NCBI GenBank assembly: GCA_947474365.1
Contig: CANJIU010000046.1
Coordinates: 1 to 64,000, forward strand
Source: Opitutia bacterium
GTDB taxonomy: Bacteria; Verrucomicrobiota; Verrucomicrobiia; Opitutales; Opitutaceae
Reading direction: 5' to 3'
Length of the DNA stretch: 64,000 nucleotides
Positions 1 to 64,000 of the stretch are shown in pieces. A program made the position numbers and the translations under genes. The notes under the pieces were generated by a model that saw only the letters and a list, made by a program, of their open reading frames with translations, did no database searches and had not been told where the DNA came from. The stretch's first letter is position 1; the number at the start of each line of letters is the position of its first letter.

Positions 1-451
1 AACCGGCATTGGTGAATGTCGGCGCGTAGATCGAACTGCTCCCGCCGGTGTGGGTGAGCGTACCCTGATTAGTGATCGCGGTGCCGGCGCTGCCGCTGGA
101 GTAGATGCTGAGGTCGCCGGTGACCGAGGTCGTGGGGCCGAGTGTGAGGGCGTTGTTCGTGCCGTTGACGTAGAGGTAGCCGCCGGAGCCTAGCGTAATG
201 GTCTTTCCTGTCAGTGTCCCCGTTTGCTGCCAGTAGATCCCGGCGTTCGATCCGATTGTCGCGTTGGTTCCGGAAAACGTCGTACCACCGTTGAAGGTCG
301 CACTCGTGCTCGGCGACACGGTGATGTTTCCCGTGATGGTGGCGGCGTTGTACGTTCCGGAAACGATTGTCTGGCTGCGGAGCGTTGGCCCAAAAAGCAC
401 GGCGCAGAGCAACCAAGGTAACCGTGGAAAATAGGTGGATTGAACGTTCAT
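1..451 (-). CDS. Secreted autotransporter-type beta-strand repeat protein, N-terminal part (cut by window edge)
   Basis: The minus-strand frame starting at ATG 451 stays open to base 1, so only the first 150 residues are present. It begins MNVQSTYFPRLPWLLCAVLF, a signal peptide followed by a likely cleavage near LRSQ. The rest is Gly/Thr/Ser/Asn-rich with short alternating strands (SGTYNAATITGNITVSP, TLTGKTITLGSGGYLYVNG, GTAITNQGTLTHTGG). This is the pattern of autotransporter-associated beta-strand (PATR-type) repeat proteins, which are large, exported and common in Verrucomicrobia. The C-terminus, where an autotransporter barrel or PEP-CTERM anchor would sit, lies outside the window. There is no clear Shine-Dalgarno before the ATG. 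Function is unknown; a surface adhesin or matrix role is only inferred from the family. Confidence 0.72.
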   Translation of the reverse strand, partial: MNVQSTYFPRLPWLLCAVLFGPTLRSQTIVSGTYNAATITGNITVSPSTSATFNGGTTFSGTNATIGSNAGIYWQQTGTLTGKTITLGSGGYLYVNGTNNALTLGPTTSVTGDLSIYSSGSAGTAITNQGTLTHTGGSSSIYAPTFTNAG

Positions 452-532
452 GCCGCAAAAGAAACGACGTTCTTATTGTTATTCTTTTGCGTTCCGCATT
501 CGAGCCTAAACTCCTTCACGTTCAGGCCGCGC

Positions 533-1171
533 TCAAAGTCGCGGTGGCGGCGCGAGATGTCCCTGATCGACGGACGCCTGAATCATGCGCTCGACGTTGC
601 GCCAGAGTTCGGTGCTGCCCTCGGCAATCTTGGAATTGCGCGCGACGACACGGTCCTGGGTCACGCCGTGGCGCTTCCATCCGCCGCCGCCCGTGCGGCA
701 ATTGAGCAACACGGGTTGAAACCGATCGACCGCGAGGGCGAACTTCGCCTCGGGGGTTTTCTGTGCCTCAAATTCATCCCACAGCATGCGAAAATCCCGC
801 GTTTGATCCGGCGGCAGGAGTCCGAAGATGCGGTCGGCCGCGACGCATTCACGCGCGTGTTGGTCGGCCTGTCCCGCGGTGTCGTAGCCGTAGGTGTCGC
901 CGGCATCGATTTCAACCAGATCGTGGATGATGACCATTTTCAGGACGCGCAGGATGTCGAGGTGGGCGGCGTTGGCATGTTCGGCCAGCACTATGACACA
1001 AAGGCACAAGTGCCACGAGTGTTCGGCGTCGTTCTCCGCGCGGCGACTCTGCGTATTGTGGGTCTGCCGGAAGATTTCCTTCAGCTTGTCGCATTCGGCG
1101 ATGAATTCGATCTGGCGGGCCAGACGCTCGGCGGGGGAGTCGGAGGCGGCGGTGTCGGACGGAGGTACCAC
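533..1171 (-). CDS. HD-domain phosphohydrolase (YfbR/HDDC2-like)
   Basis: The product is a cytosolic HD-superfamily metal-dependent phosphohydrolase of about 212 residues. The first metal-binding His lies in NDAEHSWHLCL (about residue 51), the HD pair in IIHDLVEIDAGD (about 83-84), and the closing Asp in FALAVDRFQPVL. This spacing matches the HD_3 group that includes E. coli YfbR (a 5'-deoxynucleotidase) and HDDC2, so nucleotide monophosphate dephosphorylation is the best guess but the substrate is not proven. The frame is open up to ATG 1300 and 1282, but those starts would collide with the divergent peptidase gene. A GTG at 1171, just before the conserved SPAERLARQIEF region, gives the usual family length, so I chose it. 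Start uncertain. Confidence 0.8.
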   Translation of the reverse strand: MVPPSDTAASDSPAERLARQIEFIAECDKLKEIFRQTHNTQSRRAENDAEHSWHLCLCVIVLAEHANAAHLDILRVLKMVIIHDLVEIDAGDTYGYDTAGQADQHARECVAADRIFGLLPPDQTRDFRMLWDEFEAQKTPEAKFALAVDRFQPVLLNCRTGGGGWKRHGVTQDRVVARNSKIAEGSTELWRNVERMIQASVDQGHLAPPPRL

Positions 1172-1284
1172 CCCTCCACGAAAGACAGGAATGGGACGCG
1201 GGCAATCGCAGACATGCGCAACGGTCCCGGTCCGGTTCACGTTTTCAGCGGCGTCTGGCGGTGGGCATCGGGTTCTTGCCATCG

Positions 1285-3474
1285 ATGTTCTGTGGGACAC
1301 TTTTCGTCATTGTGCGTCACCTCCTCTCACTCGTGCTCTCCACCGCCGTCAGCGCCGCCCCGTCCACGCCCGCCTTTTCCTCCCGCTACCCTGCCGCGCC
1401 GCGCGGGGATCACGTGGATGTCTACCACGGAACGAAGATCGCCGACCCCTATCGCTGGCTTGAGGATCTCGATTCGCCTCAAACGACCGCATGGGTCACG
1501 GCACAGAATCGCCTCACGTTTGGGTTTCTCGAAACGCTGCCGCAGCGGGCGACATTTCGCGAGCGGCTGACGACGCTCTGGAACTACCCGCGGACCGGCC
1601 TGCCGTTCAAGGAAGGCGGACGTTATTTCTTTTCAAAAAACAGCGGCCTGCAGAATCAGGCGGTGTTTTTCGTGCAGGAGAACCTCGGCGGCGAGCCGCG
1701 TGTGCTGATCGATCCCAACGGTTTGTCCCAGGACGGGACGGTGGCGCTCACCGCGACGCATGCGTCGCCCGACGGCAAACTCGTGGCCTATGGCACCGCT
1801 GCGGCGGGTTCGGACTGGAACGAATACCGGATCCGCTCCGTGGATTCCGGACGAGATTTGGGCGACGTGATCAAGTGGGTGAAGTTTTCGGGGTTTGGTT
1901 GGACGAAGGACAGCCGCGGTTTTTTCTACTCGCGCTACGCCACCCCGGAGATTGAGGCCGGTACCGGACGGACCTTTGGCAAGCTCGAGAACCAGCGGTT
2001 GTATTATCACCGGCTCGGAACCTCGCAAGACGAGGACCGCCTAATCCACGGGATTCCGAGCGAGCCCAAGTGGATGATCCGGGGCCGTACGACCGAAGAC
2101 GGCCGGTTTCTGGCCATCACGACCTCCCGCAGTTCCGCCACGGAAAACCTGCTTAGTTATGTTGACCTCGAGGAGCCGGCCGCACCTCGGATTGGGGCGC
2201 TGGTTCGACCCCTGGTGGCAGAGTGGGGGGCGACCTATGATGTCATTGGAAACGACGGTCCCGTGCTCTTTGTGCTGACCAGCGACGGTGCGCCGCGTCG
2301 CCGGCTGGTCGCAATCGACATCCGCGCGCCGGAGCGGGCGAATTGGAAGACGCTGGTTCCCGAAGGCGACGACGTCATCGATTCCATCGAGATCATCGGC
2401 GGACGCTTTGTCGTGAATACGATGCACGATGCCAGCAGTCGTCTCGCCGTGTTTGCCAAGGATGGGACGCCGCGCGGGGCGATCGCATTGCCGGGAATTG
2501 GGACAGTCGGTTCGGTGAGCGGACGCGAGGACGAGAACGAATTTTTCTATAGCTTCACATCGTTTGCCATGCCGACGACGAGTTTTCGCCACGACGTCGC
2601 GACGAACCGAGGCGGGGTGTTTGTCGCGCCGCCTGTTGCGTTCAAACCCAGTGACTACGAGACAAAGCAGGTTTTCTTCCACTCGAAAGACGGCACCCGC
2701 GTGCCGATGTTTATCACCCACCGGAAGGGGCTGAAGCTCGATGGCAAGACGCCAACGCTGCTCTATGCGTATGGTGGCTTCAATCACTCGATGACGCCGG
2801 CGTTTTCCGTCGCGAATCTCGTGTGGATGGAAGCGGGGGGAATCTACGCGCTGCCCAACCTTCGTGGTGGCGGGGAGTACGGGCGGGCATGGCACGAGGC
2901 GGGAACAAAGGAACGAAAGCAGAATGTGTTCGACGATTTCATCGCGGCGGCGGAGTGGCTTTTCACGAATGGCTACACGTCGCCGGAGAAACTGGTCCTA
3001 AGCGGCGGGTCGAACGGCGGGTTGCTCGTCGGCGCTGTCGTGAACCAGCGCCCCGATCTTTGCCGGGTGGCGTGGCCGGCGGTGGGCGTGATGGACATGC
3101 TGCGTTTTCACAAATTCACCATCGGCTATGCGTGGACGAGTGACTACGGTTCGAGCGACGACGCGACGGGTTTCAAATACCTTTCGGCATACTCGCCGGT
3201 GCACACCGTGAAGACCGGGGCGAAATATCCCGCGGTCCTCGTGACCACGGGGGACCACGATGACCGGGTGCATCCCGCGCATTCCTTCAAGTATGCCGCG
3301 ACGCTGCAGGCGTCGGTGGCGAATGATCTGCCGGGTCGCCCTGCGTTGATCCGCATCGAAACCAATGCCGGTCACGGCGCGGGTAAACCCACGTCGAAAC
3401 TGATCGAGGAGTCGGCTGACAAGCTGGCGTTTGCAGCGCACTTCCTGGGAATGGCGGGGCCGGCGAAGCCCTGA
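1285..3474 (+). CDS. Prolyl oligopeptidase family serine peptidase (S9A), exported
   Basis: This is a two-domain S9A peptidase of about 729 residues that would cleave short proline-containing peptides. It opens with a hydrophobic leader ending STAVSAA, so it is probably periplasmic. The family signature DPYRWLEDLDSP follows, then the seven-blade propeller, then the hydrolase domain. The catalytic Ser is in SGGSNGG (Ser about 576), the Asp in GDHDDRV and the His in NAGHGAG (about 697). All three triad elements are present and the length is normal for the family. The start was set at ATG 1285, the Met that gives the cleanest signal peptide; ATG 1261 and GTG 1312 are alternatives. It is transcribed away from the HD gene and converges on the efflux genes. 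Confidence 0.93.
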   Translation: MFCGTLFVIVRHLLSLVLSTAVSAAPSTPAFSSRYPAAPRGDHVDVYHGTKIADPYRWLEDLDSPQTTAWVTAQNRLTFGFLETLPQRATFRERLTTLWNYPRTGLPFKEGGRYFFSKNSGLQNQAVFFVQENLGGEPRVLIDPNGLSQDGTVALTATHASPDGKLVAYGTAAAGSDWNEYRIRSVDSGRDLGDVIKWVKFSGFGWTKDSRGFFYSRYATPEIEAGTGRTFGKLENQRLYYHRLGTSQDEDRLIHGIPSEPKWMIRGRTTEDGRFLAITTSRSSATENLLSYVDLEEPAAPRIGALVRPLVAEWGATYDVIGNDGPVLFVLTSDGAPRRRLVAIDIRAPERANWKTLVPEGDDVIDSIEIIGGRFVVNTMHDASSRLAVFAKDGTPRGAIALPGIGTVGSVSGREDENEFFYSFTSFAMPTTSFRHDVATNRGGVFVAPPVAFKPSDYETKQVFFHSKDGTRVPMFITHRKGLKLDGKTPTLLYAYGGFNHSMTPAFSVANLVWMEAGGIYALPNLRGGGEYGRAWHEAGTKERKQNVFDDFIAAAEWLFTNGYTSPEKLVLSGGSNGGLLVGAVVNQRPDLCRVAWPAVGVMDMLRFHKFTIGYAWTSDYGSSDDATGFKYLSAYSPVHTVKTGAKYPAVLVTTGDHDDRVHPAHSFKYAATLQASVANDLPGRPALIRIETNAGHGAGKPTSKLIEESADKLAFAAHFLGMAGPAKP

Positions 3475-3490
3475 TTCCGGAAATTCAACG

Positions 3491-3502
3491 GGGCGCGCGC
3501 CC
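3491..3502. terminator. GC palindrome between convergent genes
   Basis: A perfect 12-bp palindrome GGGCGCGCGCCC sits in the 46-bp gap between the convergent peptidase and RND genes. It could act as a two-way terminator hairpin, but it has no loop and no T-run, so this is only a suggestion. Confidence 0.25.
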
Positions 3503-3520
3503 GGCTACCCCGGCATCCCT

Positions 3521-6500
3521 TCACTTCGCCATTCCCGCCGCGGTGGCCCCGCCCTCGCGTTCGAGATCTTCGACCGACTTGGGCGTGAGGTAGCGCGTGA
3601 ACCGCTCCATGTAGAGGTAGAAGACCGGCGTGATGTAAAGTGTCAGCAACTGCGATACCATCAGGCCGCCGACCACGGCGAGACCGAGGGTGCGGCGCGA
3701 GTCGGCACCGGCGCCCCAGCCGAGCGCGATGGGCAGCGTGCCGGCGAGCGCCGCGAGCGTGGTCATCATGATGGGGCGGAACCGCACGATGCAGGCCTCA
3801 TAGATGGCATCGTAGGCCGGTTTGTGACGCGTGCGCCGCGCATCGAGGGCGAAATCGATCATCATGATGGCGTTCTTCTTCACGATGCCGATGAGCATGA
3901 TCAGGCCGACGTAACCGTAGATGTTGAGCTCCTGCCCGAAGATGAGCAGCGTCACGAGCGCGCCGAAGGTGGCGGCTGGGAGGCCGGAGAGGATGGTGAG
4001 CGGATGGACGAAGTCCTCGTAGAGCATGCCGAGCACGAGATAGATCACGAGCACGGCGATGAGCAGCATCCAGCCGAGGCCGTTGAGAGAACTTGCGAAT
4101 GCCGCCGCGGTGCCTTGGAACGATCCGCTGACGGTCGCCGGCAGTTCTTCCCGGGCGATGCGTTCGATTTCCGTGGTGGCGGTACTAAGGGCGACGCCGG
4201 GCCCGAGATTGAACGTGATCGTGACTGACGGCACCTGACCGAGGTGGGTGACGGTGAGAGGGCCGACCGACGGACGGATTTTCGACACGGCCTCAAGCGG
4301 GATTAATTTTCCTTCCTTGTTGCGCAGATAGAGCAGGGAGAGGGAGGCGGGGTCGCGTTTGTATTTTTCCTCAAGTTCAAGAATGACGGAGTACTGGTTG
4401 GTCGGGGTATAAATCGTCGAGACTTGGCGGGCGCCGAACGCGCTGTAAAGGGTCTCTTCGACCTGCTGCACATTGAGTCCGAGCGACGAAGCCTTGTCGC
4501 GGTCGATGTCGATGATCAGCTGCGGATTGATGATCTGCAGGTCGGAATTCACGTCCAGCAATCCCTCGATTTCCTTCACGCGCTCGAGCAGGATGGGGGT
4601 CACCCGATAGAGTTCCTGCAGGTCGGTGCCGGAGAGTGTGTATTGATAGGTGGAGGCGGACGAGCGGCTGCCGAGGCTGATCGCGGGCGGAATCGAGGGA
4701 AAGGCGCGCACGCCGGGGACCTTCGAAAGATCGGACCGCATTTGGGCCACGATCTGCGCGCCGGGCGGCCGCAGTTTCCGATCAATGAGGCCGGCGTAAA
4801 TGCGGCCGGTGTTGCTGCCGCCGCTGCCGCTGCGCCCGTACGAGCCGATCGACGACGAGTAATTCTCGACGTACGGATTGGCGGCGACGATGGCCGAGAG
4901 CTGGCGCTGATAGCCCACCATCGCCTCGAACGAAACGTCCTGCGCGGCCTCGGTGTTGATGTAGATTCGCCCCGTGTCCTCGGTCGGGATGAAGCCCTTT
5001 GGCACCAGCACGAGCAGCCAGAGGGTGAGGCCGATGGTCGACGCGGCGATGAGCATCGTGACCGCGCGGAACTTCAGCGAAATCTTCAGCGTGCGTTCGT
5101 AGAGCCCCAGGCCGGCGTCAAAAATCCGCTCCATCATGTCGTAGAACGCCCCGTGCTGCTCGCCCTTCCTCACCGGCTTGAGGAAGCGGCTGCAGAGCAT
5201 GGGGGTGAGGGTGAGGGAGACGAAACCGGACACCAGGATCGCCGCGCTGATCGTGACGGCAAACTCGTGCAGCAGGCGGCCGAAGGTCCCCTGCATGAAC
5301 AGCACGGGGATGAACACGGCCACCAGCGAAATCGTCATCGAGATGATGGTGAATCCGATTTCGCGGGAGCCCTTCAGGGCGGCGGCCATCGGAGTTTCGC
5401 CCAGCTCGATGTGGCGGACGATGTTTTCGAGCATGACGATGGCGTCATCGACGACGAAACCGACCGAGAGCGTGAGCGCCAGCAGCGAAAGGTTGTCGAT
5501 GCTGAAGTTGAAGAAATACATCACGCCGAAGGTGCCGACGATCGCGATCGGCATGGCGATACTCGGGATGATCGTGGCCCAGAGTGTTCGCAGGAACAGG
5601 AAGATCACGAGCACCACGAGGCAGATGGCGAGGATGAGGGTGAACTTCACGTCGTGCACGGACTCGCGGATCGTCATCGAGCGGTCGCTGTAGATATCGA
5701 GGCTGATCGCGGCGGGCAGCTGGCTGCGGAACGACGGCAGCAGCGCCTTGATCCCGTCGACCACTTTGATGGTGTTGGTGCCGGGCTGGCGCTGGACAAA
5801 GAGGATGATCGAGCGGGTCTCGGTGTCGATCGCCGGACCGGAGCCGTATTCGAGGCGCGTCTTGGAGCGGTTGAGAAACCAGCTGGCGGATTTGTCGTTT
5901 TCCACGCTGTCGACCACGGAGGCGACGTCGCCGAGCCGCACGGCATTGCCGTTGCGGTAGCTCACGATGATTTTGCGGAAGCCGTCGGCGTTCTTGAGCT
6001 GGCCAGTCGCGATGAGCGTCACGGCCTTGTTCGCCCCGTCGATCGTGCCGGAGGGCAGATTCACGTTGTTGCTGTTGAGGGCGGCACGGGCCTCGTCGAT
6101 GCCGATACTGCGGGCGGCAAGCGCGCGGGGGTCGAGGCGGACGCGTACGGCGTATTTTTGCGAGCCCATCACCTGCACCTGGGCGACACCGTCGACGGTG
6201 GAGATGCGCTGTGCCAGCAAGGTTTCGGCGTATTCGTTTACCTCGGACTGCGGAAGCGTCGACGAGGTCAGCGCGAGCAACATGACTGGCGAATCGGCGG
6301 GATTGGATTTTCGAAACGATGGCGGGACCGGCATGTCCTGCGGCAGCCGGCGCTGCACGGCGGAGATCGCGGACTGGACGTCCTGCGCGGCGCCGTCGAT
6401 GTCACGCTCGAGGCTGAACTGGAGAGTGATGGAGGTGCCGCCCAGCGAGCTGGTCGAGGTCATCGACTCGACCCCGGCGATGGTTGAAAACTGTTGTTCG

Positions 6501-6700
6501 AGCGGGGTGGCGACGGAGGCGGCCATCGTCTCAGGGCTCGCCCCGGGCAGGCTGGCTGAGACCGAGATCGTCGGCTGATCGATGTTGGGCAGGTCGCTCA
6601 CCGGCAACCGTTCGTACGCCATCACGCCGAAAATCGTAATGGCCGCGGTGACGAGGGTCGTCATCACCGGGCGCCGGATGAAGAGTTCGGGAATGTTCAT
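3521..6700 (-). CDS. RND multidrug efflux permease (AcrB/MexB, HAE-1 type)
   Basis: This is an inner-membrane proton-driven drug exporter of 1059 residues, the normal size. The N-terminus MNIPELFIRRPVMTTLVTAA forms TM1. The first porter domain then follows (LPNIDQPTISVSASLPGASPE). The TM4 proton-relay Asp pair is in GFVVDDAIVMLENI, and the TM10 Lys is in GLIMLIGIVKKNAIMMIDFA. A second porter half begins around KGFIPTEDTGRI. The start codon overlaps the stop of the adaptor gene by 4 bp (ATGA), so the two are translationally coupled. No outer-membrane channel gene follows; a TolC-like partner must be encoded elsewhere. Substrates cannot be told from the sequence. Confidence 0.95.
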   Translation of the reverse strand: MNIPELFIRRPVMTTLVTAAITIFGVMAYERLPVSDLPNIDQPTISVSASLPGASPETMAASVATPLEQQFSTIAGVESMTSTSSLGGTSITLQFSLERDIDGAAQDVQSAISAVQRRLPQDMPVPPSFRKSNPADSPVMLLALTSSTLPQSEVNEYAETLLAQRISTVDGVAQVQVMGSQKYAVRVRLDPRALAARSIGIDEARAALNSNNVNLPSGTIDGANKAVTLIATGQLKNADGFRKIIVSYRNGNAVRLGDVASVVDSVENDKSASWFLNRSKTRLEYGSGPAIDTETRSIILFVQRQPGTNTIKVVDGIKALLPSFRSQLPAAISLDIYSDRSMTIRESVHDVKFTLILAICLVVLVIFLFLRTLWATIIPSIAMPIAIVGTFGVMYFFNFSIDNLSLLALTLSVGFVVDDAIVMLENIVRHIELGETPMAAALKGSREIGFTIISMTISLVAVFIPVLFMQGTFGRLLHEFAVTISAAILVSGFVSLTLTPMLCSRFLKPVRKGEQHGAFYDMMERIFDAGLGLYERTLKISLKFRAVTMLIAASTIGLTLWLLVLVPKGFIPTEDTGRIYINTEAAQDVSFEAMVGYQRQLSAIVAANPYVENYSSSIGSYGRSGSGGSNTGRIYAGLIDRKLRPPGAQIVAQMRSDLSKVPGVRAFPSIPPAISLGSRSSASTYQYTLSGTDLQELYRVTPILLERVKEIEGLLDVNSDLQIINPQLIIDIDRDKASSLGLNVQQVEETLYSAFGARQVSTIYTPTNQYSVILELEEKYKRDPASLSLLYLRNKEGKLIPLEAVSKIRPSVGPLTVTHLGQVPSVTITFNLGPGVALSTATTEIERIAREELPATVSGSFQGTAAAFASSLNGLGWMLLIAVLVIYLVLGMLYEDFVHPLTILSGLPAATFGALVTLLIFGQELNIYGYVGLIMLIGIVKKNAIMMIDFALDARRTRHKPAYDAIYEACIVRFRPIMMTTLAALAGTLPIALGWGAGADSRRTLGLAVVGGLMVSQLLTLYITPVFYLYMERFTRYLTPKSVEDLEREGGATAAGMAK

Positions 6701-7947
6701 GCGGCCGGCTTCTCCTTCTTCTTGCCCTTCTCGCCCTCGCTCCCGCCGCCTTTGCCGCCTTTTTCACCCTTGCCGCTCTTGCCGCCACCGGCGCCCGGGC
6801 CGGCATTCTTGATGTCGACGGGCTTGTTTGGGATGACGCGGAACTGGCCGTCCACGATGACGGTTTCGCCTTCCGTGAGTCCGCTGGAGATCACGGCGTC
6901 ATTTTCGTAGATGCGTGCAACCACGACCTGGCGCAACTCGGCGGTCTTGTCGGCTTTGATCACGAAGACGTGCTGTCCGTTCTGGGAAGTTTGGATTGCG
7001 GTGCTCGCAATCGTCAGCACCTCAGGCGAGTCAAGGGTGACGGTGATGGTGGCGAACTGCCCCGGCCACAGACGGTGACTTTCGTTGGGGAAGGTACCCT
7101 TGAGCTTCAGCGTGCCGGTCGAGGAGTCGACCATGTTGTCCATGAACGTCAGGGTGCCGATCTCCGGTTTCTCATCGATTCCCGGTGGAACCGCGCGAAC
7201 CTGGAGCGTGCCGGTCGCCTGGTAGCGTTTCAGGACGCCGAGATACTGTTGGGGCACGCCGAAGGTAACATAAATGGGGTTGAGCTGGTTGATCGTCAGC
7301 AGCGTGGCGGTTGCGTCATTGGCGTTGGAGCGGAGGAGGTCCCCTTCGTGCACGCTGAGGTTCCCGCTTCGGCCTGAGAGGGGCGCGCGGATGGAGCAGT
7401 ACTCGACCTGCAGCCGCGCGGTTGCGAGGCGGGATTCATCGGACAGCACCTCGGCCTCGAGTGCTTTGGCGGTGTCGGAGATTTTTTCGAACTGCTCCTT
7501 CGATACCATCTGGTCGGCAGTGAGCGAGCGATACCGGGCGACTTGGGCGCGGGCGGTTTCCAGCTGGACGCGGGCCTTTTGGAGGTCCGCTTCAGCGGAC
7601 AGAACGGCATTTTTGAACGGGCGCGCGTCGATTTCGAAAAGGAGATCGCCCTCCTTCACGTTCTGGCCTTCCTGAATCGCAATCTTCGTCAGGATGCCGG
7701 TGAGCTGGGAGCGGACGGCGGTGGTGCGGATGGGCTCGACCGCGCCGATGGCCTCAATGACGAGGGGGACGATCTTCTTTTTTGCCTGGCCGGCCATGAC
7801 CGGAGGGGGGCCCCCGCCACCTTTGCCTCCTTTGCCGCCACCGCCGGATCCCCCGGCGGGCTTTTCGCCGCATCCCGCAACGAAGAACGCTACAAGGAAA
7901 GCGGAGAGCAGGAAGGAAGAGGGTCGTCGGGCGGGAAGCAACAACAT
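6697..7947 (-). CDS. RND efflux periplasmic adaptor lipoprotein (MFP)
   Basis: This is the membrane fusion protein linking the RND pump to an outer-membrane channel. The ATG at 7947 gives a lipoprotein leader with lipobox VAGC (FLVAFFVAGCGEKP), so the mature protein is acylated at that Cys; upstream in-frame starts would bury the leader. Next come the lipoyl/hairpin region (AVEPIRTTAVRSQLTGILTK, then a coiled coil around LQKARVQLETARAQVARYRS), the beta-barrel and the membrane-proximal domain. It is 416 residues long. Both ends carry unusual Gly/Lys-rich low-complexity tails: GGSGGGGKGGKGGGG after the lipid Cys, and a longer GKSGKGEKGGKGGG... tail to the C-terminus. It is first in a two-gene operon with the permease. 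Confidence 0.93.
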   Translation of the reverse strand: MLLLPARRPSSFLLSAFLVAFFVAGCGEKPAGGSGGGGKGGKGGGGPPPVMAGQAKKKIVPLVIEAIGAVEPIRTTAVRSQLTGILTKIAIQEGQNVKEGDLLFEIDARPFKNAVLSAEADLQKARVQLETARAQVARYRSLTADQMVSKEQFEKISDTAKALEAEVLSDESRLATARLQVEYCSIRAPLSGRSGNLSVHEGDLLRSNANDATATLLTINQLNPIYVTFGVPQQYLGVLKRYQATGTLQVRAVPPGIDEKPEIGTLTFMDNMVDSSTGTLKLKGTFPNESHRLWPGQFATITVTLDSPEVLTIASTAIQTSQNGQHVFVIKADKTAELRQVVVARIYENDAVISSGLTEGETVIVDGQFRVIPNKPVDIKNAGPGAGGGKSGKGEKGGKGGGSEGEKGKKKEKPAA

Positions 7948-8159
7948 GGGGACGAAAAGGGGATTTATGGTGATAACGGAGCCTCGTCTCGCAACAGGCG
8001 CTCTTTCAGTTGGAGGAGGTCGGTCGCGATTGTCAAAGGTACGGAGCAAGACGTCGCATATTTTGAAAGAGACCGGGCTCCGTGCGCTTCCTGTTTTACG
8101 CAAAACTTGTCCTTGCTAGGCGGGGGTGCGGGGATTTCTCTTGGCACCATTTTTCTCCA

Positions 8160-9749
8160 ATGAAAGTCCTCGTTGCCGACAAGATCTCACCCAAGGGAGT
8201 CGCCTTTCTGCGCCAGCAGCCGGGTATTGAAGTCATCGAGGCCTACGGCTCCTCGCCGGAAAAGGTGCTCGAGCTCGTCAAGGACGTGCACGCCATCGCG
8301 GTGCGCTCCGAGACGAAGATCACGGCGGAGGTCTTCAAGGCCGCGCCCCTCCTCAAGGTCGTCGGCCGCGCCGGGGTCGGCGTCGACAACGTCGATGTCG
8401 AGGCGGCGACGAACCACGGTGTCGTCGTCATGAACACTCCCGCCGGCAATACCATCGCCACCGCGGAGCTCACGTTCACGCACATCCTTTGCGGAGCCCG
8501 GCCCGTGCCGCAGGCCGCCGCCTCGATGAAGGCCGGCCAGTGGGACCGGAAGAGCTTCTCCGGCATCGAACTGTTCAAAAAGACCCTCGGGATTGTCGGG
8601 CTTGGCCGCATCGGCGGCGAAGTCGCGAAGCGCGCGCAGGCCTTCGGCATGCGGGTGCTCGCCTACGATCCGTATCTCGCCCCGAGCCGTGCCAAGGCCA
8701 TGCAGGTCGAGGGCGTCACGCTCGACGAACTCCTGCGGCAGTCGGACTACATCACGGTGCACATGCCGTTGACCGACGACACGCACTACATGATCGACGA
8801 GGCGGCGTTTGAGAAGTGCAAGAAGGGCCTGCGGATCTTCAATTGCGCGCGGGGCGGTATCATCAAGGAGAGCGCACTCATCGCCGCGTTGAAGAGCGGC
8901 AAGGTCGCCGCCGCCGGCCTCGATGTGTTCGAGGACGAGCCGCTCGCGAAGGACAGCGAGTTTCGCAGCCTCCCCAACGTCGTGCTCACGCCGCATCTCG
9001 GAGCCTCGACCGCCGAAGCCCAGGAGTCCGTCGGCATCGAAATCGCGGAGCAAATCGCCGACGTCCTCAACGGCGGGGTGATCCGCAACGCGGTCAACGT
9101 TCCTTCGATCGACGCCGCCGCCCTCAAGATTCTCGGGCCCTACCTGGACCTCGGCACCAAGCTCGGCACGCTCGTCCAACAGATCGCGCCGCCGCAAATC
9201 GCGCAGCTGCGCATCACCTATTTCGGCAAGCTCGTCGACCTCGATGTCAACGCCGTCACCCGCTCGATCGAGCGTGGCTATCTCCGTCGCATCAGCGGCG
9301 AAGCGGTCAACTTCGTGAATGCGCCGGTGATAATCGAGCGTCTCGGCATCCGGGCCGAGGTCGTGAAGTCGACGGACGATTCCGGCTACAGCGAATTGAT
9401 TTCGGTCGAGGCGGTCGCCCCCGACGGCAAGGTGTTCTCCGCCGCCGGCACGCTGATCGGCAAGGGCAACCAGCCCCGCATCGTCAATATCAACGGCCGT
9501 GAGGTCGAAGTCGCCGCCGACGGCAAATTGCTGGTCCTCGAGAACGTCGACCAGCCTGGCATGGTCGGCACGATCGGCACGCTCCTCGGTCAGGACAAGG
9601 TCAACATCGCGGACATGTCGCTCTCGCGCCTCACTCCTGGCGGCACCGCCTACATGGTGGTGCGCGTCGACACCGAGCCGAGCGAGTCCGCCCGCACGCT
9701 CATCAAGGGCAACGCCGCGATCAAGATGGCGAAGTTCGTCCAGCTGTAA
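8160..9749 (+). CDS. serA: D-3-phosphoglycerate dehydrogenase (type 1, with ASB and ACT domains)
   Basis: This enzyme catalyses NAD-dependent oxidation of 3-phosphoglycerate, the first step of serine synthesis, in the cytosol. The protein is 529 residues, the long type 1 form. The NAD fold carries GLGRIG (147-152). The catalytic Arg is in NCARGG (231), the Glu in EDEP (260) and the His in TPHLGAST (279). An allosteric-substrate-binding domain follows, and an ACT domain occupies roughly 455-529 (ENVDQPGMVGTIGTLLG), suggesting serine feedback control. ATG 8160 directly precedes the conserved MKVLVADKISPKG. The gene is divergent from the efflux adaptor across about 210 bp and heads a same-strand run with plsY, hom, lysC and thrC. 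Confidence 0.97.
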   Translation: MKVLVADKISPKGVAFLRQQPGIEVIEAYGSSPEKVLELVKDVHAIAVRSETKITAEVFKAAPLLKVVGRAGVGVDNVDVEAATNHGVVVMNTPAGNTIATAELTFTHILCGARPVPQAAASMKAGQWDRKSFSGIELFKKTLGIVGLGRIGGEVAKRAQAFGMRVLAYDPYLAPSRAKAMQVEGVTLDELLRQSDYITVHMPLTDDTHYMIDEAAFEKCKKGLRIFNCARGGIIKESALIAALKSGKVAAAGLDVFEDEPLAKDSEFRSLPNVVLTPHLGASTAEAQESVGIEIAEQIADVLNGGVIRNAVNVPSIDAAALKILGPYLDLGTKLGTLVQQIAPPQIAQLRITYFGKLVDLDVNAVTRSIERGYLRRISGEAVNFVNAPVIIERLGIRAEVVKSTDDSGYSELISVEAVAPDGKVFSAAGTLIGKGNQPRIVNINGREVEVAADGKLLVLENVDQPGMVGTIGTLLGQDKVNIADMSLSRLTPGGTAYMVVRVDTEPSESARTLIKGNAAIKMAKFVQL

Positions 9750-9755
9750 CGGGAG

Positions 9756-10406
9756 ATGGTCGTTTCACTCCTCATCATCGTGGTTGCGGGATACCTGCTG
9801 GGCGCGCTGCCCTTCGGGTATCTCGTCGCGCGGTCGAAAGGCGTGAACATTTTCGAGGTGGGCAGCAAGAACCCCGGCGCGACCAACGTCCGCCGCGTGC
9901 TGGGCCACGGAGCGGGAAATCTCGTGCTGTTCCTTGATGCGCTCAAGGGCGCGATGGCCGTCGCGTTGGGAAAACTCGCCACGGCCAGGATGGCCGCAGA
10001 TCAAGGTCAGTCGGATGCGGGCCTGTGGCTGCCGATTGCCGGTCTCATCGCCGCGATCCTTGGCCACAGTTTCTCCTGCTTCACCGGCTTCAAGGGCGGC
10101 AAGAGTGTCGCGACGGGCGCTGGCGGTTTTCTCGTGCTGTTTCCCCTCGGGATGGGCATCGCGTTGGCCGTTTTCGCGGTGACGCTTGCCCTCACGCGGT
10201 ACGTTTCGCTCGCGTCGATGATGGGGGCGTCGTCACTGCCCTTTGCCGCCTTCGCTTTCAAGCAGCCTTCCTTCTTGATCTCGATCTCCGCTGTCGTCGC
10301 CGCCTTTGTGATTTATCGCCACCGCGCGAACCTCGGGCGCATCCGCGCGGGGACTGAAAGCAAGGTTGGACGGAAAAGCGCAACCGCCCCGAATCCAAAT
10401 TCATGA
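9756..10406 (+). CDS. plsY: Acyl-phosphate:glycerol-3-phosphate acyltransferase
   Basis: This is an integral membrane acyltransferase that moves an acyl chain from acyl-phosphate to glycerol-3-phosphate, the first step of phospholipid synthesis. It has 216 residues with several hydrophobic helices (VVSLLIIVVAGYLLGALPFGYLVA at the start). The three conserved PlsY loops are present: SKNPGATNVRR, GHSFSCFTGFKGGKSVATG and YRHRANLGRIRAG. It begins 6 bp after serA and ends in a 4-bp ATGA overlap with hom, so it is embedded in an amino-acid operon although its role is in lipid synthesis. The C-terminal tail (GRKSATAPNPNS) is a short non-conserved extension. Confidence 0.96.
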   Translation: MVVSLLIIVVAGYLLGALPFGYLVARSKGVNIFEVGSKNPGATNVRRVLGHGAGNLVLFLDALKGAMAVALGKLATARMAADQGQSDAGLWLPIAGLIAAILGHSFSCFTGFKGGKSVATGAGGFLVLFPLGMGIALAVFAVTLALTRYVSLASMMGASSLPFAAFAFKQPSFLISISAVVAAFVIYRHRANLGRIRAGTESKVGRKSATAPNPNS

Positions 10407-11725
10407 GCGAACTCCTCTCCCTCAACATTGGCCTTTGCGGTTTCGGCACCGTCGGTCAGGGCGTCTGGAAACATCTTACCGCGCACCAGGCGGAGCTCGA
10501 GGCGCGCCTCGGAGTGAAACTCAATCTCGTCCGCGCCTCCGTTCGCGACCTGAAGAAGAAGCGGGCCGTGAAAGTCCCGGCGCGTCTCCTCACCACCGAC
10601 CCGCTCGCCATCGCCAACGACCGCTCAATCCACATCGTCTGTGAATTGATGGGCGGCACTGCGCTCGCCCGTGAGGTGACGCTCGCGGCGCTGCGACGCG
10701 GTGCGGTCGTTGTCTCGGCCAACAAGGCCCTGATTTGCGAACACGGGCCGGAGATCATCGCGGCGGCGCAGGCGCACGGCGGGCACTTTTTCTTCGAGGC
10801 CTCGGTTGCCGGCGGCATCCCGATCATCAAGGCATTGCGCGAGGGGCTCGTGGCGAATCGTTTCCCCCTCATCTACGGGATCCTCAACGGCACCTGTAAT
10901 TACATCCTCACCCAGATGGAGGATCAGGACGCGCCCTATGCCGACGTCCTCGCCGACGCCAAGGCGCTCGGGTACGCGGAGGCCGACGAATCCCTCGACG
11001 TCGATGGCTGGGACACCGCCCACAAGGCCTCCGTGCTCGCTTGGCTCGCCCATGGCGTCTGGGTCAAGACGGACCAGATGATTGTCGAAGGCATCTCCCG
11101 CATCACTCCCGCCGATTTCAAGAACGCGGCGACGCTGGGATTTGGCATCAAGCTCCTCGCCGTCATTAGCCGCGATTTCACCTCGAACGAACTCTCCGTC
11201 CGCGTCCATCCGACTCTCCTTCCCGAGGGTAACGTCGTCGCCAATGTCAGCGGGGTCTTCAACGCCATCTCTGTCACCGGCGACGTCGTCGGTACGACCT
11301 TCTACAGCGGCCGTGGCGCCGGTCAGGACGCCACCGCGAGCGCGGTGATCAGTGACATCGCCGATGCGGCCTCGCTGCTCAAGCACGGGAAGGGCGGCCA
11401 CCTGCTCGGTGAAATCACCGCGGCTCCCCGCGTCCGCTGCAAGCTGGCGCCGCCCGAAAGCATCCGTTCCCGTTATTACCTGCGTCTCACCGTGAAGGAC
11501 GAACCCGGCGTGCTCGCGCGGGTGGCCTCGGTGATGGCCAAGCACAAGGTGAGCATCGCAAGCGTCATCCAGGGACCCGCCGATCAACCGGGCGCCGCCT
11601 CGCTCGTCCTGACCACCCACGAAAGCAACGAACGCGCCCTCGGCGGCACGTTGAAACAACTGAAAGCCCTTGCCGCGGTGCTCGACGAGCCCGTGCTGCT
11701 GCGCATCGGGGATTTCGAACGGTAG
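10403..11725 (+). CDS. hom: Homoserine dehydrogenase
   Basis: This is a cytosolic NAD(P)-dependent enzyme reducing aspartate semialdehyde to homoserine, the branch point to threonine and methionine. It has 440 residues. The Rossmann motif GFGTVGQGVW is near the start, the family signature GILNGTCNYILTQM is central, and an ACT regulatory domain (KDEPGVLARVASVMAKHKVSIASV) is C-terminal, consistent with threonine feedback. Its ATG overlaps the plsY stop. It is a stand-alone enzyme, not fused to aspartokinase. About 106 bp separate it from lysC, and that gap is filled by the GTTGAG-type repeat. Confidence 0.97.
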   Translation: MSELLSLNIGLCGFGTVGQGVWKHLTAHQAELEARLGVKLNLVRASVRDLKKKRAVKVPARLLTTDPLAIANDRSIHIVCELMGGTALAREVTLAALRRGAVVVSANKALICEHGPEIIAAAQAHGGHFFFEASVAGGIPIIKALREGLVANRFPLIYGILNGTCNYILTQMEDQDAPYADVLADAKALGYAEADESLDVDGWDTAHKASVLAWLAHGVWVKTDQMIVEGISRITPADFKNAATLGFGIKLLAVISRDFTSNELSVRVHPTLLPEGNVVANVSGVFNAISVTGDVVGTTFYSGRGAGQDATASAVISDIADAASLLKHGKGGHLLGEITAAPRVRCKLAPPESIRSRYYLRLTVKDEPGVLARVASVMAKHKVSIASVIQGPADQPGAASLVLTTHESNERALGGTLKQLKALAAVLDEPVLLRIGDFER

Positions 11726-11729
11726 CTTG

Positions 11730-11824
11730 GTTGAGAGTTGAGGGTTGAGAGTCCGAACCTCTCAAAACTCCGGCCTTCAGCTCTCGGCGATTGTTCCCTC
11801 AACTCTCATCTCTCAACTCTCAAC
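11730..11824. repeat. GTTGAGRG inverted-arm repeat between hom and lysC
   Basis: The left arm 11730-11752 is built of GTTGAGAG/GTTGAGGG units. The right arm 11796-11824 carries the complementary units CTCAACTCTCATCTCTCAAC. The arms could pair around a spacer of about 43 nt. The right arm ends 7 nt before the lysC ATG, so it occupies the place of the ribosome-binding region. The same element type recurs at 28652-28792 and 47306-47773. Confidence 0.8.
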
Positions 11825-11831
11825 TTCTGCA

Positions 11832-13046
11832 ATGGCCCGAATCGTCCAAAAATATGGCGGCACCTCCGTCGGTGACGTCGACCGCATCAAGAATGTCGCC
11901 GCGCGCATCAAGGCGAACCGCGATGAGGGCAACGAACTCGTTGTCGTCGTCTCCGCCCGCGCCGGTGTGACCAACGAACTCATCGCCCGCGCCAAGGCCG
12001 TCTGCCCGATGCCGAGCGAGCGCGAGATGGACCAGCTCCTCTCCATCGGCGAGCAGGAGACGATCGCCCTCACCGCGATGGCCCTGCACGGCATCGGGGT
12101 CGAGGCCGTGAGCTACACCGGCGCCCAGGCCGGCATCTTCACGGACAAGGTTCACACCAAGGCGAAGATCAAGACGATCGACGCCAAGCCGCTCATCGCC
12201 GACCTCAACGCCGGCAAGGTGATCATCGTCGCCGGCTTTCAGGGCATCGACGACCATGGCCAGATCACCACGCTCGGTCGCGGCGGTTCCGACCTCACCG
12301 CCATCGCGCTCGCCGCCGCCATCAAGGCCGACAAATGCGAGATCTACACCGACGTCGACGGCGTCTATACCGCCGACCCGCGCGTCGTGAAGGACGCCCG
12401 CAAGCTCAACGAGATCAGCTACGACGAGATGCTCGAGCTCGCCTCCCTCGGCTCGAAGGTCATGCAGACGCGCTCGGTCGAATTTGCCGCGAAATACGGC
12501 GTCGTCTTCGAAGTCCGCTCCTCTTTCAACAACAACCCAGGAACCATCGTGAAACAAGAAGTCGCCTACATGGAAAAAGTCGTCGTCCGCGGCGTCGCGG
12601 TCGACAAGGACCAGGCCAAGGTCGTCGTGAGCAACGTCGCCGACAAGCCCGGCACGGCCGCGAAAGTCTTCCGGGCGCTCGCCGACGCGAACGTCAACGT
12701 CGACATGATCGTCCAGAACGTCGGCCGCGGCGGCGTGGCCAACCTCACATTCACCGTTCCCCAGTCCGAAAAGGACAAGGCCGTGAAGGCGCTCGCGCCC
12801 GCGCTCAAGGAGGTCGGGGGCGAGGCGACGTGGGATGAAAAAATCGCCAAGCTCTCGGTGGTCGGCGTCGGCATGCGCACGCACAGCGGCGTTGCCGCGA
12901 CGCTCTTCGACGCGCTCGCGAAAGCCGGCGTGAACCTCGAACTCATCAGCACCTCGGAGATCAAGATCTCCGTCGTGATCGCCAAGGACAAGGCCGACGA
13001 GGCGGCGCGCGTCGTGCACCAGGCGTTCGGGCTGGAGAAGCTGTGA
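11832..13046 (+). CDS. lysC: Aspartate kinase (monofunctional, with tandem ACT domains)
   Basis: This enzyme phosphorylates aspartate, the committed step of the lysine/threonine/methionine family. It is 404 residues and cytosolic. The N-terminal signature KYGGTSVGD begins at residue 7, the kinase substrate loop is FQGIDDHGQITTLGRGGSDLTA, and EIYTDVDGVYTADPR follows. The C-terminal third holds two ACT domains (SNVADKPGTAAKVFRALADANVNVDM and VGVGMRTHSGVAATLFDALAKAGVNL), the sites for lysine/threonine inhibition. ATG 11832 is preferred because upstream in-frame codons translate the GTTGAG-type repeat. thrC follows after 85 bp. Confidence 0.97.
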   Translation: MARIVQKYGGTSVGDVDRIKNVAARIKANRDEGNELVVVVSARAGVTNELIARAKAVCPMPSEREMDQLLSIGEQETIALTAMALHGIGVEAVSYTGAQAGIFTDKVHTKAKIKTIDAKPLIADLNAGKVIIVAGFQGIDDHGQITTLGRGGSDLTAIALAAAIKADKCEIYTDVDGVYTADPRVVKDARKLNEISYDEMLELASLGSKVMQTRSVEFAAKYGVVFEVRSSFNNNPGTIVKQEVAYMEKVVVRGVAVDKDQAKVVVSNVADKPGTAAKVFRALADANVNVDMIVQNVGRGGVANLTFTVPQSEKDKAVKALAPALKEVGGEATWDEKIAKLSVVGVGMRTHSGVAATLFDALAKAGVNLELISTSEIKISVVIAKDKADEAARVVHQAFGLEKL

Positions 13047-13057
13047 TGGAGCGGTCG

Positions 13058-13110
13058 GGACGGCGCTCCGAGCCGTCCACGTTTACCACGGACGCCTCGG
13101 AGAGGCGTCC
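13058..13110. repeat. Two consecutive short hairpins between lysC and thrC
   Basis: Two stem-loops sit in the 85-bp gap: GGACGGC...GCCGTCC (13058-13064 with 13072-13078) and GGACGCCT...AGGCGTCC (13090-13097 with 13103-13110). Loops are short and there is no T-run. They may be a REP-type doublet, an attenuating RNA structure, or both. Confidence 0.6.
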
Positions 13111-13131
13111 CCACCTGCCACCAAGATTCCC

Positions 13132-14493
13132 ATGCGCTTCCTCTCCACCCGCGGCCAGACTCCCTCTCTCGGCTTTTCCGATGCCGTCGCCACCGGGCTC
13201 GCACCGGATGGCGGGCTGTTCCTGCCGGAGTCGCTGCCGGATTTTTCCGGCCAGCTCGCGGGCTTCGAGAAGCTCGGTTACGCGGACCTGTGCTTCGAGT
13301 TCCTTCGCGTGTTCGCGACGGACATTCCGCCGGAGACACTGCGCGGCCTCATCGCGCAGAGCTACACGAAGTTTTCTGATCCGGCCATCGCGCCGCTGAA
13401 GCCGCTCGCGAAAAATCTCTACGTCCTCGAGCTCTTCCACGGGCCGACCCTCGCGTTCAAGGACTTCGCCCTCCAACTCCTCGGCAATCTCTATGCCCAC
13501 CAATGTCGGGTCCGGCGCGAGACGATCAATGTCCTCGGCGCGACCTCCGGCGACACGGGCGCCGCGGCGATTCACGGCCTGATCGGCCGGCCCGGCACCG
13601 CGATCTTCATCCTCTATCCCGACGGGCGCGTGTCGCCGTTGCAGGAGCGGCAGATGACGTGCACGGGTGCCGACAATGTCTTCGCGCTCGCCGTCGACGG
13701 CACCTTTGACGACGCGCAGGCGGCGCTCAAGGAGGTGTTCGGCGATCAGGAATTTCGGCTGCGCCACCGGCTGTCGGCGGTCAACTCGATCAACCTCGCC
13801 CGTGTTCTCGCCCAGTGCGTCTACTACCTCTATGCGTGGCTGAAGTTGCCCGCGAGCGAGCGCAGCAATGTCGAGTTCGTGGTGCCCACGGGAAATTTCG
13901 GCAACGTCCTCGCCGGGTGGATGCTCCAGAAAATGGGCGTACCGATCCGCGGCTTTCGGGTCGCGACCAACCAGAACGACATTCTCTACCGCCTCTTCAC
14001 CACCGGTGAGTACCGCGTGGGCGACGTGCAGCCGAGCCTGGCTCCGTCGATGGACATTCAGGTGGCGTCGAACTTCGAGCGCTTCATCTATTTCGCGGTG
14101 GGCCGCGATCCGGCGAAGGTGCGCGCGGTGATGGACACGTTTAAAAAGACGGGCGCCTATAAATTCGAGAATTTCAATCGCGACACGTTTTCCGCCTCGC
14201 GCACGACGGACGCCGAGATCGCGAGCATCATCCAGCGCGTGCACCGCGACCACGGCTACATCGCGGACCCGCACACCGCGTGCGGCTTCAAGGACCTGAA
14301 TCCGGACCGCGTGAACGTGGTGCTCTCGACGGCGAGCCCGGCGAAATTTCCCGATACGATTCGTGCGGCGATCGGCATCGAGCCGACGGACCCAAGTCTC
14401 GAGGCGCTCAAGGCGAAGCCGATCGTGAAGCATCACCTGAAGGCGACCCCGGATGCGATCCGCGCGTTCATCGATGCGCGGGCGGTGAAGTAG
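13132..14493 (+). CDS. thrC: Threonine synthase
   Basis: This PLP enzyme converts O-phosphohomoserine to threonine. It has 453 residues, typical of the longer bacterial/yeast form. The N-terminal signature MRFLSTRGQTPSLGFSDA is followed by DGGLFLPESLP. The PLP Lys is in HGPTLAFKDFALQLL (Lys110), and the phosphate-binding segment is TSGDTGAAAIHGL. It completes an aspartate-to-threonine set with lysC and hom; aspartate semialdehyde dehydrogenase and homoserine kinase are not in this window. A 23-bp palindromic repeat starts 8 bp after the stop. Confidence 0.97.
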   Translation: MRFLSTRGQTPSLGFSDAVATGLAPDGGLFLPESLPDFSGQLAGFEKLGYADLCFEFLRVFATDIPPETLRGLIAQSYTKFSDPAIAPLKPLAKNLYVLELFHGPTLAFKDFALQLLGNLYAHQCRVRRETINVLGATSGDTGAAAIHGLIGRPGTAIFILYPDGRVSPLQERQMTCTGADNVFALAVDGTFDDAQAALKEVFGDQEFRLRHRLSAVNSINLARVLAQCVYYLYAWLKLPASERSNVEFVVPTGNFGNVLAGWMLQKMGVPIRGFRVATNQNDILYRLFTTGEYRVGDVQPSLAPSMDIQVASNFERFIYFAVGRDPAKVRAVMDTFKKTGAYKFENFNRDTFSASRTTDAEIASIIQRVHRDHGYIADPHTACGFKDLNPDRVNVVLSTASPAKFPDTIRAAIGIEPTDPSLEALKAKPIVKHHLKATPDAIRAFIDARAVK

Positions 14494-14501
14494 GGCGTGG
14501 C

Positions 14502-14524
14502 GGGAGCGCGGGCGGCCCGCCCGC
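14502..14524. repeat. REP-like 23-bp palindromic element (copy 1)
   Basis: The element starts GGGAGCGCGGGCGGCCCGCC and contains an 8-bp perfect stem GCGGGCGG/CCGCCCGC around one base (14508-14524). Exact copies occur at 25810-25832 (inverted) and 44775-44797. Lying just after thrC, it may also serve as a terminator hairpin. Confidence 0.8.
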
Positions 14525-14602
14525 AACTGCCGTGGCGGTTTCACTTTCCGCTCGCCCGCCGCCGGCGCATCGCCGACTTTCGGGTGTCCGCTTGCCTCTC
14601 CC

Positions 14603-14713
14603 ATGGACCAGCCGATCCCCAGGGCCGTCTTTCTCAGCGTTCACCTGCTGCGCGGTGACCCGCGCTTCGAGGCGCTGCTCAACGATTGGAAGAACAACGC
14701 GACGCTGTTCTGA
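14603..14713 (+). pseudogene. C-terminal remnant of a TPR-type protein
   Basis: A 36-codon reading frame ends HLLRGDPRFEALLNDWKNNATLF followed by a stop. The motif RGDPRFEALLND.KNNA.LF is the usual last stretch of large TPR proteins (often fused to TIR, cyclase or kinase domains) in Verrucomicrobia, recalled from family knowledge. Compare the end of the TIR-TPR gene at 39705 (RKDPRFAALLDRAP). Nothing resembling TPR repeats is found upstream, so this is probably the tail of a lost gene. The rest of the 14494-14963 gap, apart from the palindrome at 14502, shows nothing I can assign. Confidence 0.5.
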
Positions 14714-14963
14714 TGGCACCGGCGAAAGAAATCACGTCCGGCGCGGCCGAGCCGCCGTTTCGCTGGCGCCACGGAAATCTACCGTCCGCCGCGTGACACT
14801 ACGCGCGCGCAGTAGACTCCCGCTTTCTTGCAGACGGTCGCCATTCCTGAAGGCGAGATGTCATCCGCCATTGTACGAATACCCGGCATCATTTTGACCG
14901 GGGAGCGTTCGAACGCTTCGGTTTGTCGTGATGATGAGCGTAAGTGGACGGACGATTTGCCGC

Positions 14964-17900
14964 TCAAAACGTCCCGCGCACGCCCAGCGTGATGCCGGTG
15001 CCCATCGACTGGTAGCTCGTGACCAAGGCGGGAACTGCGCCGGTCTTCTGCATGTTCAAGAGTGGTGCATCGAAGAGATTCCGAAGTGAGAAGAACAGGC
15101 TCACCCGATTGGTCAGCTGGCATGCACCGCCCGCATCCACCACTGCTCGGTGGCGCCGAAAGGTGGTGCCGGTGGCGTTGGTGGGGAAATCGTCACTCCA
15201 GTTTAGATTGCCGTAGAGACTCAGGCCACGCCACGCGTAACTCAGGCCAGCCTTCACCGAATGTCCCGCCATCAAGGGTAGGATGACTTCGGCATAGTTG
15301 CGCGTGTAGCTGAGCCGCGCGTTGAGTCCCCGGAAGAGGGGCGGCAGGAAAGACAGACTCTGGCTGTATTCCAATTCCATACCACGAATGACGGTCCGGC
15401 TGGGGCCGCTGGTCGTGGTGACGAAGGTGTAGTTGCGCAGGTCTTCGTCCCCGCTGTATCCAAACTCCGAAGCTGTCAGCTCGCTCGTGATGAACAGTCC
15501 CTTGACCGTGTTTTGGTAAAAATTGGCGGCGACGATGCCCACCGGTTCGAAGTAGTAGGCGAGGCGGGCCGAAAGGTTGTCGGACATCTCCGGCTTCAAG
15601 TTAGGGTTGGGGGCGTTGACGCGCAGCGAGGTTTCGTCAACTGACCATACGCCCGCCACGTCGCGGAACGTAGGCCGCCGAACGGTGCGGCTGTAGCCCA
15701 CGTGCGCATCGAGATTCCCGGTGAATCTGTATTTGAAACTCCCGCTGGGGAAGAGGTCGCCGTAGTCACCGCGCCGGTGCACGCTCGGCTGGGAAAAATA
15801 TTGATATTGGATCCCGGGAATCGTGGTCGCACGGCCGCCGGACACCGCGAAGCCCGCCGCCCGGAGCTCGGCCGGTGTGCGCGGGTCAAACTCCCGGGCA
15901 TCGCCCTCGGTCGACTCGTACCGCACACCGCCGCGAAACACCGCCTTGCCTATTGTCCCTGTGGCCATAAGGAACGCGGCGTTGATGTCTTCGACGTAGT
16001 ATTTTCGGTTCGCGACAAAGGCATTGTAGTAATTCGTCGCCGTCATCGACTGGGCGAAATATCCGGGATGTTCGCGATAAAGGGAGGCCACTTTCAGGAT
16101 GTTGGGGTGAAAAATTCCGCCTCCGGAAACCGACGTGATGGTCGATCCCAGCATGCTCAAATCCATGGGCCATTCGGATCGAAGGTCCTTCCAAGCGCCC
16201 GGACCGGCGCCGGGGCCGGTGTAGTCATATTGCAGGGATTCCCGCTCCAACTCGAATCGGTGAATCTCCTCTTTCATTTTCATTCCTGTTTTCCAAACGA
16301 GTGGAACGATCCCCTTGGTCTTGAGCGTCGCACTGATCTCACCGCTGAAAATCTTGGTGCTGGCAAACCGGCCGTCATCGACGATCACCGTCGGCGTGGT
16401 ATACCCGGCGCCGTTGTTCCAGTCCGGCCCCGCCGTCTGCACCACCTTCCAATCGCCGCTGGCGAAGTCCGAGCGATTGGCATCGAATGTCACGCCGTTG
16501 AGGGTCGGACTCCCCAGGTTGAAAACTGAATCCCAGCTCTTCGGGCTATACCAGCTTTTGGAATCCGCCAGCGCGAAGCGGCCGTCCACTGTCAGATCGC
16601 CGCGCTTGTATTCGAAGCGCGGGATGTAGGTCACGTTCTTCCCCTTTTTGTTGATGCCCTGGGGATTCACCGCGACGCGGCCGTTGCCGATCCCGGAGTT
16701 GAAACTGTTCAACGGATTCGTCCCCACCACGGCGGCCCGCGACACGGCGGTGAAGGTGGTGAGCCGCATGTAATACCATAGGTCGACCGTGTTGTAGATC
16801 GCCCCGAGCGAGAGGACGAGGTTCGGCGTGGCCTTGAAGTCGGCCGTCAGGGTGGCGGTGGACGCTTCGTTCGTCCGCGCGCCGTAGAGCGGATTCAACG
16901 TGGTCGGAACTGCGGGCCGCGGATCGGCTGCGGTCGGGGTAAAATTGTATCCGATCGTGTAGGACGAGAAAACCGAATAGACGTCGGATCGGGTGACGTT
17001 CAGCACCAGGCCCAGCCGGTTGGCGAGAAACACGTCCGAGTATTCGAGGCTCCCGCCGGGACGGATTTTCCGTTTCTTGCGGTCGTCCGGACCGTACGTC
17101 CGTGCCGTGGTGAGATCTTCGGAAAAGGCGGAGACGTTGGCCTGCCAGGCCAGGCGGCGACCTTTGCGGTCAAACGCGCGCTTCGAGCGCAGGTTGATCG
17201 TGCCGGCGGGGGCGTTCGCCTCCTGGTCCGCGCTGACGGTCTTGAAGACTTCGATTGCGTCGAGACTGCTGAGGGTGATCTGCTCGAAGTTGAAGGCCCG
17301 GGCATTTCCCGCCGCGCCGCCGTTGGCGTCCGAACCCGCGAGGGAAATGCCGTCCACGGTGACAGCGGTGTATTCCGCTCCCAGTCCGCGCAGGCGCACA
17401 AACTGCGCCTTGTCCGCGTTGAGGTCAATTTCGACGCCCGGCAGGTTTTTGAGAAATTCTCCGATGTTGCCTTCGGAAACATCTCCGAAAGTTTCCGCTG
17501 CCACGGTGTTCGTGATGTTCATCGAATTCCGCTGATCCATGATCGCCTTGGCATTGCCTTCGCGGCCGCTCGAAACGAGAAACTTGCTGAGCTTGAGCAG
17601 ACCGCTTTCGGACCTTTCCACCGCGCTCGTGAGCTCGAAATCCCGCGAGATCGTGGCGCCGGGCGTGACATTCAGCGTCGCGGTCACCGGCGTGTATCCG
17701 GTGTAGGTGACTTTCAAGGTGACTTCGCCGGACGGGACCGGCGACACGCGGTAAAAGCCGCCGTCGCCGGAGGCGATGGATTGCCCGGAGGGCTCGATGC
17801 GAATTTCGGCGTTTCTCACGTATTCGCCGGTGGCGGGATTGAGAATGCGACCGGTGATCGTGGCGGTGCCGGCGGGTTGGGCCGTGGCACCGAACGCAAG

Positions 17901-17984
17901 AACCGCGCCACCGGTGCAGGCGGAGACAAAGCGAAGGAAGGCGGCAGCGCGCCGCCGGCCTCTGACGAGGGGTGGGGGAATCAT
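14964..17984 (-). CDS. TonB-dependent receptor with N-terminal carboxypeptidase-regulatory-like domain
   Basis: This is an outer-membrane ligand-gated uptake channel of 1006 residues. From ATG 17984 there is a long basic leader with a hydrophobic core ending AFGATAQ. A CarboxypepD_reg-like beta-sandwich follows (ATITGRILNPATGEYVRNAEIR), then the plug (FLKNLPGVEIDLNADKAQFVRLRGLG, and ADQEANAPAGTINLRSKRAF), then the barrel, ending VRGTF with a terminal Phe as usual for the Omp85-inserted barrel. No substrate can be read from the sequence. It lies 147 bp downstream of the LuxR-type regulator of cassette A, in the same direction, so it could be part of, or controlled by, that cassette. Confidence 0.94.
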   Translation of the reverse strand: MIPPPLVRGRRRAAAFLRFVSACTGGAVLAFGATAQPAGTATITGRILNPATGEYVRNAEIRIEPSGQSIASGDGGFYRVSPVPSGEVTLKVTYTGYTPVTATLNVTPGATISRDFELTSAVERSESGLLKLSKFLVSSGREGNAKAIMDQRNSMNITNTVAAETFGDVSEGNIGEFLKNLPGVEIDLNADKAQFVRLRGLGAEYTAVTVDGISLAGSDANGGAAGNARAFNFEQITLSSLDAIEVFKTVSADQEANAPAGTINLRSKRAFDRKGRRLAWQANVSAFSEDLTTARTYGPDDRKKRKIRPGGSLEYSDVFLANRLGLVLNVTRSDVYSVFSSYTIGYNFTPTAADPRPAVPTTLNPLYGARTNEASTATLTADFKATPNLVLSLGAIYNTVDLWYYMRLTTFTAVSRAAVVGTNPLNSFNSGIGNGRVAVNPQGINKKGKNVTYIPRFEYKRGDLTVDGRFALADSKSWYSPKSWDSVFNLGSPTLNGVTFDANRSDFASGDWKVVQTAGPDWNNGAGYTTPTVIVDDGRFASTKIFSGEISATLKTKGIVPLVWKTGMKMKEEIHRFELERESLQYDYTGPGAGPGAWKDLRSEWPMDLSMLGSTITSVSGGGIFHPNILKVASLYREHPGYFAQSMTATNYYNAFVANRKYYVEDINAAFLMATGTIGKAVFRGGVRYESTEGDAREFDPRTPAELRAAGFAVSGGRATTIPGIQYQYFSQPSVHRRGDYGDLFPSGSFKYRFTGNLDAHVGYSRTVRRPTFRDVAGVWSVDETSLRVNAPNPNLKPEMSDNLSARLAYYFEPVGIVAANFYQNTVKGLFITSELTASEFGYSGDEDLRNYTFVTTTSGPSRTVIRGMELEYSQSLSFLPPLFRGLNARLSYTRNYAEVILPLMAGHSVKAGLSYAWRGLSLYGNLNWSDDFPTNATGTTFRRHRAVVDAGGACQLTNRVSLFFSLRNLFDAPLLNMQKTGAVPALVTSYQSMGTGITLGVRGTF

Positions 17985-18131
17985 GGGAGTGGGACAGGTG
18001 TGGGCCGAACGCGCGACGCAGACAAAGCCGCCGTGTCGCAGGCCACGGTTAATGCGGAGGCCCGCGTCCGCCTCAACTCTGGGGATATGGCACTTTCGGG
18101 CCATTTCCGCCCGAGCATCCGGGGGCGCCGG

Positions 18132-18779
18132 TTATTCCGGGAGCTTCAGCAACCCGCGCCTGATCGCCTCGACCGCGGCCTGCGCCCGATCGTTTACCGC
18201 CATTTTTTCGAGGATGTGGCTGACGTGGCGTTTGACGGTGAACTCGGAAATGTTCAGGGCTGCGGCGATTTCCTTGTTGGCGTGGCCGACGGCGATATGC
18301 GTGAGAATCTCGCGTTCACGTGGGGTGATCGCGGGCTCCAACCGCGCTGTTGCCAGCCGGCGGGCGACGTCAGCCGGAAGGTGACGGCGATTTTGCGCGA
18401 CCGCCCGCACGGCGGCGAGCAGTTCGGCTCGGGACGCGGACTTGGAAACGTAGCCGGAAGCGCCGGCATCGAGTGCAGCCTGAATCTCATCGTCGCGAGA
18501 GAAGTTGGAAAAAATCAGGACGCGGGCGTTCGGGTCGAAGGCGCGCAGTGCTGCGGTGGCCGCCACGCCGCCCTGTCCGGGCAATTGCAGATCCATCAAC
18601 ACGACGAGGGGCCGTCGTTCCCGGTAAGCGTCGAGTGCGTCCTCTCCGCAATCGGCTTCCGCGACCACGCGGATGTCGTCGTCCAATTCCAGTGAGGTCA
18701 TGAGGCCGCTGCGGACCACGAAATGGTCGTCAACGATCAGGACGTCTAGCGTGGTTGGGATCGTGGCGGGGTCAGGCAT
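18132..18779 (-). CDS. NarL/LuxR-family response regulator (cassette A)
   Basis: This is a cytosolic transcription factor of 215 residues. The receiver starts LDVLIVDDHFVVRSG, and the phospho-acceptor is Asp63 in VVLMDLQLPGQGG. The C-terminal LuxR helix-turn-helix is clear (ITPREREILTHIAVGHANKEIAAALNIS). ATG 18779 is chosen because it starts right before the receiver and overlaps the 3' end of the kinase gene by 8 bp, implying translational coupling. Its close paralog is at 25841-26473. The likely targets are the cassette itself and perhaps the TonB receptor gene next to it (inference). Confidence 0.95.
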   Translation of the reverse strand: MPDPATIPTTLDVLIVDDHFVVRSGLMTSLELDDDIRVVAEADCGEDALDAYRERRPLVVLMDLQLPGQGGVAATAALRAFDPNARVLIFSNFSRDDEIQAALDAGASGYVSKSASRAELLAAVRAVAQNRRHLPADVARRLATARLEPAITPREREILTHIAVGHANKEIAAALNISEFTVKRHVSHILEKMAVNDRAQAAVEAIRRGLLKLPE

Positions 18780-20907
18780 GTTCGAGGGAAGGTTTGGTTT
18801 GCCGTGCGGCGCTGGCGGGATCAGGCCGCGGAAAGTCACTGGGTGTGGTGGGGTTGCCCTTCGTGCCATGAGCGAGGGGCAGGATGACTTCCACGATCGT
18901 GCCTTGGCCGGGAGTACTGTGCCAGGCCACCTGTGCCCCGATCTTCCGGGCACGCTCGCGGATGCCGACACACCCAAAATGCCCGGATTTCCCCAGCGTC
19001 TCGGCCTGGACGTTGAAACCGCGCCCATTGTCCCGGACTTGCATCGCCAAGTTGTCGGTCCGCGTGTCGACGTGAATCACGATCTGCGTGGCATCGGTGT
19101 GCTTGAGCGCATTTGTGACGGACTCTCGGGCGATCATGCGCAGATGGTGGATGCTGCTCCCGGGCAGGGGCGGAGGCGGCACGGCAAACTCGGCCCGGAC
19201 CTCGACCTCGCCGCTGTGCCGGGTGGCGATGGCATCAAGGGCGGTGGCGAGGTCGAATTCGGTTGAATCGCGGAGGTCGGAAACGAAGTTCTTGGTCTCA
19301 GCCTGAATGCGGGAGAGCAGGCCACGCGACACCGCGATGATCTGCCGGCCTTTTTCGTCGAACATCCGCGTTGCGGCGGCGTCGAGCCGCAGGCCGAGAC
19401 CAGTGAGATCCTGTTCGAGCGAATCGTGGAACTCCCGGGCGATGCGCTGGCGTTCCTCCAGCGCGGCCTCGGATTCGATCCGTTCGCGCAGCGCAGCGGT
19501 TTGCCGGCGCACTTGCCGGCGCAGGATTGCGATCCAGAGCATGGCGACGAGAGTGACGGCGGCGAGGACGGAGAGAACGCCCAGCAAGCGGCGCATCGTC
19601 CAGTGCGAGGGAGAGGCCAGCACCGTGATGTCTTCGGGCGAACGGATTTGGAGCACGACCGTCGCCGGCCGGGAACTCAGGACGACACTGGTGCTTGATT
19701 CGACCTCGCAGATGCCCGTGACCCGCACCTGCGATCCGAGCGACAGGTCCACATTCATCGCAGGCCCGCGGGCCTGCACGGCATGGCCGCCGCGCTGCAA
19801 GGCGAGCACCACTCCGTTTTCAGAACGGAAAAGATCGGTCAATACGGCGGTCACCGCGACCAGGTCGCCGTCCCGGGTTCCCCCCAGCAGGTCGGGGATG
19901 TCGATTTCCTGGGGTACGGGCGACGGGCCGGCTGCGCGCGCGAGCAGCCTTGCATCCACCACCGTGGCGCTGAACCGGCCCATTTCGGTAAAGCCTAGTA
20001 CGTCGATGCGATCCCCGACTTCCACGGTGGTGGGGGAAAAGAATCGCAGTCCGAATGCCGTCTGGCCGTTGCGCACGAACACGAGAACTTTCGATGGGCA
20101 GGCGGTGATGACGCCGTCGATGCGGATGCGGTGGTTGCCCTGCCCGGCGACCTGGAAGGTGAGCAGATTCGCCGCGGTGATCCGTGGGACGGCGGCTTCG
20201 GGGACGGCGGGCTCCAAGACGGTGATCTCGCTGTCGTTCCGGGTGCGAAGATACGGCTGTACGAGCTGTCGGCGCCGGTTGATGCCGCCGGCGGCCAGCC
20301 CCTCGACCCGAATCCGGCTGTCCACGATCGCACCTTCATCCTCGATTCGGGCGTCCAGCCACACCTCGATGATCCGGGACGCGACGTCGACGCGCAGCAC
20401 GCTGCGGCCTTCGCCGACCGGCGTCACGGATCGGGCGATGCCCTCAATCGCGACGCGCTGATAATGGTAGCGGCCGGAGGTGAGGTCGTCGTAGCCCACC
20501 GTCACGGCCGCCGGCAGCGGGCCGTGTCCGATTATACGATACGGTGCGAGGGCGATGCCCGGGAGATAGTTGCCCGGCTGGGTGCGGCCCGTGACTTCCA
20601 CGATGTCGCCGGGCCGCAGCTGGTCCGGTCTCTCGGGACGGAAAAAAGATCCGGCGGTTTCGTCCTGCAGGAAAACGGCCCCCGAGCCCTCGATGAACGT
20701 CACGGTGCCACGCAGCTTTGCCGCAAGCCCGGTCCTGGCCTCTTCGAACGAAAGCGAGCGGACTTCGATGGCCTGGGTGAGGACGCGCTCCTGCGCGCGT
20801 CCATCGCCTTCGGTCCCGAGGGTGGCGGCGATGACGAGGGCGAAGCGGGGTAGCGGGAACCTCACGAGGAAAAATAGCCGATGACGCCCGTCGGCCTCAA
20901 GGCGCAT
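18772..20907 (-). CDS. NarL-type sensor histidine kinase with OB-like repeat sensor (cassette A)
   Basis: This is a membrane sensor kinase of 711 residues. After a leader ending DGRAQ, the region to about residue 390 consists of repeated units of the pattern 'G-V-x(5)-G-x-FLQD ... LRPGDIVEVTG' (three to four copies, e.g. RPGDIVEVTG, VEVGDRIDVLGF, SLGSQVRVTGIC). They look like OB-fold domains and would lie in the periplasm. One TM follows (LLGVLSVLAAVTLVAMLWIAI), then a short coiled coil and the HisKA_3 motif RIAREFHDSLEQ (His about 494), then HATPase_c (N-box ESVTNALKH, G-box DNGRGFN). ATG 20907 leaves 52 bp to the DUF1501 gene. It pairs with the overlapping regulator. The ligand is unknown. 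Confidence 0.92.
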   Translation of the reverse strand: MRLEADGRHRLFFLVRFPLPRFALVIAATLGTEGDGRAQERVLTQAIEVRSLSFEEARTGLAAKLRGTVTFIEGSGAVFLQDETAGSFFRPERPDQLRPGDIVEVTGRTQPGNYLPGIALAPYRIIGHGPLPAAVTVGYDDLTSGRYHYQRVAIEGIARSVTPVGEGRSVLRVDVASRIIEVWLDARIEDEGAIVDSRIRVEGLAAGGINRRRQLVQPYLRTRNDSEITVLEPAVPEAAVPRITAANLLTFQVAGQGNHRIRIDGVITACPSKVLVFVRNGQTAFGLRFFSPTTVEVGDRIDVLGFTEMGRFSATVVDARLLARAAGPSPVPQEIDIPDLLGGTRDGDLVAVTAVLTDLFRSENGVVLALQRGGHAVQARGPAMNVDLSLGSQVRVTGICEVESSTSVVLSSRPATVVLQIRSPEDITVLASPSHWTMRRLLGVLSVLAAVTLVAMLWIAILRRQVRRQTAALRERIESEAALEERQRIAREFHDSLEQDLTGLGLRLDAAATRMFDEKGRQIIAVSRGLLSRIQAETKNFVSDLRDSTEFDLATALDAIATRHSGEVEVRAEFAVPPPPLPGSSIHHLRMIARESVTNALKHTDATQIVIHVDTRTDNLAMQVRDNGRGFNVQAETLGKSGHFGCVGIRERARKIGAQVAWHSTPGQGTIVEVILPLAHGTKGNPTTPSDFPRPDPASAARQTKPSLEHA

Positions 20908-20959
20908 TTGCGGACGTGCTTCAAACCAACGCCGGGGACAAACCGCGGCTTCGCTGCAA

Positions 20960-22249
20960 TCAAGCGAACAGAGGCGCGATCGGTTTACCCCCGTCGGTGA
21001 TTGGCACGGGGCGGGATCCGGCGCCGAGGTTCTTGGCGGGATCAATCCCCAGCGTGGCATGAATCGTCGCATGAAAGTCTGCGATCGAAACCGGATGTTC
21101 GACAATTTTCGCCGACAGATCGTCGGTGACGCCGTAGGCGCCGGAGTGCCTGAGGCCGCCGCCGGCGAGCACAAGGGAGAAGCTTTCCGGTTGATGGCCC
21201 CGCCCGCCGCCCGCGTCGAATGTTCCCGGGCGACCGAACTCCGTGCCAATGACAATCAGGGTCTTGTCCAGAAGATCCTTGGAAGCCAGATCGCTGATCA
21301 GGGTCGAGAAAGCGGAATCGAGTTCCCGGACGAGGGCATATTGGTTCTGATGGCCGGCGTTGTGGGTGTCCCACCCGGCCCCGTTGATGAAATTCAAGTT
21401 GTGCGAAACTTCGATGAACCGGACGCCGGACTGCACGAGCCGGCGGGAGAGCAGGCAGCGTTGGCCGAACTCGCCGCCGTAGGCCCGGCGGAGCGCCGCT
21501 GGTTCCTCCTCCAGCTTGAACGTCCGCATGAACTCCGGTCCGGCGAGCCGGAGGGCTTCGCGCTGCACCTCGGCGTAGTCCGCGGCGCCGTCCTCCGCTC
21601 GCGGTTGCAGCGACTCCAGGACCGCCTGGCGGCGCACCGTCCGCTCGGCCGAGAGATGTTCCGTGGGCGAGAAGCCGACCGGGCCGGTTTCCGTATCCGT
21701 CAGGTAGATATAGCCGTGCCGCGGCCCGAGGAATCCCGGCCCGCGGCTCACATTGGGATAGCCGATGAGCAGGTAGGCCGGCACCTTGTCGTAAGCCGCG
21801 CCGCGTTCGTGGGCGATGATTGAGCCAAAGGAAGGATAAGTGGTGCTGCCGCTCACCGGTCTTCCGGTGTGGATCAAATTCGTGGCGAGGGCGTGTTCTC
21901 CAATGTTGTGGCGGACCGTGCGCACGACTGTGATCTGCTCGGCCTGCCGTGCGCTTCCCCTCATCGGCTCGGTGAAGCGCACACCGGGAACGGCCGTGTC
22001 AACGATGTCGTAGTCGGTGCCCGGCGTGCTCGGTTTTGCCTTGGAGTTACCGCGCCGCTTCGGGTCAAACGTGTCGATCTGCGACATGCCGCCTCCGAGC
22101 CAGATGAAGATGCAGTGTTCGGCTTTGCCGCGGGGGAATACGCCGCCCGGGGCCGGGGCGGTGACCGGCGTGCCATTGGCGAGGGTCCGGCGGAGCGAGG
22201 TGGTGGCTGCGATTGCGGCGGCGTGTGTGAGGAACGTGCGACGATTCAT
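20960..22249 (-). CDS. DUF1501 protein, Tat-exported (cassette A)
   Basis: This is a 429-residue member of DUF1501, a family with an alkaline-phosphatase/sulfatase-like fold and no established activity. The N-terminus [18 protein letters not shown] is a Tat signal (NRRTFL), so it should fold in the cytosol and be exported. Core motifs include [52 protein letters not shown] and [15 protein letters not shown]. It lies 91 bp downstream of the PSD1 gene and 52 bp upstream of the kinase. Adjacent PSD1-DUF1501 pairs are a hallmark of Planctomycetes and Verrucomicrobia; a joint function is assumed but not known. The paralog is at 28806-30092. Confidence 0.93.
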
Positions 22250-22340
22250 GAGTGGGGTCGGGCTGATTTTTGTAACGCCTCCCGAGGTTGGGAAGATACG
22301 ACGTCGGGGGCAGGGTTCCGGGCCGCTTCCAGGACGGTCT

Positions 22341-25298
22341 TCATAAAATCCGCGTCCATTCCGGAGCGTTGAGCAGACCCCAGAGGACGTCCTCGAAGCG
22401 CTGGCGCCAGTCCTCGGTCAACCGGGTTGTCGGTGGGTCGCCGCGCCGGGCGGCGGCGGCCTGCTCGACGCGCGCGAGATTTGCTTCGCTGCTCATGTGA
22501 TTCGACCAGGCGACATATTTCGGCCGCACGTGTGGGCCGGCCGCCGGGGCCGGGGGTGGGTTCGCTACAATCCGCGTGTCATACCCGGATTTCAGCACCC
22601 CTGCGCATTGCGCGCGCTCCTGCGGTGTCGGCGTGCGGGTCAGCAGGCGGAGAAAAAGGCGATCGATCAATTTTTCGACGGATTGGTTTTCAAGAACCAG
22701 TCGGGTGAGCCCGTGGTCGTCGCTCAGGCGCACGAGCCAATTCATCATCGTGCCGTTTGCGAGCAGGGCGGGCTGGAGCACGTTGGCCTCGACCTTGCGC
22801 ATTCCGCCGAGTGGATCGGGCCGTTCGGCGCGCCAGCCGAACACCTCCAGCACTTCCGAAACGACCTGGTTGCGCGGCAACGAAAGACTGGGACGGTCGC
22901 GTTCGTTGGAGGTAGACGCCAGCATCCAGGAACGGCGGGCAATTCCGAGATCGAGGGAGACGTTCATGGGCCGGGCGCTGTCCAGGTCGATGTTCACGGG
23001 CTCGACCAGGAAGGGTTTGCCCGTGGCCGCAAAAAGCGAATCAACCAGCTGTTCGGCTCCGATCCGGCGAGGAGCGGGAGCGGTGAACAGTGCGCTGGTC
23101 GCGCTGAGCTGCGGATCAACCGCCCGCTGGTAGGCGTGCGACGTGAGGATGAGCCGCGCGATCGCCTTGGTGTCATAACCCGAGCGGACAAGTTCGCGTC
23201 CGAGCCAACGGAGCAGTTTGGGATGGGAGACGGTGGACTTTTCCCAATCTCCCGGCGCCTCAACGAGGCCCCGGCCCATGAAACGTTCCCAAATGCGATT
23301 CACCATGACCTGCGAAAATCGCTCGTTTTTCGGAGCGGTGATCAGTGCGGCGACCCGGTCGCGGCTGTTGTCCGGCTGTTCGACCAGGGCGGCGACATCT
23401 GGCTCGTCACAAAACTGGGCGAACGGCCAGGCCGGCGCCACTTCCGAGCCGGGGAGGAGCGTCACCTCGATGAGCGGCTGGCGGCCGCCGGCCGTCAGGT
23501 GATCCATGGGCACGCTGCTGGAGGTCGGCACCTTGACCGGTTTCCGGTCGAGCATGGCGGCGAAGGCGAAGAGTTCCTTCTGCTTGGAGACGTGGGTCGG
23601 CGAGTCGTGGCAGCGGGCGCACTTCATTTCGACCCCGAGAAAAGCCGCGCTGAGAATTACGCCCTTGGCCGCGGCGGGAACATCGTTTTGCGAAGCGATG
23701 CCAAATCCCGCCGGTCCGCCGAACGACGCACTCCCTTCCATCCGAATCAGTTCGGTGACGAAGAGATCCAGCGGCTTGTTGTCGACGAGCGACTCGTGCA
23801 GCCACCAGCGGAACGGTCCGGTGTTGTTGAGCGTTGGGTTGATCAGATTCGGATTCTCCGCCAGCACGTCCAGCCAGTAACCCATCCCGTGATCGGCCCA
23901 GCGCGGGTCTTGCAGGAGACGATCAATCACGGAGGTGCGGCGATTGGGCGAGCGGTCGGCCAGGAAGGCGGCGATTTCCTGCTCGTCCGGAACCACGCCG
24001 ACCGTATCCAAGGTCACACGACGCAGGAACGTGAGATCGTCGGCGGGCCCGGTGAGGGCAAGGCTCTGCCGCGCGAACTGCGGCCAGGGTGCGCCCTCGG
24101 CGATCCAGCGCCGGAGCAGCGCGATGTCCGCGGCAGGCAGGGGATCCGTCTTGGCCGGCATCCTTTCCTCTGCGTCGGAACTGGTGACGCGCTGGATGAT
24201 CGCGCTTTCCGCGGGCTGATGCGGGACGATGCCCGGGCCGTCGCTCTTGCCGCCGCCCAACGCCGCTTCCCTCAGGTCGAGCCGCAGTCCGCCTTTGACC
24301 TTGGTCCCTTGGTGGCAGCTGTAGCATTGCGTCTCGAAAATGGGCCGAATGTCACGATGGAAGTCGACGTGATCCTCGCGTTGCGACGGTGCATAGTCGG
24401 CGGCCACCTCGGCGATGCGCGCTCCGAGGAAATGATCGATCGCGTTGTAGGCCGGAAAGCCGGCGGGAATCGTGGGAACCGGTTCTTCCGCGGTCATGGC
24501 AAGCCAGCCCCGGGCGACGTCGCGGCGGCGGTTCCAGTAGGCTGCCTGCCCGGCGCGCCTCGCAGCCCGGGCCGCGTTGTTCATCGCCGTGAGTCGCGTG
24601 CGCCGTTCCGCTTCATAGGCCGCCCAGCCCGCATCCGTGTAGCGTACCGGGCGTTTGTCCGAACTGAGCAACGACCAGGTGTCACTGCCTTGGAGCGATA
24701 CCGCCACAACGGTTTCGCCCAGCTCCGGGCGAAAGGGGGTCTTGCTCTTGGGTTCGCGGCAACCGACCAGCGTTTCAAGTACCACGCGGGTTGGTGCGCC
24801 CGAAAATTCGATCACGCTCCAAGATTCGCGGTTGCCCGGCGGTGCAAGCCGGAAATCCGCACCCAAATTAAGGTAATTGTCCTGCTCGTTGAAAAGAACC
24901 CCACCCCCTTGCGCTAGCAATTTCGTGTAAATTCGCGGTTGATCAAAGGGCGTCTCCAGCACCTGGATGTCGTCAATCGTAAGGCGGGCGGGTCCGCGCG
25001 ATCGCAGCAGGATGCGGTGTTTGCCGGCCGGGAGTTGCACAGTGGACGAAGCCCGGACCAGCGAGGGAAACGCGCGGTCGGCGCGGACGCCCGTGGAGAT
25101 GTATTTCTGGGGCAGCTCAAAAAATCCGAACGCGTCCTCCCGGTAACTTTCGGTCGGCTGCACCGCCGCCGCCGGCCAGTCGCCGTTGACGGGAATGTCA
25201 TTCTCGCAAATTTCAACCAAGACCGAGTCGGCGGCCCGCGTGGACGCGGCGAGGGCGAGCAAGAGGAGGCAGGGAAGAATGTGACGAAAACTAGCCAT
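22341..25298 (-). CDS. PSD1 protein: PA14-like / Planctomycete cytochrome c / DUF1549 / DUF1553 (cassette A)
   Basis: This is a secreted 985-residue protein with signal peptide [19 protein letters not shown]. Residues about 25-300 look like a PA14-type beta module ([21 protein letters not shown]). The heme site CYSCH follows (325-329) within a PSCyt1 domain ([41 protein letters not shown]). Next come DUF1549 with a second Cxx[11 protein letters not shown], and DUF1553 ([22 protein letters not shown]). Two CxxCH motifs imply two covalent c-type hemes. It is first in the order PSD1-DUF1501-kinase-regulator. The function is unknown; redox or glycan attack outside the cell is only inferred. Confidence 0.93.
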
Positions 25299-25840
25299 GC
25301 GTTTGGGTCAGTGGGTACTATCTGTAAGAAACGCCAGCGCCCGCGGCTTTTCACGCGCAGCGTTATGGTACTTTAGTGCAAGGGGTGGCCGCTTCGGTGT
25401 GAGTGGGACGCAGGACCCTCGTGGTGCCTTTGCCAGATCTCAGACACCCTGGCGTTCGCCTCGAAATTCTTCCTGGACCCAATCTTCTTCGCCTTACGCC
25501 CCGCAGAACAAGAACCGCCCAAGCCCCGGGTTTTCGGAAATACGCTCGCGCTTTCGAAAGGACCTGGACGCCCTCGTGCGCGGTCACTGCCTCCCGCGGA
25601 ACGCCGCAGCCCGTAGCCTGCGAAAATTGCGGGCGAATTCATGGGCGGTTTCTTGCCTGGCTGACCAATGTCCTTCACCAGCGAATGATGGGGTAGTGTC
25701 TAACCCGTGAGGGTGTCGCCCAGGTCGGGTGTCGGCCCGAGTTGGCCTCCGTTCGGATTCTTATCTCGATCGCGGAACGATCCGGGACACGAAGTAATGT
25801 TTGGCCAGTGCGGGCGGGCCGCCCGCGCTCCCGGGAAAAT
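25299..25840. other. Spacer between cassettes A and B; no gene recognised
   Basis: This 542-bp stretch separates the two cassettes. It holds the REP-like copy at 25810-25832 next to the cassette B regulator. The promoter for the cassette A PSD1 gene should lie in the first 100-200 bp upstream of 25298. Open frames of up to about 137 codons exist on both strands but none has a recognisable domain or start context; they may be decayed coding sequence. Confidence 0.5.
25810..25832. repeat. REP-like 23-bp palindromic element (copy 2, inverted)
   Basis: This is the exact reverse complement of the element at 14502-14524. It sits 8 bp downstream of the stop of the cassette B regulator, the same position relative to a gene end as copy 1 has after thrC. 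A terminator or mRNA-end role is plausible. Confidence 0.8.
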
Positions 25841-26473
25841 TCACTCCGCCATCTTCACGATGCCGCGCCGGATCGCTTCGGCGGTGGCCTGGGCGCGGTC
25901 GTTGACGTCGAGTTTTTCCAGGATGTGGCTGACGTGGCGCTTCACCGTGTCCTCGGAAATCGCGAGCGCCGCGGCGATTTCCTTGTTGGCCCGCCCGCCC
26001 GCGATCATGGCGAGGATCTCGCGTTCGCGCGCCGTGATCGCGGGTCCGAGCCGCAGCGCGTTCAGCCGCCGCGCCAGCTCCGGGAACAGGTAACGCCGGC
26101 CTTGGGCCACGGTACGCAGCGCGTCCAGCAATTCGTCGCGCGTGGCGGATTTTTGCAGGTAGCCCAGTGCGCCCGCGTCGAGTGCCGCCTGGATTTCGTC
26201 GTCGCGGGCGAAGGTGGAGAAAATCAGGACGCGCGCGTTCGTGTCGAAGGTCCGCAGCGCCGCGGTCGCGGCGATTCCTCCCATCCCCGGCAATTGCAGG
26301 TCCATCAACACGACGCGCGGCCGGTGCTGCCGATAGGCCGCGACGACCTCCTCGCCCCGCTCCGCCTCGCCGACCACCACGATCGAATCGTCCAGTTCAA
26401 GCGACGCCGCCAGCCCGCTGCGCACGACAAAGTGATCGTCGACAATCAGGACGGTGAGGGGAGGGACGGACAT
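25841..26473 (-). CDS. NarL/LuxR-family response regulator (cassette B)
   Basis: This is a 210-residue transcription factor and close paralog of the regulator at 18132-18779. The receiver begins LTVLIVDDHFVVRSGLAASLELDD. The phospho-acceptor is Asp58 in VVLMDLQLPGMGG. The LuxR helix-turn-helix is ITAREREILAMIAGGRANKEIAAALAIS. ATG 26473 follows the kinase stop by 2 bp. In cassette A the same two genes overlap by 8 bp, so the junction has shifted slightly since duplication. The recognition-helix region differs at a few positions (NISEFTVKRH versus AISEDTVKRH), which could separate the two regulons. Confidence 0.95.
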   Translation of the reverse strand: MSVPPLTVLIVDDHFVVRSGLAASLELDDSIVVVGEAERGEEVVAAYRQHRPRVVLMDLQLPGMGGIAATAALRTFDTNARVLIFSTFARDDEIQAALDAGALGYLQKSATRDELLDALRTVAQGRRYLFPELARRLNALRLGPAITAREREILAMIAGGRANKEIAAALAISEDTVKRHVSHILEKLDVNDRAQATAEAIRRGIVKMAE

Positions 26474-26475
26474 GG

Positions 26476-28557
26476 TCAGGTGGGGATGGTGTTTTCGTTG
26501 CGGCTGCGAGGGTGGGCGACCGGAGGTGCGTCGATCGTTGGCGGCGTGCCGCTCGGGAACGGGAGCCGTACCTCGACGGTGGCGCCCTTTTGCAGCACGC
26601 TGTGCCACGTGACGTCGGCTCCGATCTTGCGACCGCGCTCGCGGATGCCCGCGCAGCCGAAGTGGCCGCGCCGGCCTTCTGTGGCGATGGCGGCGTCAAA
26701 CCCGCAGCCGTTGTCGACGATCGTCATCGCCAGCGCACCGTCGGGAATCGTGGCCGAGATGGTGACATGCGAGGCGTGTCCGTGCTTCAGGGCGTTGGTC
26801 ACCGACTCCCGCGCGATCATCCGGAGATCGTGCACCGTCGCGGCGGGCAGAACCGGCAGCGGCCCGGTCGACTCGAACCTCACGTCCGCGCCGCTGTCGG
26901 CCGAGTGCCGCGCGGCGACTCCGGCGAGGGCTTTCGCCAGATCACCGGCCGCCTCGTTGGGATCCCGCAGATCGCCGATCAGGTCGCGCGTTTCGGTTTG
27001 AATCCGCGAGACGAGATTGCGCGAGGCCGCGATCAGGTTGCGGCCCTTCTCGTCGATTTCGCGGGTGGCCAGGGCATCCAGCCGCAGGCTCACGCCGGCG
27101 AGTTCCTGCTCGAGCGAGTCGTGGAACTCGCGCGCGATGCGCTGGCGTTCCTCGAGGGCGGCCTCGGATTCGATCCTGTGCCGCAACGCGGCGGTCTGGC
27201 GCGCGACCTGGATTCGCAGCCCGACGATCCAGAGCGCGGCGAGCAGCGCCAGGCCCGCGACGAGACTCAGCGCGACGCCCAGGCGGCGGGCGGTCCACCA
27301 CGGGGGTGATTGCAGCACCACGACGTCGTCCGCGGTGCGCGCGCGGAGACTCACGACGCCCGGGCGGCTCGTAAAACCAGAGCCGGGTTGGGCCGACTCG
27401 ACGCGGCAGACGGCCGTCACGCGCAGCAACGATCCGGTCGCAGGCACCGTTGTTGTCTCGGGGAAGTGCATCTGCAGCGTCCGGGTTTTTCCCTGCAGAA
27501 CAAGAACGGTGTCGCCATCGCTCTTGAAGGAATCGGTGAGCGTGGCCGAGACCGTCACCAGGTGCGCGTCGTGCAGGCCGGTCAGCTTGTCCAGCGTGTC
27601 CACCGGAATTGCCGCGGGGGCCGGCCCCGTTTCGCGGTGGAGGATTTCCGCGTCGACGAGTGACGCGCTGAAGCGGTCCATCTCCGGAAATCCGGAGAGC
27701 TCGAGGCGTTCCCCCGGATTCAGCGTGAGCGGCACGTCCAGCCGCACGGCGAGCGCGCTGGTCTCGTGGCGGATGAATACTTGCCCGCGGGGAAAGGAAG
27801 CGGTGACGACGCCGGCGATGCGCACGCGCCGTTCGCCGTGGCCCGACACGCGAAACGCGAGCAGATCCGCGGCGGAGACGAGCGGAACAGATCCGGCGTC
27901 GGAGGCCGGGTCGGTGATCGCGACGTCGTTCCAGTCGATCACGCGCAGGTAGGGTTGCACGAGCTGGCGGCGCTCGTTGATGAAGCCGGCCGCGAGCCCT
28001 TGCACGCGGACACGGCTGTCGACTGGTGCCCGTTCCCGATCCGGCGGCGCGTCGACCCGCACTTCGAGGATCCGCGAACCCATCGCGAGGCGAAGCAAAC
28101 TCCGGCCTTCCTCGACCGGTGCGAGTGATCGCACGATTCCCTCGACGGTGACGCGTTTGTAGTGGTGGCGGGCCGCCACCAGATCGTCAAAGGTCGCGGC
28201 GATTCCCGCCGGTAGCGCGGCGTGACGCAGGATTTGAAACTCGGCCGGACCGATCCCGGGGAGAAACAGCCCCATCCGCGTCGTGCCCCGCACTTCGATC
28301 TCATCGCCGGGCCGCAGGTCTCCGAGACGGCCGGGACGGAAAAACGCCGTCGACGTGGCATCCTGCACGAAGACGGACGCCGGCTCGATGTACACGACGA
28401 TGCCGCGGAGTGTGACCGGCATCGCCTGCTCGGCCTGCGTGAGGGAGAGCGAACGCACTTCCAGCGCAGTCGTCAGAACCGACGGCTGGGCGGCGGCGGA
28501 CATGGCGGCCAGGGCGAGGAGCACAATGCCCACGAAGCGCGAGGAAAGAGGCTTCAC
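26476..28557 (-). CDS. NarL-type sensor histidine kinase with OB-like repeat sensor (cassette B)
   Basis: This is a 693-residue paralog of the kinase at 18772-20907 with the same order: leader (VKPLSSRFVGIVLLALAAMSAAAQ), OB-like repeats (VFVQDATSTAFFRPGRLGDL with LRPGDEIEVRGT, LNPGERLELSGF, ATGSLLRVTAVC), one TM (LGVALSLVAGLALLAALWIVG), HisKA_3 RIAREFHDSLEQELAG and HATPase_c (ESVTNALKH, DNGCGFD). In the G-box the second Gly-context residue is Cys where cassette A has Arg. The frame is open up to ATG 28617, but that ATG lies inside a palindromic repeat. I therefore prefer GTG 28557, which gives a clean signal peptide. Confidence 0.9.
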   Translation of the reverse strand: MKPLSSRFVGIVLLALAAMSAAAQPSVLTTALEVRSLSLTQAEQAMPVTLRGIVVYIEPASVFVQDATSTAFFRPGRLGDLRPGDEIEVRGTTRMGLFLPGIGPAEFQILRHAALPAGIAATFDDLVAARHHYKRVTVEGIVRSLAPVEEGRSLLRLAMGSRILEVRVDAPPDRERAPVDSRVRVQGLAAGFINERRQLVQPYLRVIDWNDVAITDPASDAGSVPLVSAADLLAFRVSGHGERRVRIAGVVTASFPRGQVFIRHETSALAVRLDVPLTLNPGERLELSGFPEMDRFSASLVDAEILHRETGPAPAAIPVDTLDKLTGLHDAHLVTVSATLTDSFKSDGDTVLVLQGKTRTLQMHFPETTTVPATGSLLRVTAVCRVESAQPGSGFTSRPGVVSLRARTADDVVVLQSPPWWTARRLGVALSLVAGLALLAALWIVGLRIQVARQTAALRHRIESEAALEERQRIAREFHDSLEQELAGVSLRLDALATREIDEKGRNLIAASRNLVSRIQTETRDLIGDLRDPNEAAGDLAKALAGVAARHSADSGADVRFESTGPLPVLPAATVHDLRMIARESVTNALKHGHASHVTISATIPDGALAMTIVDNGCGFDAAIATEGRRGHFGCAGIRERGRKIGADVTWHSVLQKGATVEVRLPFPSGTPPTIDAPPVAHPRSRNENTIPT

Positions 28558-28601
28558 GATTGAGAAGGTAAGAACAGGCTCGTGATCGACTCTCGCAAGC
28601 C

Positions 28602-28649
28602 AGCGGCTTGAGGACAAGCCGCTCCACCTTGACTAAAGCCGTGAGAATT
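28602..28649. repeat. 45-bp palindromic repeat AGCGGCTTGAGG..., diverged copy
   Basis: The hairpin AGCGGCTT-GAGGAC-AAGCCGCT (28602-28623) is followed by CCACCTTGACT and, after a small insertion, GAATTC. It is related to the copies at 33188-33232 and 42861-42905. It lies upstream of the cassette B kinase, overlapping the first codons of its longest open frame. Confidence 0.7.
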
Positions 28650-28651
28650 CA

Positions 28652-28792
28652 GTTGAGAGTTGGTGGTTGAGAGTTGAGAGCAAAACCCATCAAAGGCGGG
28701 CAAGACGAGGGGTGAACGCCACTTTCGAGCGTGATAACGCGCAATTCAGCTCTGAAGATCGAACTCTCAACCCTCATCCCTCAACTCTCAAC
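28652..28792. repeat. GTTGAGRG inverted-arm repeat, upstream of cassette B kinase
   Basis: The left arm 28652-28680 carries GTTGAGAG units; the right arm 28764-28792 carries CTCTCAACCCTCATCCCTCA units. The spacer contains GGCGGGCAAGACGAGG...GAAGATCGA, which resembles the spacer of the 47306-47773 element, so arms and spacer together form one mobile or amplified unit. Confidence 0.75.
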
Positions 28793-28805
28793 TGCTTCTA
28801 CACGA

Positions 28806-30092
28806 CTAACCAAACAGCGCCGCGATCGGTTTTCCGCCGTCCGTGATGGGAACGGGACGGGACGAGTTCACCAGCTCCTTCGATGGATTGACGCCGAGGG
28901 CGGCGTAGATTGTCGCGTGAAAATCCGGAACGGAGACCGCGTGCTCGACCGGCTTGCCGGCGAGATCATCGGTCGCGCCGTAGGCACCGCGATGTTTCAA
29001 TCCGCCCCCGGCCAGCACGAGCGAAAAGACCGCCGACTGGTGTCCGCGCCCGCCGCCGCCGTCGAATTGTCCCGGCCGGCCGAATTCCGTGCCGATGGCG
29101 ATGAGCGTTTTGTCGAGCAGGCCCTTGGCCTCGAGATCCGTGATGAGCGCGGAGATCGCAGTGTCGAGTTCGCGGATGAGGATGTGCTGGTTGAGTTGGC
29201 CCGCGTTGTGAGTGTCCCAGCCGGCGCCGTTGATGAAATTCAGGTTGTGTGAGACCTCGATGAAACGCACGCCGGCCTGCACCAGCCGCCGGGCGAGCAG
29301 GCAGCGCTGGCCGAATTCGCCGCCGTAGCGTTGGCGCACGGAACCCGGTTCCTGATCGAGCCGGAAATTGCGCATGAACTCCGGTCCGGCGAGCCGCAGG
29401 GCGTCGCGCTGCGCGTCTTCGTAATCGCGCATCGCGGAGTCCGGCGAGCCGTGGCTCTGCAGCGGGGCGAGGAGCCGTTGCCGCGCGGCGACCCGTTCGG
29501 GATCGATGCCCTCGGGCGGTGTGAAACCGGCCGGCCCGCTCTCGGTGTCGACGAGGTAGATGTAGCCGTGCTTCGCGCCGAGGAAGCCCGGACCGCGGCT
29601 GACATTGGGATAACCGATCACCATGTACGCCGGGACTTTTTCGTTGGCGGCGCCGCGCTCGTGCGCGATCACCGATCCGACAGACGGATAAATCGTGCTG
29701 CCGCTGATCGGCCGGCCGGTGTGCACGAAATTGGTCGCGAGCGCGTGCTCGATGCCGAGCTTGTGATTCACCGTGCGCACCGCGGTCACCCGGTCGGCGA
29801 GCCGCGCGGTCTGTGCAAGATGCTCGGTGTAACGGACGCCCGGCACCGCGGTCTCGATGAGATCGTAATCGGTGCCGGCGACGCTGGGCTTCGACTTGGA
29901 GTTGCCCCGTTTTTTCGGATCAAACGTGTCGATTTGCGACATGCCGCCGCCGAGCCAGATGAAGATGCAGTGTTCGGCCTTGCCCTTGGGATGGGACACG
30001 ATGCGCGCGGCGTCGGCGCCTCGCAGGCCGGGTGGCAGCGAGGCCGCCGCCGTGGCGGTGGCGACGTGGGAGAGAAAGGTGCGGCGGTTCAT
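28806..30092 (-). CDS. DUF1501 protein, Tat-exported (cassette B)
   Basis: This is a 428-residue paralog of the cassette A DUF1501 protein, collinear with it throughout. Tat signal [18 protein letters not shown]. Motifs shared with [74 protein letters not shown] 30092 was chosen because it begins exactly at the Tat motif and follows the PSD1 stop by 7 bp. About 250 bp filled by repeats separates it from the kinase, whereas in cassette A the same gap is only 52 bp. The repeats therefore inserted after the duplication or were lost from A. Confidence 0.93.
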
Positions 30093-30099
30093 GGGACGT

Positions 30100-33054
30100 T
30101 TATAAAATGTAGGTCCACTCGGGGCCGTTGAGCAATGCCCACACGACGTCTTCAAAGCGCCGCCGCCAGTCCGGGTCGAGCCGGGCCGTCGGAGGATCGC
30201 CGCGCCGGGCGGCCGCCTGCTCCTCGAGGCGCAGCGTGTTCGCCTCGCTCTTCATGTGGTTCGACCAAGCGACAAATTTGCGATGTCCCGCCGGAGGTGC
30301 GGGCGTGATCTCCGGCGAGGCGAGCACGCGCGTCGTGAATCCGGGCCGGAGCGTTTCCGTGTAGATTTTTTTCTCCGTGGCGTTCGGATGACGCGTGAAC
30401 AGCCGCATGAACAGGCGATCGACCAATTGCTCCAGCGGCTGCGGCTCAAGGGCGAATTGCGTGAGCCCGTGGTCGTCGCTGAGCCGCGTGAGCCACGTCA
30501 TCATCGTGCCGTTGGAAAGAAGCGCGGGCTGGAGAACGTTGGCCCCGACTTCCCGCACACCAGGCGCCGGATCGGGACGCGCGCCGCGCCAGCCAAAAAC
30601 CTCCATGACCTCGGCCACGGCTTGGATGCGGGGCAGGGTCAGGCTCGGGCGGTCGCGTTCGTTGGAGGTCGAGGCCAGCATCCAGGCTCGTTTCGCGCGG
30701 CCAAGATCCAGGGCGTTGTCCATCGTGCGCACGCTGTCGACGTCGAGGTTGACCGCTTCGACGGCGAACGGCTTGCCGGTCGCGGCGAAGAGCGAATCGA
30801 CGAGCTGCTCGGCGCCGATCCGGCGGGCGGCGGGCGCAGTGAAGAGGGGACCGGTCTCGTTCCGCTTGGGATCGACCGCGCGTTGATAGGCGTGCGACGT
30901 GAGAATCAGCCGGATGATTTTTTTCTGATCGTAACCGGAGCGGACCAGTTCGCGCGCGAGCCACCGCAGGAAATCAGGGTGGGTCGAGGTTGATTTTTCC
31001 CAGTCCCCGACGTTTTCCACGAGGCCCCGGCCCATGAAGCGCTGCCAGATTCGGTTTACCATCACCTGGGCAAAACGCTCGTTCTGCGGCGCGGTGATCA
31101 GCGTGGCGAGGCGATCGCGGGAGTTGTCGGGATGCTCCGCGAGCGTCGCGACGGTCTGTTCATCGCAGAACCGGGCAAACGGCCACGAGGGTTCCACCGT
31201 CGTGCCGGGTGTGAGGGTGACCTCGATGAGCGGTTCGCGCCCGCCTCCGCGCAGGTGATCGAGCGACACGCTGCTGGTGACCGGCAGCTTGATCGGCTTG
31301 GTCTCCAGCATGGCGGCGAGTTGAAACAATTCCTTCTGCTTCGAGGCGTGGGTCGGGGCGTCGTGGCAGCGGGCGCATTTCATTTCGACGCCGAGGAAGG
31401 CGGAGCTGACGATGATGCCCTTGGCCGCCATCGGCGCGTCGTTCTGCGAGGCGATGCCGAAGCCCGCCGGTCCCCCGAAACGTTCGCTGCCCTCGAGCCG
31501 GAGCAATTCGGTGACAAACAGGTCGAGGGGTTTGTTGTCCAGCAGCGACTCGTGAATCCACCAGCGGAAGGGGCCGGTGTTGTTGAGCGTCGGGTTGATC
31601 AGGTTGGGGTTTTCCGCGAGCACATCGAGCCAGTAGGCCATGCCATGATCGGCACCGCGCGGGTCGGCGAGCAGGCGGTCGATGAGGTGTGTGCGACGAT
31701 CGGGTGAGCGATCGGCCAGGAACGCGGCAACCTCAGACTCGGTGGGAGTGACGCCGACGACGTCGAGGGTGACGCGCCGCAGAAACGTGAGGTCGTCGGT
31801 GAGCGGCGTGAGTGTGAAATTGGTCTCGGCAAAATCCGGCCAGAACGCGCCCTCTTCGATCCAGCGGCGGAGCGTCGCGACCTCCGCGGCCGCCAGCCGG
31901 TCGCCCTTCGCGGGCATGGCATCCTCGGAGTTCGTGGTCGTGATCCGCTGGAAGAGCGCGCTCTCGGTCGGCTTGCCGGGGACGATCGCCGGGCCATCGC
32001 TTTTTCCGCCGAGCAGCGCGGCAGCCCGTTGGTCGAGGCGCAACCCGCCCTTCACCTTGGCGCCCTGGTGGCAGCTGTGACAATTGGTCTCCAGGATGGG
32101 TTTCACGTCGCGGAAGAAATCGACGCCGCCCTTTTGTCGCCGCGGGGCGTAGTCGGCCGAGGCCAGGGCGATGCGGGCGCCGAGAAAATGGTCGATCGCA
32201 TTTTGGGCGGGAAATCCTCCCGGCAGCGCCGGCACGGCGACGTCCGGAGTGGAGGCAAGCCACGCCCGGGCGGCTTCGCGGCGGCGGGTCCAATACGGTT
32301 CGTTCGCCGCCCGCCGATGGGCGCGTGCGGCGGTGTTCATCGCCTCGAGACGGAGGCGACGCTCGGCTTCGTAGGTGCTCCAGGCGCTATCGGTGTAGGC
32401 GATCTGACGCTTTCCCGGCGAAAGCAGCGTCCACTCCGAGGAGCCGCCGAGTGAGAGGGCGACGACGGTCTCGCCGAGCTCGGGTCGGAACGGTTTTTTG
32501 CTCTTCGGTTCGATTCCGCCGAGCAGCGTTTCCAAAACGACCTCCACCGGCGCGCCGGAAAACTCCACCGTCTCCCAGGCCTCGCGGTTGCCGGGCGGGG
32601 CGAAGCGGTAACCGGGGCCGAGATCGAGAAACGTGTCCTGCTCCTCGACGGGCAGTTCGCCCGCGTTGCCGACTGCAAATTGCCGCGGTTGGTCGAACGG
32701 TGTCGCGAGGATTTGTTTTCCGTCCAGCAGGAGCCGGGCGGCGCCGCGTGCGCGGAGGAGCAGGCGATGCCTGCCGGCGGGAACCGATACGGTGGCCGAG
32801 GCGCGGACGAGAGTGGGGAAGGCCCGGTCGGCGCGCACGCCGGTGGCGACGTATTTCTGCGGCAGCTCGAACAGGCCGAAAAAATCCTCGGTGTAGGTTT
32901 CGGTCGCCGCCACGGTGGACTCGGGCCAGGTGCCGTTCTTCGGCAGCCCGTCCTCGCAGATTTCCACGCGCACCACGCCGGCGGGCGCAGCGGCGCGGGT
33001 GGTGGCGAAGGCGAAACCAATGCAGGAGAGAATTAGCAGGAAAACGCGGAACAT
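30100..33054 (-). CDS. PSD1 protein: PA14-like / Planctomycete cytochrome c / DUF1549 / DUF1553 (cassette B)
   Basis: This is a 984-residue paralog of the protein at 22341-25298, with the same order and nearly the same length. Start at ATG 33054 gives signal [19 protein letters not shown]. The PA14-like module contains [22 protein letters not shown]. Heme sites are CHSCH (in [16 protein letters not shown]) and [18 protein letters not shown]1549 and DUF1553 follow ([21 protein letters not shown]). The N-terminal segment ([17 protein letters not shown]) mirrors cassette A ([17 protein letters not shown]). It is presumably exported and bears two c-type hemes; the biochemical role is unknown. Confidence 0.93.
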
Positions 33055-33152
33055 GGGGGCGCGGGCGGGCGCGTCGGCACAAAAGCGCAAGCCGTCGGAG
33101 TTGTCACGCGCGACGACATCACACTCTCGTGCAGGGATGAAAGGGATCGTTT

Positions 33153-33181
33153 GGGAGCGTGGGTCAGCCGCCCGCGCTCCC
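33153..33181. repeat. Variant REP-like palindrome
   Basis: GGGAGCG...CGCTCCC forms a 7-bp stem with CCGCCCG beside it, a degenerate relative of the 23-bp element at 14502. It lies upstream of the cassette B PSD1 gene. Confidence 0.55.
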
Positions 33182-33187
33182 GCTCAA

Positions 33188-33232
33188 CCGTAGGAATTCA
33201 GTTGAGGTGGAGCGGCTTGACCTCAAGCCGCT
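33188..33232. repeat. 45-bp palindromic repeat, inverted copy
   Basis: Read on the minus strand it is AGCGGCTTGAGGTCAAGCCG followed by CTCCACCTCAACTGAATTCC and TACGG. It matches 42861-42905 at all but about two positions. A second, looser half (AGTTGAGGTCAACTCGCTCCACC) follows around 33269-33291. It sits between the HEAT-repeat gene and cassette B. Confidence 0.8.
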
Positions 33233-33336
33233 TGCCGTGAGAGCGACGGCGGGAAGCAGAGCAAGTTGAGGTCAACTCGCTCCACCGTTCCGCGGTTTCG
33301 TTTTCGAAGCCGATACCTGTCTCCATTGGTATTGGC

Positions 33337-35619
33337 TCAGTCCACGTACAGCTCGCAGATCGCCCAGGGGGCGTCCTTGCGTTCCTCGGTGTTCTTGATG
33401 ACCACGTAGCGGCCCCGCGTGCCGGCGGGCAAGTCGATGACAGTCTTGTTGCCCTTTTGGCCGGCGCCACTCGCGACGGCGGCGCCGGGCGATTTCGGAT
33501 CATCGGTTACGTAGACCTCGTAGTGCTCCGGGTATTCCGCGGCGCGTCCAGTCTGGTCGAGGGTGATCCGGCGCAGCGGTCGCGAGGCGGCGAAGGCCAC
33601 CTCCGCCCACTCCTCGCCGAGCGCGGGCACGCTCCAGCGGGTAGCGGTCTTGCCGTCGAGTATGTTCGAGAGCGACGCCGGATTCGAAGCGCGGAGTTTG
33701 GGTTTTCCAGCGAGATTGGCGCGAATGACCGCGACGGCGTAGGCAGCTTCGTCGCCGAGTGCCGTGTCCTTGACCAGGCTTTCGGCGAGGGAAAGCGCCG
33801 CCTTGTCGCCGGCCCGCGTCAGCAGGGCGAGCAGCTGCCGCCGCGGCGTGGTGTCCGTGGTGCTCTCCAGGAAGCGTTTCATCAACGTCGTCGACTCGGC
33901 GGTCCAGGCGTCGCGGTTGCGCTCAAAGTAGCGCAGCGTCGCGTCGATCGCGGCGGTGCGCGCCGCGGGCAGCGCCGCCTTTTCCGCGACGGTCGCGAGT
34001 GAGGGCAGCGCGGTGCCGTCGGTCCAGCGGGCGAGTGCAGCCGTGGCGGCGGTCGATACTTTTTCTTCCGGCTTCACGGCGAGCCGCGCCGCGCACTCCG
34101 CGCTGGCCGGACCACCGATTCGTTGCAGTGCTGGGAGCAGGCGTAGCGCGCCTTCTGGCGTGCCTTGCTCGATGGCTTCATAAACCGGACGACCGCGGGT
34201 GGCGGCGGGATTGCGCAGCGTGACGTTGACCAGCGAACGCAGCGCGCGCGACTGCTCCGCGTCGTCCTTGGCGGCCAGCGTCCAGTCGAGCAGGGCGCGT
34301 TGTTCGGAAGGCGGCGCGAGATCGCCCAACGCGGCCAACGCCGCCAGGCGCACGGCGCTGTCGGCGTCGGCCCGCAGCTTGAGCAGAAGCGGAATTCCCT
34401 CGGTTTGGTTTCGCAGTGCGAGTTGCTCGATGAACACCGTGCGGCTCGCGGTCTCGCCGCGCTCGGCCCCGGCCAGGACGGTTGCATTGACATCGGGACC
34501 GTTGAGCCGGGCCAGGCTCTGGCGCGCGAGTTTGGCGTCGGTGCTGTTCTTCCCCGCCGCGACCTGGGCGAGGAGGGTGGCGATGTCGCGACTGCCGGGC
34601 AAAACTCCGAGGGCGCCCAGAGCGGAGGCGCGCACTTCAGGGTCGGAGTGTTTTGCGGACTTGGCGACAGCGGAAACGGCGGAGGCTTCGTTGCGACGCG
34701 CGAACGCGGCGATCACCGCGCTTTGGGTCGGAGCGTCCCAACTTTCCAATTTCGAGAGCAACGTGGCGGCGAGATCCGGCGCCGTGGAGGCCGCGATGGC
34801 TTCCAGCGCCACCTGCTTGAACGTCCAGTCGGTGCCGTCGAGGTTTTGGGCGATCCGCGCGGCCGCGGTGGCCGTCTCAATTCCCAGCGAAAGACGGAGG
34901 GCGGCGGCGCGCGCGACCGGATCGGCGGCGTTTTTTTCAATTTCTCGCAGAAAATCCGGTGCTGCGGCCGGCGGCATCCGGGAGGCCGCGACCAGCTTGG
35001 CCGCCACCACCGCGGGCGAACTCGGCTCCGGGAGCGCACGAAGCGCGGCGACCGCGGCCGGGTCGGCGATTTCGCCCAGGGCGCGGGCGGCCGCGGCGAC
35101 GGTGCGGGCATCGGAGTCCTGCAGCAATTTCGTCAACGCCGGCACTGCGGCGGCGGTGCGACGGCGGGCGAGCGTGTCGATGAGGCCGAGGTGGCTGCGG
35201 CCGGTGGTCTTCCCGAGGGCCGTGACGAAGAGGGCGTCGATGGAATCTCCTGCCGCGCGATCGAGCGCCAGCCGCGCCAGATCGGAATCGCGGTCGTCGA
35301 TGAGCAGGTTGGCGAGGGCCTTGTAGGTGTCGCCGCGGCCCGGGGAGGCAGACTGGGCCAGCACGGTGCCGAGTCGCTGGGCGATGGCCTGCCGGGCGGT
35401 AAACGTCAGGTCGGCGCGGCGGATCAGGCCGAGCAGGCGTGATTCGAGGGCGCCCAGTTTGGCCGTATCCGTGCCGGCCGCACTGACCTCGGCGTCGAGG
35501 GCCTCCAGGGCCTTTTGATCGCCGGAGTAGGTGAGGCTGATGATGGCGGGTGGCCCCTCGGCGGCGGAGGCGAAGGACGTGAAGGCGAGGGCGGCGAGGA
35601 GGGAAAACGTGCGGTGCAT
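33337..35619 (-). CDS. Exported HEAT-repeat protein with C-terminal F5/8 type C (discoidin) domain
   Basis: This is a 760-residue exported protein, signal MHRTFSLLAALAFTSFASAA. Residues about 100-600 are Ala-rich paired helices of the HEAT type (e.g. AAVPALTKLLQDSDARTVAAAARALGEIADPAAVAALRAL). The last ~120 residues match the F5/8C carbohydrate-binding fold (NILDGKTATRWSVP ... YPEHYEVYVTDDPKSPGAAV ... RGRYVVIKNTEERKDAPWAI). This suggests a scaffold or adaptor that holds a sugar-binding module outside the cytoplasm. It follows the Gfo/Idh/MocA gene by 17 bp, so the two are co-transcribed. ATG 35619 marks the signal peptide; earlier in-frame codons run into the neighbouring gene. No catalytic residues are evident. 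Confidence 0.88.
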   Translation of the reverse strand: MHRTFSLLAALAFTSFASAAEGPPAIISLTYSGDQKALEALDAEVSAAGTDTAKLGALESRLLGLIRRADLTFTARQAIAQRLGTVLAQSASPGRGDTYKALANLLIDDRDSDLARLALDRAAGDSIDALFVTALGKTTGRSHLGLIDTLARRRTAAAVPALTKLLQDSDARTVAAAARALGEIADPAAVAALRALPEPSSPAVVAAKLVAASRMPPAAAPDFLREIEKNAADPVARAAALRLSLGIETATAAARIAQNLDGTDWTFKQVALEAIAASTAPDLAATLLSKLESWDAPTQSAVIAAFARRNEASAVSAVAKSAKHSDPEVRASALGALGVLPGSRDIATLLAQVAAGKNSTDAKLARQSLARLNGPDVNATVLAGAERGETASRTVFIEQLALRNQTEGIPLLLKLRADADSAVRLAALAALGDLAPPSEQRALLDWTLAAKDDAEQSRALRSLVNVTLRNPAATRGRPVYEAIEQGTPEGALRLLPALQRIGGPASAECAARLAVKPEEKVSTAATAALARWTDGTALPSLATVAEKAALPAARTAAIDATLRYFERNRDAWTAESTTLMKRFLESTTDTTPRRQLLALLTRAGDKAALSLAESLVKDTALGDEAAYAVAVIRANLAGKPKLRASNPASLSNILDGKTATRWSVPALGEEWAEVAFAASRPLRRITLDQTGRAAEYPEHYEVYVTDDPKSPGAAVASGAGQKGNKTVIDLPAGTRGRYVVIKNTEERKDAPWAICELYVD

Positions 35620-35636
35620 GGCGGCGGAGATTGGGG

Positions 35637-36962
35637 TCACAGGGCGTAACCGGCACGGCGCGGCCGATCGAGGAGACGGGAGGCAACCGGGTCGCCCACG
35701 ATCTCCTCTTTTTTTGGATCCCATTTGATGGCGCGCCCGAGCTGGGCGGCGATGACGTTCAGGTGGCAGACGGTCGCGCTGCGGTGGCCGATCTCGACGT
35801 CGGCAATCGGACGCTGGCGCGTGCGCACGCAGTTGAAAAAGTCGGTGTGGTGATCGTCGCTGGCGTAGAGATGGACCTCGTCGCCGCGCAGCGCGCGGGT
35901 GGTGAGCTCGGGCGGATCGCTTTCGAGGAAGTCGTCGCGGGAAACCCACACCGTCCCCTTCGTGCCCTGGAATTCGATCATGGCCTTGGAGGCCGGGTCG
36001 TCATAGCGCTCGACGCGCACGCCGTTGGCGTAGACGTGCGTCTGGTATTTCGTGCCCTCGAAACCGATGGGCAGAAACTGCACGGGGCCCGATTCGTTCA
36101 TGCCGAGGGCGTTTTGGATGATATCGAAGTGATGCGCACCCCAGTCGCCGTTCTTGCGGCCGCCGTACTCGAGAAAACAGCGCCAGCCGCCGCCGTAGTC
36201 GCCCTTGATGCGCTTCTCGTTGTAGGGCCGCCACGGGGTGGGGCCGAGCCAGCGGTCGTAGTCGAAGCCCGCCGGCACCGGTTCCTCGGGCAGCGCGGGC
36301 GCGTCGGGAAATTCGCCGAGCCGGGCGCGCACGAGTTTGATGTCGCCGATCCAGCCGTTGCGCACGATCTCGGCGGCCTTGCGGAAGGATTTGTTGGAAC
36401 GCTGCTGGGTGCCGGTCTGGAGCACGCGACCGTAGCGGCGGGCGGTTTCGACGAGCACGCGGCCCTCGCGCACGGTGAGGGTCAGGGGCTTTTCGCAGTA
36501 GACGTCCTTGCCGGCCTGCATCGCGGCCTTGGCCACGGCGGCGTGCCAGTGATCGGGCGTGGTGGCGAAGACGACGTCGATGTCCTCGCGCGCGATCAGT
36601 TCCTCGTGGCGGGCGTAGATGTCGACACCCTTGGCGCGGGTGCCGCTGTCCTTCTTCTTGCCGTAGGCGGTCTCGATGCGATCGCGCACCTTCTCCGCCT
36701 TGCTGCGCATGACGTCGCAGGTGGCGACGATCCGGCAGTCGTCCATCCGTCCGGTGAGCGCGCCGACGTGGCTCGCGCAGATCAGTCCGTTGCCCACGAT
36801 GCCGACGGTGAGCCGGTTGCTCGGGGCGCTCTTGCCGAAGAGCGACGACGGGAAAAAATTCGGCGCGACGGAATAGGCGAGGATGCCGGCGAGGCCGTTT
36901 TTCAAGACGGTGCGGCGGGTGAGGGGTGCGTTCGGAGTGAACGGAAGCGGGCTGCGTTTCAT
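35637..36962 (-). CDS. Gfo/Idh/MocA-family oxidoreductase, Tat-exported
   Basis: This is an NAD(P)-dependent sugar or cyclitol dehydrogenase-like protein of 441 residues. It has a Tat-like leader (LTRRTVLKNGLAGILAYS), the nucleotide fold (LTVGIVGNGLICASHVGAL), the family catalytic segment DVYCEKPLTLTVREGRVLV with the EKP Lys, and the C-terminal substrate domain (YGGGWRCFLEYGGRKNGDWGAHHFDIIQ). The exported, cofactor-retaining subgroup resembles the glycoside-processing Gfo enzymes common in Bacteroidota and Verrucomicrobia (family knowledge). It is first of the pair with the HEAT-F5/8C protein, and is divergent from the FAD oxidoreductase across about 250 bp. Confidence 0.92.
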   Translation of the reverse strand: MKRSPLPFTPNAPLTRRTVLKNGLAGILAYSVAPNFFPSSLFGKSAPSNRLTVGIVGNGLICASHVGALTGRMDDCRIVATCDVMRSKAEKVRDRIETAYGKKKDSGTRAKGVDIYARHEELIAREDIDVVFATTPDHWHAAVAKAAMQAGKDVYCEKPLTLTVREGRVLVETARRYGRVLQTGTQQRSNKSFRKAAEIVRNGWIGDIKLVRARLGEFPDAPALPEEPVPAGFDYDRWLGPTPWRPYNEKRIKGDYGGGWRCFLEYGGRKNGDWGAHHFDIIQNALGMNESGPVQFLPIGFEGTKYQTHVYANGVRVERYDDPASKAMIEFQGTKGTVWVSRDDFLESDPPELTTRALRGDEVHLYASDDHHTDFFNCVRTRQRPIADVEIGHRSATVCHLNVIAAQLGRAIKWDPKKEEIVGDPVASRLLDRPRRAGYAL

Positions 36963-37213
36963 GAAAAAAGGGTGTGGTGACTAGAGGTTCGAGGGACGCG
37001 GGAGCCAAGGAGATTTCCGGTCGCCAGCCATCCAACCAGCCGGAGAGATTCTCCCGCAAGCGGTCGCGCCCGTCGCCGCAGATCTTGCCGAAGGCCGGGC
37101 GATTGCTGTCCAAACTAAAACCTTCGGTTTCCGGTCTGGTCATTCCCTCGCCGGCCTTTCAATGATGCGTGGTCGGGGCGGTGCGGCATTCGCCGCCTCC
37201 CTGCACGTGCCCC

Positions 37214-39247
37214 ATGAAATCGCCGTATTTCCCTCCGTCTGGCCGATGCGCCACTGTCTTTTTCTGGCTGGGTTGGTTGGGCGGGGTCGTGTGTGCCGCG
37301 GCGGCGCCCGCGGAGCCTGCACCGCGATCGTATGACCTCGTGGTCTACGGTGCAACTGGTGGCGGCGTGGCGCACGCGGTTTGCGCGGCGCGCGAAGGTC
37401 TGGACGTCCTGCTGATCAGTCCGGTGCCGCACCTCGGCGGGTTGCTGAGCAACGGACTCACCACCATGGACACGCTCTACAACGGCGCCCGCGCGCCGTT
37501 TTACGACGAAGTGCGCCGCGCCATCCACGATTTCTACCGGAACAAATTTGGCGCCGACTCGGAGCAGTACCGCCAGAGCCTGCCGGGACAGCCGAAAGCC
37601 AAGGTGGAGGCCCACGTGTTTGAGCAGATCATCAATCGCCTGGTTGCCGGCGAGCCGCGCGTCACGGTGAGGAAGTCGTATTATCCCGTGGCCTGTGAGC
37701 GCGAGGGCGCGCAACTGCGCACGGTGACGTTTCGTGATCGTGATGGAGCCGGTACCTTTTCCGCCACGGCCGCGGTGTTTTCCGACTGTTCCTACGAGGG
37801 CGATCTGGCGGCGGTCGCCAAGGTGCCGTACCGCTGGGGCCGGGAGAGTCGCGAGGAGTTTGGCGAGGAACATGCCGGTCGCATTTTCATGCGCAAGGTC
37901 GCGTGGCCGCCGGCGGGCGTAGATCCCCTGATTCTCGCCGACTACCGGCGGATGAACCTGGTGCACTACAATCGCTGGTTCGAAATCATCCGGCCACAGA
38001 GTACGGGCGCCGCAGACCAGTCGGTGCAGGGTTATAATCTTCGCACGGTCATCACGCGCGATCCGGCCAACCGTCTGCCCATGGCGAAACCCGCAGACTA
38101 CGATCCTGCGGAGATTCGGCGGCGGCTCGAACGGGACATCAATTGGAGTGGTCGCGTTCCGAGTTCCAACCAGCCCAATCAGAAAACCTACCTCAACCTC
38201 CCGGAAGTGGTCGGAATTCAGCACGCCTACGTGGAGGGCGACTGGGCGACCCGACAGCGGATTGTCGACGAACACGCGCGGATGACCCGCGGCTTGATTT
38301 ACTTCATGCAGCACGATCCCTCCGTGCCGGAGGCCACTCGCCGGGGCTGGCAGGAGTGGGGATTGCCCCGCGACGAGTTTGCCGACAACGGGAACCTGCC
38401 TTACGAAATCTACGCGCGCGAGACGCGACGAATCGTCGGCCGCGCGATTTTCACGGAGAACGACGCCCGGCCTGCGCCCCGACTGAAGCGGGCGCCCGTG
38501 CAGTCCGACGCCATCAGCGTCACGGAGTGGTTTCTCGACTCCCATGCCTGCACCCCGGAGCACGTGCCGGAGAGCGAATGGGAGGGTGAACTGCTGCTCC
38601 ACTACGTCACCGTGCCGGGGCAGATCTCCTATCGCACGCTCCTGCCACAGGGGCTGGACAATCTGCTCGTGCCGGTCTGCGCCTCGTCGACGCACATCGG
38701 CTGGGGGGCGATCCGGCTGGAACCGACGTGGATGAGCCTGGGCGAGGCGGCCGCGCACGCGACCGTGTTCGCCGTCCGGGTGAAGAAAACGCCGGCCGCC
38801 ATCGACCTCGATCGATTGGTCCGGAGACTGGCCGAGCGCCGCGTGATGCTGAGTTTCTTCAACGATGTGGAGGTCGATCCGCGCGAACCCTGGTATCCGG
38901 CGGTCCAATATTTCGGCACCCAGGGATTTTTCGGCTCCTACGACGCGCGGCCGCTGGAGGCGTTGACGGTTCCGCTCGCCGAGGCCTGGGCCGACGCGGC
39001 GGCGCAGCAGGCCCGTGGGGAAAACGTCGATCGCACGGAACGCGCGCGCCGGATGCAAGTGACGGAGGAAAAGGGCGGGGCGCCGCTGACGGTCGAGGAG
39101 TTTGGGGCGGTGCTGGCGCGGGCGTTCACGGCGGCGGGGTTACCGCTGCCGATCGACGGGCTCGTCTCCGAACTTCAACTCGCCCGCGACGTCCGGATCA
39201 GCCGCGGCACCGCGTGTCGGTTGCTTTTCGCCGCGGGAAAGCGGTGA
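37214..39247 (+). CDS. Exported FAD-dependent oxidoreductase (FAD_oxidored family)
   Basis: This is a 677-residue flavoprotein. ATG 37214 gives a leader (ATVFFWLGWLGGVVCAAAAPA). The FAD Rossmann motif follows: YDLVVYGATGGGVAHAVCAAREGLDVLLI, then HLGGLLSNGLTTMDT. The family end segment (VCASSTHIGWGAIRLEPTWMSLGEAAAHAT) is present. FAD_oxidored proteins are frequent in glycan or sialic-acid loci of Planctomycetes, Verrucomicrobia and Bacteroidota. The substrate is not known. A cysteine appears early in the barrel-like middle (DCSYEGDLAA), a motif shared by the family. The gene ends 15 bp before the left direct repeat of the accessory island. Confidence 0.88.
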   Translation: MKSPYFPPSGRCATVFFWLGWLGGVVCAAAAPAEPAPRSYDLVVYGATGGGVAHAVCAAREGLDVLLISPVPHLGGLLSNGLTTMDTLYNGARAPFYDEVRRAIHDFYRNKFGADSEQYRQSLPGQPKAKVEAHVFEQIINRLVAGEPRVTVRKSYYPVACEREGAQLRTVTFRDRDGAGTFSATAAVFSDCSYEGDLAAVAKVPYRWGRESREEFGEEHAGRIFMRKVAWPPAGVDPLILADYRRMNLVHYNRWFEIIRPQSTGAADQSVQGYNLRTVITRDPANRLPMAKPADYDPAEIRRRLERDINWSGRVPSSNQPNQKTYLNLPEVVGIQHAYVEGDWATRQRIVDEHARMTRGLIYFMQHDPSVPEATRRGWQEWGLPRDEFADNGNLPYEIYARETRRIVGRAIFTENDARPAPRLKRAPVQSDAISVTEWFLDSHACTPEHVPESEWEGELLLHYVTVPGQISYRTLLPQGLDNLLVPVCASSTHIGWGAIRLEPTWMSLGEAAAHATVFAVRVKKTPAAIDLDRLVRRLAERRVMLSFFNDVEVDPREPWYPAVQYFGTQGFFGSYDARPLEALTVPLAEAWADAAAQQARGENVDRTERARRMQVTEEKGGAPLTVEEFGAVLARAFTAAGLPLPIDGLVSELQLARDVRISRGTACRLLFAAGKR

Positions 39248-39262
39248 GCCACGCCGCCCGGG

Positions 39263-39407
39263 CGGGCGCAGCTCAACTTCTGGCCCTGGGGACGCGACGC
39301 CCTCGTCGCGTTTCGCCGGCGACGGGGGCGTCGCCGCTCCAGTCACTGCCGCGATTGCAGGTGATCGTTGGCATCTTCCGCATGTCCAAAGAGCGCGATG
39401 AGTGGCG
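39263..39407. repeat. ~145-bp direct repeat, left copy (two internal hairpins)
   Basis: It matches 42988-43133 nearly base for base, with about a dozen differences and one indel by eye. Two stem-loops lie inside: ACGCGACG/CGTCGCGT (39292-39299, 39304-39311) and GGCGACG/CGTCGCC (39318-39324, 39329-39335). The two copies have the same orientation and bracket the TIR-TPR and toxin-antitoxin genes. Confidence 0.85.
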
Positions 39408-39691
39408 TGCTGGGCACGGGGTCAGTCTGATCAGAGTGCCGTTGATGTCCCAGAGAATCAGCTTTTCACAGGGGGAGAAAGGCAGGGGAGGAGGGCCGGC
39501 CGAGCCGAGAAAAGGCGCGTTTTTCTGGCCTCGACGGCCCCGGGACGCTCGCGAACGGTGACGGCCGGTTTTCCCTACTTCCATGGAACGTTGGCTCGTT
39601 CAAGCACTCACTTGCCGGGGGCAGAGGCTTCGCTCCCGACGCCGATCGTCGGATGATAAACGTTCAAGTGAGGACAATATTCGCGTTTTTC

Positions 39692-39696
39692 GGAGG
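39692..39696 (+). promoter_or_regulatory. Shine-Dalgarno of TIR-TPR gene
   Basis: GGAGG lies 8 nt before TTG 39705. It is one of the few clear ribosome-binding sites in the window and fixes the TTG as the start, because no ATG or GTG occurs between it and the TIR core. Confidence 0.65.
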
Positions 39697-39704
39697 TTCA
39701 CCCC

Positions 39705-41692
39705 TTGAGTGTTGAGCGTTCAAGCCCCGCGGGTGCGGTGTTCCTTTCCTACGCCTCCCAGGACGCGGAGGCGGCCAAGCGGATCTGCGCCGCCCTGCGA
39801 GCCGCGGGGTCGAAGTGTGGTTCGATCAGAGTGAATTGCGCGGGGGCGATGCATGGGACCGGAAGATCCGGGGTCAGATCAAGGAGTGTGCGCTGTTCAT
39901 GCCGATCATCTCGGCCAACACGGATGCCCGGGCCGAGGGCTATTTCCGCCTGGAGTGGCATCTCGCGGAGCAGCGCACCTATTTGATGGCGCAAGATAGG
40001 CCGTTTCTTGTGCCGGTGGTGATCGACGCGACGTCCGACGCCGCGGCCCGCGTGCCAGAGCGTTTTCGCGAACGGCAGTGGACGCGGCTCGCCGCCGGAG
40101 AGACGCCAGGCGCGTTCTGCGAATGGATGAAGAAGTTGCTGGTTGGCGAATCCGAGACGGAGGCGGGAACCTTCATTTCCGCCGCAAGACCAGGGAAGGG
40201 TGCGCCGGCGTCGATGACGACGAGCCGTGGTTTGGGAGTTTCGACCGTGGTCGGTGTGGTGTTCGCGCTTTTGGCGATTGGAGCGATCGCCGTGTGGCGT
40301 CCGTGGGAGAAAAAGTCTGGAACCCCATCGGTGTCATCCGGGTTGGGAATCGGGAGTGCGCCCGCGGTGAGCGAGGCCAAGACGCTGCTGCGCCGGGCGC
40401 AGAAGATCCTTCGGGATGGCGACGACATGAACCGCGAGAATGTTTTTCTCGCCGAGGAATTGTTGAAGAAGGCGGCGGCGCTTGATTCCGCGGATGCGGA
40501 GATTCTGACGGCGCAGGCATTGCTGTCCCTGGATATCAGTCAGCAGTACCTATACGATGGGACGCCAGCTCGGCTGGAGAGCCTGCGGGTGCAGGCGGAG
40601 CGGGCGCTGAAACTGGCGCCGGAGTCGGACGACGCTGCGCTGGCCTACGCGCGGTACCTTTGCGCCTCGACGCGGGATTTTCGCAACCGGTCGCCGTCGC
40701 ATCTGGAGGGGCAGAAGCGACTGCGGGCGCTCGTCGCCAAGACACCCGACAACCGGGACTTTCGGCGGGCGCTGGCCGCGGCGCTGTGGAATCCAGCGGA
40801 TCCAAGCGACGAATCGTACGCCGAGTACGCCCGGTCGCATGCGATTCCCGGGGGAGATGAGGTCGCGATGGTGCGGCAAGGCATGAACTATTTCTGGCAG
40901 GGGCGCTTGGCGGAAGCGGAGCGGGCGTGTGCCCTTTCGCTGGCCGTGCGGCCGAACGGCCGCGCGCAAATCCTGGATGTGTTGATCAAGCTGTGCTGGC
41001 GCGGTGATCTTGATGCCGCGGTGAAGGCCATGGAAAGCTGGCCATCCTGGCTCTTCCTCGAGGAGCGCGGGGCATACGTCGCAGGTCTCGTTTGGCTTTG
41101 GCGGGGAGCGCCGGAAAAGGCACTGGCGGCATTTCGCGCCGTCCAGCGGGACTACTTTCGCGACACCCTCTACACCGGCCCCCGGGCCACGCTTGAAGCG
41201 ATTGCGCTCGATGCCGCCGGACGGCCCGATGCGACGCGGGTTGAAATCGAACGCGCCTTGGGAGTGGTCGGTAAGGTGGGTGATGAAGGGTTCGGTGTTC
41301 CTCTCATGAAGGTTGTCTTGATGGCGCAGATTGGGCAGAGGGAAGCGGCTGAGTCCGCGTTGCGAGTGTGGGTGCAGTCGTACAATCGTGGAAGCTATGT
41401 ATTGCCGATGTCCCAATTTTGGGCGCTTTTTTTGACCCTTGACCTGCACGAATTAGTCACCGGCCCAAATGTGGCGTCCTATCCGCTTTTCGAGAAGACG
41501 GTCAGTGGGGAGAATATCTACAAGGCCGTATTCCCCCGTGCGGCCTTGCGGCTCAATCCGGCATTCGCAGTCTGGCGGAAAGATCCCCGGTTCGCCGCGC
41601 TGCTCGACCGCGCCCCGGCCCCGGATGACGGGAAGTCCGATAACGCCGCGGCGGCAAAGAAAGCGGCCGCTCCGTCGCTACGGCCCGATTAG
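39705..41692 (+). pseudogene. TIR-domain / TM / TPR protein, frameshifted near codon 35
   Basis: Two frames together encode one protein. From TTG 39705 the first reads GAVFLSYASQDAEAAKRICA, the TIR strand A/helix A. The second continues VWFDQSELRGGDAWDRKI (BB-loop), then IISANTDARAEGYFRLEWHL with the Glu (about residue 84) in the NADase position. The switch falls in the G-run 39806-39809; one extra G there restores GVEVWFDQS and an unbroken 662-residue product. A TM helix follows (LGVSTVVGVVFALLAIGAIAVW, about 177-198), then TPR-like helices to the end (RLNPAFAVWRKDPRFAALLD). It may be a recent mutation, a sequencing error in a homopolymer, or slippage. TIR-TPR proteins are common in Opitutaceae; a signalling or defence role is inferred. 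Confidence 0.82.
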
Positions 41693-42202
41693 AAGTCCAT
41701 TGCCGGGCTCATTCCTGGAGCGAGCCGGAAACGGCGATTTCCCCGATTCCAGTGCCGTCTGACTCGACACGACCTTTGACTCCGGACTGACCCCATCGGG
41801 TCGGCGGCGGCTCCTAAGAAACTACATTTGTTAATTTTTGGGGCGTAACATTGGCGCAGTTTCTTTCTGTCACGGCCAAAATCAGATTTTGGGGCGGCGG
41901 CTGATAGGAAATTGGATCTTGAGGGGGTTGGGTCGGGTGGAGGTTTTTCGCGAACGTGGGTGGCGACTATGCATCGCTTGGCGAAAACCTCGCGGATGCT
42001 GGCGGCCCGAGTCTGGTCGGTCTGGCCCCTGTGTTTACGGTCCACCTTCCTCCTCCTTGGGATGGCGAAATTGTTGTCCAATCCTGTCCGCTTTCCCGAC
42101 CAGCCTTCGTCCCGCCCCGCCAAAACGCCCGTGCAGCGGCAGTTTTGGCAGTTTTGAGCCCGTGGCTTGACCCGTCCGCAAAAAGACGCGATAAAAACCG
42201 GC
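41693..42202. other. Island spacer between TIR-TPR and antitoxin genes
   Basis: This 510-bp stretch has no recognisable gene. It contains the CGGACTGACCCCATCGGGTC repeat (41783-41804), then AT-richer sequence around 41815-41860 unlike the neighbouring genes. The promoter for the toxin-antitoxin pair should be in its last 100-150 bp. Short open frames on both strands (up to 178 codons) look non-coding. Confidence 0.55.
41783..41804. repeat. CGGACTGACCCCATCGGGTC direct repeat, left copy
   Basis: This 22-bp sequence is repeated exactly and in the same orientation at 42814-42835. The two copies bracket the toxin-antitoxin genes at a distance of about 1.03 kb. GGACTGACCCC ends of this kind are seen in REP elements linked to Y1 (RAYT) transposases (family recall). 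Confidence 0.75.
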
Positions 42203-42517
42203 ATGATGAAGACGCTCACCCTCACGGATGCACGCGCCAGACTGGGGTACTGGCTGGGCCGGGCCGGCCGAGGCGACGAAATCGGCGTGATTGTGGGAGA
42301 CGCGATTTTCGCTTTCCGCCGGGTACCGGTGACATCCGCCGACTACGCGGAACAGGAATACGGCCTGACCGCGGCCGAGGTGGACGCCGCCGCCTCCCGG
42401 ATCGTGGCGGACACGCGCGGCGCCAAGACCGTGCCCTACGTGGCTGGCATGCTTTCCCGTGGAAATTCGACTGACAAAGCGGTTTCTCGCCGCCGTAAGG
42501 CGGCTGCCCGCCGTTGA
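42203..42517 (+). CDS. Phd/YefM-like antitoxin (putative)
   Basis: This is a 104-residue protein beginning MMKTLTLTDARARLGYWLGRAGRGDEIGVIVGD. This fits the N-terminal fold of prevent-host-death antitoxins, which bind operator DNA and whose C-terminal tail wraps the toxin. The C-terminal part (TAAEVDAAASRIVADTRGAKT) is helical and the tail is basic (SRRRKAAARR). ATG 42203 or 42206 can serve. The end overlaps the toxin gene by 59 bp, an overlap typical of type II modules. Autoregulation by the antitoxin-toxin complex is expected. Family assignment rests on the N-terminus and context. Confidence 0.72.
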   Translation: MMKTLTLTDARARLGYWLGRAGRGDEIGVIVGDAIFAFRRVPVTSADYAEQEYGLTAAEVDAAASRIVADTRGAKTVPYVAGMLSRGNSTDKAVSRRRKAAARR

Positions 42518-42737
42518 CGCGGCCGCGGTGGATTCCGCGCTGGCGCAACTGCTGGCGACCTTTGGCCGGCCGCACGCGCATACCGGAGGAAGTGTGCGGC
42601 CCATCCGTGCGCCGGTCTATGAGTTGCGCGTGACCCTCGCCCTGCGCGTCGTCTTCGCGCGCGAGGGCGACGAGCTCAAGGTGGACTTCGTCGGCACGCA
42701 TGCCGAGGTGCAACGCTATCTGCGCAACACGCGCTGA
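42459..42737 (+). CDS. RelE/ParE-superfamily toxin (putative)
   Basis: This is a 92-residue protein, VEIRLTKRFLAAVRRLPAVD at the start and VYELRVTLALRVVFAREGDELKVDFVGTHAEVQRYLRN near the end. That is the RelE/ParE fold: two helices, then a four-stranded sheet with an Arg-rich strand. RelE types cleave ribosome-bound mRNA and ParE types poison gyrase; the sequence does not settle which. It starts at GTG 42459 inside the antitoxin gene. It is followed within 16 bp by the REP hairpin at 42753, which may act as terminator. Confidence 0.78.
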   Translation: MEIRLTKRFLAAVRRLPAVDAAAVDSALAQLLATFGRPHAHTGGSVRPIRAPVYELRVTLALRVVFAREGDELKVDFVGTHAEVQRYLRNTR

Positions 42738-42752
42738 GGCGGTGCCGGGCAC

Positions 42753-42835
42753 GGGGTCAGTCCGCTGATTGCAATATCCTGAGCGAGAGACGGTCGCGAC
42801 CCATTGCAATCAACGGACTGACCCCATCGGGTCGG
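42753..42835. repeat. Long REP hairpin GGGGTCAGTCCG...CGGACTGACCCC plus right CGGACTGACC repeat
   Basis: The arms 42753-42775 and 42803-42825 are 23-bp inverted repeats with one mismatch, separated by a 27-nt loop. The right arm runs into ATCGGGTCGG, giving the second copy of the 22-bp repeat (42814-42835). It sits directly after the toxin gene. Confidence 0.85.
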
Positions 42836-42860
42836 CCTCGATCCGGTCGCTCTCACGTAC

Positions 42861-42905
42861 AGCGGCTTGAGGTCAAGCCGCTCCACCTCGACTGAATTCT
42901 TACGG
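42861..42905. repeat. 45-bp palindromic repeat AGCGGCTTGAGGTCAAGCCG...
   Basis: The perfect hairpin AGCGGCTTGA/GGTCAAGCCGCT core (42861-42882) is followed by CCACCTCGACTGAATTCTTACGG. It is the best-preserved forward copy of the family also seen at 28602 and 33188. Confidence 0.85.
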
Positions 42906-42987
42906 TTTAGGAAACAGCCGCTGCTTGGAGCACTGACCCCCTCCGCATTGCCGCGGGACGGAAGTGAGCCGATTTATTCGCGCACGA

Positions 42988-43133
42988 CGGGCGCATCTCA
43001 ATTTCTGGACTCTGGGGACGCGACGCCCTCGTCGCGTTTCGCCGGCGACGGGGGCGTCGCCGCTCCAGTCACAGCCTCGATTGCAGGTGGTCGTTGGCAT
43101 CTTCCGCATTATCGAAAAGCGGGATGAGTGGCG
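42988..43133. repeat. ~145-bp direct repeat, right copy
   Basis: This is the right-hand partner of 39263-39407, with the same two hairpins and orientation. It ends 67 bp before the PSD1 start codon, so the PSD1 promoter must lie in or beside the repeat. The remaining parts of the 42738-43200 gap are covered by the other repeats listed; no gene is seen. Confidence 0.85.
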
Positions 43134-43200
43134 CCCTCGGCCGTGCTCGCGCTCTCCAGGTTTGACTCGCCGCGGCGCCCCGCGTGCATTCAACGCAGGC

Positions 43201-45777
<2,577 letters not shown>

Positions 45778-45822
45778 CGCGCCCCGCGCCAACTGACGCC
45801 CCGCCCGCATTCCCGATTTCCC

Positions 45823-47295
45823 ATGGATCCTCTGCTCGAAGCGAAAGCCCACTACACCCGCCGGCAATTTTTTGGCCGCTCGGTCATGGGCGTGGGTACG
45901 GCGGCGCTGGCGTCGCTGCTCGGGGGTGATGCCCTGGGCGCGGTGGGCGGGTCGGCGCCGCGACGCGGGATTCCGGGCCTGCCGGACCTGCCGCATTTTG
46001 CGCCGAAGGCGAAGCGCGTGATTTATCTTTTCCAGAACGGCGCGCCTTCGCACGTCGACCTCTTCGACTACAAGCCGACGCTGCGCGCCTGGCATGGAAA
46101 GCAGATTCCCGACGAACTCGCGGGCGGGAAGCGTTTTTCCACGATGACGGGCAACCAGACGGCGCGGCCAGTCCTGGCGGAGATCACGAAGTTTTCGCAG
46201 CACGGAAAATCCGGCGCGTGGGTGTCGGACTTCCTGCCGAAGATTGCGGAGATTTCCGACGACCTCTGTTTTGTGAAATCGATGCACACCGAGGCGGTGA
46301 ACCACGCCCCGGCGATCACGTTTTTCATGACGGGATCCGAGATGGCCGGCCGGCCGTCGATGGGCGCTTGGCTGAGCTACGGGCTGGGCAGCGAGACGGA
46401 GGATTTGCCGGCGTTCGTCGTGATGACGTCGCGCGACAAGGAGGCGAGCTGCGGCCAGATTTTCTACGACTTCTACTGGGGCAGCGGCTTTCTTCCGACG
46501 AAATATCAGGGCGTGGCCTTTCGCGGTGCGGGCGATCCGGTGCTTTATCTTTCGAATCCGAAGGGCATGAGCCGCGAGGTCCGCCGCGGGATGCTCGACG
46601 ACCTCGCCCAGCTCAACGAGATCAAGCGGGCGGAGTTTGGCGATCCCGAGATCGCGACGCGCATCGCCCAATACGAGATGGCGTACCGGATGCAGGCGAG
46701 CGTGCCGGACCTCACGGATTTTTCGAAGGAGACGCCCGCGGTGCTCGAACGCTACGGGCCCGAGGTGAAGCGCCAGGGCAGCTACGCCTACAATTGCCTG
46801 ATGGCGCGCCGGCTCGCGGAGCGCGGCGTGCGGTTCATCCAGGTGATGCACGCGGGCTGGGACCAGCACCGCAATTTGAATTCGCAGCTCAAGATTCAGT
46901 GCGAGGACACCGATGCGCCGTCGGCCGCGTTGATTCGCGATCTGAAGAAGCGCGGGCTCCTTGACGACACGCTGGTGATCTGGGGCGGCGAGTTCGGCCG
47001 CACGCCGTTTCTGCAGGGAAAAATCGAGGAGACGAAACAATGGGGCCGCGACCATCACCCGTACGCCTTCACGATTTTCATGGCGGGCGGTGGGGTGAAG
47101 CCGGGTTTCACCTATGGGGCCACGGACGACTTTGGCTTCAACGCCACCGAAAATCGGGTGCACGTGCACGACTTGCAGGCGACGATTTTGAATCAGCTCG
47201 GCCTCAACCACGAGCGGCTCACCTATCGTTTTCAGGGACGCAACTTCCGCCTCACCGACGTGCACGGAAAAGTCGTGAGGGATATTTTGGCGTAG
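45823..47295 (+). CDS. DUF1501 protein, Tat-exported (pair C)
   Basis: This is a 490-residue DUF1501 member, about 60 residues longer than those in cassettes A and B and of a different subgroup. The Tat motif is TRRQFFGRSVMGVGTAALASLL. Core motifs are VIYLFQNGAPSHVDLFDYKP, SDFLPKIAEISDDLCFVKSMHTE, RGVRFIQVMHAGWDQHRNL and DTLVIWGGEFGRTPFLQG. The conserved metal-site-like acidic and His residues (HVDLFD, GWDQH, GGEFGRT, RDHHPYAFT) are all present. It follows the PSD1 gene by 45 bp. No sensor kinase or regulator is attached to this pair. Activity is unknown. Confidence 0.95.
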   Translation: MDPLLEAKAHYTRRQFFGRSVMGVGTAALASLLGGDALGAVGGSAPRRGIPGLPDLPHFAPKAKRVIYLFQNGAPSHVDLFDYKPTLRAWHGKQIPDELAGGKRFSTMTGNQTARPVLAEITKFSQHGKSGAWVSDFLPKIAEISDDLCFVKSMHTEAVNHAPAITFFMTGSEMAGRPSMGAWLSYGLGSETEDLPAFVVMTSRDKEASCGQIFYDFYWGSGFLPTKYQGVAFRGAGDPVLYLSNPKGMSREVRRGMLDDLAQLNEIKRAEFGDPEIATRIAQYEMAYRMQASVPDLTDFSKETPAVLERYGPEVKRQGSYAYNCLMARRLAERGVRFIQVMHAGWDQHRNLNSQLKIQCEDTDAPSAALIRDLKKRGLLDDTLVIWGGEFGRTPFLQGKIEETKQWGRDHHPYAFTIFMAGGGVKPGFTYGATDDFGFNATENRVHVHDLQATILNQLGLNHERLTYRFQGRNFRLTDVHGKVVRDILA

Positions 47296-47761
47296 CCGAA
47301 AATTAGTTGAGGGTTGAGGGCTGAGAGTTGAGAGCCCCTCCACCAAAACGAGATTTTGCTCCGACGGGAAGGAACAGATTTCGAGGACCACCAACGACGT
47401 GCGAAAGCTGTTTCCTAAGAGGAGGGACGAAGGGGAAGATGTTTTTGGAACGCTAATCTTCGCTCATTGGCGCTAATCAACGCGCGCGCTCGGAAAGAAT
47501 TCAGCACAGAATATTTTCGGTCCCGATCCTGGCTAATTTCTGGATTCATGATTTCCGGTTTTCCGGGATTAGCGTTTAAAAGCGGAGATTAGCGTTCCCT
47601 CTTACCCGTTTGATTCTGGCTAAAACCGGAGCCGCGAACTCGGAGCTGTTTCTTGAGAGGGAAAACCCTCCGGGGGGCGGGCAAGCCACGAGGTGAATCT
47701 CGACTTCGGCCCTGATGTCGCGCGCTTTCTCTCCGGAGATCGCGCTCTCAACCCTCAACTT
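47296..47761. other. Repeat-filled gap between pair C and rlmF
   Basis: This 466-bp gap has no recognisable gene. It contains the two GTTGAG-type arms (47306-47334 and, overlapping rlmF, 47745-47773), and inside them an inverted pair GGAACGCTAATCT (47449 onward) and AGATTAGCGTTCC (to about 47598) with further GCTAATC/GATTAGC units between. The pair C transcript must end here and no separate terminator is evident. Confidence 0.65.
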
Positions 47762-47773
47762 TCAGCTCTCAAC
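47306..47773. repeat. Large GTTGAGRG inverted-arm element
   Basis: The left arm 47306-47334 (GTTGAGGGTTGAGGGCTGAG...) and right arm 47745-47773 (CTCTCAACCCTCAACTTTCA...) enclose about 410 bp. The part next to the right arm (GGCGGGCAAGCCACGAGG...GGAGATCGCG) resembles the spacer of the 28652-28792 element. The right arm overlaps the last codons and stop of rlmF. Confidence 0.7.
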
Positions 47774-48724
47774 GGCATCGTTTCGCCGGCGCCGGGCCTC
47801 GTCCAGAAACGACCACGCGACGATGCGACTTTGCTTCTGACCCTGCGCCATCGGGATGATGCGAACGTCGGCCGCCTTCGCGTCTTTCAAGGCGCGTTCG
47901 AGCGGCGACAGGTTCTCGCGTTTGGAGACGAGCGACGTGAACCAAACGCACCCGGTCGGGTTCTGCGCGCTCTCGGCGATCATCCGCCGCACGAACGCCA
48001 GCTCGCCACCGTCGCACCACAACTCGGCGGCCTGGCCCCCGAAATTCAGAACGGGTGCGCCGCTTCCTCCGCCGCCGAGGTTCCGCACCTTGCGCCGGGT
48101 TCCCGCCTCCGCCTCGGCCCGCGACGCGTGAAACGGCGGGTTGCACAGCGACAGCGCGAAGGTCTCGCCGGGCTTCACGACGCCGTGAAAAATCTCCCGT
48201 GGTGACGGCTGCGCGCGCACGTCGACGTTGCCGGCGAGCAGAGGATTGGCTGCCACGATGCGGCGTGCGTGGGCCAAGGCGGTGCGATCGATTTCAGAAC
48301 CGACGAAGCGCCAGCCATACGCGTGGCGGCCGATGATGGGATAGATGCAGTTCGCTCCCACGCCCACGTCGAGCACCGCGGTCTCCGGGCCGCGCGGAAC
48401 CTTGCCGCCGCGATCGGATGCGAGCAGATCGGCGGCATGGTGGAGGTAATCCGCGCGTCCCGGGACGGGCGGGCAGAGATAGCCCGCTGGAAGATCCCAT
48501 TCGGTCACGCCATAGAAATGGGCGAGCAAGGCCCGGTTGAGTGCCTTGACGGCGGCCGGATTGGAAAAATCGATCGAGTCTCCGCCGTGGCCGGTCGGTT
48601 GCACGAACGGCGCGAGCGCCGGAAATGCCCGGGTGAGCTGCGCAAAATCGTAGCGCGCGCGATGCGGGTTGCGCGGGTGCAGCGTCGCTTTTTCCTTCGA
48701 CGAAGGAGGGTGGAGCGGAATCAC
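47762..48724 (-). CDS. rlmF: 23S rRNA (adenine(1618)-N6)-methyltransferase
   Basis: This is an SAM-dependent N6-methyltransferase acting on A1618 of 23S rRNA. It has 320 residues and is cytosolic. The family start is [20 protein letters not shown], the SAM motif is [16 protein letters not shown], and the catalytic motif IV is [11 protein letters not shown]-terminal segment [16 protein letters not shown] is also conserved in RlmF. The last codons (NDAVES) and the stop are made by the arm of the GTTGAG repeat, so the extreme C-terminus is probably not ancestral. It is monocistronic, same strand as the esterase upstream but 33 bp apart. Confidence 0.95.
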
Positions 48725-48757
48725 GTGAGCGACCGAGGGGTGTGTCTGGGGCGCATC

Positions 48758-50683
48758 CTAGTTTTGGGCCGCGGTGTCGAGTTCACCGAGCCAACGCAAC
48801 GCGGCGTGGGTCCACTCCGACGTGGGGTGGCTGATGGGATCGAGGCCGCCGCCGTGCCCGCCCGCGGCGAAGACATGGCACTCGACCGGGACCTGGGCCT
48901 CGCGCGCGGCGAGAAAGAAGTTCATCACGCCTCGCGCGAACCGGTCATTTCGCGCCACGGCGAGGAATAACGGCGGTGTCGCGTCACGTTTCAGGCCGGC
49001 CTTCAGTTTCGCCACCACCTGGTCCGAATCGATCGGATTCGTCAGGTAGGCGGGGTAGATCGGCAGGGCAAAATCCGGTCGGCAACTTGCCCGGTCGATC
49101 GCATCGCGGGGCGGATAGGCGTCGTGCTGAAACGTCGTCGCCAGCAACGCGCACGCATGTCCGCCGGCGGAAAATCCGCACACGCCGATCCGCTTCGGGT
49201 CGATGCCGAATTCCGCGGCCCGCGAGCGCACCAGGCGTACGGCGCGCTGCAGGTCCTGCATCGCGTGGTGTTCCTTTCCGGCGAGATTGCGAAACGGCAC
49301 GCGATACTTGAGGACGATGCCGGTGATGCCGTGGGCGTTCAGCCATTCGGCGACGCGCGTGCCCTCGTGTTCCGCCGCGAGACCGCTGTAGCCGCCGCCC
49401 GGCAAGATGATGACCGCGCGCCCGGTGTTCTTGCCGGCGGGCGGAGTCGCGACAGTGAGGGTGGGACGCACCACCTGCGTGATGTTCAGGGCGGTGCCGC
49501 CCCGCGACTTGACGCTGGTCACTTCGGCGGTCGTTGGGGGCAGCGTTTCATCCGGCCCCATGCCGTCCGGCCAGAGTGGAATGACGGGGCAATCGCGTCC
49601 GAGGATCTGGCGCAGCTTCCAATCGCCCTCGGTCAAGTCCGCGGGCGCCGGCGCCACCGGCAACGTGGAGCTCCGATAGACGAGCGGCGCGGGCTTGGCG
49701 CGATCGCCGAGTAAGCCGGCGTCGCCGAGCCAGCGCTGGCACTCGCGGGTCCACTCGTTCAACCACTGCCGCGGGATGCCGGTCGCGTGTCCGCCGCTGG
49801 GATACACGTGGAGTTCGGCGTTCACCTTGGCGCGCCCAAGCGCCAGCGAGTACTCGACGGATCCGATCGAGAACTTGTCGGGCGCCGTGATGGCGATGAA
49901 GGTCGCCGGGGACTTTGTGGCCGAAATCTTTTCGTAGTGCAGGCCGGGGTCGGGCGTCCGCGACTCGATGGGATCAGTGAGGTAGGCGGGGCAGAGGAGC
50001 ACGGTGAAATCCGGGCGGCAGCTGATGGCGTCGCTGGCATCCACGGCGGGATAGAGGCGTTTTTCGAAGTTGTTCGCCAATGACGCGGCGAGATGACCGC
50101 CGGCGGAGAAGCCACCGATGCCGATTTTCGCCGGGTCGATCCCCCATTCCGCCGCGCGGGTGCGCAGGATGCCGACGGCGCGCTGGGCGTCCTGCAACGC
50201 GTGATGATTCATGGCGAATCCCTGGTGGCGCTTGGGTACGCGGTATTTCAGCAGGACGACGGCGATGCCGCGCGCATTCATCACGCGCGCGGTGTCGAGC
50301 ACGTCGCGATAGGCGAGTCCGCCGTATCCGCCGCCGGGGCCGAGCAAAAGCGCGACGCCGGTGTTTTTTTCCGCCGGGGGAGCGATCACCGTGATGGAGG
50401 GGCGCGTGACGTTCCGGATCATCAGGAGGTCGGGAACGTTTTTCGACGCCTCGAACATTTCGGCCGGAATCGCGCGCGGTTCGTCGGGCGCCTGACCTTC
50501 TGGCCAGAGGTAGACCACCGGACAGTCGCGGCCGAGTTGCTCCCGCACGTGGGCATCGCCGGGGCTGAGTTCGGCCGCGCCAGCGGCAAGCGTGCCGAGC
50601 AAAGATCCGATGAAAAAGGCCACCGCTCGGACACGGTCGCGGGGCACGGTGGCCGAAATGGGAGGACGGGATTTTCCGATCAT
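48758..50683 (-). CDS. Double-headed alpha/beta hydrolase (BD-FAE/acetylxylan-esterase-like), exported
   Basis: This is a 641-residue secreted protein formed by two homologous esterase domains in tandem. Leader VAFFIGSLLGTLAAGA. Domain 1 (about 45-325): oxyanion GPGGGYGGLA, nucleophile Ser193 in GGFSAGGH, Asp269, His299 in SGGHATG. Domain 2 (about 353-635): PGGGYSGLA, Ser505 in CGFSAGGH, Asp580, His610 in AGGHGGG. Each domain starts with the same box (LGRDCPVVYLWPEGQAPDEP and LGRDCPVIPLWPDGMGPDET). Both triads look intact. The family removes acetyl or feruloyl groups from plant polysaccharides. ATG 50683 was chosen for the leader; the longer open frame overlaps the divergent GH39-like gene. 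Confidence 0.9.
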   Translation of the reverse strand: MIGKSRPPISATVPRDRVRAVAFFIGSLLGTLAAGAAELSPGDAHVREQLGRDCPVVYLWPEGQAPDEPRAIPAEMFEASKNVPDLLMIRNVTRPSITVIAPPAEKNTGVALLLGPGGGYGGLAYRDVLDTARVMNARGIAVVLLKYRVPKRHQGFAMNHHALQDAQRAVGILRTRAAEWGIDPAKIGIGGFSAGGHLAASLANNFEKRLYPAVDASDAISCRPDFTVLLCPAYLTDPIESRTPDPGLHYEKISATKSPATFIAITAPDKFSIGSVEYSLALGRAKVNAELHVYPSGGHATGIPRQWLNEWTRECQRWLGDAGLLGDRAKPAPLVYRSSTLPVAPAPADLTEGDWKLRQILGRDCPVIPLWPDGMGPDETLPPTTAEVTSVKSRGGTALNITQVVRPTLTVATPPAGKNTGRAVIILPGGGYSGLAAEHEGTRVAEWLNAHGITGIVLKYRVPFRNLAGKEHHAMQDLQRAVRLVRSRAAEFGIDPKRIGVCGFSAGGHACALLATTFQHDAYPPRDAIDRASCRPDFALPIYPAYLTNPIDSDQVVAKLKAGLKRDATPPLFLAVARNDRFARGVMNFFLAAREAQVPVECHVFAAGGHGGGLDPISHPTSEWTHAALRWLGELDTAAQN

Positions 50684-50918
50684 GGAGAGGGTGACCGGAG
50701 ACTTTACGATGGTGAGGCGGTTGCGACCTCTTTTTCCTCGGATTGGGCGGCGTGGCGTTCGGTGCGCGCCCCCGCGCACACTTGATTGCTCGAGCGCATT
50801 TCCATCGGCGCCCAAGCCCCTCTGCCGGGCTTTTCGTCCATGAATGCGCGCCAAGATGATCCGGCCGCGGTCGGCGAGCTTGTCATGCCCACGGCGTTGC
50901 GGTGAAACTCCCGCCGCC

Positions 50919-52625
50919 GTGAAATCCTTGTTGCTCCGTTTGTTTGGCATCGGATCGGTGGCCCCTTGGCTGCCAGTGTTTCTCCTGGTGGCGGCAACGC
51001 AGGCGGCGGAACCCTCGCCCGTCGCGCTCGGTCTGCTCGATCGTTTCTGGCGTTACAGCGCCGTGCTTGGCCCGTTTCTGGAAAATGGATACGCCCTGGA
51101 GGTGGTGCCGGATTACCTGCGGCAGGGGGATTTTCCGTATCCGAAGCGCCCGTTTTCCCAGGAGGTGCTCTTCGCGGATCATCTGAGCGTCGTTCGCCTG
51201 CTTGGCGGTTACAACGATCACAGCAACGACGGACCGGGCGACGCGGCGGTTCGCGCCCGCGATCTGGCGTGGCGCGACGGGGACGGGAAGATTCGTTATC
51301 GCCTGGAGTTGCTCCGCCCCCGGTTGCAGCCGTGGATCGACGCGGGTTACACCGACCTCACGCTCGTGCTCGACAATGTGCCGTGGTGTTTTCCGGAAAC
51401 ACCCGGGATCAGGGCGTCGTACGGCCAGGGTGTTCCGCCCCGCGACCCGGTGGAGTGGGGCGAATTCGTCGGCGCGTTGTGCCGCGAGGTCGTTGCCATC
51501 ATGGGCCAGGAGGCGGCCAATCGGCTCCGTTTCCGGGTGGGGACTGAGAACAATGGCAAGGAGCGCTTTGATGGCACCCCGGAGCAGTATTTCCGGCATT
51601 ACGAGGCTTCGGCCCGCGCGATCAAGGCCGTGCTGCCGGGAGCGAAGGTGGGACCGTTTAATATCTCGGGCATCAGCGAGGGTGGCGTGGCGAAGCACAA
51701 TGTTAACGCCTACGCCTTGGCGGAAACGGCGGTCGCCCGTGGCCTGCCGTACGACTGGGTGTCGTATTCGCGGTACTTCCGACCCGGCGAGGATCCGGCG
51801 TGGCACGCGCAAACCTGCCTGGCGGTGTGGCGGGAATTCGAACGCCGCGTGCCGTCGCTCCAGGGCGTGTCGCGCGAGATCCACGAATTTGGCATCGCTC
51901 CGTGGGGCGAGGTGGCGAAGGGCGTGTTTCCGAGCGCCGAGCCGGGTGCCAACGGCGGGGCACTCACCTGCCAGATGATGTGGCGCCTGCGCGCGGCTGG
52001 GATCAACCGGCTGTGGCATTGGGGGATGTCCGAACGCATCCGCACCAAGGGTGGCGAACTGGAACTTCTCACCGGCGGACCCGCCTGGGTGCTCTCGGTG
52101 CTCGAGCACATGGCCGGGGGGGATGCCTATCTGATCGAACCGGAAAGAAGTCCGAAAGGTGAGGGGACGTTTCTTGCCGCGGCGTCGGTCCGGGGTGACC
52201 GCACCCTGCTGATGATCTCCGCCTACCATCCTGACATCGCGGAGCACGCGCGGCAGATCGTGGAGTTTCGAGTGGCGGGCCGATTGCTGCCGACGGGAGG
52301 AAGGGGCGAGGTGCGGGCGACCTGGCTGACGCGGCAGACGTCGTCCTACGACGAGGTGCGCCGCGATCTGGCTGCAGCCGGCCTGCTCGCTCCGGATTTT
52401 ATTCAACGGCCCGACCGTCTCGGCAACGTGAAGCAGATGGCGGACGATCGCAAAGGCTCGGTCGTGGTCGCGGCGCAATTACCCAAGTATCGGCAAATGT
52501 GGGTCGACTCACTCACGTTGAAGCCCCTCGATGCCTCCGTGGGCACCGTGAGGCGTGATGCCAGCGGCCTTACGATCTCCGCGCAGTTGGCGCCTCCCAT
52601 GATGCTGGTGGTGGAACTCCGATAA
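50919..52625 (+). CDS. Secreted GH39-like glycoside hydrolase
   Basis: This is a 568-residue protein with leader LLLRLFGIGSVAPWLPVFLLVAATQAAEP; GTG 50919 is the best start. The body resembles the (beta/alpha)8 barrel of GH39 (xylosidase / iduronidase clan A): HLSVVRLLGGYNDHSNDGPGD, DLTLVLDNVPWCF, and RVGTENNGKERFDGTPEQYFRHYEASARAIKAVLPGAKVG, where the strand-4 acid/base is normally in an NEP motif. Here the equivalent reads TENNG, so the acid/base Glu is present but the motif is unusual. The putative nucleophile segment is SREIHEFGIAPW. It is divergent from the esterase and followed by a sulfatase, suggesting action on a decorated glycan. Confidence 0.72.
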   Translation: MKSLLLRLFGIGSVAPWLPVFLLVAATQAAEPSPVALGLLDRFWRYSAVLGPFLENGYALEVVPDYLRQGDFPYPKRPFSQEVLFADHLSVVRLLGGYNDHSNDGPGDAAVRARDLAWRDGDGKIRYRLELLRPRLQPWIDAGYTDLTLVLDNVPWCFPETPGIRASYGQGVPPRDPVEWGEFVGALCREVVAIMGQEAANRLRFRVGTENNGKERFDGTPEQYFRHYEASARAIKAVLPGAKVGPFNISGISEGGVAKHNVNAYALAETAVARGLPYDWVSYSRYFRPGEDPAWHAQTCLAVWREFERRVPSLQGVSREIHEFGIAPWGEVAKGVFPSAEPGANGGALTCQMMWRLRAAGINRLWHWGMSERIRTKGGELELLTGGPAWVLSVLEHMAGGDAYLIEPERSPKGEGTFLAAASVRGDRTLLMISAYHPDIAEHARQIVEFRVAGRLLPTGGRGEVRATWLTRQTSSYDEVRRDLAAAGLLAPDFIQRPDRLGNVKQMADDRKGSVVVAAQLPKYRQMWVDSLTLKPLDASVGTVRRDASGLTISAQLAPPMMLVVELR

Positions 52626-52690
52626 CCCAATCCACTGTGGATGAATCATCCCTCCGCATTCCACGCCTGCCGCCCTTTCGATTTCGCCTC

Positions 52691-54100
52691 ATGAGTAACC
52701 ATGTGCTCACCCTTCTTTTCGCCGCCCTGACGTTGACCTGCCGCGCGGCGACTTCCGCTCACCCCAACGTCCTGTTCATCATCAGCGACGATCAGGGCTT
52801 CAGCGATTTCGGTTTCACCGGAAACCCGCTGGTCCAGACGCCGGTGATCGATCGGCTGGCGGCACAGTCGGCGGTGTTCCGAAACTTCGTCGTCGCCGCC
52901 GCCTGTTCGCCGTCGCGCTCCACCTTCTACACCGGGCGGGAGCATCTTCTGACCGGAGTCTGGGGCGTGCCGCCGCGCTCCAATCTCCGCAAGGACGAGG
53001 CGTTGATGCCGGCGTTTTTCCGCGCTACGGGCTATCGCACCTTTTACGCCGGTAAGGCCGACACCGCCCGGCTCCCCGAATCCTCGCCCTGGGAGCGGGG
53101 CTGGGATCAGGGATATTTTGTCAGCGGGTACCAGCATCGCGATCCCACGCTCCCAAATCGCCACGGAACCTTGCAGGCCAAGGGTTGGACGGCGGACCTG
53201 ATCACGGACCTCGTCCTCGACTTTGTCCGGGAGAAGCGACCGGAGCCGTGGTTCGCGACCGCCGCCTACATTATCCCGCATCTGCCGTGGGTGTGTGACG
53301 AAATGTTCTCGGCGCCGTTTCTCGCCCGCGGGCTTTCGCCGGATCTGGCCTTGTGTTACGGCAGCATCGCCCAATTGGATACGGCCATCGGGCGCCTGCT
53401 GCGGGGGCTGCGCGAGCTGGGTCAGGAAGAAAACACCCTCGTCGTCTTCGTCAGTGACAACGGCATGAGCAACAAGGCGACGGCCGATCGCGAAATGACG
53501 GAATCGGACTGGGCCAAGCGCAACCTCCACCGGTTGCGCGGCCATAAGGCGACGGTGTGGGAAAACGGTATCCGTGTTCCCCTGCTCGTCCGCTGGCCCG
53601 GCCACATCGCTCCCGGGGAGCGGAAACAGCTTGGCGGTGCCGAGGATATTTTGCCGACACTACTCGACCTCGCCGGCGTGAAGCCGGACAGCGTCGCCCA
53701 CCTGCCGTTCACGGGCGTGAGTCTCCGGCCCGCGCTGGCCAAGGCCGCGGAAACCATGGAGCGTCCGCCGCTGTTTCGAATTGCGATCTCCGGACCCGGT
53801 TCGCCCCGGGATGGCATTCCCGAGGCGCGGCAGCGCAAGTACGGAGACCACCATCTCACGTTGCGCGGTCCGCGCTTCAAATACCACGCGCTGCCCGGCG
53901 GAAGCAGCGCCCTGTACGATCTGGAGGCGGATCCGGGAGAGCAGACCGACGTGCAGACGCGGTTTCCCGAAGTCGCTGCGCGGATGGCGGCGGAGTGCCG
54001 CCAACGCTGGGACGCGATCATTGCCAGCGGCCGCTCCTTCGCCCCGCCTCCGGTGGGCACTGAACCCAGGAAAGGAAAGGGCAAGGCGGCGCGGCTGTGA
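52691..54100 (+). CDS. Type I sulfatase (formylglycine type), exported
   Basis: This is a 469-residue sulfatase with leader MSNHVLTLLFAALTLTCRAA. The calcium site begins NVLFIISDDQGFSDFG (Asp33-Asp34). The Cys-type maturation motif CSPSR is at 72-76; that Cys would be turned to formylglycine by FGE or anSME, neither of which is in this window. The C-terminal metal residues are in LVVFVSDNGMSN and KATVWENGIRVPLLVRWPG. The C-terminal subdomain ends with a short basic tail. ATG 52691 is preferred over 52637. It follows the GH39-like gene by 65 bp in the same direction, so the two may be co-transcribed. Confidence 0.93.
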   Translation: MSNHVLTLLFAALTLTCRAATSAHPNVLFIISDDQGFSDFGFTGNPLVQTPVIDRLAAQSAVFRNFVVAAACSPSRSTFYTGREHLLTGVWGVPPRSNLRKDEALMPAFFRATGYRTFYAGKADTARLPESSPWERGWDQGYFVSGYQHRDPTLPNRHGTLQAKGWTADLITDLVLDFVREKRPEPWFATAAYIIPHLPWVCDEMFSAPFLARGLSPDLALCYGSIAQLDTAIGRLLRGLRELGQEENTLVVFVSDNGMSNKATADREMTESDWAKRNLHRLRGHKATVWENGIRVPLLVRWPGHIAPGERKQLGGAEDILPTLLDLAGVKPDSVAHLPFTGVSLRPALAKAAETMERPPLFRIAISGPGSPRDGIPEARQRKYGDHHLTLRGPRFKYHALPGGSSALYDLEADPGEQTDVQTRFPEVAARMAAECRQRWDAIIASGRSFAPPPVGTEPRKGKGKAARL

Positions 54101-54250
54101 CGCCTTGCCGACCGATTGGTCAAACTCGTTATCGACAAACTTCCTCTCGGATTTGAGCCTTCACCCGATGACTACCCCGAAAATCGCCAGGCCGGTTTCG
54201 ACAAGAGTTGTAAGCAAATCCAGTTCAATGACGGCAAGCCGTCGGCGTGC

Positions 54251-55132
54251 ATGAGTGCCGTGGCTGAAATCGCCCTGCGCATCGAAGCCACGCTCGGCGA
54301 GGGTGCGCTGTGGGATGCCGCGACGCAGCGGTTGCTGTGGGTCGACATCACCCAGAAACGCGTGGGCCGCTTCGATCCGGTTTCAGGCGCGAACGAGGTT
54401 TTCCAGCTCGACTCGATGGTCGGCACCGTGGTCACCACCACGCGGGGCGACTTGCTGGTGGCGCTGCGGGAAGGCGTCGCGCGGCTCGATCCGACGAGCG
54501 GAAAGGTCTCGGGCCTGCGTTGTCCTGCCGGTCACGACGCGACGCGCATCCGTTTCAACGACGGCAAATGCGATCCGCGCGGGCGGTTGTGGGCGGGCAC
54601 CATGGCGCTGGATTTTGCGACCGGGGCGGGGGCGCTCTATTGTTTCGATCCGGATGGAACCGTGAGCGCGCGCGTCCCGCAGGTATCGATTTCCAACGGC
54701 ATTGTCTGGAGCCACGATCATCGGCGGATGTACTACATCGACTCGCCGACGCGCGCGGTAGATGTTTTCGACTACGATGCGGCGACGGGCGCGATTGCGA
54801 ACCGACGGCACGCTTGGGAGCTTCCCGAGGGCTGGGGTTTTCCCGACGGGATGACGATCGATGCCGAGGGCAAATTGTGGATCGCGCTGTGGGGTGGTGC
54901 GGCGGTCGTGCGCTTTGATCCCGAAGCGGGCCGCGTCCTCGACAAAATCGCCGTGCCGGCGGCGCACGTGACGTCGTGCGCGTTTGGTGGGCCCGACCTG
55001 AAATCGCTCTTCATCACGACCGCGCGCGAAGGACGCTCCCCGGAACAGCTCGCGCAGGAGCCGTTGGCGGGATCGATCTTCGTGGCGCGACCCGGCGTGA
55101 GCGGGGTGGGCGCGTTTTCTTATCGCGGCTGA
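54251..55132 (+). CDS. SMP-30/gluconolactonase-family protein
   Basis: This is a 293-residue six-blade propeller lactonase of the regucalcin type, which hydrolyses sugar lactones (e.g. glucono-, galactono- or xylono-lactone) using one divalent metal. The metal Glu is in LGEGALWD, the Asn in RIRFNDGKCDPRGRLWAGTM, ISNGIVWSHDHRRMYYIDS carries another ligand and the catalytic Asp is in GFPDGMTIDAEGKLWIAL. ATG 54251 fits the usual N-terminus; the frame is open back to GTG/ATG-like codons at 54116 but those 45 residues have no family match. It has no signal peptide, so it is cytosolic and would act on sugar oxidised by a dehydrogenase. Confidence 0.93.
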   Translation: MSAVAEIALRIEATLGEGALWDAATQRLLWVDITQKRVGRFDPVSGANEVFQLDSMVGTVVTTTRGDLLVALREGVARLDPTSGKVSGLRCPAGHDATRIRFNDGKCDPRGRLWAGTMALDFATGAGALYCFDPDGTVSARVPQVSISNGIVWSHDHRRMYYIDSPTRAVDVFDYDAATGAIANRRHAWELPEGWGFPDGMTIDAEGKLWIALWGGAAVVRFDPEAGRVLDKIAVPAAHVTSCAFGGPDLKSLFITTAREGRSPEQLAQEPLAGSIFVARPGVSGVGAFSYRG

Positions 55133-55146
55133 CCCGCGATCGCGGG
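55133..55146. terminator. Palindrome between convergent lactonase and sulfatase genes
   Basis: CCCGCGATCGCGGG is a perfect 14-bp palindrome directly after the lactonase stop and 11 bp before the stop of the opposing sulfatase. The location fits a two-way terminator, but a G-run rather than a T-run follows. Confidence 0.3.
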
Positions 55147-55156
55147 GGGGGGGAGG

Positions 55157-56728
55157 TTACTCGGCCTTCTTCTTGGCCGCCTTTTTCGTCGCGGCGGTGG
55201 CCGGGGTCTTGCGCAGCACGACGGGCACGGCGTTCGCCTGCGGGGCGCCCGGAGTGCTGCGTCCATCCGCGACGAGTTTTTCGAGGAGCTGGGTGAGACG
55301 TGCCACCTCGGTGGTGTTCTCGGCCTGCACATTCCGTTCCTCGGCGATGTCGCCATCGGCGATGCGATAGAGCTGTGTTTCGGGTAGTCCTTGCTTGCGC
55401 GCGTCGGGATCGCGGGGAGCAGACCAGCCACCGCTGCCGGGGCAGAGCGCGAGTTTCCACGGACCCTGGCGAATCGCGAACGCGCCCGCGATGGTGTGGT
55501 GCACGATGGAATTGCGCGCGGATTTGCCGCGGCCGGTGAGGTTGCCCAGAAAGGTGAAGCTGTCCTCCCCGGCGGTGTCGGGTAGGCGGGTGCCGACGAT
55601 TTCTGCGCAGGTGGCGAAAACATCGGTCAGGCAGACCAGTTGGTCGCTCACGGCCGGTTTCACTTTCGCCGGCCAGCGGACGAAGAACGGTACGCGATGG
55701 CCGCCGTCGAACACGTCGGCCTTGTGGCCGCGCAGCGGGCCGCTCACGGCGTGACCTTTTTCCGCGAGCACCTCGATCTTCGCCGAGGGCGAGCAGCCGT
55801 TGTCGCTCGTGAAAACGACGAGCGTGTTGTCGGCGACGCCAGAGCGATCAAGCGCCGCGAGCACCTCACCGACGGCCCAGTCGGTCTCCATCACGAAATC
55901 GGCGTAGAGATTGAGCCCGCTCTTGCCGATCCATTCCTTGGTCGGGGCGATCGGGGTGTGAGGTGCGTTGAGCGGGAGGTAGAGGAAAAACGGCTGGCCG
56001 GTCTTCGCACGCGCGGCGATGTATTCGGAGGCTTTTCGCGCAAAGGTCGGCAACACGTTCTCGACCTCGAAATCGGGCGCCGCCGGCCCGAGGCGGCACA
56101 TGGGATCATAGCCGGGGTGCAGCGCCCAGGTCTTGTCGACCGAGGGAAGCACGGCGACGCGGTCGTTCTGGATGTAGGTGTATGGCACCATATCGAGCGA
56201 AGCGCTGATGCCGTAGTAGGTGTCGAAGCCGACTGCCGTCGGGCCGTTCGTGATCGGTTTGGCGTAATCGACGTTGTGCACCTGCTCGGGCGATTCGACG
56301 CTGAGTTCGCTGACGGTCTTGCCCGGCAATTTCACCCAGTCCATGCCGAGATGCCACTTGCCGATCGCGGCGGTGTGGTAGCCTTGTTTCTTCAACATCG
56401 AGGCAATTGTCTCGCGTCCCTGCTCGATCAGGCGAGGGGAGAGTCCCCCGAGCACGCCCGACTGCAGCTTGCTGCGCCAATTGTAGCGGCCGGTGAGGAG
56501 GCCGTAACGCGTGGGGGAACAGACTGACGATGGCGTATGCGCATCGGTGAAGCGCACGCCCTCGCGCGCGAGACGGTCCATGTGCGGGGTGACAATCTTG
56601 CAGGCGGGATTGTTCGCCTTTACGTCGCCGTAGCCGAGATCGTCGCAGAGGATGATGACGACGTTGGGTCGGTCGGCCGCAAACGCGCATGAGGCCAGCA
56701 GGAAGAGGAGAACGGCGGGGAGTTTCAT
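55157..56728 (-). CDS. Arylsulfatase-family type I sulfatase, exported
   Basis: This is a 523-residue sulfatase with leader MKLPAVLLFLLASCAFAA. The metal site is NVVIILCDDLGYGDV (Asp29-Asp30) and the formylglycine motif CSPTR is at 70-74, followed by YGLLTGRYNWRS. Further active-site segments: IGKWHLG, FLYLPLNAPHTPIAPTKEW, VVFTSDNGCSPSA and GHKADVFDGGHRVPFFVRWP. It belongs to a different subgroup from the sulfatase at 52691 (longer, with GKWHLG). The C-terminus ends in an Ala/Lys tail (ATKKAAKKKAE). It converges with the lactonase gene and is the last of the minus-strand run with the TonB receptor upstream. Confidence 0.95.
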   Translation of the reverse strand: MKLPAVLLFLLASCAFAADRPNVVIILCDDLGYGDVKANNPACKIVTPHMDRLAREGVRFTDAHTPSSVCSPTRYGLLTGRYNWRSKLQSGVLGGLSPRLIEQGRETIASMLKKQGYHTAAIGKWHLGMDWVKLPGKTVSELSVESPEQVHNVDYAKPITNGPTAVGFDTYYGISASLDMVPYTYIQNDRVAVLPSVDKTWALHPGYDPMCRLGPAAPDFEVENVLPTFARKASEYIAARAKTGQPFFLYLPLNAPHTPIAPTKEWIGKSGLNLYADFVMETDWAVGEVLAALDRSGVADNTLVVFTSDNGCSPSAKIEVLAEKGHAVSGPLRGHKADVFDGGHRVPFFVRWPAKVKPAVSDQLVCLTDVFATCAEIVGTRLPDTAGEDSFTFLGNLTGRGKSARNSIVHHTIAGAFAIRQGPWKLALCPGSGGWSAPRDPDARKQGLPETQLYRIADGDIAEERNVQAENTTEVARLTQLLEKLVADGRSTPGAPQANAVPVVLRKTPATAATKKAAKKKAE

Positions 56729-56923
56729 GGGGAGAACTCATCGATAGCCATGGGAGCACCGGACAGGAAATCCAAAAAAGGAAAATCTGTTCGGTGCTGC
56801 CGCGGCGCCCCGCCGCCGTGCGCCGTGAAGGGATGGGTCCGCGGCCAAACCGTCCGACGGGGCTGGTGAGGCCCAGTGGTGTTGATGGATGGCGGGGCGC
56901 AGGCGGCCAGCCGGGGGCCGCGC

Positions 56924-59900
56924 TCAGAAACTAAACGTGTTCGTGAGGATGAACTGCCGCGGGTCCTGATAGCGGTAAGTCAGGGGCGCGAGCGTGCGCG
57001 GGTGCACGTTGTTCACGATCAGTTCGCGCTGATCGAGTACGTTGTTCACGTTGAGTTGGATGTTCCAGCGCACCTTGCGCTGCAGAATCGGCAACGAATA
57101 GCTCACCTGCAGATCGTACACGTTCTGGTCCTTGGCGTTGACGGTGGAAACCTTGTCGATGGTGCGGCCGTTCCACGTGTCGGTGTAGTCGGAACCAGGG
57201 GTGATGCTGTAGTCGGTGCGCGCTCCGGCGACCCGGCCGAAGCGGAGGCGCGTGCCAGCGCCAACCGAGAGTCCCTTGATGACGCCCTCGCGGAAATCGT
57301 AACGCGTGCGCAGGTTGATGTTGTGCAGCGGGTCGCCGACGAAGCGCTTGCCCTCAAACACGTGCGGGTTGTCGAAAAACGCCGTCTCGGCGTCGGCGAT
57401 CGCCTCGTTGATGCTGTCGGTGTTGACGGTGAAATCGCCGGTAGTGTTGATCACCGCGGCGGTGTTCCAGTCCTGGAAGCCCGGTGCGCGCTGGGGCAGC
57501 GGCTGATTCGCGTTCTGGGTCAGCGAGAGGTCGCGGTATTTTTTCCAGTAGGCCTTATGGGTGTCGATGTAAGCGCGGTATTCGGGGGCGATATTGGAGC
57601 GCAGGGTTTCGTTCTTCGAGTAATTGACGGAAATGGACCAGCCAGGGATGGGCTGACCGACGACTTCGAGCTCAAGGCCGCGGCTTTCGGAGTCCTGGGT
57701 GTAGCCCTGGACCTGATTCATGACCTCGGCCTGCCGGCGCGCGAAGGTGGTTTCCTCGGCGTTGAGCGCGGTGGAGTTGGCCAGCGCGTTCCAGATGTTG
57801 ACGATGTTGCCCTTGTTGAAACCGGAGAAGCCAAACTCCTTCTGGGAAACCGTGTGGAATTTTGTCGCGGTGACGTAGAGACGGTTCTTCAGCAGGCTGA
57901 GCTTGAGCCCGTAGTCGGTGGTCTTGCCAGACGGGGACGGCACGAGGTCGGCGATGGTCGTCTTCCGCGGGTCGCTGGGCGTGATGTAATTCGTCCCGGG
58001 CGTGCTGATACTGTTGGAGAGATTGACGAAACCGGAAAGCCAGGGGAGAAAATGCACCACGCCGCCGGCGGTGCGGGTCTGGCCGCTGAAGATGGATGCA
58101 ATCGCAGTGCGGGGATCGACAGGCGTCCACACGCCGGTATTGGGGGCGATCGCTTCGCCGGCGGGGTCGCGCACCGCCACGCCGGTCCAGCTTTTCAAGC
58201 GATCTTTGCGGTAGCCGTACGTGGCGACGATGCGGTTTTTGAGAAAGAAGGCCTGTCCGACCCCCATGTAGGCGCCGGTCTCACGGTCCGCGTAGCCGAT
58301 GTTACCCTGAGCGCGGTTGAACTCGCGCATATAGATGTTGCTGATCGCACCGGTGCGTGTGTCCTGGTACTTCGTCGGGCCGGAAAGATCGATGGGACCA
58401 GGGATGCGGAAGTTGGGATCGTAGATCGCGTTGAGATCCTTCAGGTAGAAACGCTGGATGGCCTGGTTGGCGCTGTTTTCCGGCGTAGCGATGAACGCGC
58501 CGCCACTGGAGAGTGCCGGGCCTTTCAGGAAATACTGTTGGAGAATCTCGCTGCGCGATTTGATGTTGGCCATTTCGCCCAACCCGGCGGCGCGGAGCGT
58601 CACGAGGTCGCGCAGACTGCGCTCGTACGACAGGGTGACGCGCCCTTGGTTGATCTGGGAACTCAACGGCCGGTGGTCGGGCGACACATCATAGTAATAG
58701 AGTTGATCGGCCGGTCGCAGCTGCCCCGTGGGGAGATAGCGGTTGGTGTCGGCGGCGACGCCATAGTGATTCCAGGTCGCGAGATTGTGGGTGTCGCCGC
58801 GGGTCGTCTGCCGGTTAAAGGCGATTTCGAGGTTGAGGTCGCGCGCCAGCTCACGTTGGAAAAACGCCGTGGCGTTGTTCACGCGGAAGGCACTGCGCAC
58901 CCAATTCGCCTCAGGCGCCGCGTCAGGATTGCGCCGGCCCATTTCAAAGTCGTTCGCCAGCAGACCGCCAGTGGGCGATTCCGAGTAGGTGAACTGCCGA
59001 TAATTCTGCGCCGCGGCAAAACGGTCGCTCACCACGATCCAGTCGCCGCCGGACCGCTCCTGAACACCGACGACGTTGGTGCCGCCGGTGTCACGGATTG
59101 GCGTGCCCGGCGTGCCGGCGGCACCCGTGCCCGGGGTGCCGACGACGTAGCTCGCGGCGAAATTATTGAAAATCGGCTGGCCGCTGGCGTCCCAGGTGGA
59201 CTTCAGGTCGTTGCCGAAAAATGGGCGCGGCACGAAGCGGTTGATTTCTCCGTGTTCGAATTCGGCCCGCACGGTCGTCTTACGGTCAATCTGCCACTTG
59301 GCGGAGAGGAAGAGGCGGTCCTGATCGTTATGGCCGGCGGCCCGCCACGAGGATTCGCGCCCGCGGAGCACCACCGCCCGCACGCCGAGCTTGTTCTTGA
59401 TGACGGCCAGGTTCGCGTCGGCCACCCAGCGCTCGCCGCCCCACGAATCGGTGCGGTTGGATAGACTGTAGGCGTTTTTGCCCAACAGCGCCTGTTTGCT
59501 GGAGACGTTGATCTTTCCTGCCGGTGATCCGAAGCCGTACAGGATTGAGTTCGGCCCACGCGAAACCTCGATGCTGTCCGTCATGTAGAGATCCACTTCG
59601 CCGGGTGCGCTGAAGAAATTGATGCTGCGGCCGCCGCCCGGCAATCCGCGGATCCGAATGGCGCGAAATCCGTCGTTGTAACCGTCGCCCACCGGCCCGG
59701 CGGCGCGGGCATCGTCCGTGTCCATGCGCGTGCCGACTCCGTACTCGATCGCGTTTTCGATGTTGGTGGCGGCGATGTCGCGCAGGAAATCAGCCGTCAT
59801 CGGGCTGATCGCGGCGGCGACATCACGGAGGTTCGTCCGCAGCCGTGAACCGGACAAGGTGTCCTGACCGGCATAGCCGGTGTCCTGCGTCGCACTCACC

Positions 59901-60055
59901 TCGAACGGTGAGAGGGTGATCGTGGCGTCGCCGGATATTGCCGTGGCGGCCGAACTGGTCGGCGCCACTTGGGCGGAAACCGATGACACTGCGGTGCAGA
60001 GCAACGCGACGAGCCAGGTGGACGAACGTTTCACGGGGACAGGGGTGTTTTTCAT
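56924..60055 (-). CDS. TonB-dependent receptor (Opitutaceae LSPFEVSA type)
   Basis: This is an outer-membrane receptor of 1043 residues. The leader ends CTAVSSVSAQ, then comes the box LSPFEVSATQDTGYAGQDTL, which marks a large receptor subfamily expanded in Opitutaceae and relatives. The plug reads LRDVAAAISPMTADFLRDIAATNIENAIEYGVG and EVSRGPNSILYGFGSPAGKINVSSK. The barrel ends YRYQDPRQFILTNTFSF with the terminal Phe. It has no N-terminal carboxypeptidase-like domain, unlike the receptor at 14964. ATG 60055 is chosen for the leader. It lies 195 bp upstream of the sulfatase in the same direction, consistent with uptake of the glycan that sulfatase works on (inference). Confidence 0.95.
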   Translation of the reverse strand: MKNTPVPVKRSSTWLVALLCTAVSSVSAQVAPTSSAATAISGDATITLSPFEVSATQDTGYAGQDTLSGSRLRTNLRDVAAAISPMTADFLRDIAATNIENAIEYGVGTRMDTDDARAAGPVGDGYNDGFRAIRIRGLPGGGRSINFFSAPGEVDLYMTDSIEVSRGPNSILYGFGSPAGKINVSSKQALLGKNAYSLSNRTDSWGGERWVADANLAVIKNKLGVRAVVLRGRESSWRAAGHNDQDRLFLSAKWQIDRKTTVRAEFEHGEINRFVPRPFFGNDLKSTWDASGQPIFNNFAASYVVGTPGTGAAGTPGTPIRDTGGTNVVGVQERSGGDWIVVSDRFAAAQNYRQFTYSESPTGGLLANDFEMGRRNPDAAPEANWVRSAFRVNNATAFFQRELARDLNLEIAFNRQTTRGDTHNLATWNHYGVAADTNRYLPTGQLRPADQLYYYDVSPDHRPLSSQINQGRVTLSYERSLRDLVTLRAAGLGEMANIKSRSEILQQYFLKGPALSSGGAFIATPENSANQAIQRFYLKDLNAIYDPNFRIPGPIDLSGPTKYQDTRTGAISNIYMREFNRAQGNIGYADRETGAYMGVGQAFFLKNRIVATYGYRKDRLKSWTGVAVRDPAGEAIAPNTGVWTPVDPRTAIASIFSGQTRTAGGVVHFLPWLSGFVNLSNSISTPGTNYITPSDPRKTTIADLVPSPSGKTTDYGLKLSLLKNRLYVTATKFHTVSQKEFGFSGFNKGNIVNIWNALANSTALNAEETTFARRQAEVMNQVQGYTQDSESRGLELEVVGQPIPGWSISVNYSKNETLRSNIAPEYRAYIDTHKAYWKKYRDLSLTQNANQPLPQRAPGFQDWNTAAVINTTGDFTVNTDSINEAIADAETAFFDNPHVFEGKRFVGDPLHNINLRTRYDFREGVIKGLSVGAGTRLRFGRVAGARTDYSITPGSDYTDTWNGRTIDKVSTVNAKDQNVYDLQVSYSLPILQRKVRWNIQLNVNNVLDQRELIVNNVHPRTLAPLTYRYQDPRQFILTNTFSF

Positions 60056-60220
60056 AGGACTATGCGGCAGCAGGGACGAGCGTGCTTGCCGGAACCAGCC
60101 TCGCAATTGTCAGGTAGGTTTACGTCAACAACAGAAGGAACAGCCAGCGCGATCCGGAGCGACGGCTGCGGGTCAATGCCGGGAAGGGGACGGGCTGCGA
60201 TGCCCTGGAGGTATCGATCG

Positions 60221-60245
60221 ACGCGACGAGGGCGTCGCGTCCCCA
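60221..60245. repeat. Partial copy of the island direct repeat (one hairpin, inverted)
   Basis: ACGCGACGAGGGCGTCGCGT plus CCCCA is the exact reverse complement of the first hairpin of the 39263 repeat (25 bases match). It lies in the 288-bp spacer between the TonB receptor and the isomerase-like gene; nothing else is recognised in that spacer. Confidence 0.7.
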
Positions 60246-60343
60246 GTGATATCAACAAAAAAGCCGCGGGTGTTTTCCGCGCTCCCTACAACGGGCTGAG
60301 CTCGCGCGGTACGTGCGCGAAGTTTTCTTTTCCCGCATCCCGC

Positions 60344-61273
60344 CTACGCGAGCGCGGCTTTGCAGTATTGGACGCACTTGGCGACTTCTGCCACGGCGTT
60401 GGAGCCCTCCGGGATCTTGTATTCCAGCTCGATGTCGGCGGGGAATTTCCACTTTTCCTTCCGAATCAATTGCAGGATTTCCTTGATCGGGGTCTTGCCC
60501 TGTCCCCAGGGCACATTGCCGGCATCGGCTGTGCGGTCCTTCAGGTGGAGACTGACAATACGGTCGTGATATTTTTCGAGCACGGGAAGCGGCGAGAGTC
60601 CCTTGCTGCCGGCGAAATAGTGGCCGCAATCGAGATTGAAGCCGATGTATTGGCCGCAATCCAGAATCGCGTCGGTCTTGTCCATCGACGGGTAGTTGGT
60701 CAGGTGATTGTGGAACGCCACCCAGATTTTGTGTTTGTCGGCGAACGGCGCCAGTTTCTTGGCCATCGCGTCCGAACGTTCGGTGGTGATCCCGACGCAG
60801 CCCAGCGCCTTGGCCACCTGGAAGTTGAAATCGATCTCCTCGTCCGACTGGCCAAAGGCGATCTTGTGCAGGTGGATGTTGACACCGGCGTCGTTGTACA
60901 TTTTCCGCAGCTCCCGGCATTTCGCCAGCTGAGCCTCGTAACTGGCGCTGTTGGGCTTTGCCGCCGGATCGGCCGGGCCGCCCTTTTTTCCACGGGTGCG
61001 GGAGGGGCGCATGCCCGCAAAGGCCTCGATCGGGCCGCCCATCAATTCGACTTCGCTGAGTCCGTCCTGCACGAGGGCCTGCAGCGTGTCTTCCGCCGAA
61101 GTGTACATGCTGCGATAGCTGTAGGTGATGGTGCCGATGCGCACTCCGTTGAAGACGGAGTTCGGCTTGGCGGCCGGCGCGGCGGCCGAGCGGCCCGGCA
61201 GCAGCGTGCAGGCGGCGAGGGTGGCGGCGCTGCCGAGAAACGCGCGGCGGGTGGTGATTGGGTTGGAGGTCAT
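60344..61273 (-). CDS. Sugar phosphate isomerase/epimerase-like TIM-barrel protein, Tat-exported
   Basis: This is a 309-residue AP-endonuclease-2/xylose-isomerase-like barrel. ATG 61273 gives Tat motif TTRRAFLGSAATLAACTLLP. Family segments: IGTITYSYRS, DGLSEVELMGGPIEAF, VAFHNHLTNYPSMDKTDAILD, IGFNLDCGHYFAG (metal Asp/His), RIVSLHLKDRTADAGNVPWGQGKT (metal His-x-Lys-Asp) and FPADIELEYKIPEGSNAV. The metal-binding Glu/Asp/His set appears complete. Such exported members often accompany Gfo/Idh/MocA enzymes in glycoside 3-keto pathways; here none is adjacent but one is at 35637. It is divergent from the small cytochrome gene across about 215 bp. Confidence 0.9.
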   Translation of the reverse strand: MTSNPITTRRAFLGSAATLAACTLLPGRSAAAPAAKPNSVFNGVRIGTITYSYRSMYTSAEDTLQALVQDGLSEVELMGGPIEAFAGMRPSRTRGKKGGPADPAAKPNSASYEAQLAKCRELRKMYNDAGVNIHLHKIAFGQSDEEIDFNFQVAKALGCVGITTERSDAMAKKLAPFADKHKIWVAFHNHLTNYPSMDKTDAILDCGQYIGFNLDCGHYFAGSKGLSPLPVLEKYHDRIVSLHLKDRTADAGNVPWGQGKTPIKEILQLIRKEKWKFPADIELEYKIPEGSNAVAEVAKCVQYCKAALA

Positions 61274-61489
61274 GGTGATTGTCCTTCCTGAATTTTTTGG
61301 GCCACTGGTTTTCACCCGGAAGGGGCGATTAAACGCAAAAGCGTGAGGTAGTGCGAAGGAGGGGCAAACGCCCTGATTTGGCAAGGAGAGGAAACACGAT
61401 CGGGTGAAAAACGTGGGGCACCGCTTGTCGGCCGCGGTTTCGTTGCTTCCAGAATTGCCAAGTCGGCTCGACCGCGCCGTCGTCGACCC

Positions 61490-61831
61490 ATGGCATCACG
61501 ACTTCACGGGTTCTGCATCGCGGGTTTCGTCTCACTGCTGGCCAGCGGCACAATGTGGGTGGCGCGAGCGGCGGACGGCGCCGTCGTTTACGAAAATTTT
61601 TGTGCTCCCTGCCACGGACTGGACGGCAAGGCCCGCACTCCGGCGGGAAAGAAGCTCGGAGCGCGGGATCTCTCGGAGAGCAAGTTGGCCGACGAGGCAA
61701 TTGCCGCTCAGATACGCAATGGCGTTAAAACGCCGCAAGGGGCGGAGCGCATGCCCTCGTTCAAGGATCGCGTCAACGCGGAGGAGACTGCCGCGTTGGT
61801 GGCCTACGTGAAGACGTTCCGAAAGAAATGA
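61490..61831 (+). CDS. Small c-type cytochrome
   Basis: This is a 113-residue periplasmic monoheme cytochrome c. The leader is MASRLHGFCIAGFVSLLASG with likely cleavage after VARA. The heme site CAPCH is at about 38-42 (VYENFCAPCHGLDGKART). The distal Met ligand is probably the one in GAERMPSFKDRV, and a C-terminal helix (EETAALVAYVKTF) closes the fold. It has the class I fold with no other domain. Such proteins serve as electron acceptors for exported sugar dehydrogenases in this phylum. It lies 114 bp before the amidohydrolase. Confidence 0.93.
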   Translation: MASRLHGFCIAGFVSLLASGTMWVARAADGAVVYENFCAPCHGLDGKARTPAGKKLGARDLSESKLADEAIAAQIRNGVKTPQGAERMPSFKDRVNAEETAALVAYVKTFRKK

Positions 61832-61945
61832 GCGGATGATCCGTGGGGAGGCGACGGGAGTTTTGCTGCGGAGCTCGAATTTCCGAATTCGACGCGCATC
61901 TCCGGGTTGCATTGGTGTCGGTGAAAAGCTCATCGTGCACCACCC

Positions 61946-62884
61946 ATGACTCGCCGCGATTTTCTCGTTTCCACGGCGGCGGCCGCGCTTGCCCCATGCG
62001 CCTGGCCTGCCGTCGTCGCCGCCCCGATCCCCGTAATCGACACGCACACCCATTTCTACGATCCGGATCGTCCGCAGGGCGTGCCCTGGCCGCCGAAGTC
62101 CGAAAAGCTCCTGCATCGCACCGTGCTGCCGTCGGAATACCGCAAGCTCACCGCGCCGTTCCACGTCGTCGGCACGGTGATCGTCGAGGCCAGCGAGTGG
62201 GTCGAGGACAACCAGTGGATTCTCGATTTGGCGAAGGACGACCCGCTGATCGTCGGCTTCGTCGGCCACCTCAAACCCGGACAACCTGGCTTCGCCGCGA
62301 ACTTCCGCCGCTTCGCCGCCAATCCGCTTTTCCGCGGACTGCGGATCCGTCCTTCCGATATGCAAAATGTCGGGGACCCGGGCTTTGACGGTGATCTCCG
62401 GCTCGTCGTCGATGCCAGCCTCACCATCGACACTCTGGGCGGTGCCGCGGTGCTCGCGCCCACCTTGAAATTGTCCCGGACCTTTCCGTCGCTTCGCATC
62501 GTCGTCGATCATCTCCCGTTCAAGGATTGGGACGGCAATCCGGCGGCGATGCGCTCGGCGCTCGTCGAACTGGCAGCGCGCCCGAACGTCTTCGTCAAGG
62601 TTTCCGCGGTGGTCCGTCGCGTCGACGGCAAAATCATCGACGACCCGGCGTATTATCGTCCGGGGCTCGATGTGTTGTGCGAACTCTTCGGTCCCAACCG
62701 GGTCGTTTTCGGGAGCGATTGGCCCGTGAGCAACAAGGTCGCGCCCTATGCGAAAGTCCACCGGGTGGTGGCCGACTATTTTGCGACCAAGACCCGTGGC
62801 GAAGCTGAGCAGTATTTCTGGCGAAACTCGCGCGCCGCGTACCGCTGGGTGCCTCGTGGTGCGGCGGCGGCGCTCGCGTCATGA
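61946..62884 (+). CDS. Amidohydrolase 2 family protein (TIM-barrel lactonase/hydrolase), Tat-exported
   Basis: This is a 312-residue metal-dependent hydrolase of the COG3618 type, a family that includes sugar lactonases such as L-fucono-lactonase and dicarboxylic-lactone hydrolases. The leader MTRRDFLVSTAAAALAPCAW is a Tat signal. Metal motif HTHF is in VIDTHTHFYDPDRP, another His is in IVVDHLPF, and the final Asp is in VVFGSDWPVSNK. A lactone substrate fits the neighbourhood (SMP-30 lactonase at 54251) but is inferred. The stop overlaps the next gene by 4 bp (ATGA), so the kelch protein is co-translated. Confidence 0.92.
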   Translation: MTRRDFLVSTAAAALAPCAWPAVVAAPIPVIDTHTHFYDPDRPQGVPWPPKSEKLLHRTVLPSEYRKLTAPFHVVGTVIVEASEWVEDNQWILDLAKDDPLIVGFVGHLKPGQPGFAANFRRFAANPLFRGLRIRPSDMQNVGDPGFDGDLRLVVDASLTIDTLGGAAVLAPTLKLSRTFPSLRIVVDHLPFKDWDGNPAAMRSALVELAARPNVFVKVSAVVRRVDGKIIDDPAYYRPGLDVLCELFGPNRVVFGSDWPVSNKVAPYAKVHRVVADYFATKTRGEAEQYFWRNSRAAYRWVPRGAAAALAS

Positions 62885-64000
62885 TTCGCCGAAACATTGC
62901 CGCGCGGCGGAATTGTTTCGGCTGGATCGGGGTGCTGTTTGCGGCCTTGTCGTCGGTCTTTGCTGTGGACGTACCGCCCGTTGCGCCACCGCCGGGAGCG
63001 ATCGGCGTCGTCCGAGATGCGTGTGCGAATTTCTGGGCGCTCGGTCCCACCACGACCGAAGGTCACCGCGCCGTACTGGTCCTGCCCGCGCAGGCCCCGT
63101 CGGCGTGGATCGTTCCGAAGGTCCCGGGCCTGGTCGCCGGGGCGTGGAAATCGATTGCGCCGCAGATTGACCGCGGTCTCGTCGTCGATGATGGCCGGCG
63201 AGCGCTGCGCTTCGATCCCCGCACGCCGGAAAACGGAGTGAGCGATTTTTCACGGACCGCCCTCGCCGTTTCCACGACGCCAACGACTCCCTGGCGGGTT
63301 GCGACCCGGATGCCGGTGAGCAATCACGATCTCACCGCGGCGGTGGTCGGAGGTCGCGTCTATGTCGCGGGTGGCGTGACGTCGGATTTCGGTTTTCCGT
63401 CCACGTCGCACGCGTTCGACGAAATCTGGGAACTCAACCCGGCGGGCTGGAACTGGCGCAGCGTCGCGCGGTTTTCCCGGCCGCGGATCTATTGCGCCAC
63501 GGCGGCATTTGATGGCCGGGTGTGGGTGGTGGGTGGCGATGTGCTGCATGAGGATGGCAAGCGGCGTCCTTCGACGGTGGCGGAAACCTATGACCCGCGC
63601 ACCGGAGTGCTGGCGCGCGCGCCGGACCTGCCGGTGGCGTTGCAGGCGCCGCTCGCGCTGGCGGCGGGGGGGCGGCTGTGGGTTTTCGGATCGCGCGATC
63701 GCATCGAGCGCGGACAGATGGCAAGCATCGGTCCCGGCGAGACGGCTTGGCGCGTGGAGCCCGAGGCGCTGCCGCAGATGTGGGCGCTCGCGGGCGCGAC
63801 GCTCGATGATCAGCTCTACGTTTGCGTGCCCAACACCGGCCTCGTCGTTTTCGATCCGCGCAGAAAGCAATGGCGGGTGATTCCCGGACCGGCACAGCCG
63901 CGTTCGTCGCAGGTGGCGGCGTGGCGGGGCGAGCTTTGGATCATCGGTGGCTGTGACATCGCCGACTGGAGCGAGACGCGCATTTACAACCCGACGCAGC
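62881..64000 (+). CDS. Exported kelch-type beta-propeller protein, 5' part (cut by window edge)
   Basis: The frame from ATG 62881 stays open to the end of the window (373 codons seen). After a leader (CFGWIGVLFAALSSVFAVD) come repeated kelch blades with the GG-x-W signature: VVGGRVYVAGGVTSDFG, FDGRVWVVGGDVLHEDG, AAGGRLWVFGS, LDDQLYVCVPNTG, WRGELWIIGGCDIADW. Kelch proteins of this kind accompany sialic acid and sugar-processing loci (for example NanM-like mutarotases), so a mutarotase or binding role is possible. It overlaps the amidohydrolase stop by 4 bp. Confidence 0.85.
   Translation, partial: MIRRNIAARRNCFGWIGVLFAALSSVFAVDVPPVAPPPGAIGVVRDACANFWALGPTTTEGHRAVLVLPAQAPSAWIVPKVPGLVAGAWKSIAPQIDRGLVVDDGRRALRFDPRTPENGVSDFSRTALAVSTTPTTPWRVATRMPVSNHDLTAAVVGGRVYVAGGVTSDFGFPSTSHAFDEIWELNPAGWNWRSVARFSRPRIYCATAAFDGRVWVVGGDVLHEDGKRRPSTVAETYDPRTGVLARAPDLPVALQAPLALAAGGRLWVFGSRDRIERGQMASIGPGETAWRVEPEALPQMWALAGATLDDQLYVCVPNTGLVVFDPRRKQWRVIPGPAQPRSSQVAAWRGELWIIGGCDIADWSETRIYNPTQ

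Follow-up and report, generated by a model that had tools for sequence, protein, structure and literature searches.

The two four-gene blocks on the minus strand of the analysed window (the whole stretch of 64,000 nucleotides) each probably form an Opitutaceae operon under two-component control, which would serve the uptake and periplasmic processing of one substrate, probably a glycan. Blocks A and B represent two versions of this cassette that separated long ago; here they lie head to tail, with a receptor only at A. Some Planctomycetes and Verrucomicrobia encode dozens of PSD1 and DUF1501 proteins, whose function is a long-standing question. Because the cassette has its own sensor, regulator, importer, and candidate control site, this function becomes directly testable: finding, in a screen, the compound that fires the putative operator would point to the PSD1/DUF1501 substrate.

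The pairing of PSD1 with DUF1501 was already known. According to He et al. (2017; PMC5615132), genes for PSCyt2 and PSCyt3 usually adjoin two families of unknown genes, of whose function nothing is known. Wecker et al. (2009; PMC2754498) suggested that a PSD1 protein is regulated by an ECF sigma factor, and an analysis of DUF1501 gene clusters has been cited (Kamneva et al., 2012, as cited in PMC4452313). The cassette shares the domains of the PSCyt/PSD1-DUF1501 pairs of Planctomycetes and Verrucomicrobia (PSCyt1, PSCyt2, PSD1; DUF1501) but adds a two-component system of its own, a TonB-dependent receptor, and a DNA element specific to the cassette. This combination has so far been seen in one family. 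No description of it was found among the papers listed in the literature searches, most subscription journals falling outside their reach.

Gene content and organization

All eight genes of the original prediction were present in the order and with the lengths given there, and with the expected Pfam domains. Block A comprises PSD1_A (22341–25298, 985 aa; PSCyt1, PSCyt2, and PSD1), DUF1501_A (20960–22249, 429 aa), the sensor histidine kinase HK_A (18772–20907, 711 aa; HisKA_3 and HATPase_c), and the NarL/LuxR-type response regulator RR_A (18132–18779, 215 aa; Response_reg 91 bits, GerE 68 bits). The corresponding genes of block B are PSD1_B (30100–33054, 984 aa), DUF1501_B (28806–30092, 428 aa), HK_B (26476–28557, 693 aa), and RR_B (25841–26473, 210 aa), and 542 bp separate the two blocks. 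The description of these genes as overlapping or touching held for HK_A and RR_A (8-nt overlap), HK_B and RR_B (gap of 2 bp), and PSD1_B and DUF1501_B (7 bp), but not for DUF1501_B and HK_B (248 bp) or PSD1_A and DUF1501_A (91 bp).

Comparison with relatives indicated that the cassette is larger than four genes and also includes a co-directional TonB-dependent receptor (lineage A; minus strand; Plug and TonB_dep_Rec in Pfam). Its open frame (14964–18104) begins 27 bp past RR_A; the start codon is probably the ATG at 17984, because homology begins at about residue 40. In a tree, this receptor grouped at a support of 100 with the one adjoining the A-type kinase of genome G182. It stands after block A, and block B has none: tblastn with the cassette and receptor proteins gave nothing below E 0.05 in the 542-bp gap, and no B-type receptor was recognised elsewhere in the genome (assembly 97.6% complete) with the receptor of locus L147 as query, the best matches being the window receptor (57%) and paralogues (53–58% and below).

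Neighbouring genes encode a Gfo/Idh-type oxidoreductase (35640–36962), an FAD oxidoreductase, sulfatases, and a GH39-like protein, the GH39-like protein and sulfatases at 50844–56728 lying outside the cassette. A frame at 36001–37143 was rejected as a conserved neighbour gene, since it is the wrong frame and the Gfo/Idh-type oxidoreductase is encoded there. No Rfam family reached its gathering score anywhere in the window.

Conservation of gene order

Gene order was counted among 38 related loci wherever the contigs allowed it. The kinase followed DUF1501 in 24 of 27 assessable loci, the regulator followed the kinase in all 26, and the receptor directly followed the regulator in 17 of 22. The same order recurs in many Opitutaceae genomes and, together with the DNA element described below, supports the self-contained, signal-controlled unit that had been proposed. 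The argument against a cassette named in the original prediction, PSD1/DUF1501 genes lacking such regulators, holds outside the clade, at 11 distant subfamily loci (9 with at least 2.6 kb of downstream DNA; the contigs of L042 and L047 end too early for absence to be judged), but not for the clade itself. The 10.3-Mb genome has 51 PSD1 places, and a co-directional kinase of the HisKA_3 type, the only type counted, lies within 4 kb of two of them. Among the related loci, L086 mixes lineages, and the cassettes of genome G195 carry frameshifts.

Age and origin of the two blocks

Identities between A and B (BLASTP) were 68% for PSD1, 68% for DUF1501, 51% for the kinase, and 74% for the regulator. 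Since fourfold-degenerate sites agree at only 42–47%, A and B are, on this sequence evidence, old paralogous lineages. A sister relationship was rejected for all four genes (AU p 7e-4 to 8e-73), including the kinase (1e-44) and the regulator (7e-4), whose A and B copies had been expected to be closest relatives. This defeats a local duplication and not the cassette itself, since each of the four trees keeps A and B apart. The A-type regulators formed a clade of four rows (support 97/99) with RR_B outside, and the A-type kinases a clade of three rows (SH-aLRT 100).

An acquisition of the A-type cassette by horizontal transfer next to a resident B-type one, instead of an old duplication within the lineage, is a possibility that we entertain with some doubt. 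It would fit an A clade of three species in the trees (window, G182, and G206), the location of A and B on different contigs in G182, the order in G206, where A precedes a B-like PSD1 in reverse of the window, and the genes of G195, a member of another genus, that join the A side (L086 at 97/99 in the regulator tree; L087 weakly, at 89, in the PSD1 tree). Against it, all three A-clade genomes belong to one genus, and none of the genomes searched yielded an outside donor carrying a complete A-type cassette. The recent tandem duplication of a whole block in this lineage, suggested by the head-to-tail order and similar lengths, is scarcely credible in view of the AU rejection for four genes under the models used, the low fourfold agreement, and the occurrence of A-type beside B-type genes also in G182 and G206.

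PSD1 and DUF1501 proteins and the nature of the substrate

All three Pfam domains of the PSD1 proteins scored above their cut-offs (PSCyt1/PSCyt2/PSD1: 56/112/150 bits in A and 59/114/150 bits in B). Each protein carries two CxxCH motifs, at residues 325 and 560, which are predicted c-type haem sites; the PDB sequence relatives of PSD1 were limited to weak cytochrome c6 matches on PSCyt1. Both DUF1501 proteins matched PF07394 over its full length (293 bits in A and 304 bits in B; profile positions 1–389 of 390) and retain conserved acidic and His residues, and no PDB sequence relatives were found for them. The N-terminus of DUF1501_A is of twin-arginine type, its score with the Tat signal model (16.5 bits) being under the cut-off of 22.7. 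Foldseek returned 231 matches at E ≤ 0.001 for the predicted structure of DUF1501_B (mean pLDDT 74; TM 0.31–0.47), and the 50 listed comprised sulfatases, sulfamidase, lipoteichoic-acid-synthase-like proteins, and one alkaline-phosphatase-superfamily protein. On these matches, DUF1501_B may have a fold like that of the sulfatase/alkaline-phosphatase superfamily.

In polysaccharide utilisation loci of Bacteroidota, a TonB receptor in the outer membrane and periplasmic enzymes go together with a membrane sensor that regulates the locus. The cassette likewise has a TonB receptor, predicted periplasmic proteins, and a membrane sensor, but lacks a hybrid HTCS, and the Pfam matches of its proteins included neither SusD nor CAZymes; PSD1 and DUF1501 would take the place of glycoside hydrolases. 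The link to carbohydrates therefore draws on the neighbouring genes and published context, from which the substrate is most likely a carbohydrate.

A role in respiration, redox, or metal/haem homeostasis appears rather unlikely, although the two haem-binding motifs of PSD1 would suit it. TonB receptors import metal chelates and haem too, and the window receptor is weakly similar to the haem and transferrin receptor models TIGR01785 and TIGR01786. However, among NCBIfam models it matched TIGR01782 best (266 bits, and 297 bits for the L147 receptor, both below the cut-off of 310), and the oxidoreductases, sulfatases, and GH39-like protein nearby argue for carbohydrate processing, as do the carbohydrate-binding modules in PSCyt proteins and the sulfatase neighbours reported by He et al. 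(2017; PMC5615132).

A conserved 32-bp element

PSD1 is preceded by a 32-bp element, which also precedes the receptor in 16 of the 17 loci in which a receptor directly follows the regulator; it stands 17–75 bp from the aligned start codons. A position weight matrix (PWM) was built from 24 PSD1-upstream sites, whose leave-one-out scores were 25.7–50.4 bits with the exception of L086 (10.3 bits); the shuffled-window maximum was 11.6 bits. Sites outside the training set scored 24.7–42.3 bits upstream of the receptor in these 16 loci and 31–43 bits at four further PSD1 genes. In the window, putative operator A (25349–25380, minus strand, 50 bp upstream of the PSD1_A start) scored 41.5 bits and putative operator B (33102–33133, minus strand, 47 bp upstream of the PSD1_B start) 42.4 bits, or 38.3 and 38.7 bits with a PWM excluding the window sites, with two and one mismatches to the core pattern, respectively. 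A degenerate operator-like site (18071–18102, minus strand), some 87 bp ahead of the probable start codon of the receptor, scored 8.1 bits with the first PWM and 9.6 bits with the second and so did not exceed the respective shuffled maxima (11.6 and 10.3 bits). It is too weak to count alone, its support being its position and a similar site in L084 at about the same distance from the receptor start.

At up to two mismatches, the core pattern matched three times in the 10.3-Mb genome, at the two PSD1 promoters and at one place elsewhere (reversed control, one match). No site of at least 9 bits was found at 11 PSD1 relatives without kinase and regulator (two with little downstream DNA), in three loci of another PSD1 type, in three loci with paralogous kinases, or in L148, where PSD1-DUF1501 stands without kinase and regulator. 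At up to one mismatch, the element occurred in all 14 family genomes that have a clade kinase, an association largely built in because 13 of them supplied sites, and in 5 of 186 others, compared with 3 of 200 for the reversed control.

The element could instead be a core-promoter feature or the site of another regulator, the cassette kinase and regulator controlling something else, which we consider improbable. Its distance from the starts could place it over the −35 region, and some loci uncouple it from the two-component genes. It occurred without a detected clade kinase in G112 (82% complete; no kinase between DUF1501 and the receptor on the contig), in G160, where the contig ends, and, as a weaker site (25.6 bits), in L156 of G213. 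Conversely, a kinase or regulator was present without a supported element in L086, in L089, where PSD1 is degraded, and in L200 of G126, which has a truncated PSD1 continuing into a kinase fragment and a regulator 74% like RR_B. However, the site of a general promoter or global regulator would be spread over the whole genome, and in the 10.3-Mb genome the element is nearly confined to the cassette; it is also found ahead of both the receptor and PSD1 and is missing from L148.

Sensor kinase, regulator, and proposed circuit

The AlphaFold2 model of HK_B (mean pLDDT 81.6, pTM 0.53, sensor blocks mostly 85–95) contained four five-stranded units ahead of the membrane helix, which we read as tandem OB folds; the N-terminal sensor of HK_A may be read likewise by extension from this model. 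Foldseek matched the HK_B model to DesK, and the best NCBIfam matches of kinase and regulator were NarQ, NarX, and NarL, all below cut-off. The phospho-accepting His479 of the kinase (30 rows) and Asp58 of the regulator (18 rows) were invariant. Their adjacency in 26 of 26 loci indirectly predicts a cognate pair. The kinase core (HisKA_3) and regulator (REC-GerE) are those of NarX-NarL and DesK-DesR, whereas the modelled sensor is a tandem OB-like array and the element is essentially limited to a single locus in each genome instead of being spread across it.

In the circuit that we propose, the periplasmic sensor, a tandem array of four OB-like folds attached to a kinase of the DesK/NarX type, would detect a ligand, and the cognate NarL-type regulator would bind the 32-bp operator. 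Binding would drive PSD1-DUF1501, probably through to the kinase and regulator, while a second copy of the site would drive the TonB-dependent receptor. Substrate imported by this receptor would reach the periplasm and may be processed there by PSD1, which carries two haem motifs, and by the sulfatase-like DUF1501.

More tentatively, A and B might be two insulated circuits, in which a regulator residue and an operator base co-diverged so that two ligands would switch two PSD1-DUF1501 machines separately. The sensors of HK_A and HK_B were 47% identical and the kinase cores 61%. The residue just before the recognition helix of the regulator was Asp in 14 of 14 B-type rows (Asp175 in RR_B) and Phe in 4 of 4 A-type rows, including the equivalent position of RR_A, and the sixth base of the element was G in B-type PSD1 sites except L150, and T, T, and C in the three A-clade PSD1 sites.

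Organization of the two blocks in the host genome

Gene calls and domain matches bore out the eight genes of blocks A (18132–25298) and B (25841–33054), each coding on the minus strand for a PSD1 protein, a DUF1501 protein, a kinase (HK) and a regulator (RR), with the order, strand and lengths given in the original prediction. Identity between A and B was 68% for PSD1, 68% for DUF1501, 51% for the kinase and 74% for the regulator; the kinases were 47% identical in their sensor regions and 61% in their cores, and agreement at fourfold-degenerate sites in the four gene pairs was 42–47%. The host genome (10,346,155 bases in 275 contigs, 97.6% complete, 7.4% contaminated) carries PSD1 at 51 places (52 matches, one gene being split), so that PSD1 itself is not unusual. 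PSD1_A and PSD1_B fall in a divergent PSD1 subgroup (154 bits vs. up to 354). Among the 11 kinases of HisKA_3 type in this genome, only HK_A and HK_B adjoin a co-directional PSD1 gene; another (contig C25) has a PSD1 3.5 kb away, on the opposite strand.

Conservation of the cassette in other genomes

A contig search with the PSD1 pair as query returned 21 loci, one of them merely a short weak match. Nine had a PSD1 identity of at least 65% and were titled Opitutaceae, Opitutia, Opitutus or Verrucomicrobia; all nine carried the kinase, and the regulator was present wherever the contig extended to its place. At the 11 loci with 55–60% identity (Gemmataceae, Isosphaera, Chthoniobacteraceae, other Verrucomicrobia and two oddly titled contigs), a DUF1501 of the block type stood behind PSD1 in nine; kinases, regulators and receptors of the cassette kind were not found, the contigs of L042 and L047 ending too early after PSD1 or DUF1501. 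The original prediction had tied the cassette to such regulators beside PSD1 and DUF1501 elsewhere: they were not found at the 11 distant loci and are present, as far as the contigs extend, at the nine closer ones. L107, L124 and L156 belong to the window's own genus and likewise have the distant PSD1 type.

Relatives of blocks A and B comprised 38 loci outside the window (the clade loci), drawn from 200 family genomes, 27 genus genomes, fetched regions and L035, and neighbours were counted only where the contig continues. DUF1501 was followed by the kinase of the HK type (the clade kinase) in 24 of 27 cases (exceptions L090, L105 and L148); read from the kinase, the upstream gene was DUF1501 in 24 of 26, and otherwise PSD1 once and a receptor once. 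The kinase was followed by the regulator in 26/26. The idea of a regulated unit is borne out, and more strongly than originally proposed. A TonB-dependent receptor came after the regulator in 17 of 22 cases and stood elsewhere in the cassette in two of the remaining five (L088, L090); the complete order PSD1-DUF1501-HK-RR-receptor was present on a single contig at 11 loci. Given this conserved order, the receptor gene at 14964–18104 (minus strand) is the fifth member of the cassette. The regulated arrangement is a variant, with new features, on the known PSD1–DUF1501 pair. An ECF sigma factor has been suggested as the regulator of a PSD1 protein in a passage of Wecker et al. (2009; PMC2754498).

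Several irregular loci were also observed. L200 of genome G126 (10109–12354), outside the 38, is a decayed cassette in which PSD1 is truncated and continues directly into part of a kinase gene, followed by a regulator that looks intact and is 74% identical to RR_B; neither DUF1501 nor an operator-like site was found there. Genome G195 holds four cassettes (L086–L089), several with frameshifts or without DUF1501, which are either decaying copies or assembly errors. Two receptors lie in tandem behind the cassette of L104 (G067). On contig C156 (L163:6410–13403), a receptor paralogue is directly followed by another PSD1–DUF1501 pair, so that the receptor–PSD1 linkage extends beyond this cassette. 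PSD1 of the block subfamily was also present in L043, titled Polynucleobacter, and L038, titled Bacteroidales; L043 is probably mis-binned, judging from its very short branches among Verrucomicrobia loci.

Origin of blocks A and B

Trees of the kinase, PSD1 and DUF1501 were built by a quick method with SH-aLRT only, and that of the regulator with bootstrap and SH-aLRT. In all four, block A grouped with the A-type genes of genome G206 and, where present, G182: three rows for the kinase and three for PSD1, two for DUF1501 (support 100 in each), and four for the regulator (97/99), one of these being L086 of G195, from another genus. The B genes fell with the widespread type or, for the regulator, whose tree is weakly resolved, outside the A group. 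Local tandem duplication in the simple form originally predicted was rejected for all four genes by a constraint test holding A and B together as sisters (kinase 1.35e-44, PSD1 7.8e-73, DUF1501 2.0e-4, regulator 6.9e-4). A and B are old paralogues.

In an unrooted 21-row tree, the window receptor paired with the receptor beside the A-type kinase of G182 (support 100); L088 and one of the L104 receptors joined the A side, and the other 17 rows lay on the opposite side at 100. G182 carries its A-type pieces on two contigs (PSD1; kinase-regulator-receptor), both cut by the contig end; a third contig carries a B cassette that has a receptor of its own. In G206, 214 bp separate the A cassette from the first part of a PSD1 that is closer to PSD1_B (70%) and is truncated where the contig stops; this contig shares a 128-bp overlap (97%) with the end of the B-type contig, and the two cassettes of G206 are probably also in tandem, but with A ahead of B, opposite to the order in the window. 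At L086 the regulator is of A type but neither the kinase nor PSD1 belongs to the A clade, and some shuffling has therefore occurred.

A candidate operator

Alignment of 26 PSD1 upstream regions yielded a 32-bp element, TGCACGAAAGTGKGATGNCGNNGCGCGTGAAA, which 24 of the regions contain 17–75 bp ahead of the aligned start codon (criterion, a match at 19 or more of the 29 specified bases; none of 300 shuffles exceeded 19). The two regions without it belong to L148, where kinase and regulator are both missing, and to L089, with a degraded PSD1. L086 and L150 match at merely 19/29 bases; leave-one-out scores were 25.7 bits for L150 and 10.3 for L086, so the L086 site is unsupported.

Scored with a position weight matrix (PWM) built from these 24 sites, the candidate operators reached 42.4 before block B (33102–33133) and 41.5 before block A (25349–25380), or 38.7 and 38.3 when the matrix was built without the window's own sites. 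The next best in the 64 kb is a degenerate operator-like site just before the receptor (18071–18102; 8.1), and the maximum in 20 mononucleotide shuffles of the window was 11.6 bits. Where the receptor directly follows RR, 16 of 17 loci have a second site in front of the receptor (24.7–42.3 bits), none of which had entered the matrix; the exception is L084, the G182 locus of A type, whose degenerate site lies about as far away as that of the window (88 vs. 87 bp). Four PSD1 sites outside PWM building (L085, L088, L035 and the first of L145) scored 31–43. No site of at least 9 bits was found in the 11 distant-PSD1 loci, three loci with another PSD1 type, three with paralogous kinases, L148, or four further PSD1 loci (L200, which is decayed, and three with PSD1 of other types, L202, L072 and L124). 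Two loci count against the candidate operator: L156 has a 25.6-bit site (9794–9825) ahead of an outgroup-type PSD1, 17 bp before an in-frame ATG, and L105 has a perfect site though no kinase lies between its DUF1501 and the receptor, where the contig ends. At L156 the receptor stands directly behind DUF1501, kinase and regulator being absent.

With at most two mismatches, the core pattern matched three times in the whole host genome, at the promoters of PSD1_A and PSD1_B and at a third place (reversed control, one); with at most three, it matched twice in the window, where dinucleotide shuffles averaged 0.20 and 1/100 reached two. Among the 200 family genomes, at most one mismatch gave matches in 14/14 that have the clade kinase (top kinase hit over 600 bits, against no more than 316 in the remaining genomes) vs. 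5/186 others (p 1e-17). Neither the 14/14 nor the p value counts as independent evidence, because 13 of the 14 (all but G081), plus G112 and G160, supplied the sites for the pattern, and relatives were counted as independent. The corresponding numbers were 12/14 vs. 2/186 with no mismatch, and 0/14 vs. 3/186 for the reversed control at up to one mismatch. In G081, unused in drawing the pattern, a perfect site precedes the receptor; outside the cassette the element is rare, and it is not a family-wide promoter. Three of the five other genomes have single one-mismatch matches, like the control; the remaining two, G112 and G160, carry a clade PSD1 with perfect sites and no detected kinase, their assemblies being incomplete or fragmented.

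Element sites also occur on contigs outside the known cassette contigs in G043 (C35 and C138) and G195; beside the latter (L188 on C19, L199 on C364), no cassette gene was recognized in the short stretches. On L201 (G160:C507), two operator-like sites lie 3 kb from each other; one stands before a receptor, and no cassette protein was recognized between them.

Predicted proteins

The HK model, from a 30-row alignment, showed four groups of five strands before a long helix continuing into the kinase core, and these groups are read as predicted OB folds. The best Foldseek match was p204 HINab, a protein with tandem OB folds, at a TM of 0.15–0.16 over the whole model, a comparison of domain folds alone; the other matches listed were histidine kinases and related signalling proteins, including DesK. 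The DUF1501 model, of moderate confidence, has a predicted fold matching sulfatases and lipoteichoic-acid synthases, and PSD1 carries two CxxCH motifs. The phospho-acceptor histidine was conserved in all 30 kinase rows and the phospho-acceptor aspartate in all 18 regulator rows. Ahead of its recognition helix, the regulator had Asp in 14/14 B-type and Phe in 4/4 A-type rows; the role of this residue is presumed from NarL-family structures.

Genomic neighbours and possible substrate

Upstream of block B lie a HEAT-repeat/F5-8C protein (within 33337–39247) and a Tat-type Gfo/Idh oxidoreductase (35640–36962; weak match to a glycoside 3-dehydrogenase model), both of which also precede the cassette in L031 (= L152), L045 (= L149) and L048 (= L147) and were not found at the other loci given to the search. 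Next beyond the Gfo/Idh gene is a FAD_oxidored protein (37214–39244). The window also has a second, classical PSD1–DUF1501 pair (42964–47295, plus strand; 316 and 520 bits, respectively), relatives of which adjoin the cassette in divergent orientation at L083, L092 and L150. Beyond this pair, the window encodes sulfatases, a GH39-like protein and a protein with two alpha/beta-hydrolase stretches (48758–50950, minus strand; BD-FAE and Abhydrolase_3, each matched twice). Passages of He et al. (2017; PMC5615132) state that the function of PSCyt proteins is wholly unknown and suggest, from CBMs and sulfatase neighbours, that any role in carbohydrate degradation would concern mono- or oligomers taken into the cell. 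Because of these neighbours and this published carbohydrate context, we judge a glycan to be the most likely substrate, with reasonable though not high probability. Between the cassette and the classical pair lies a TIR_2-domain protein (39815–41692, plus strand; 33 bits, near the N-terminus), and a second TIR-TPR protein was observed near a paralogous receptor on contig C194 (L164:3682–5037).
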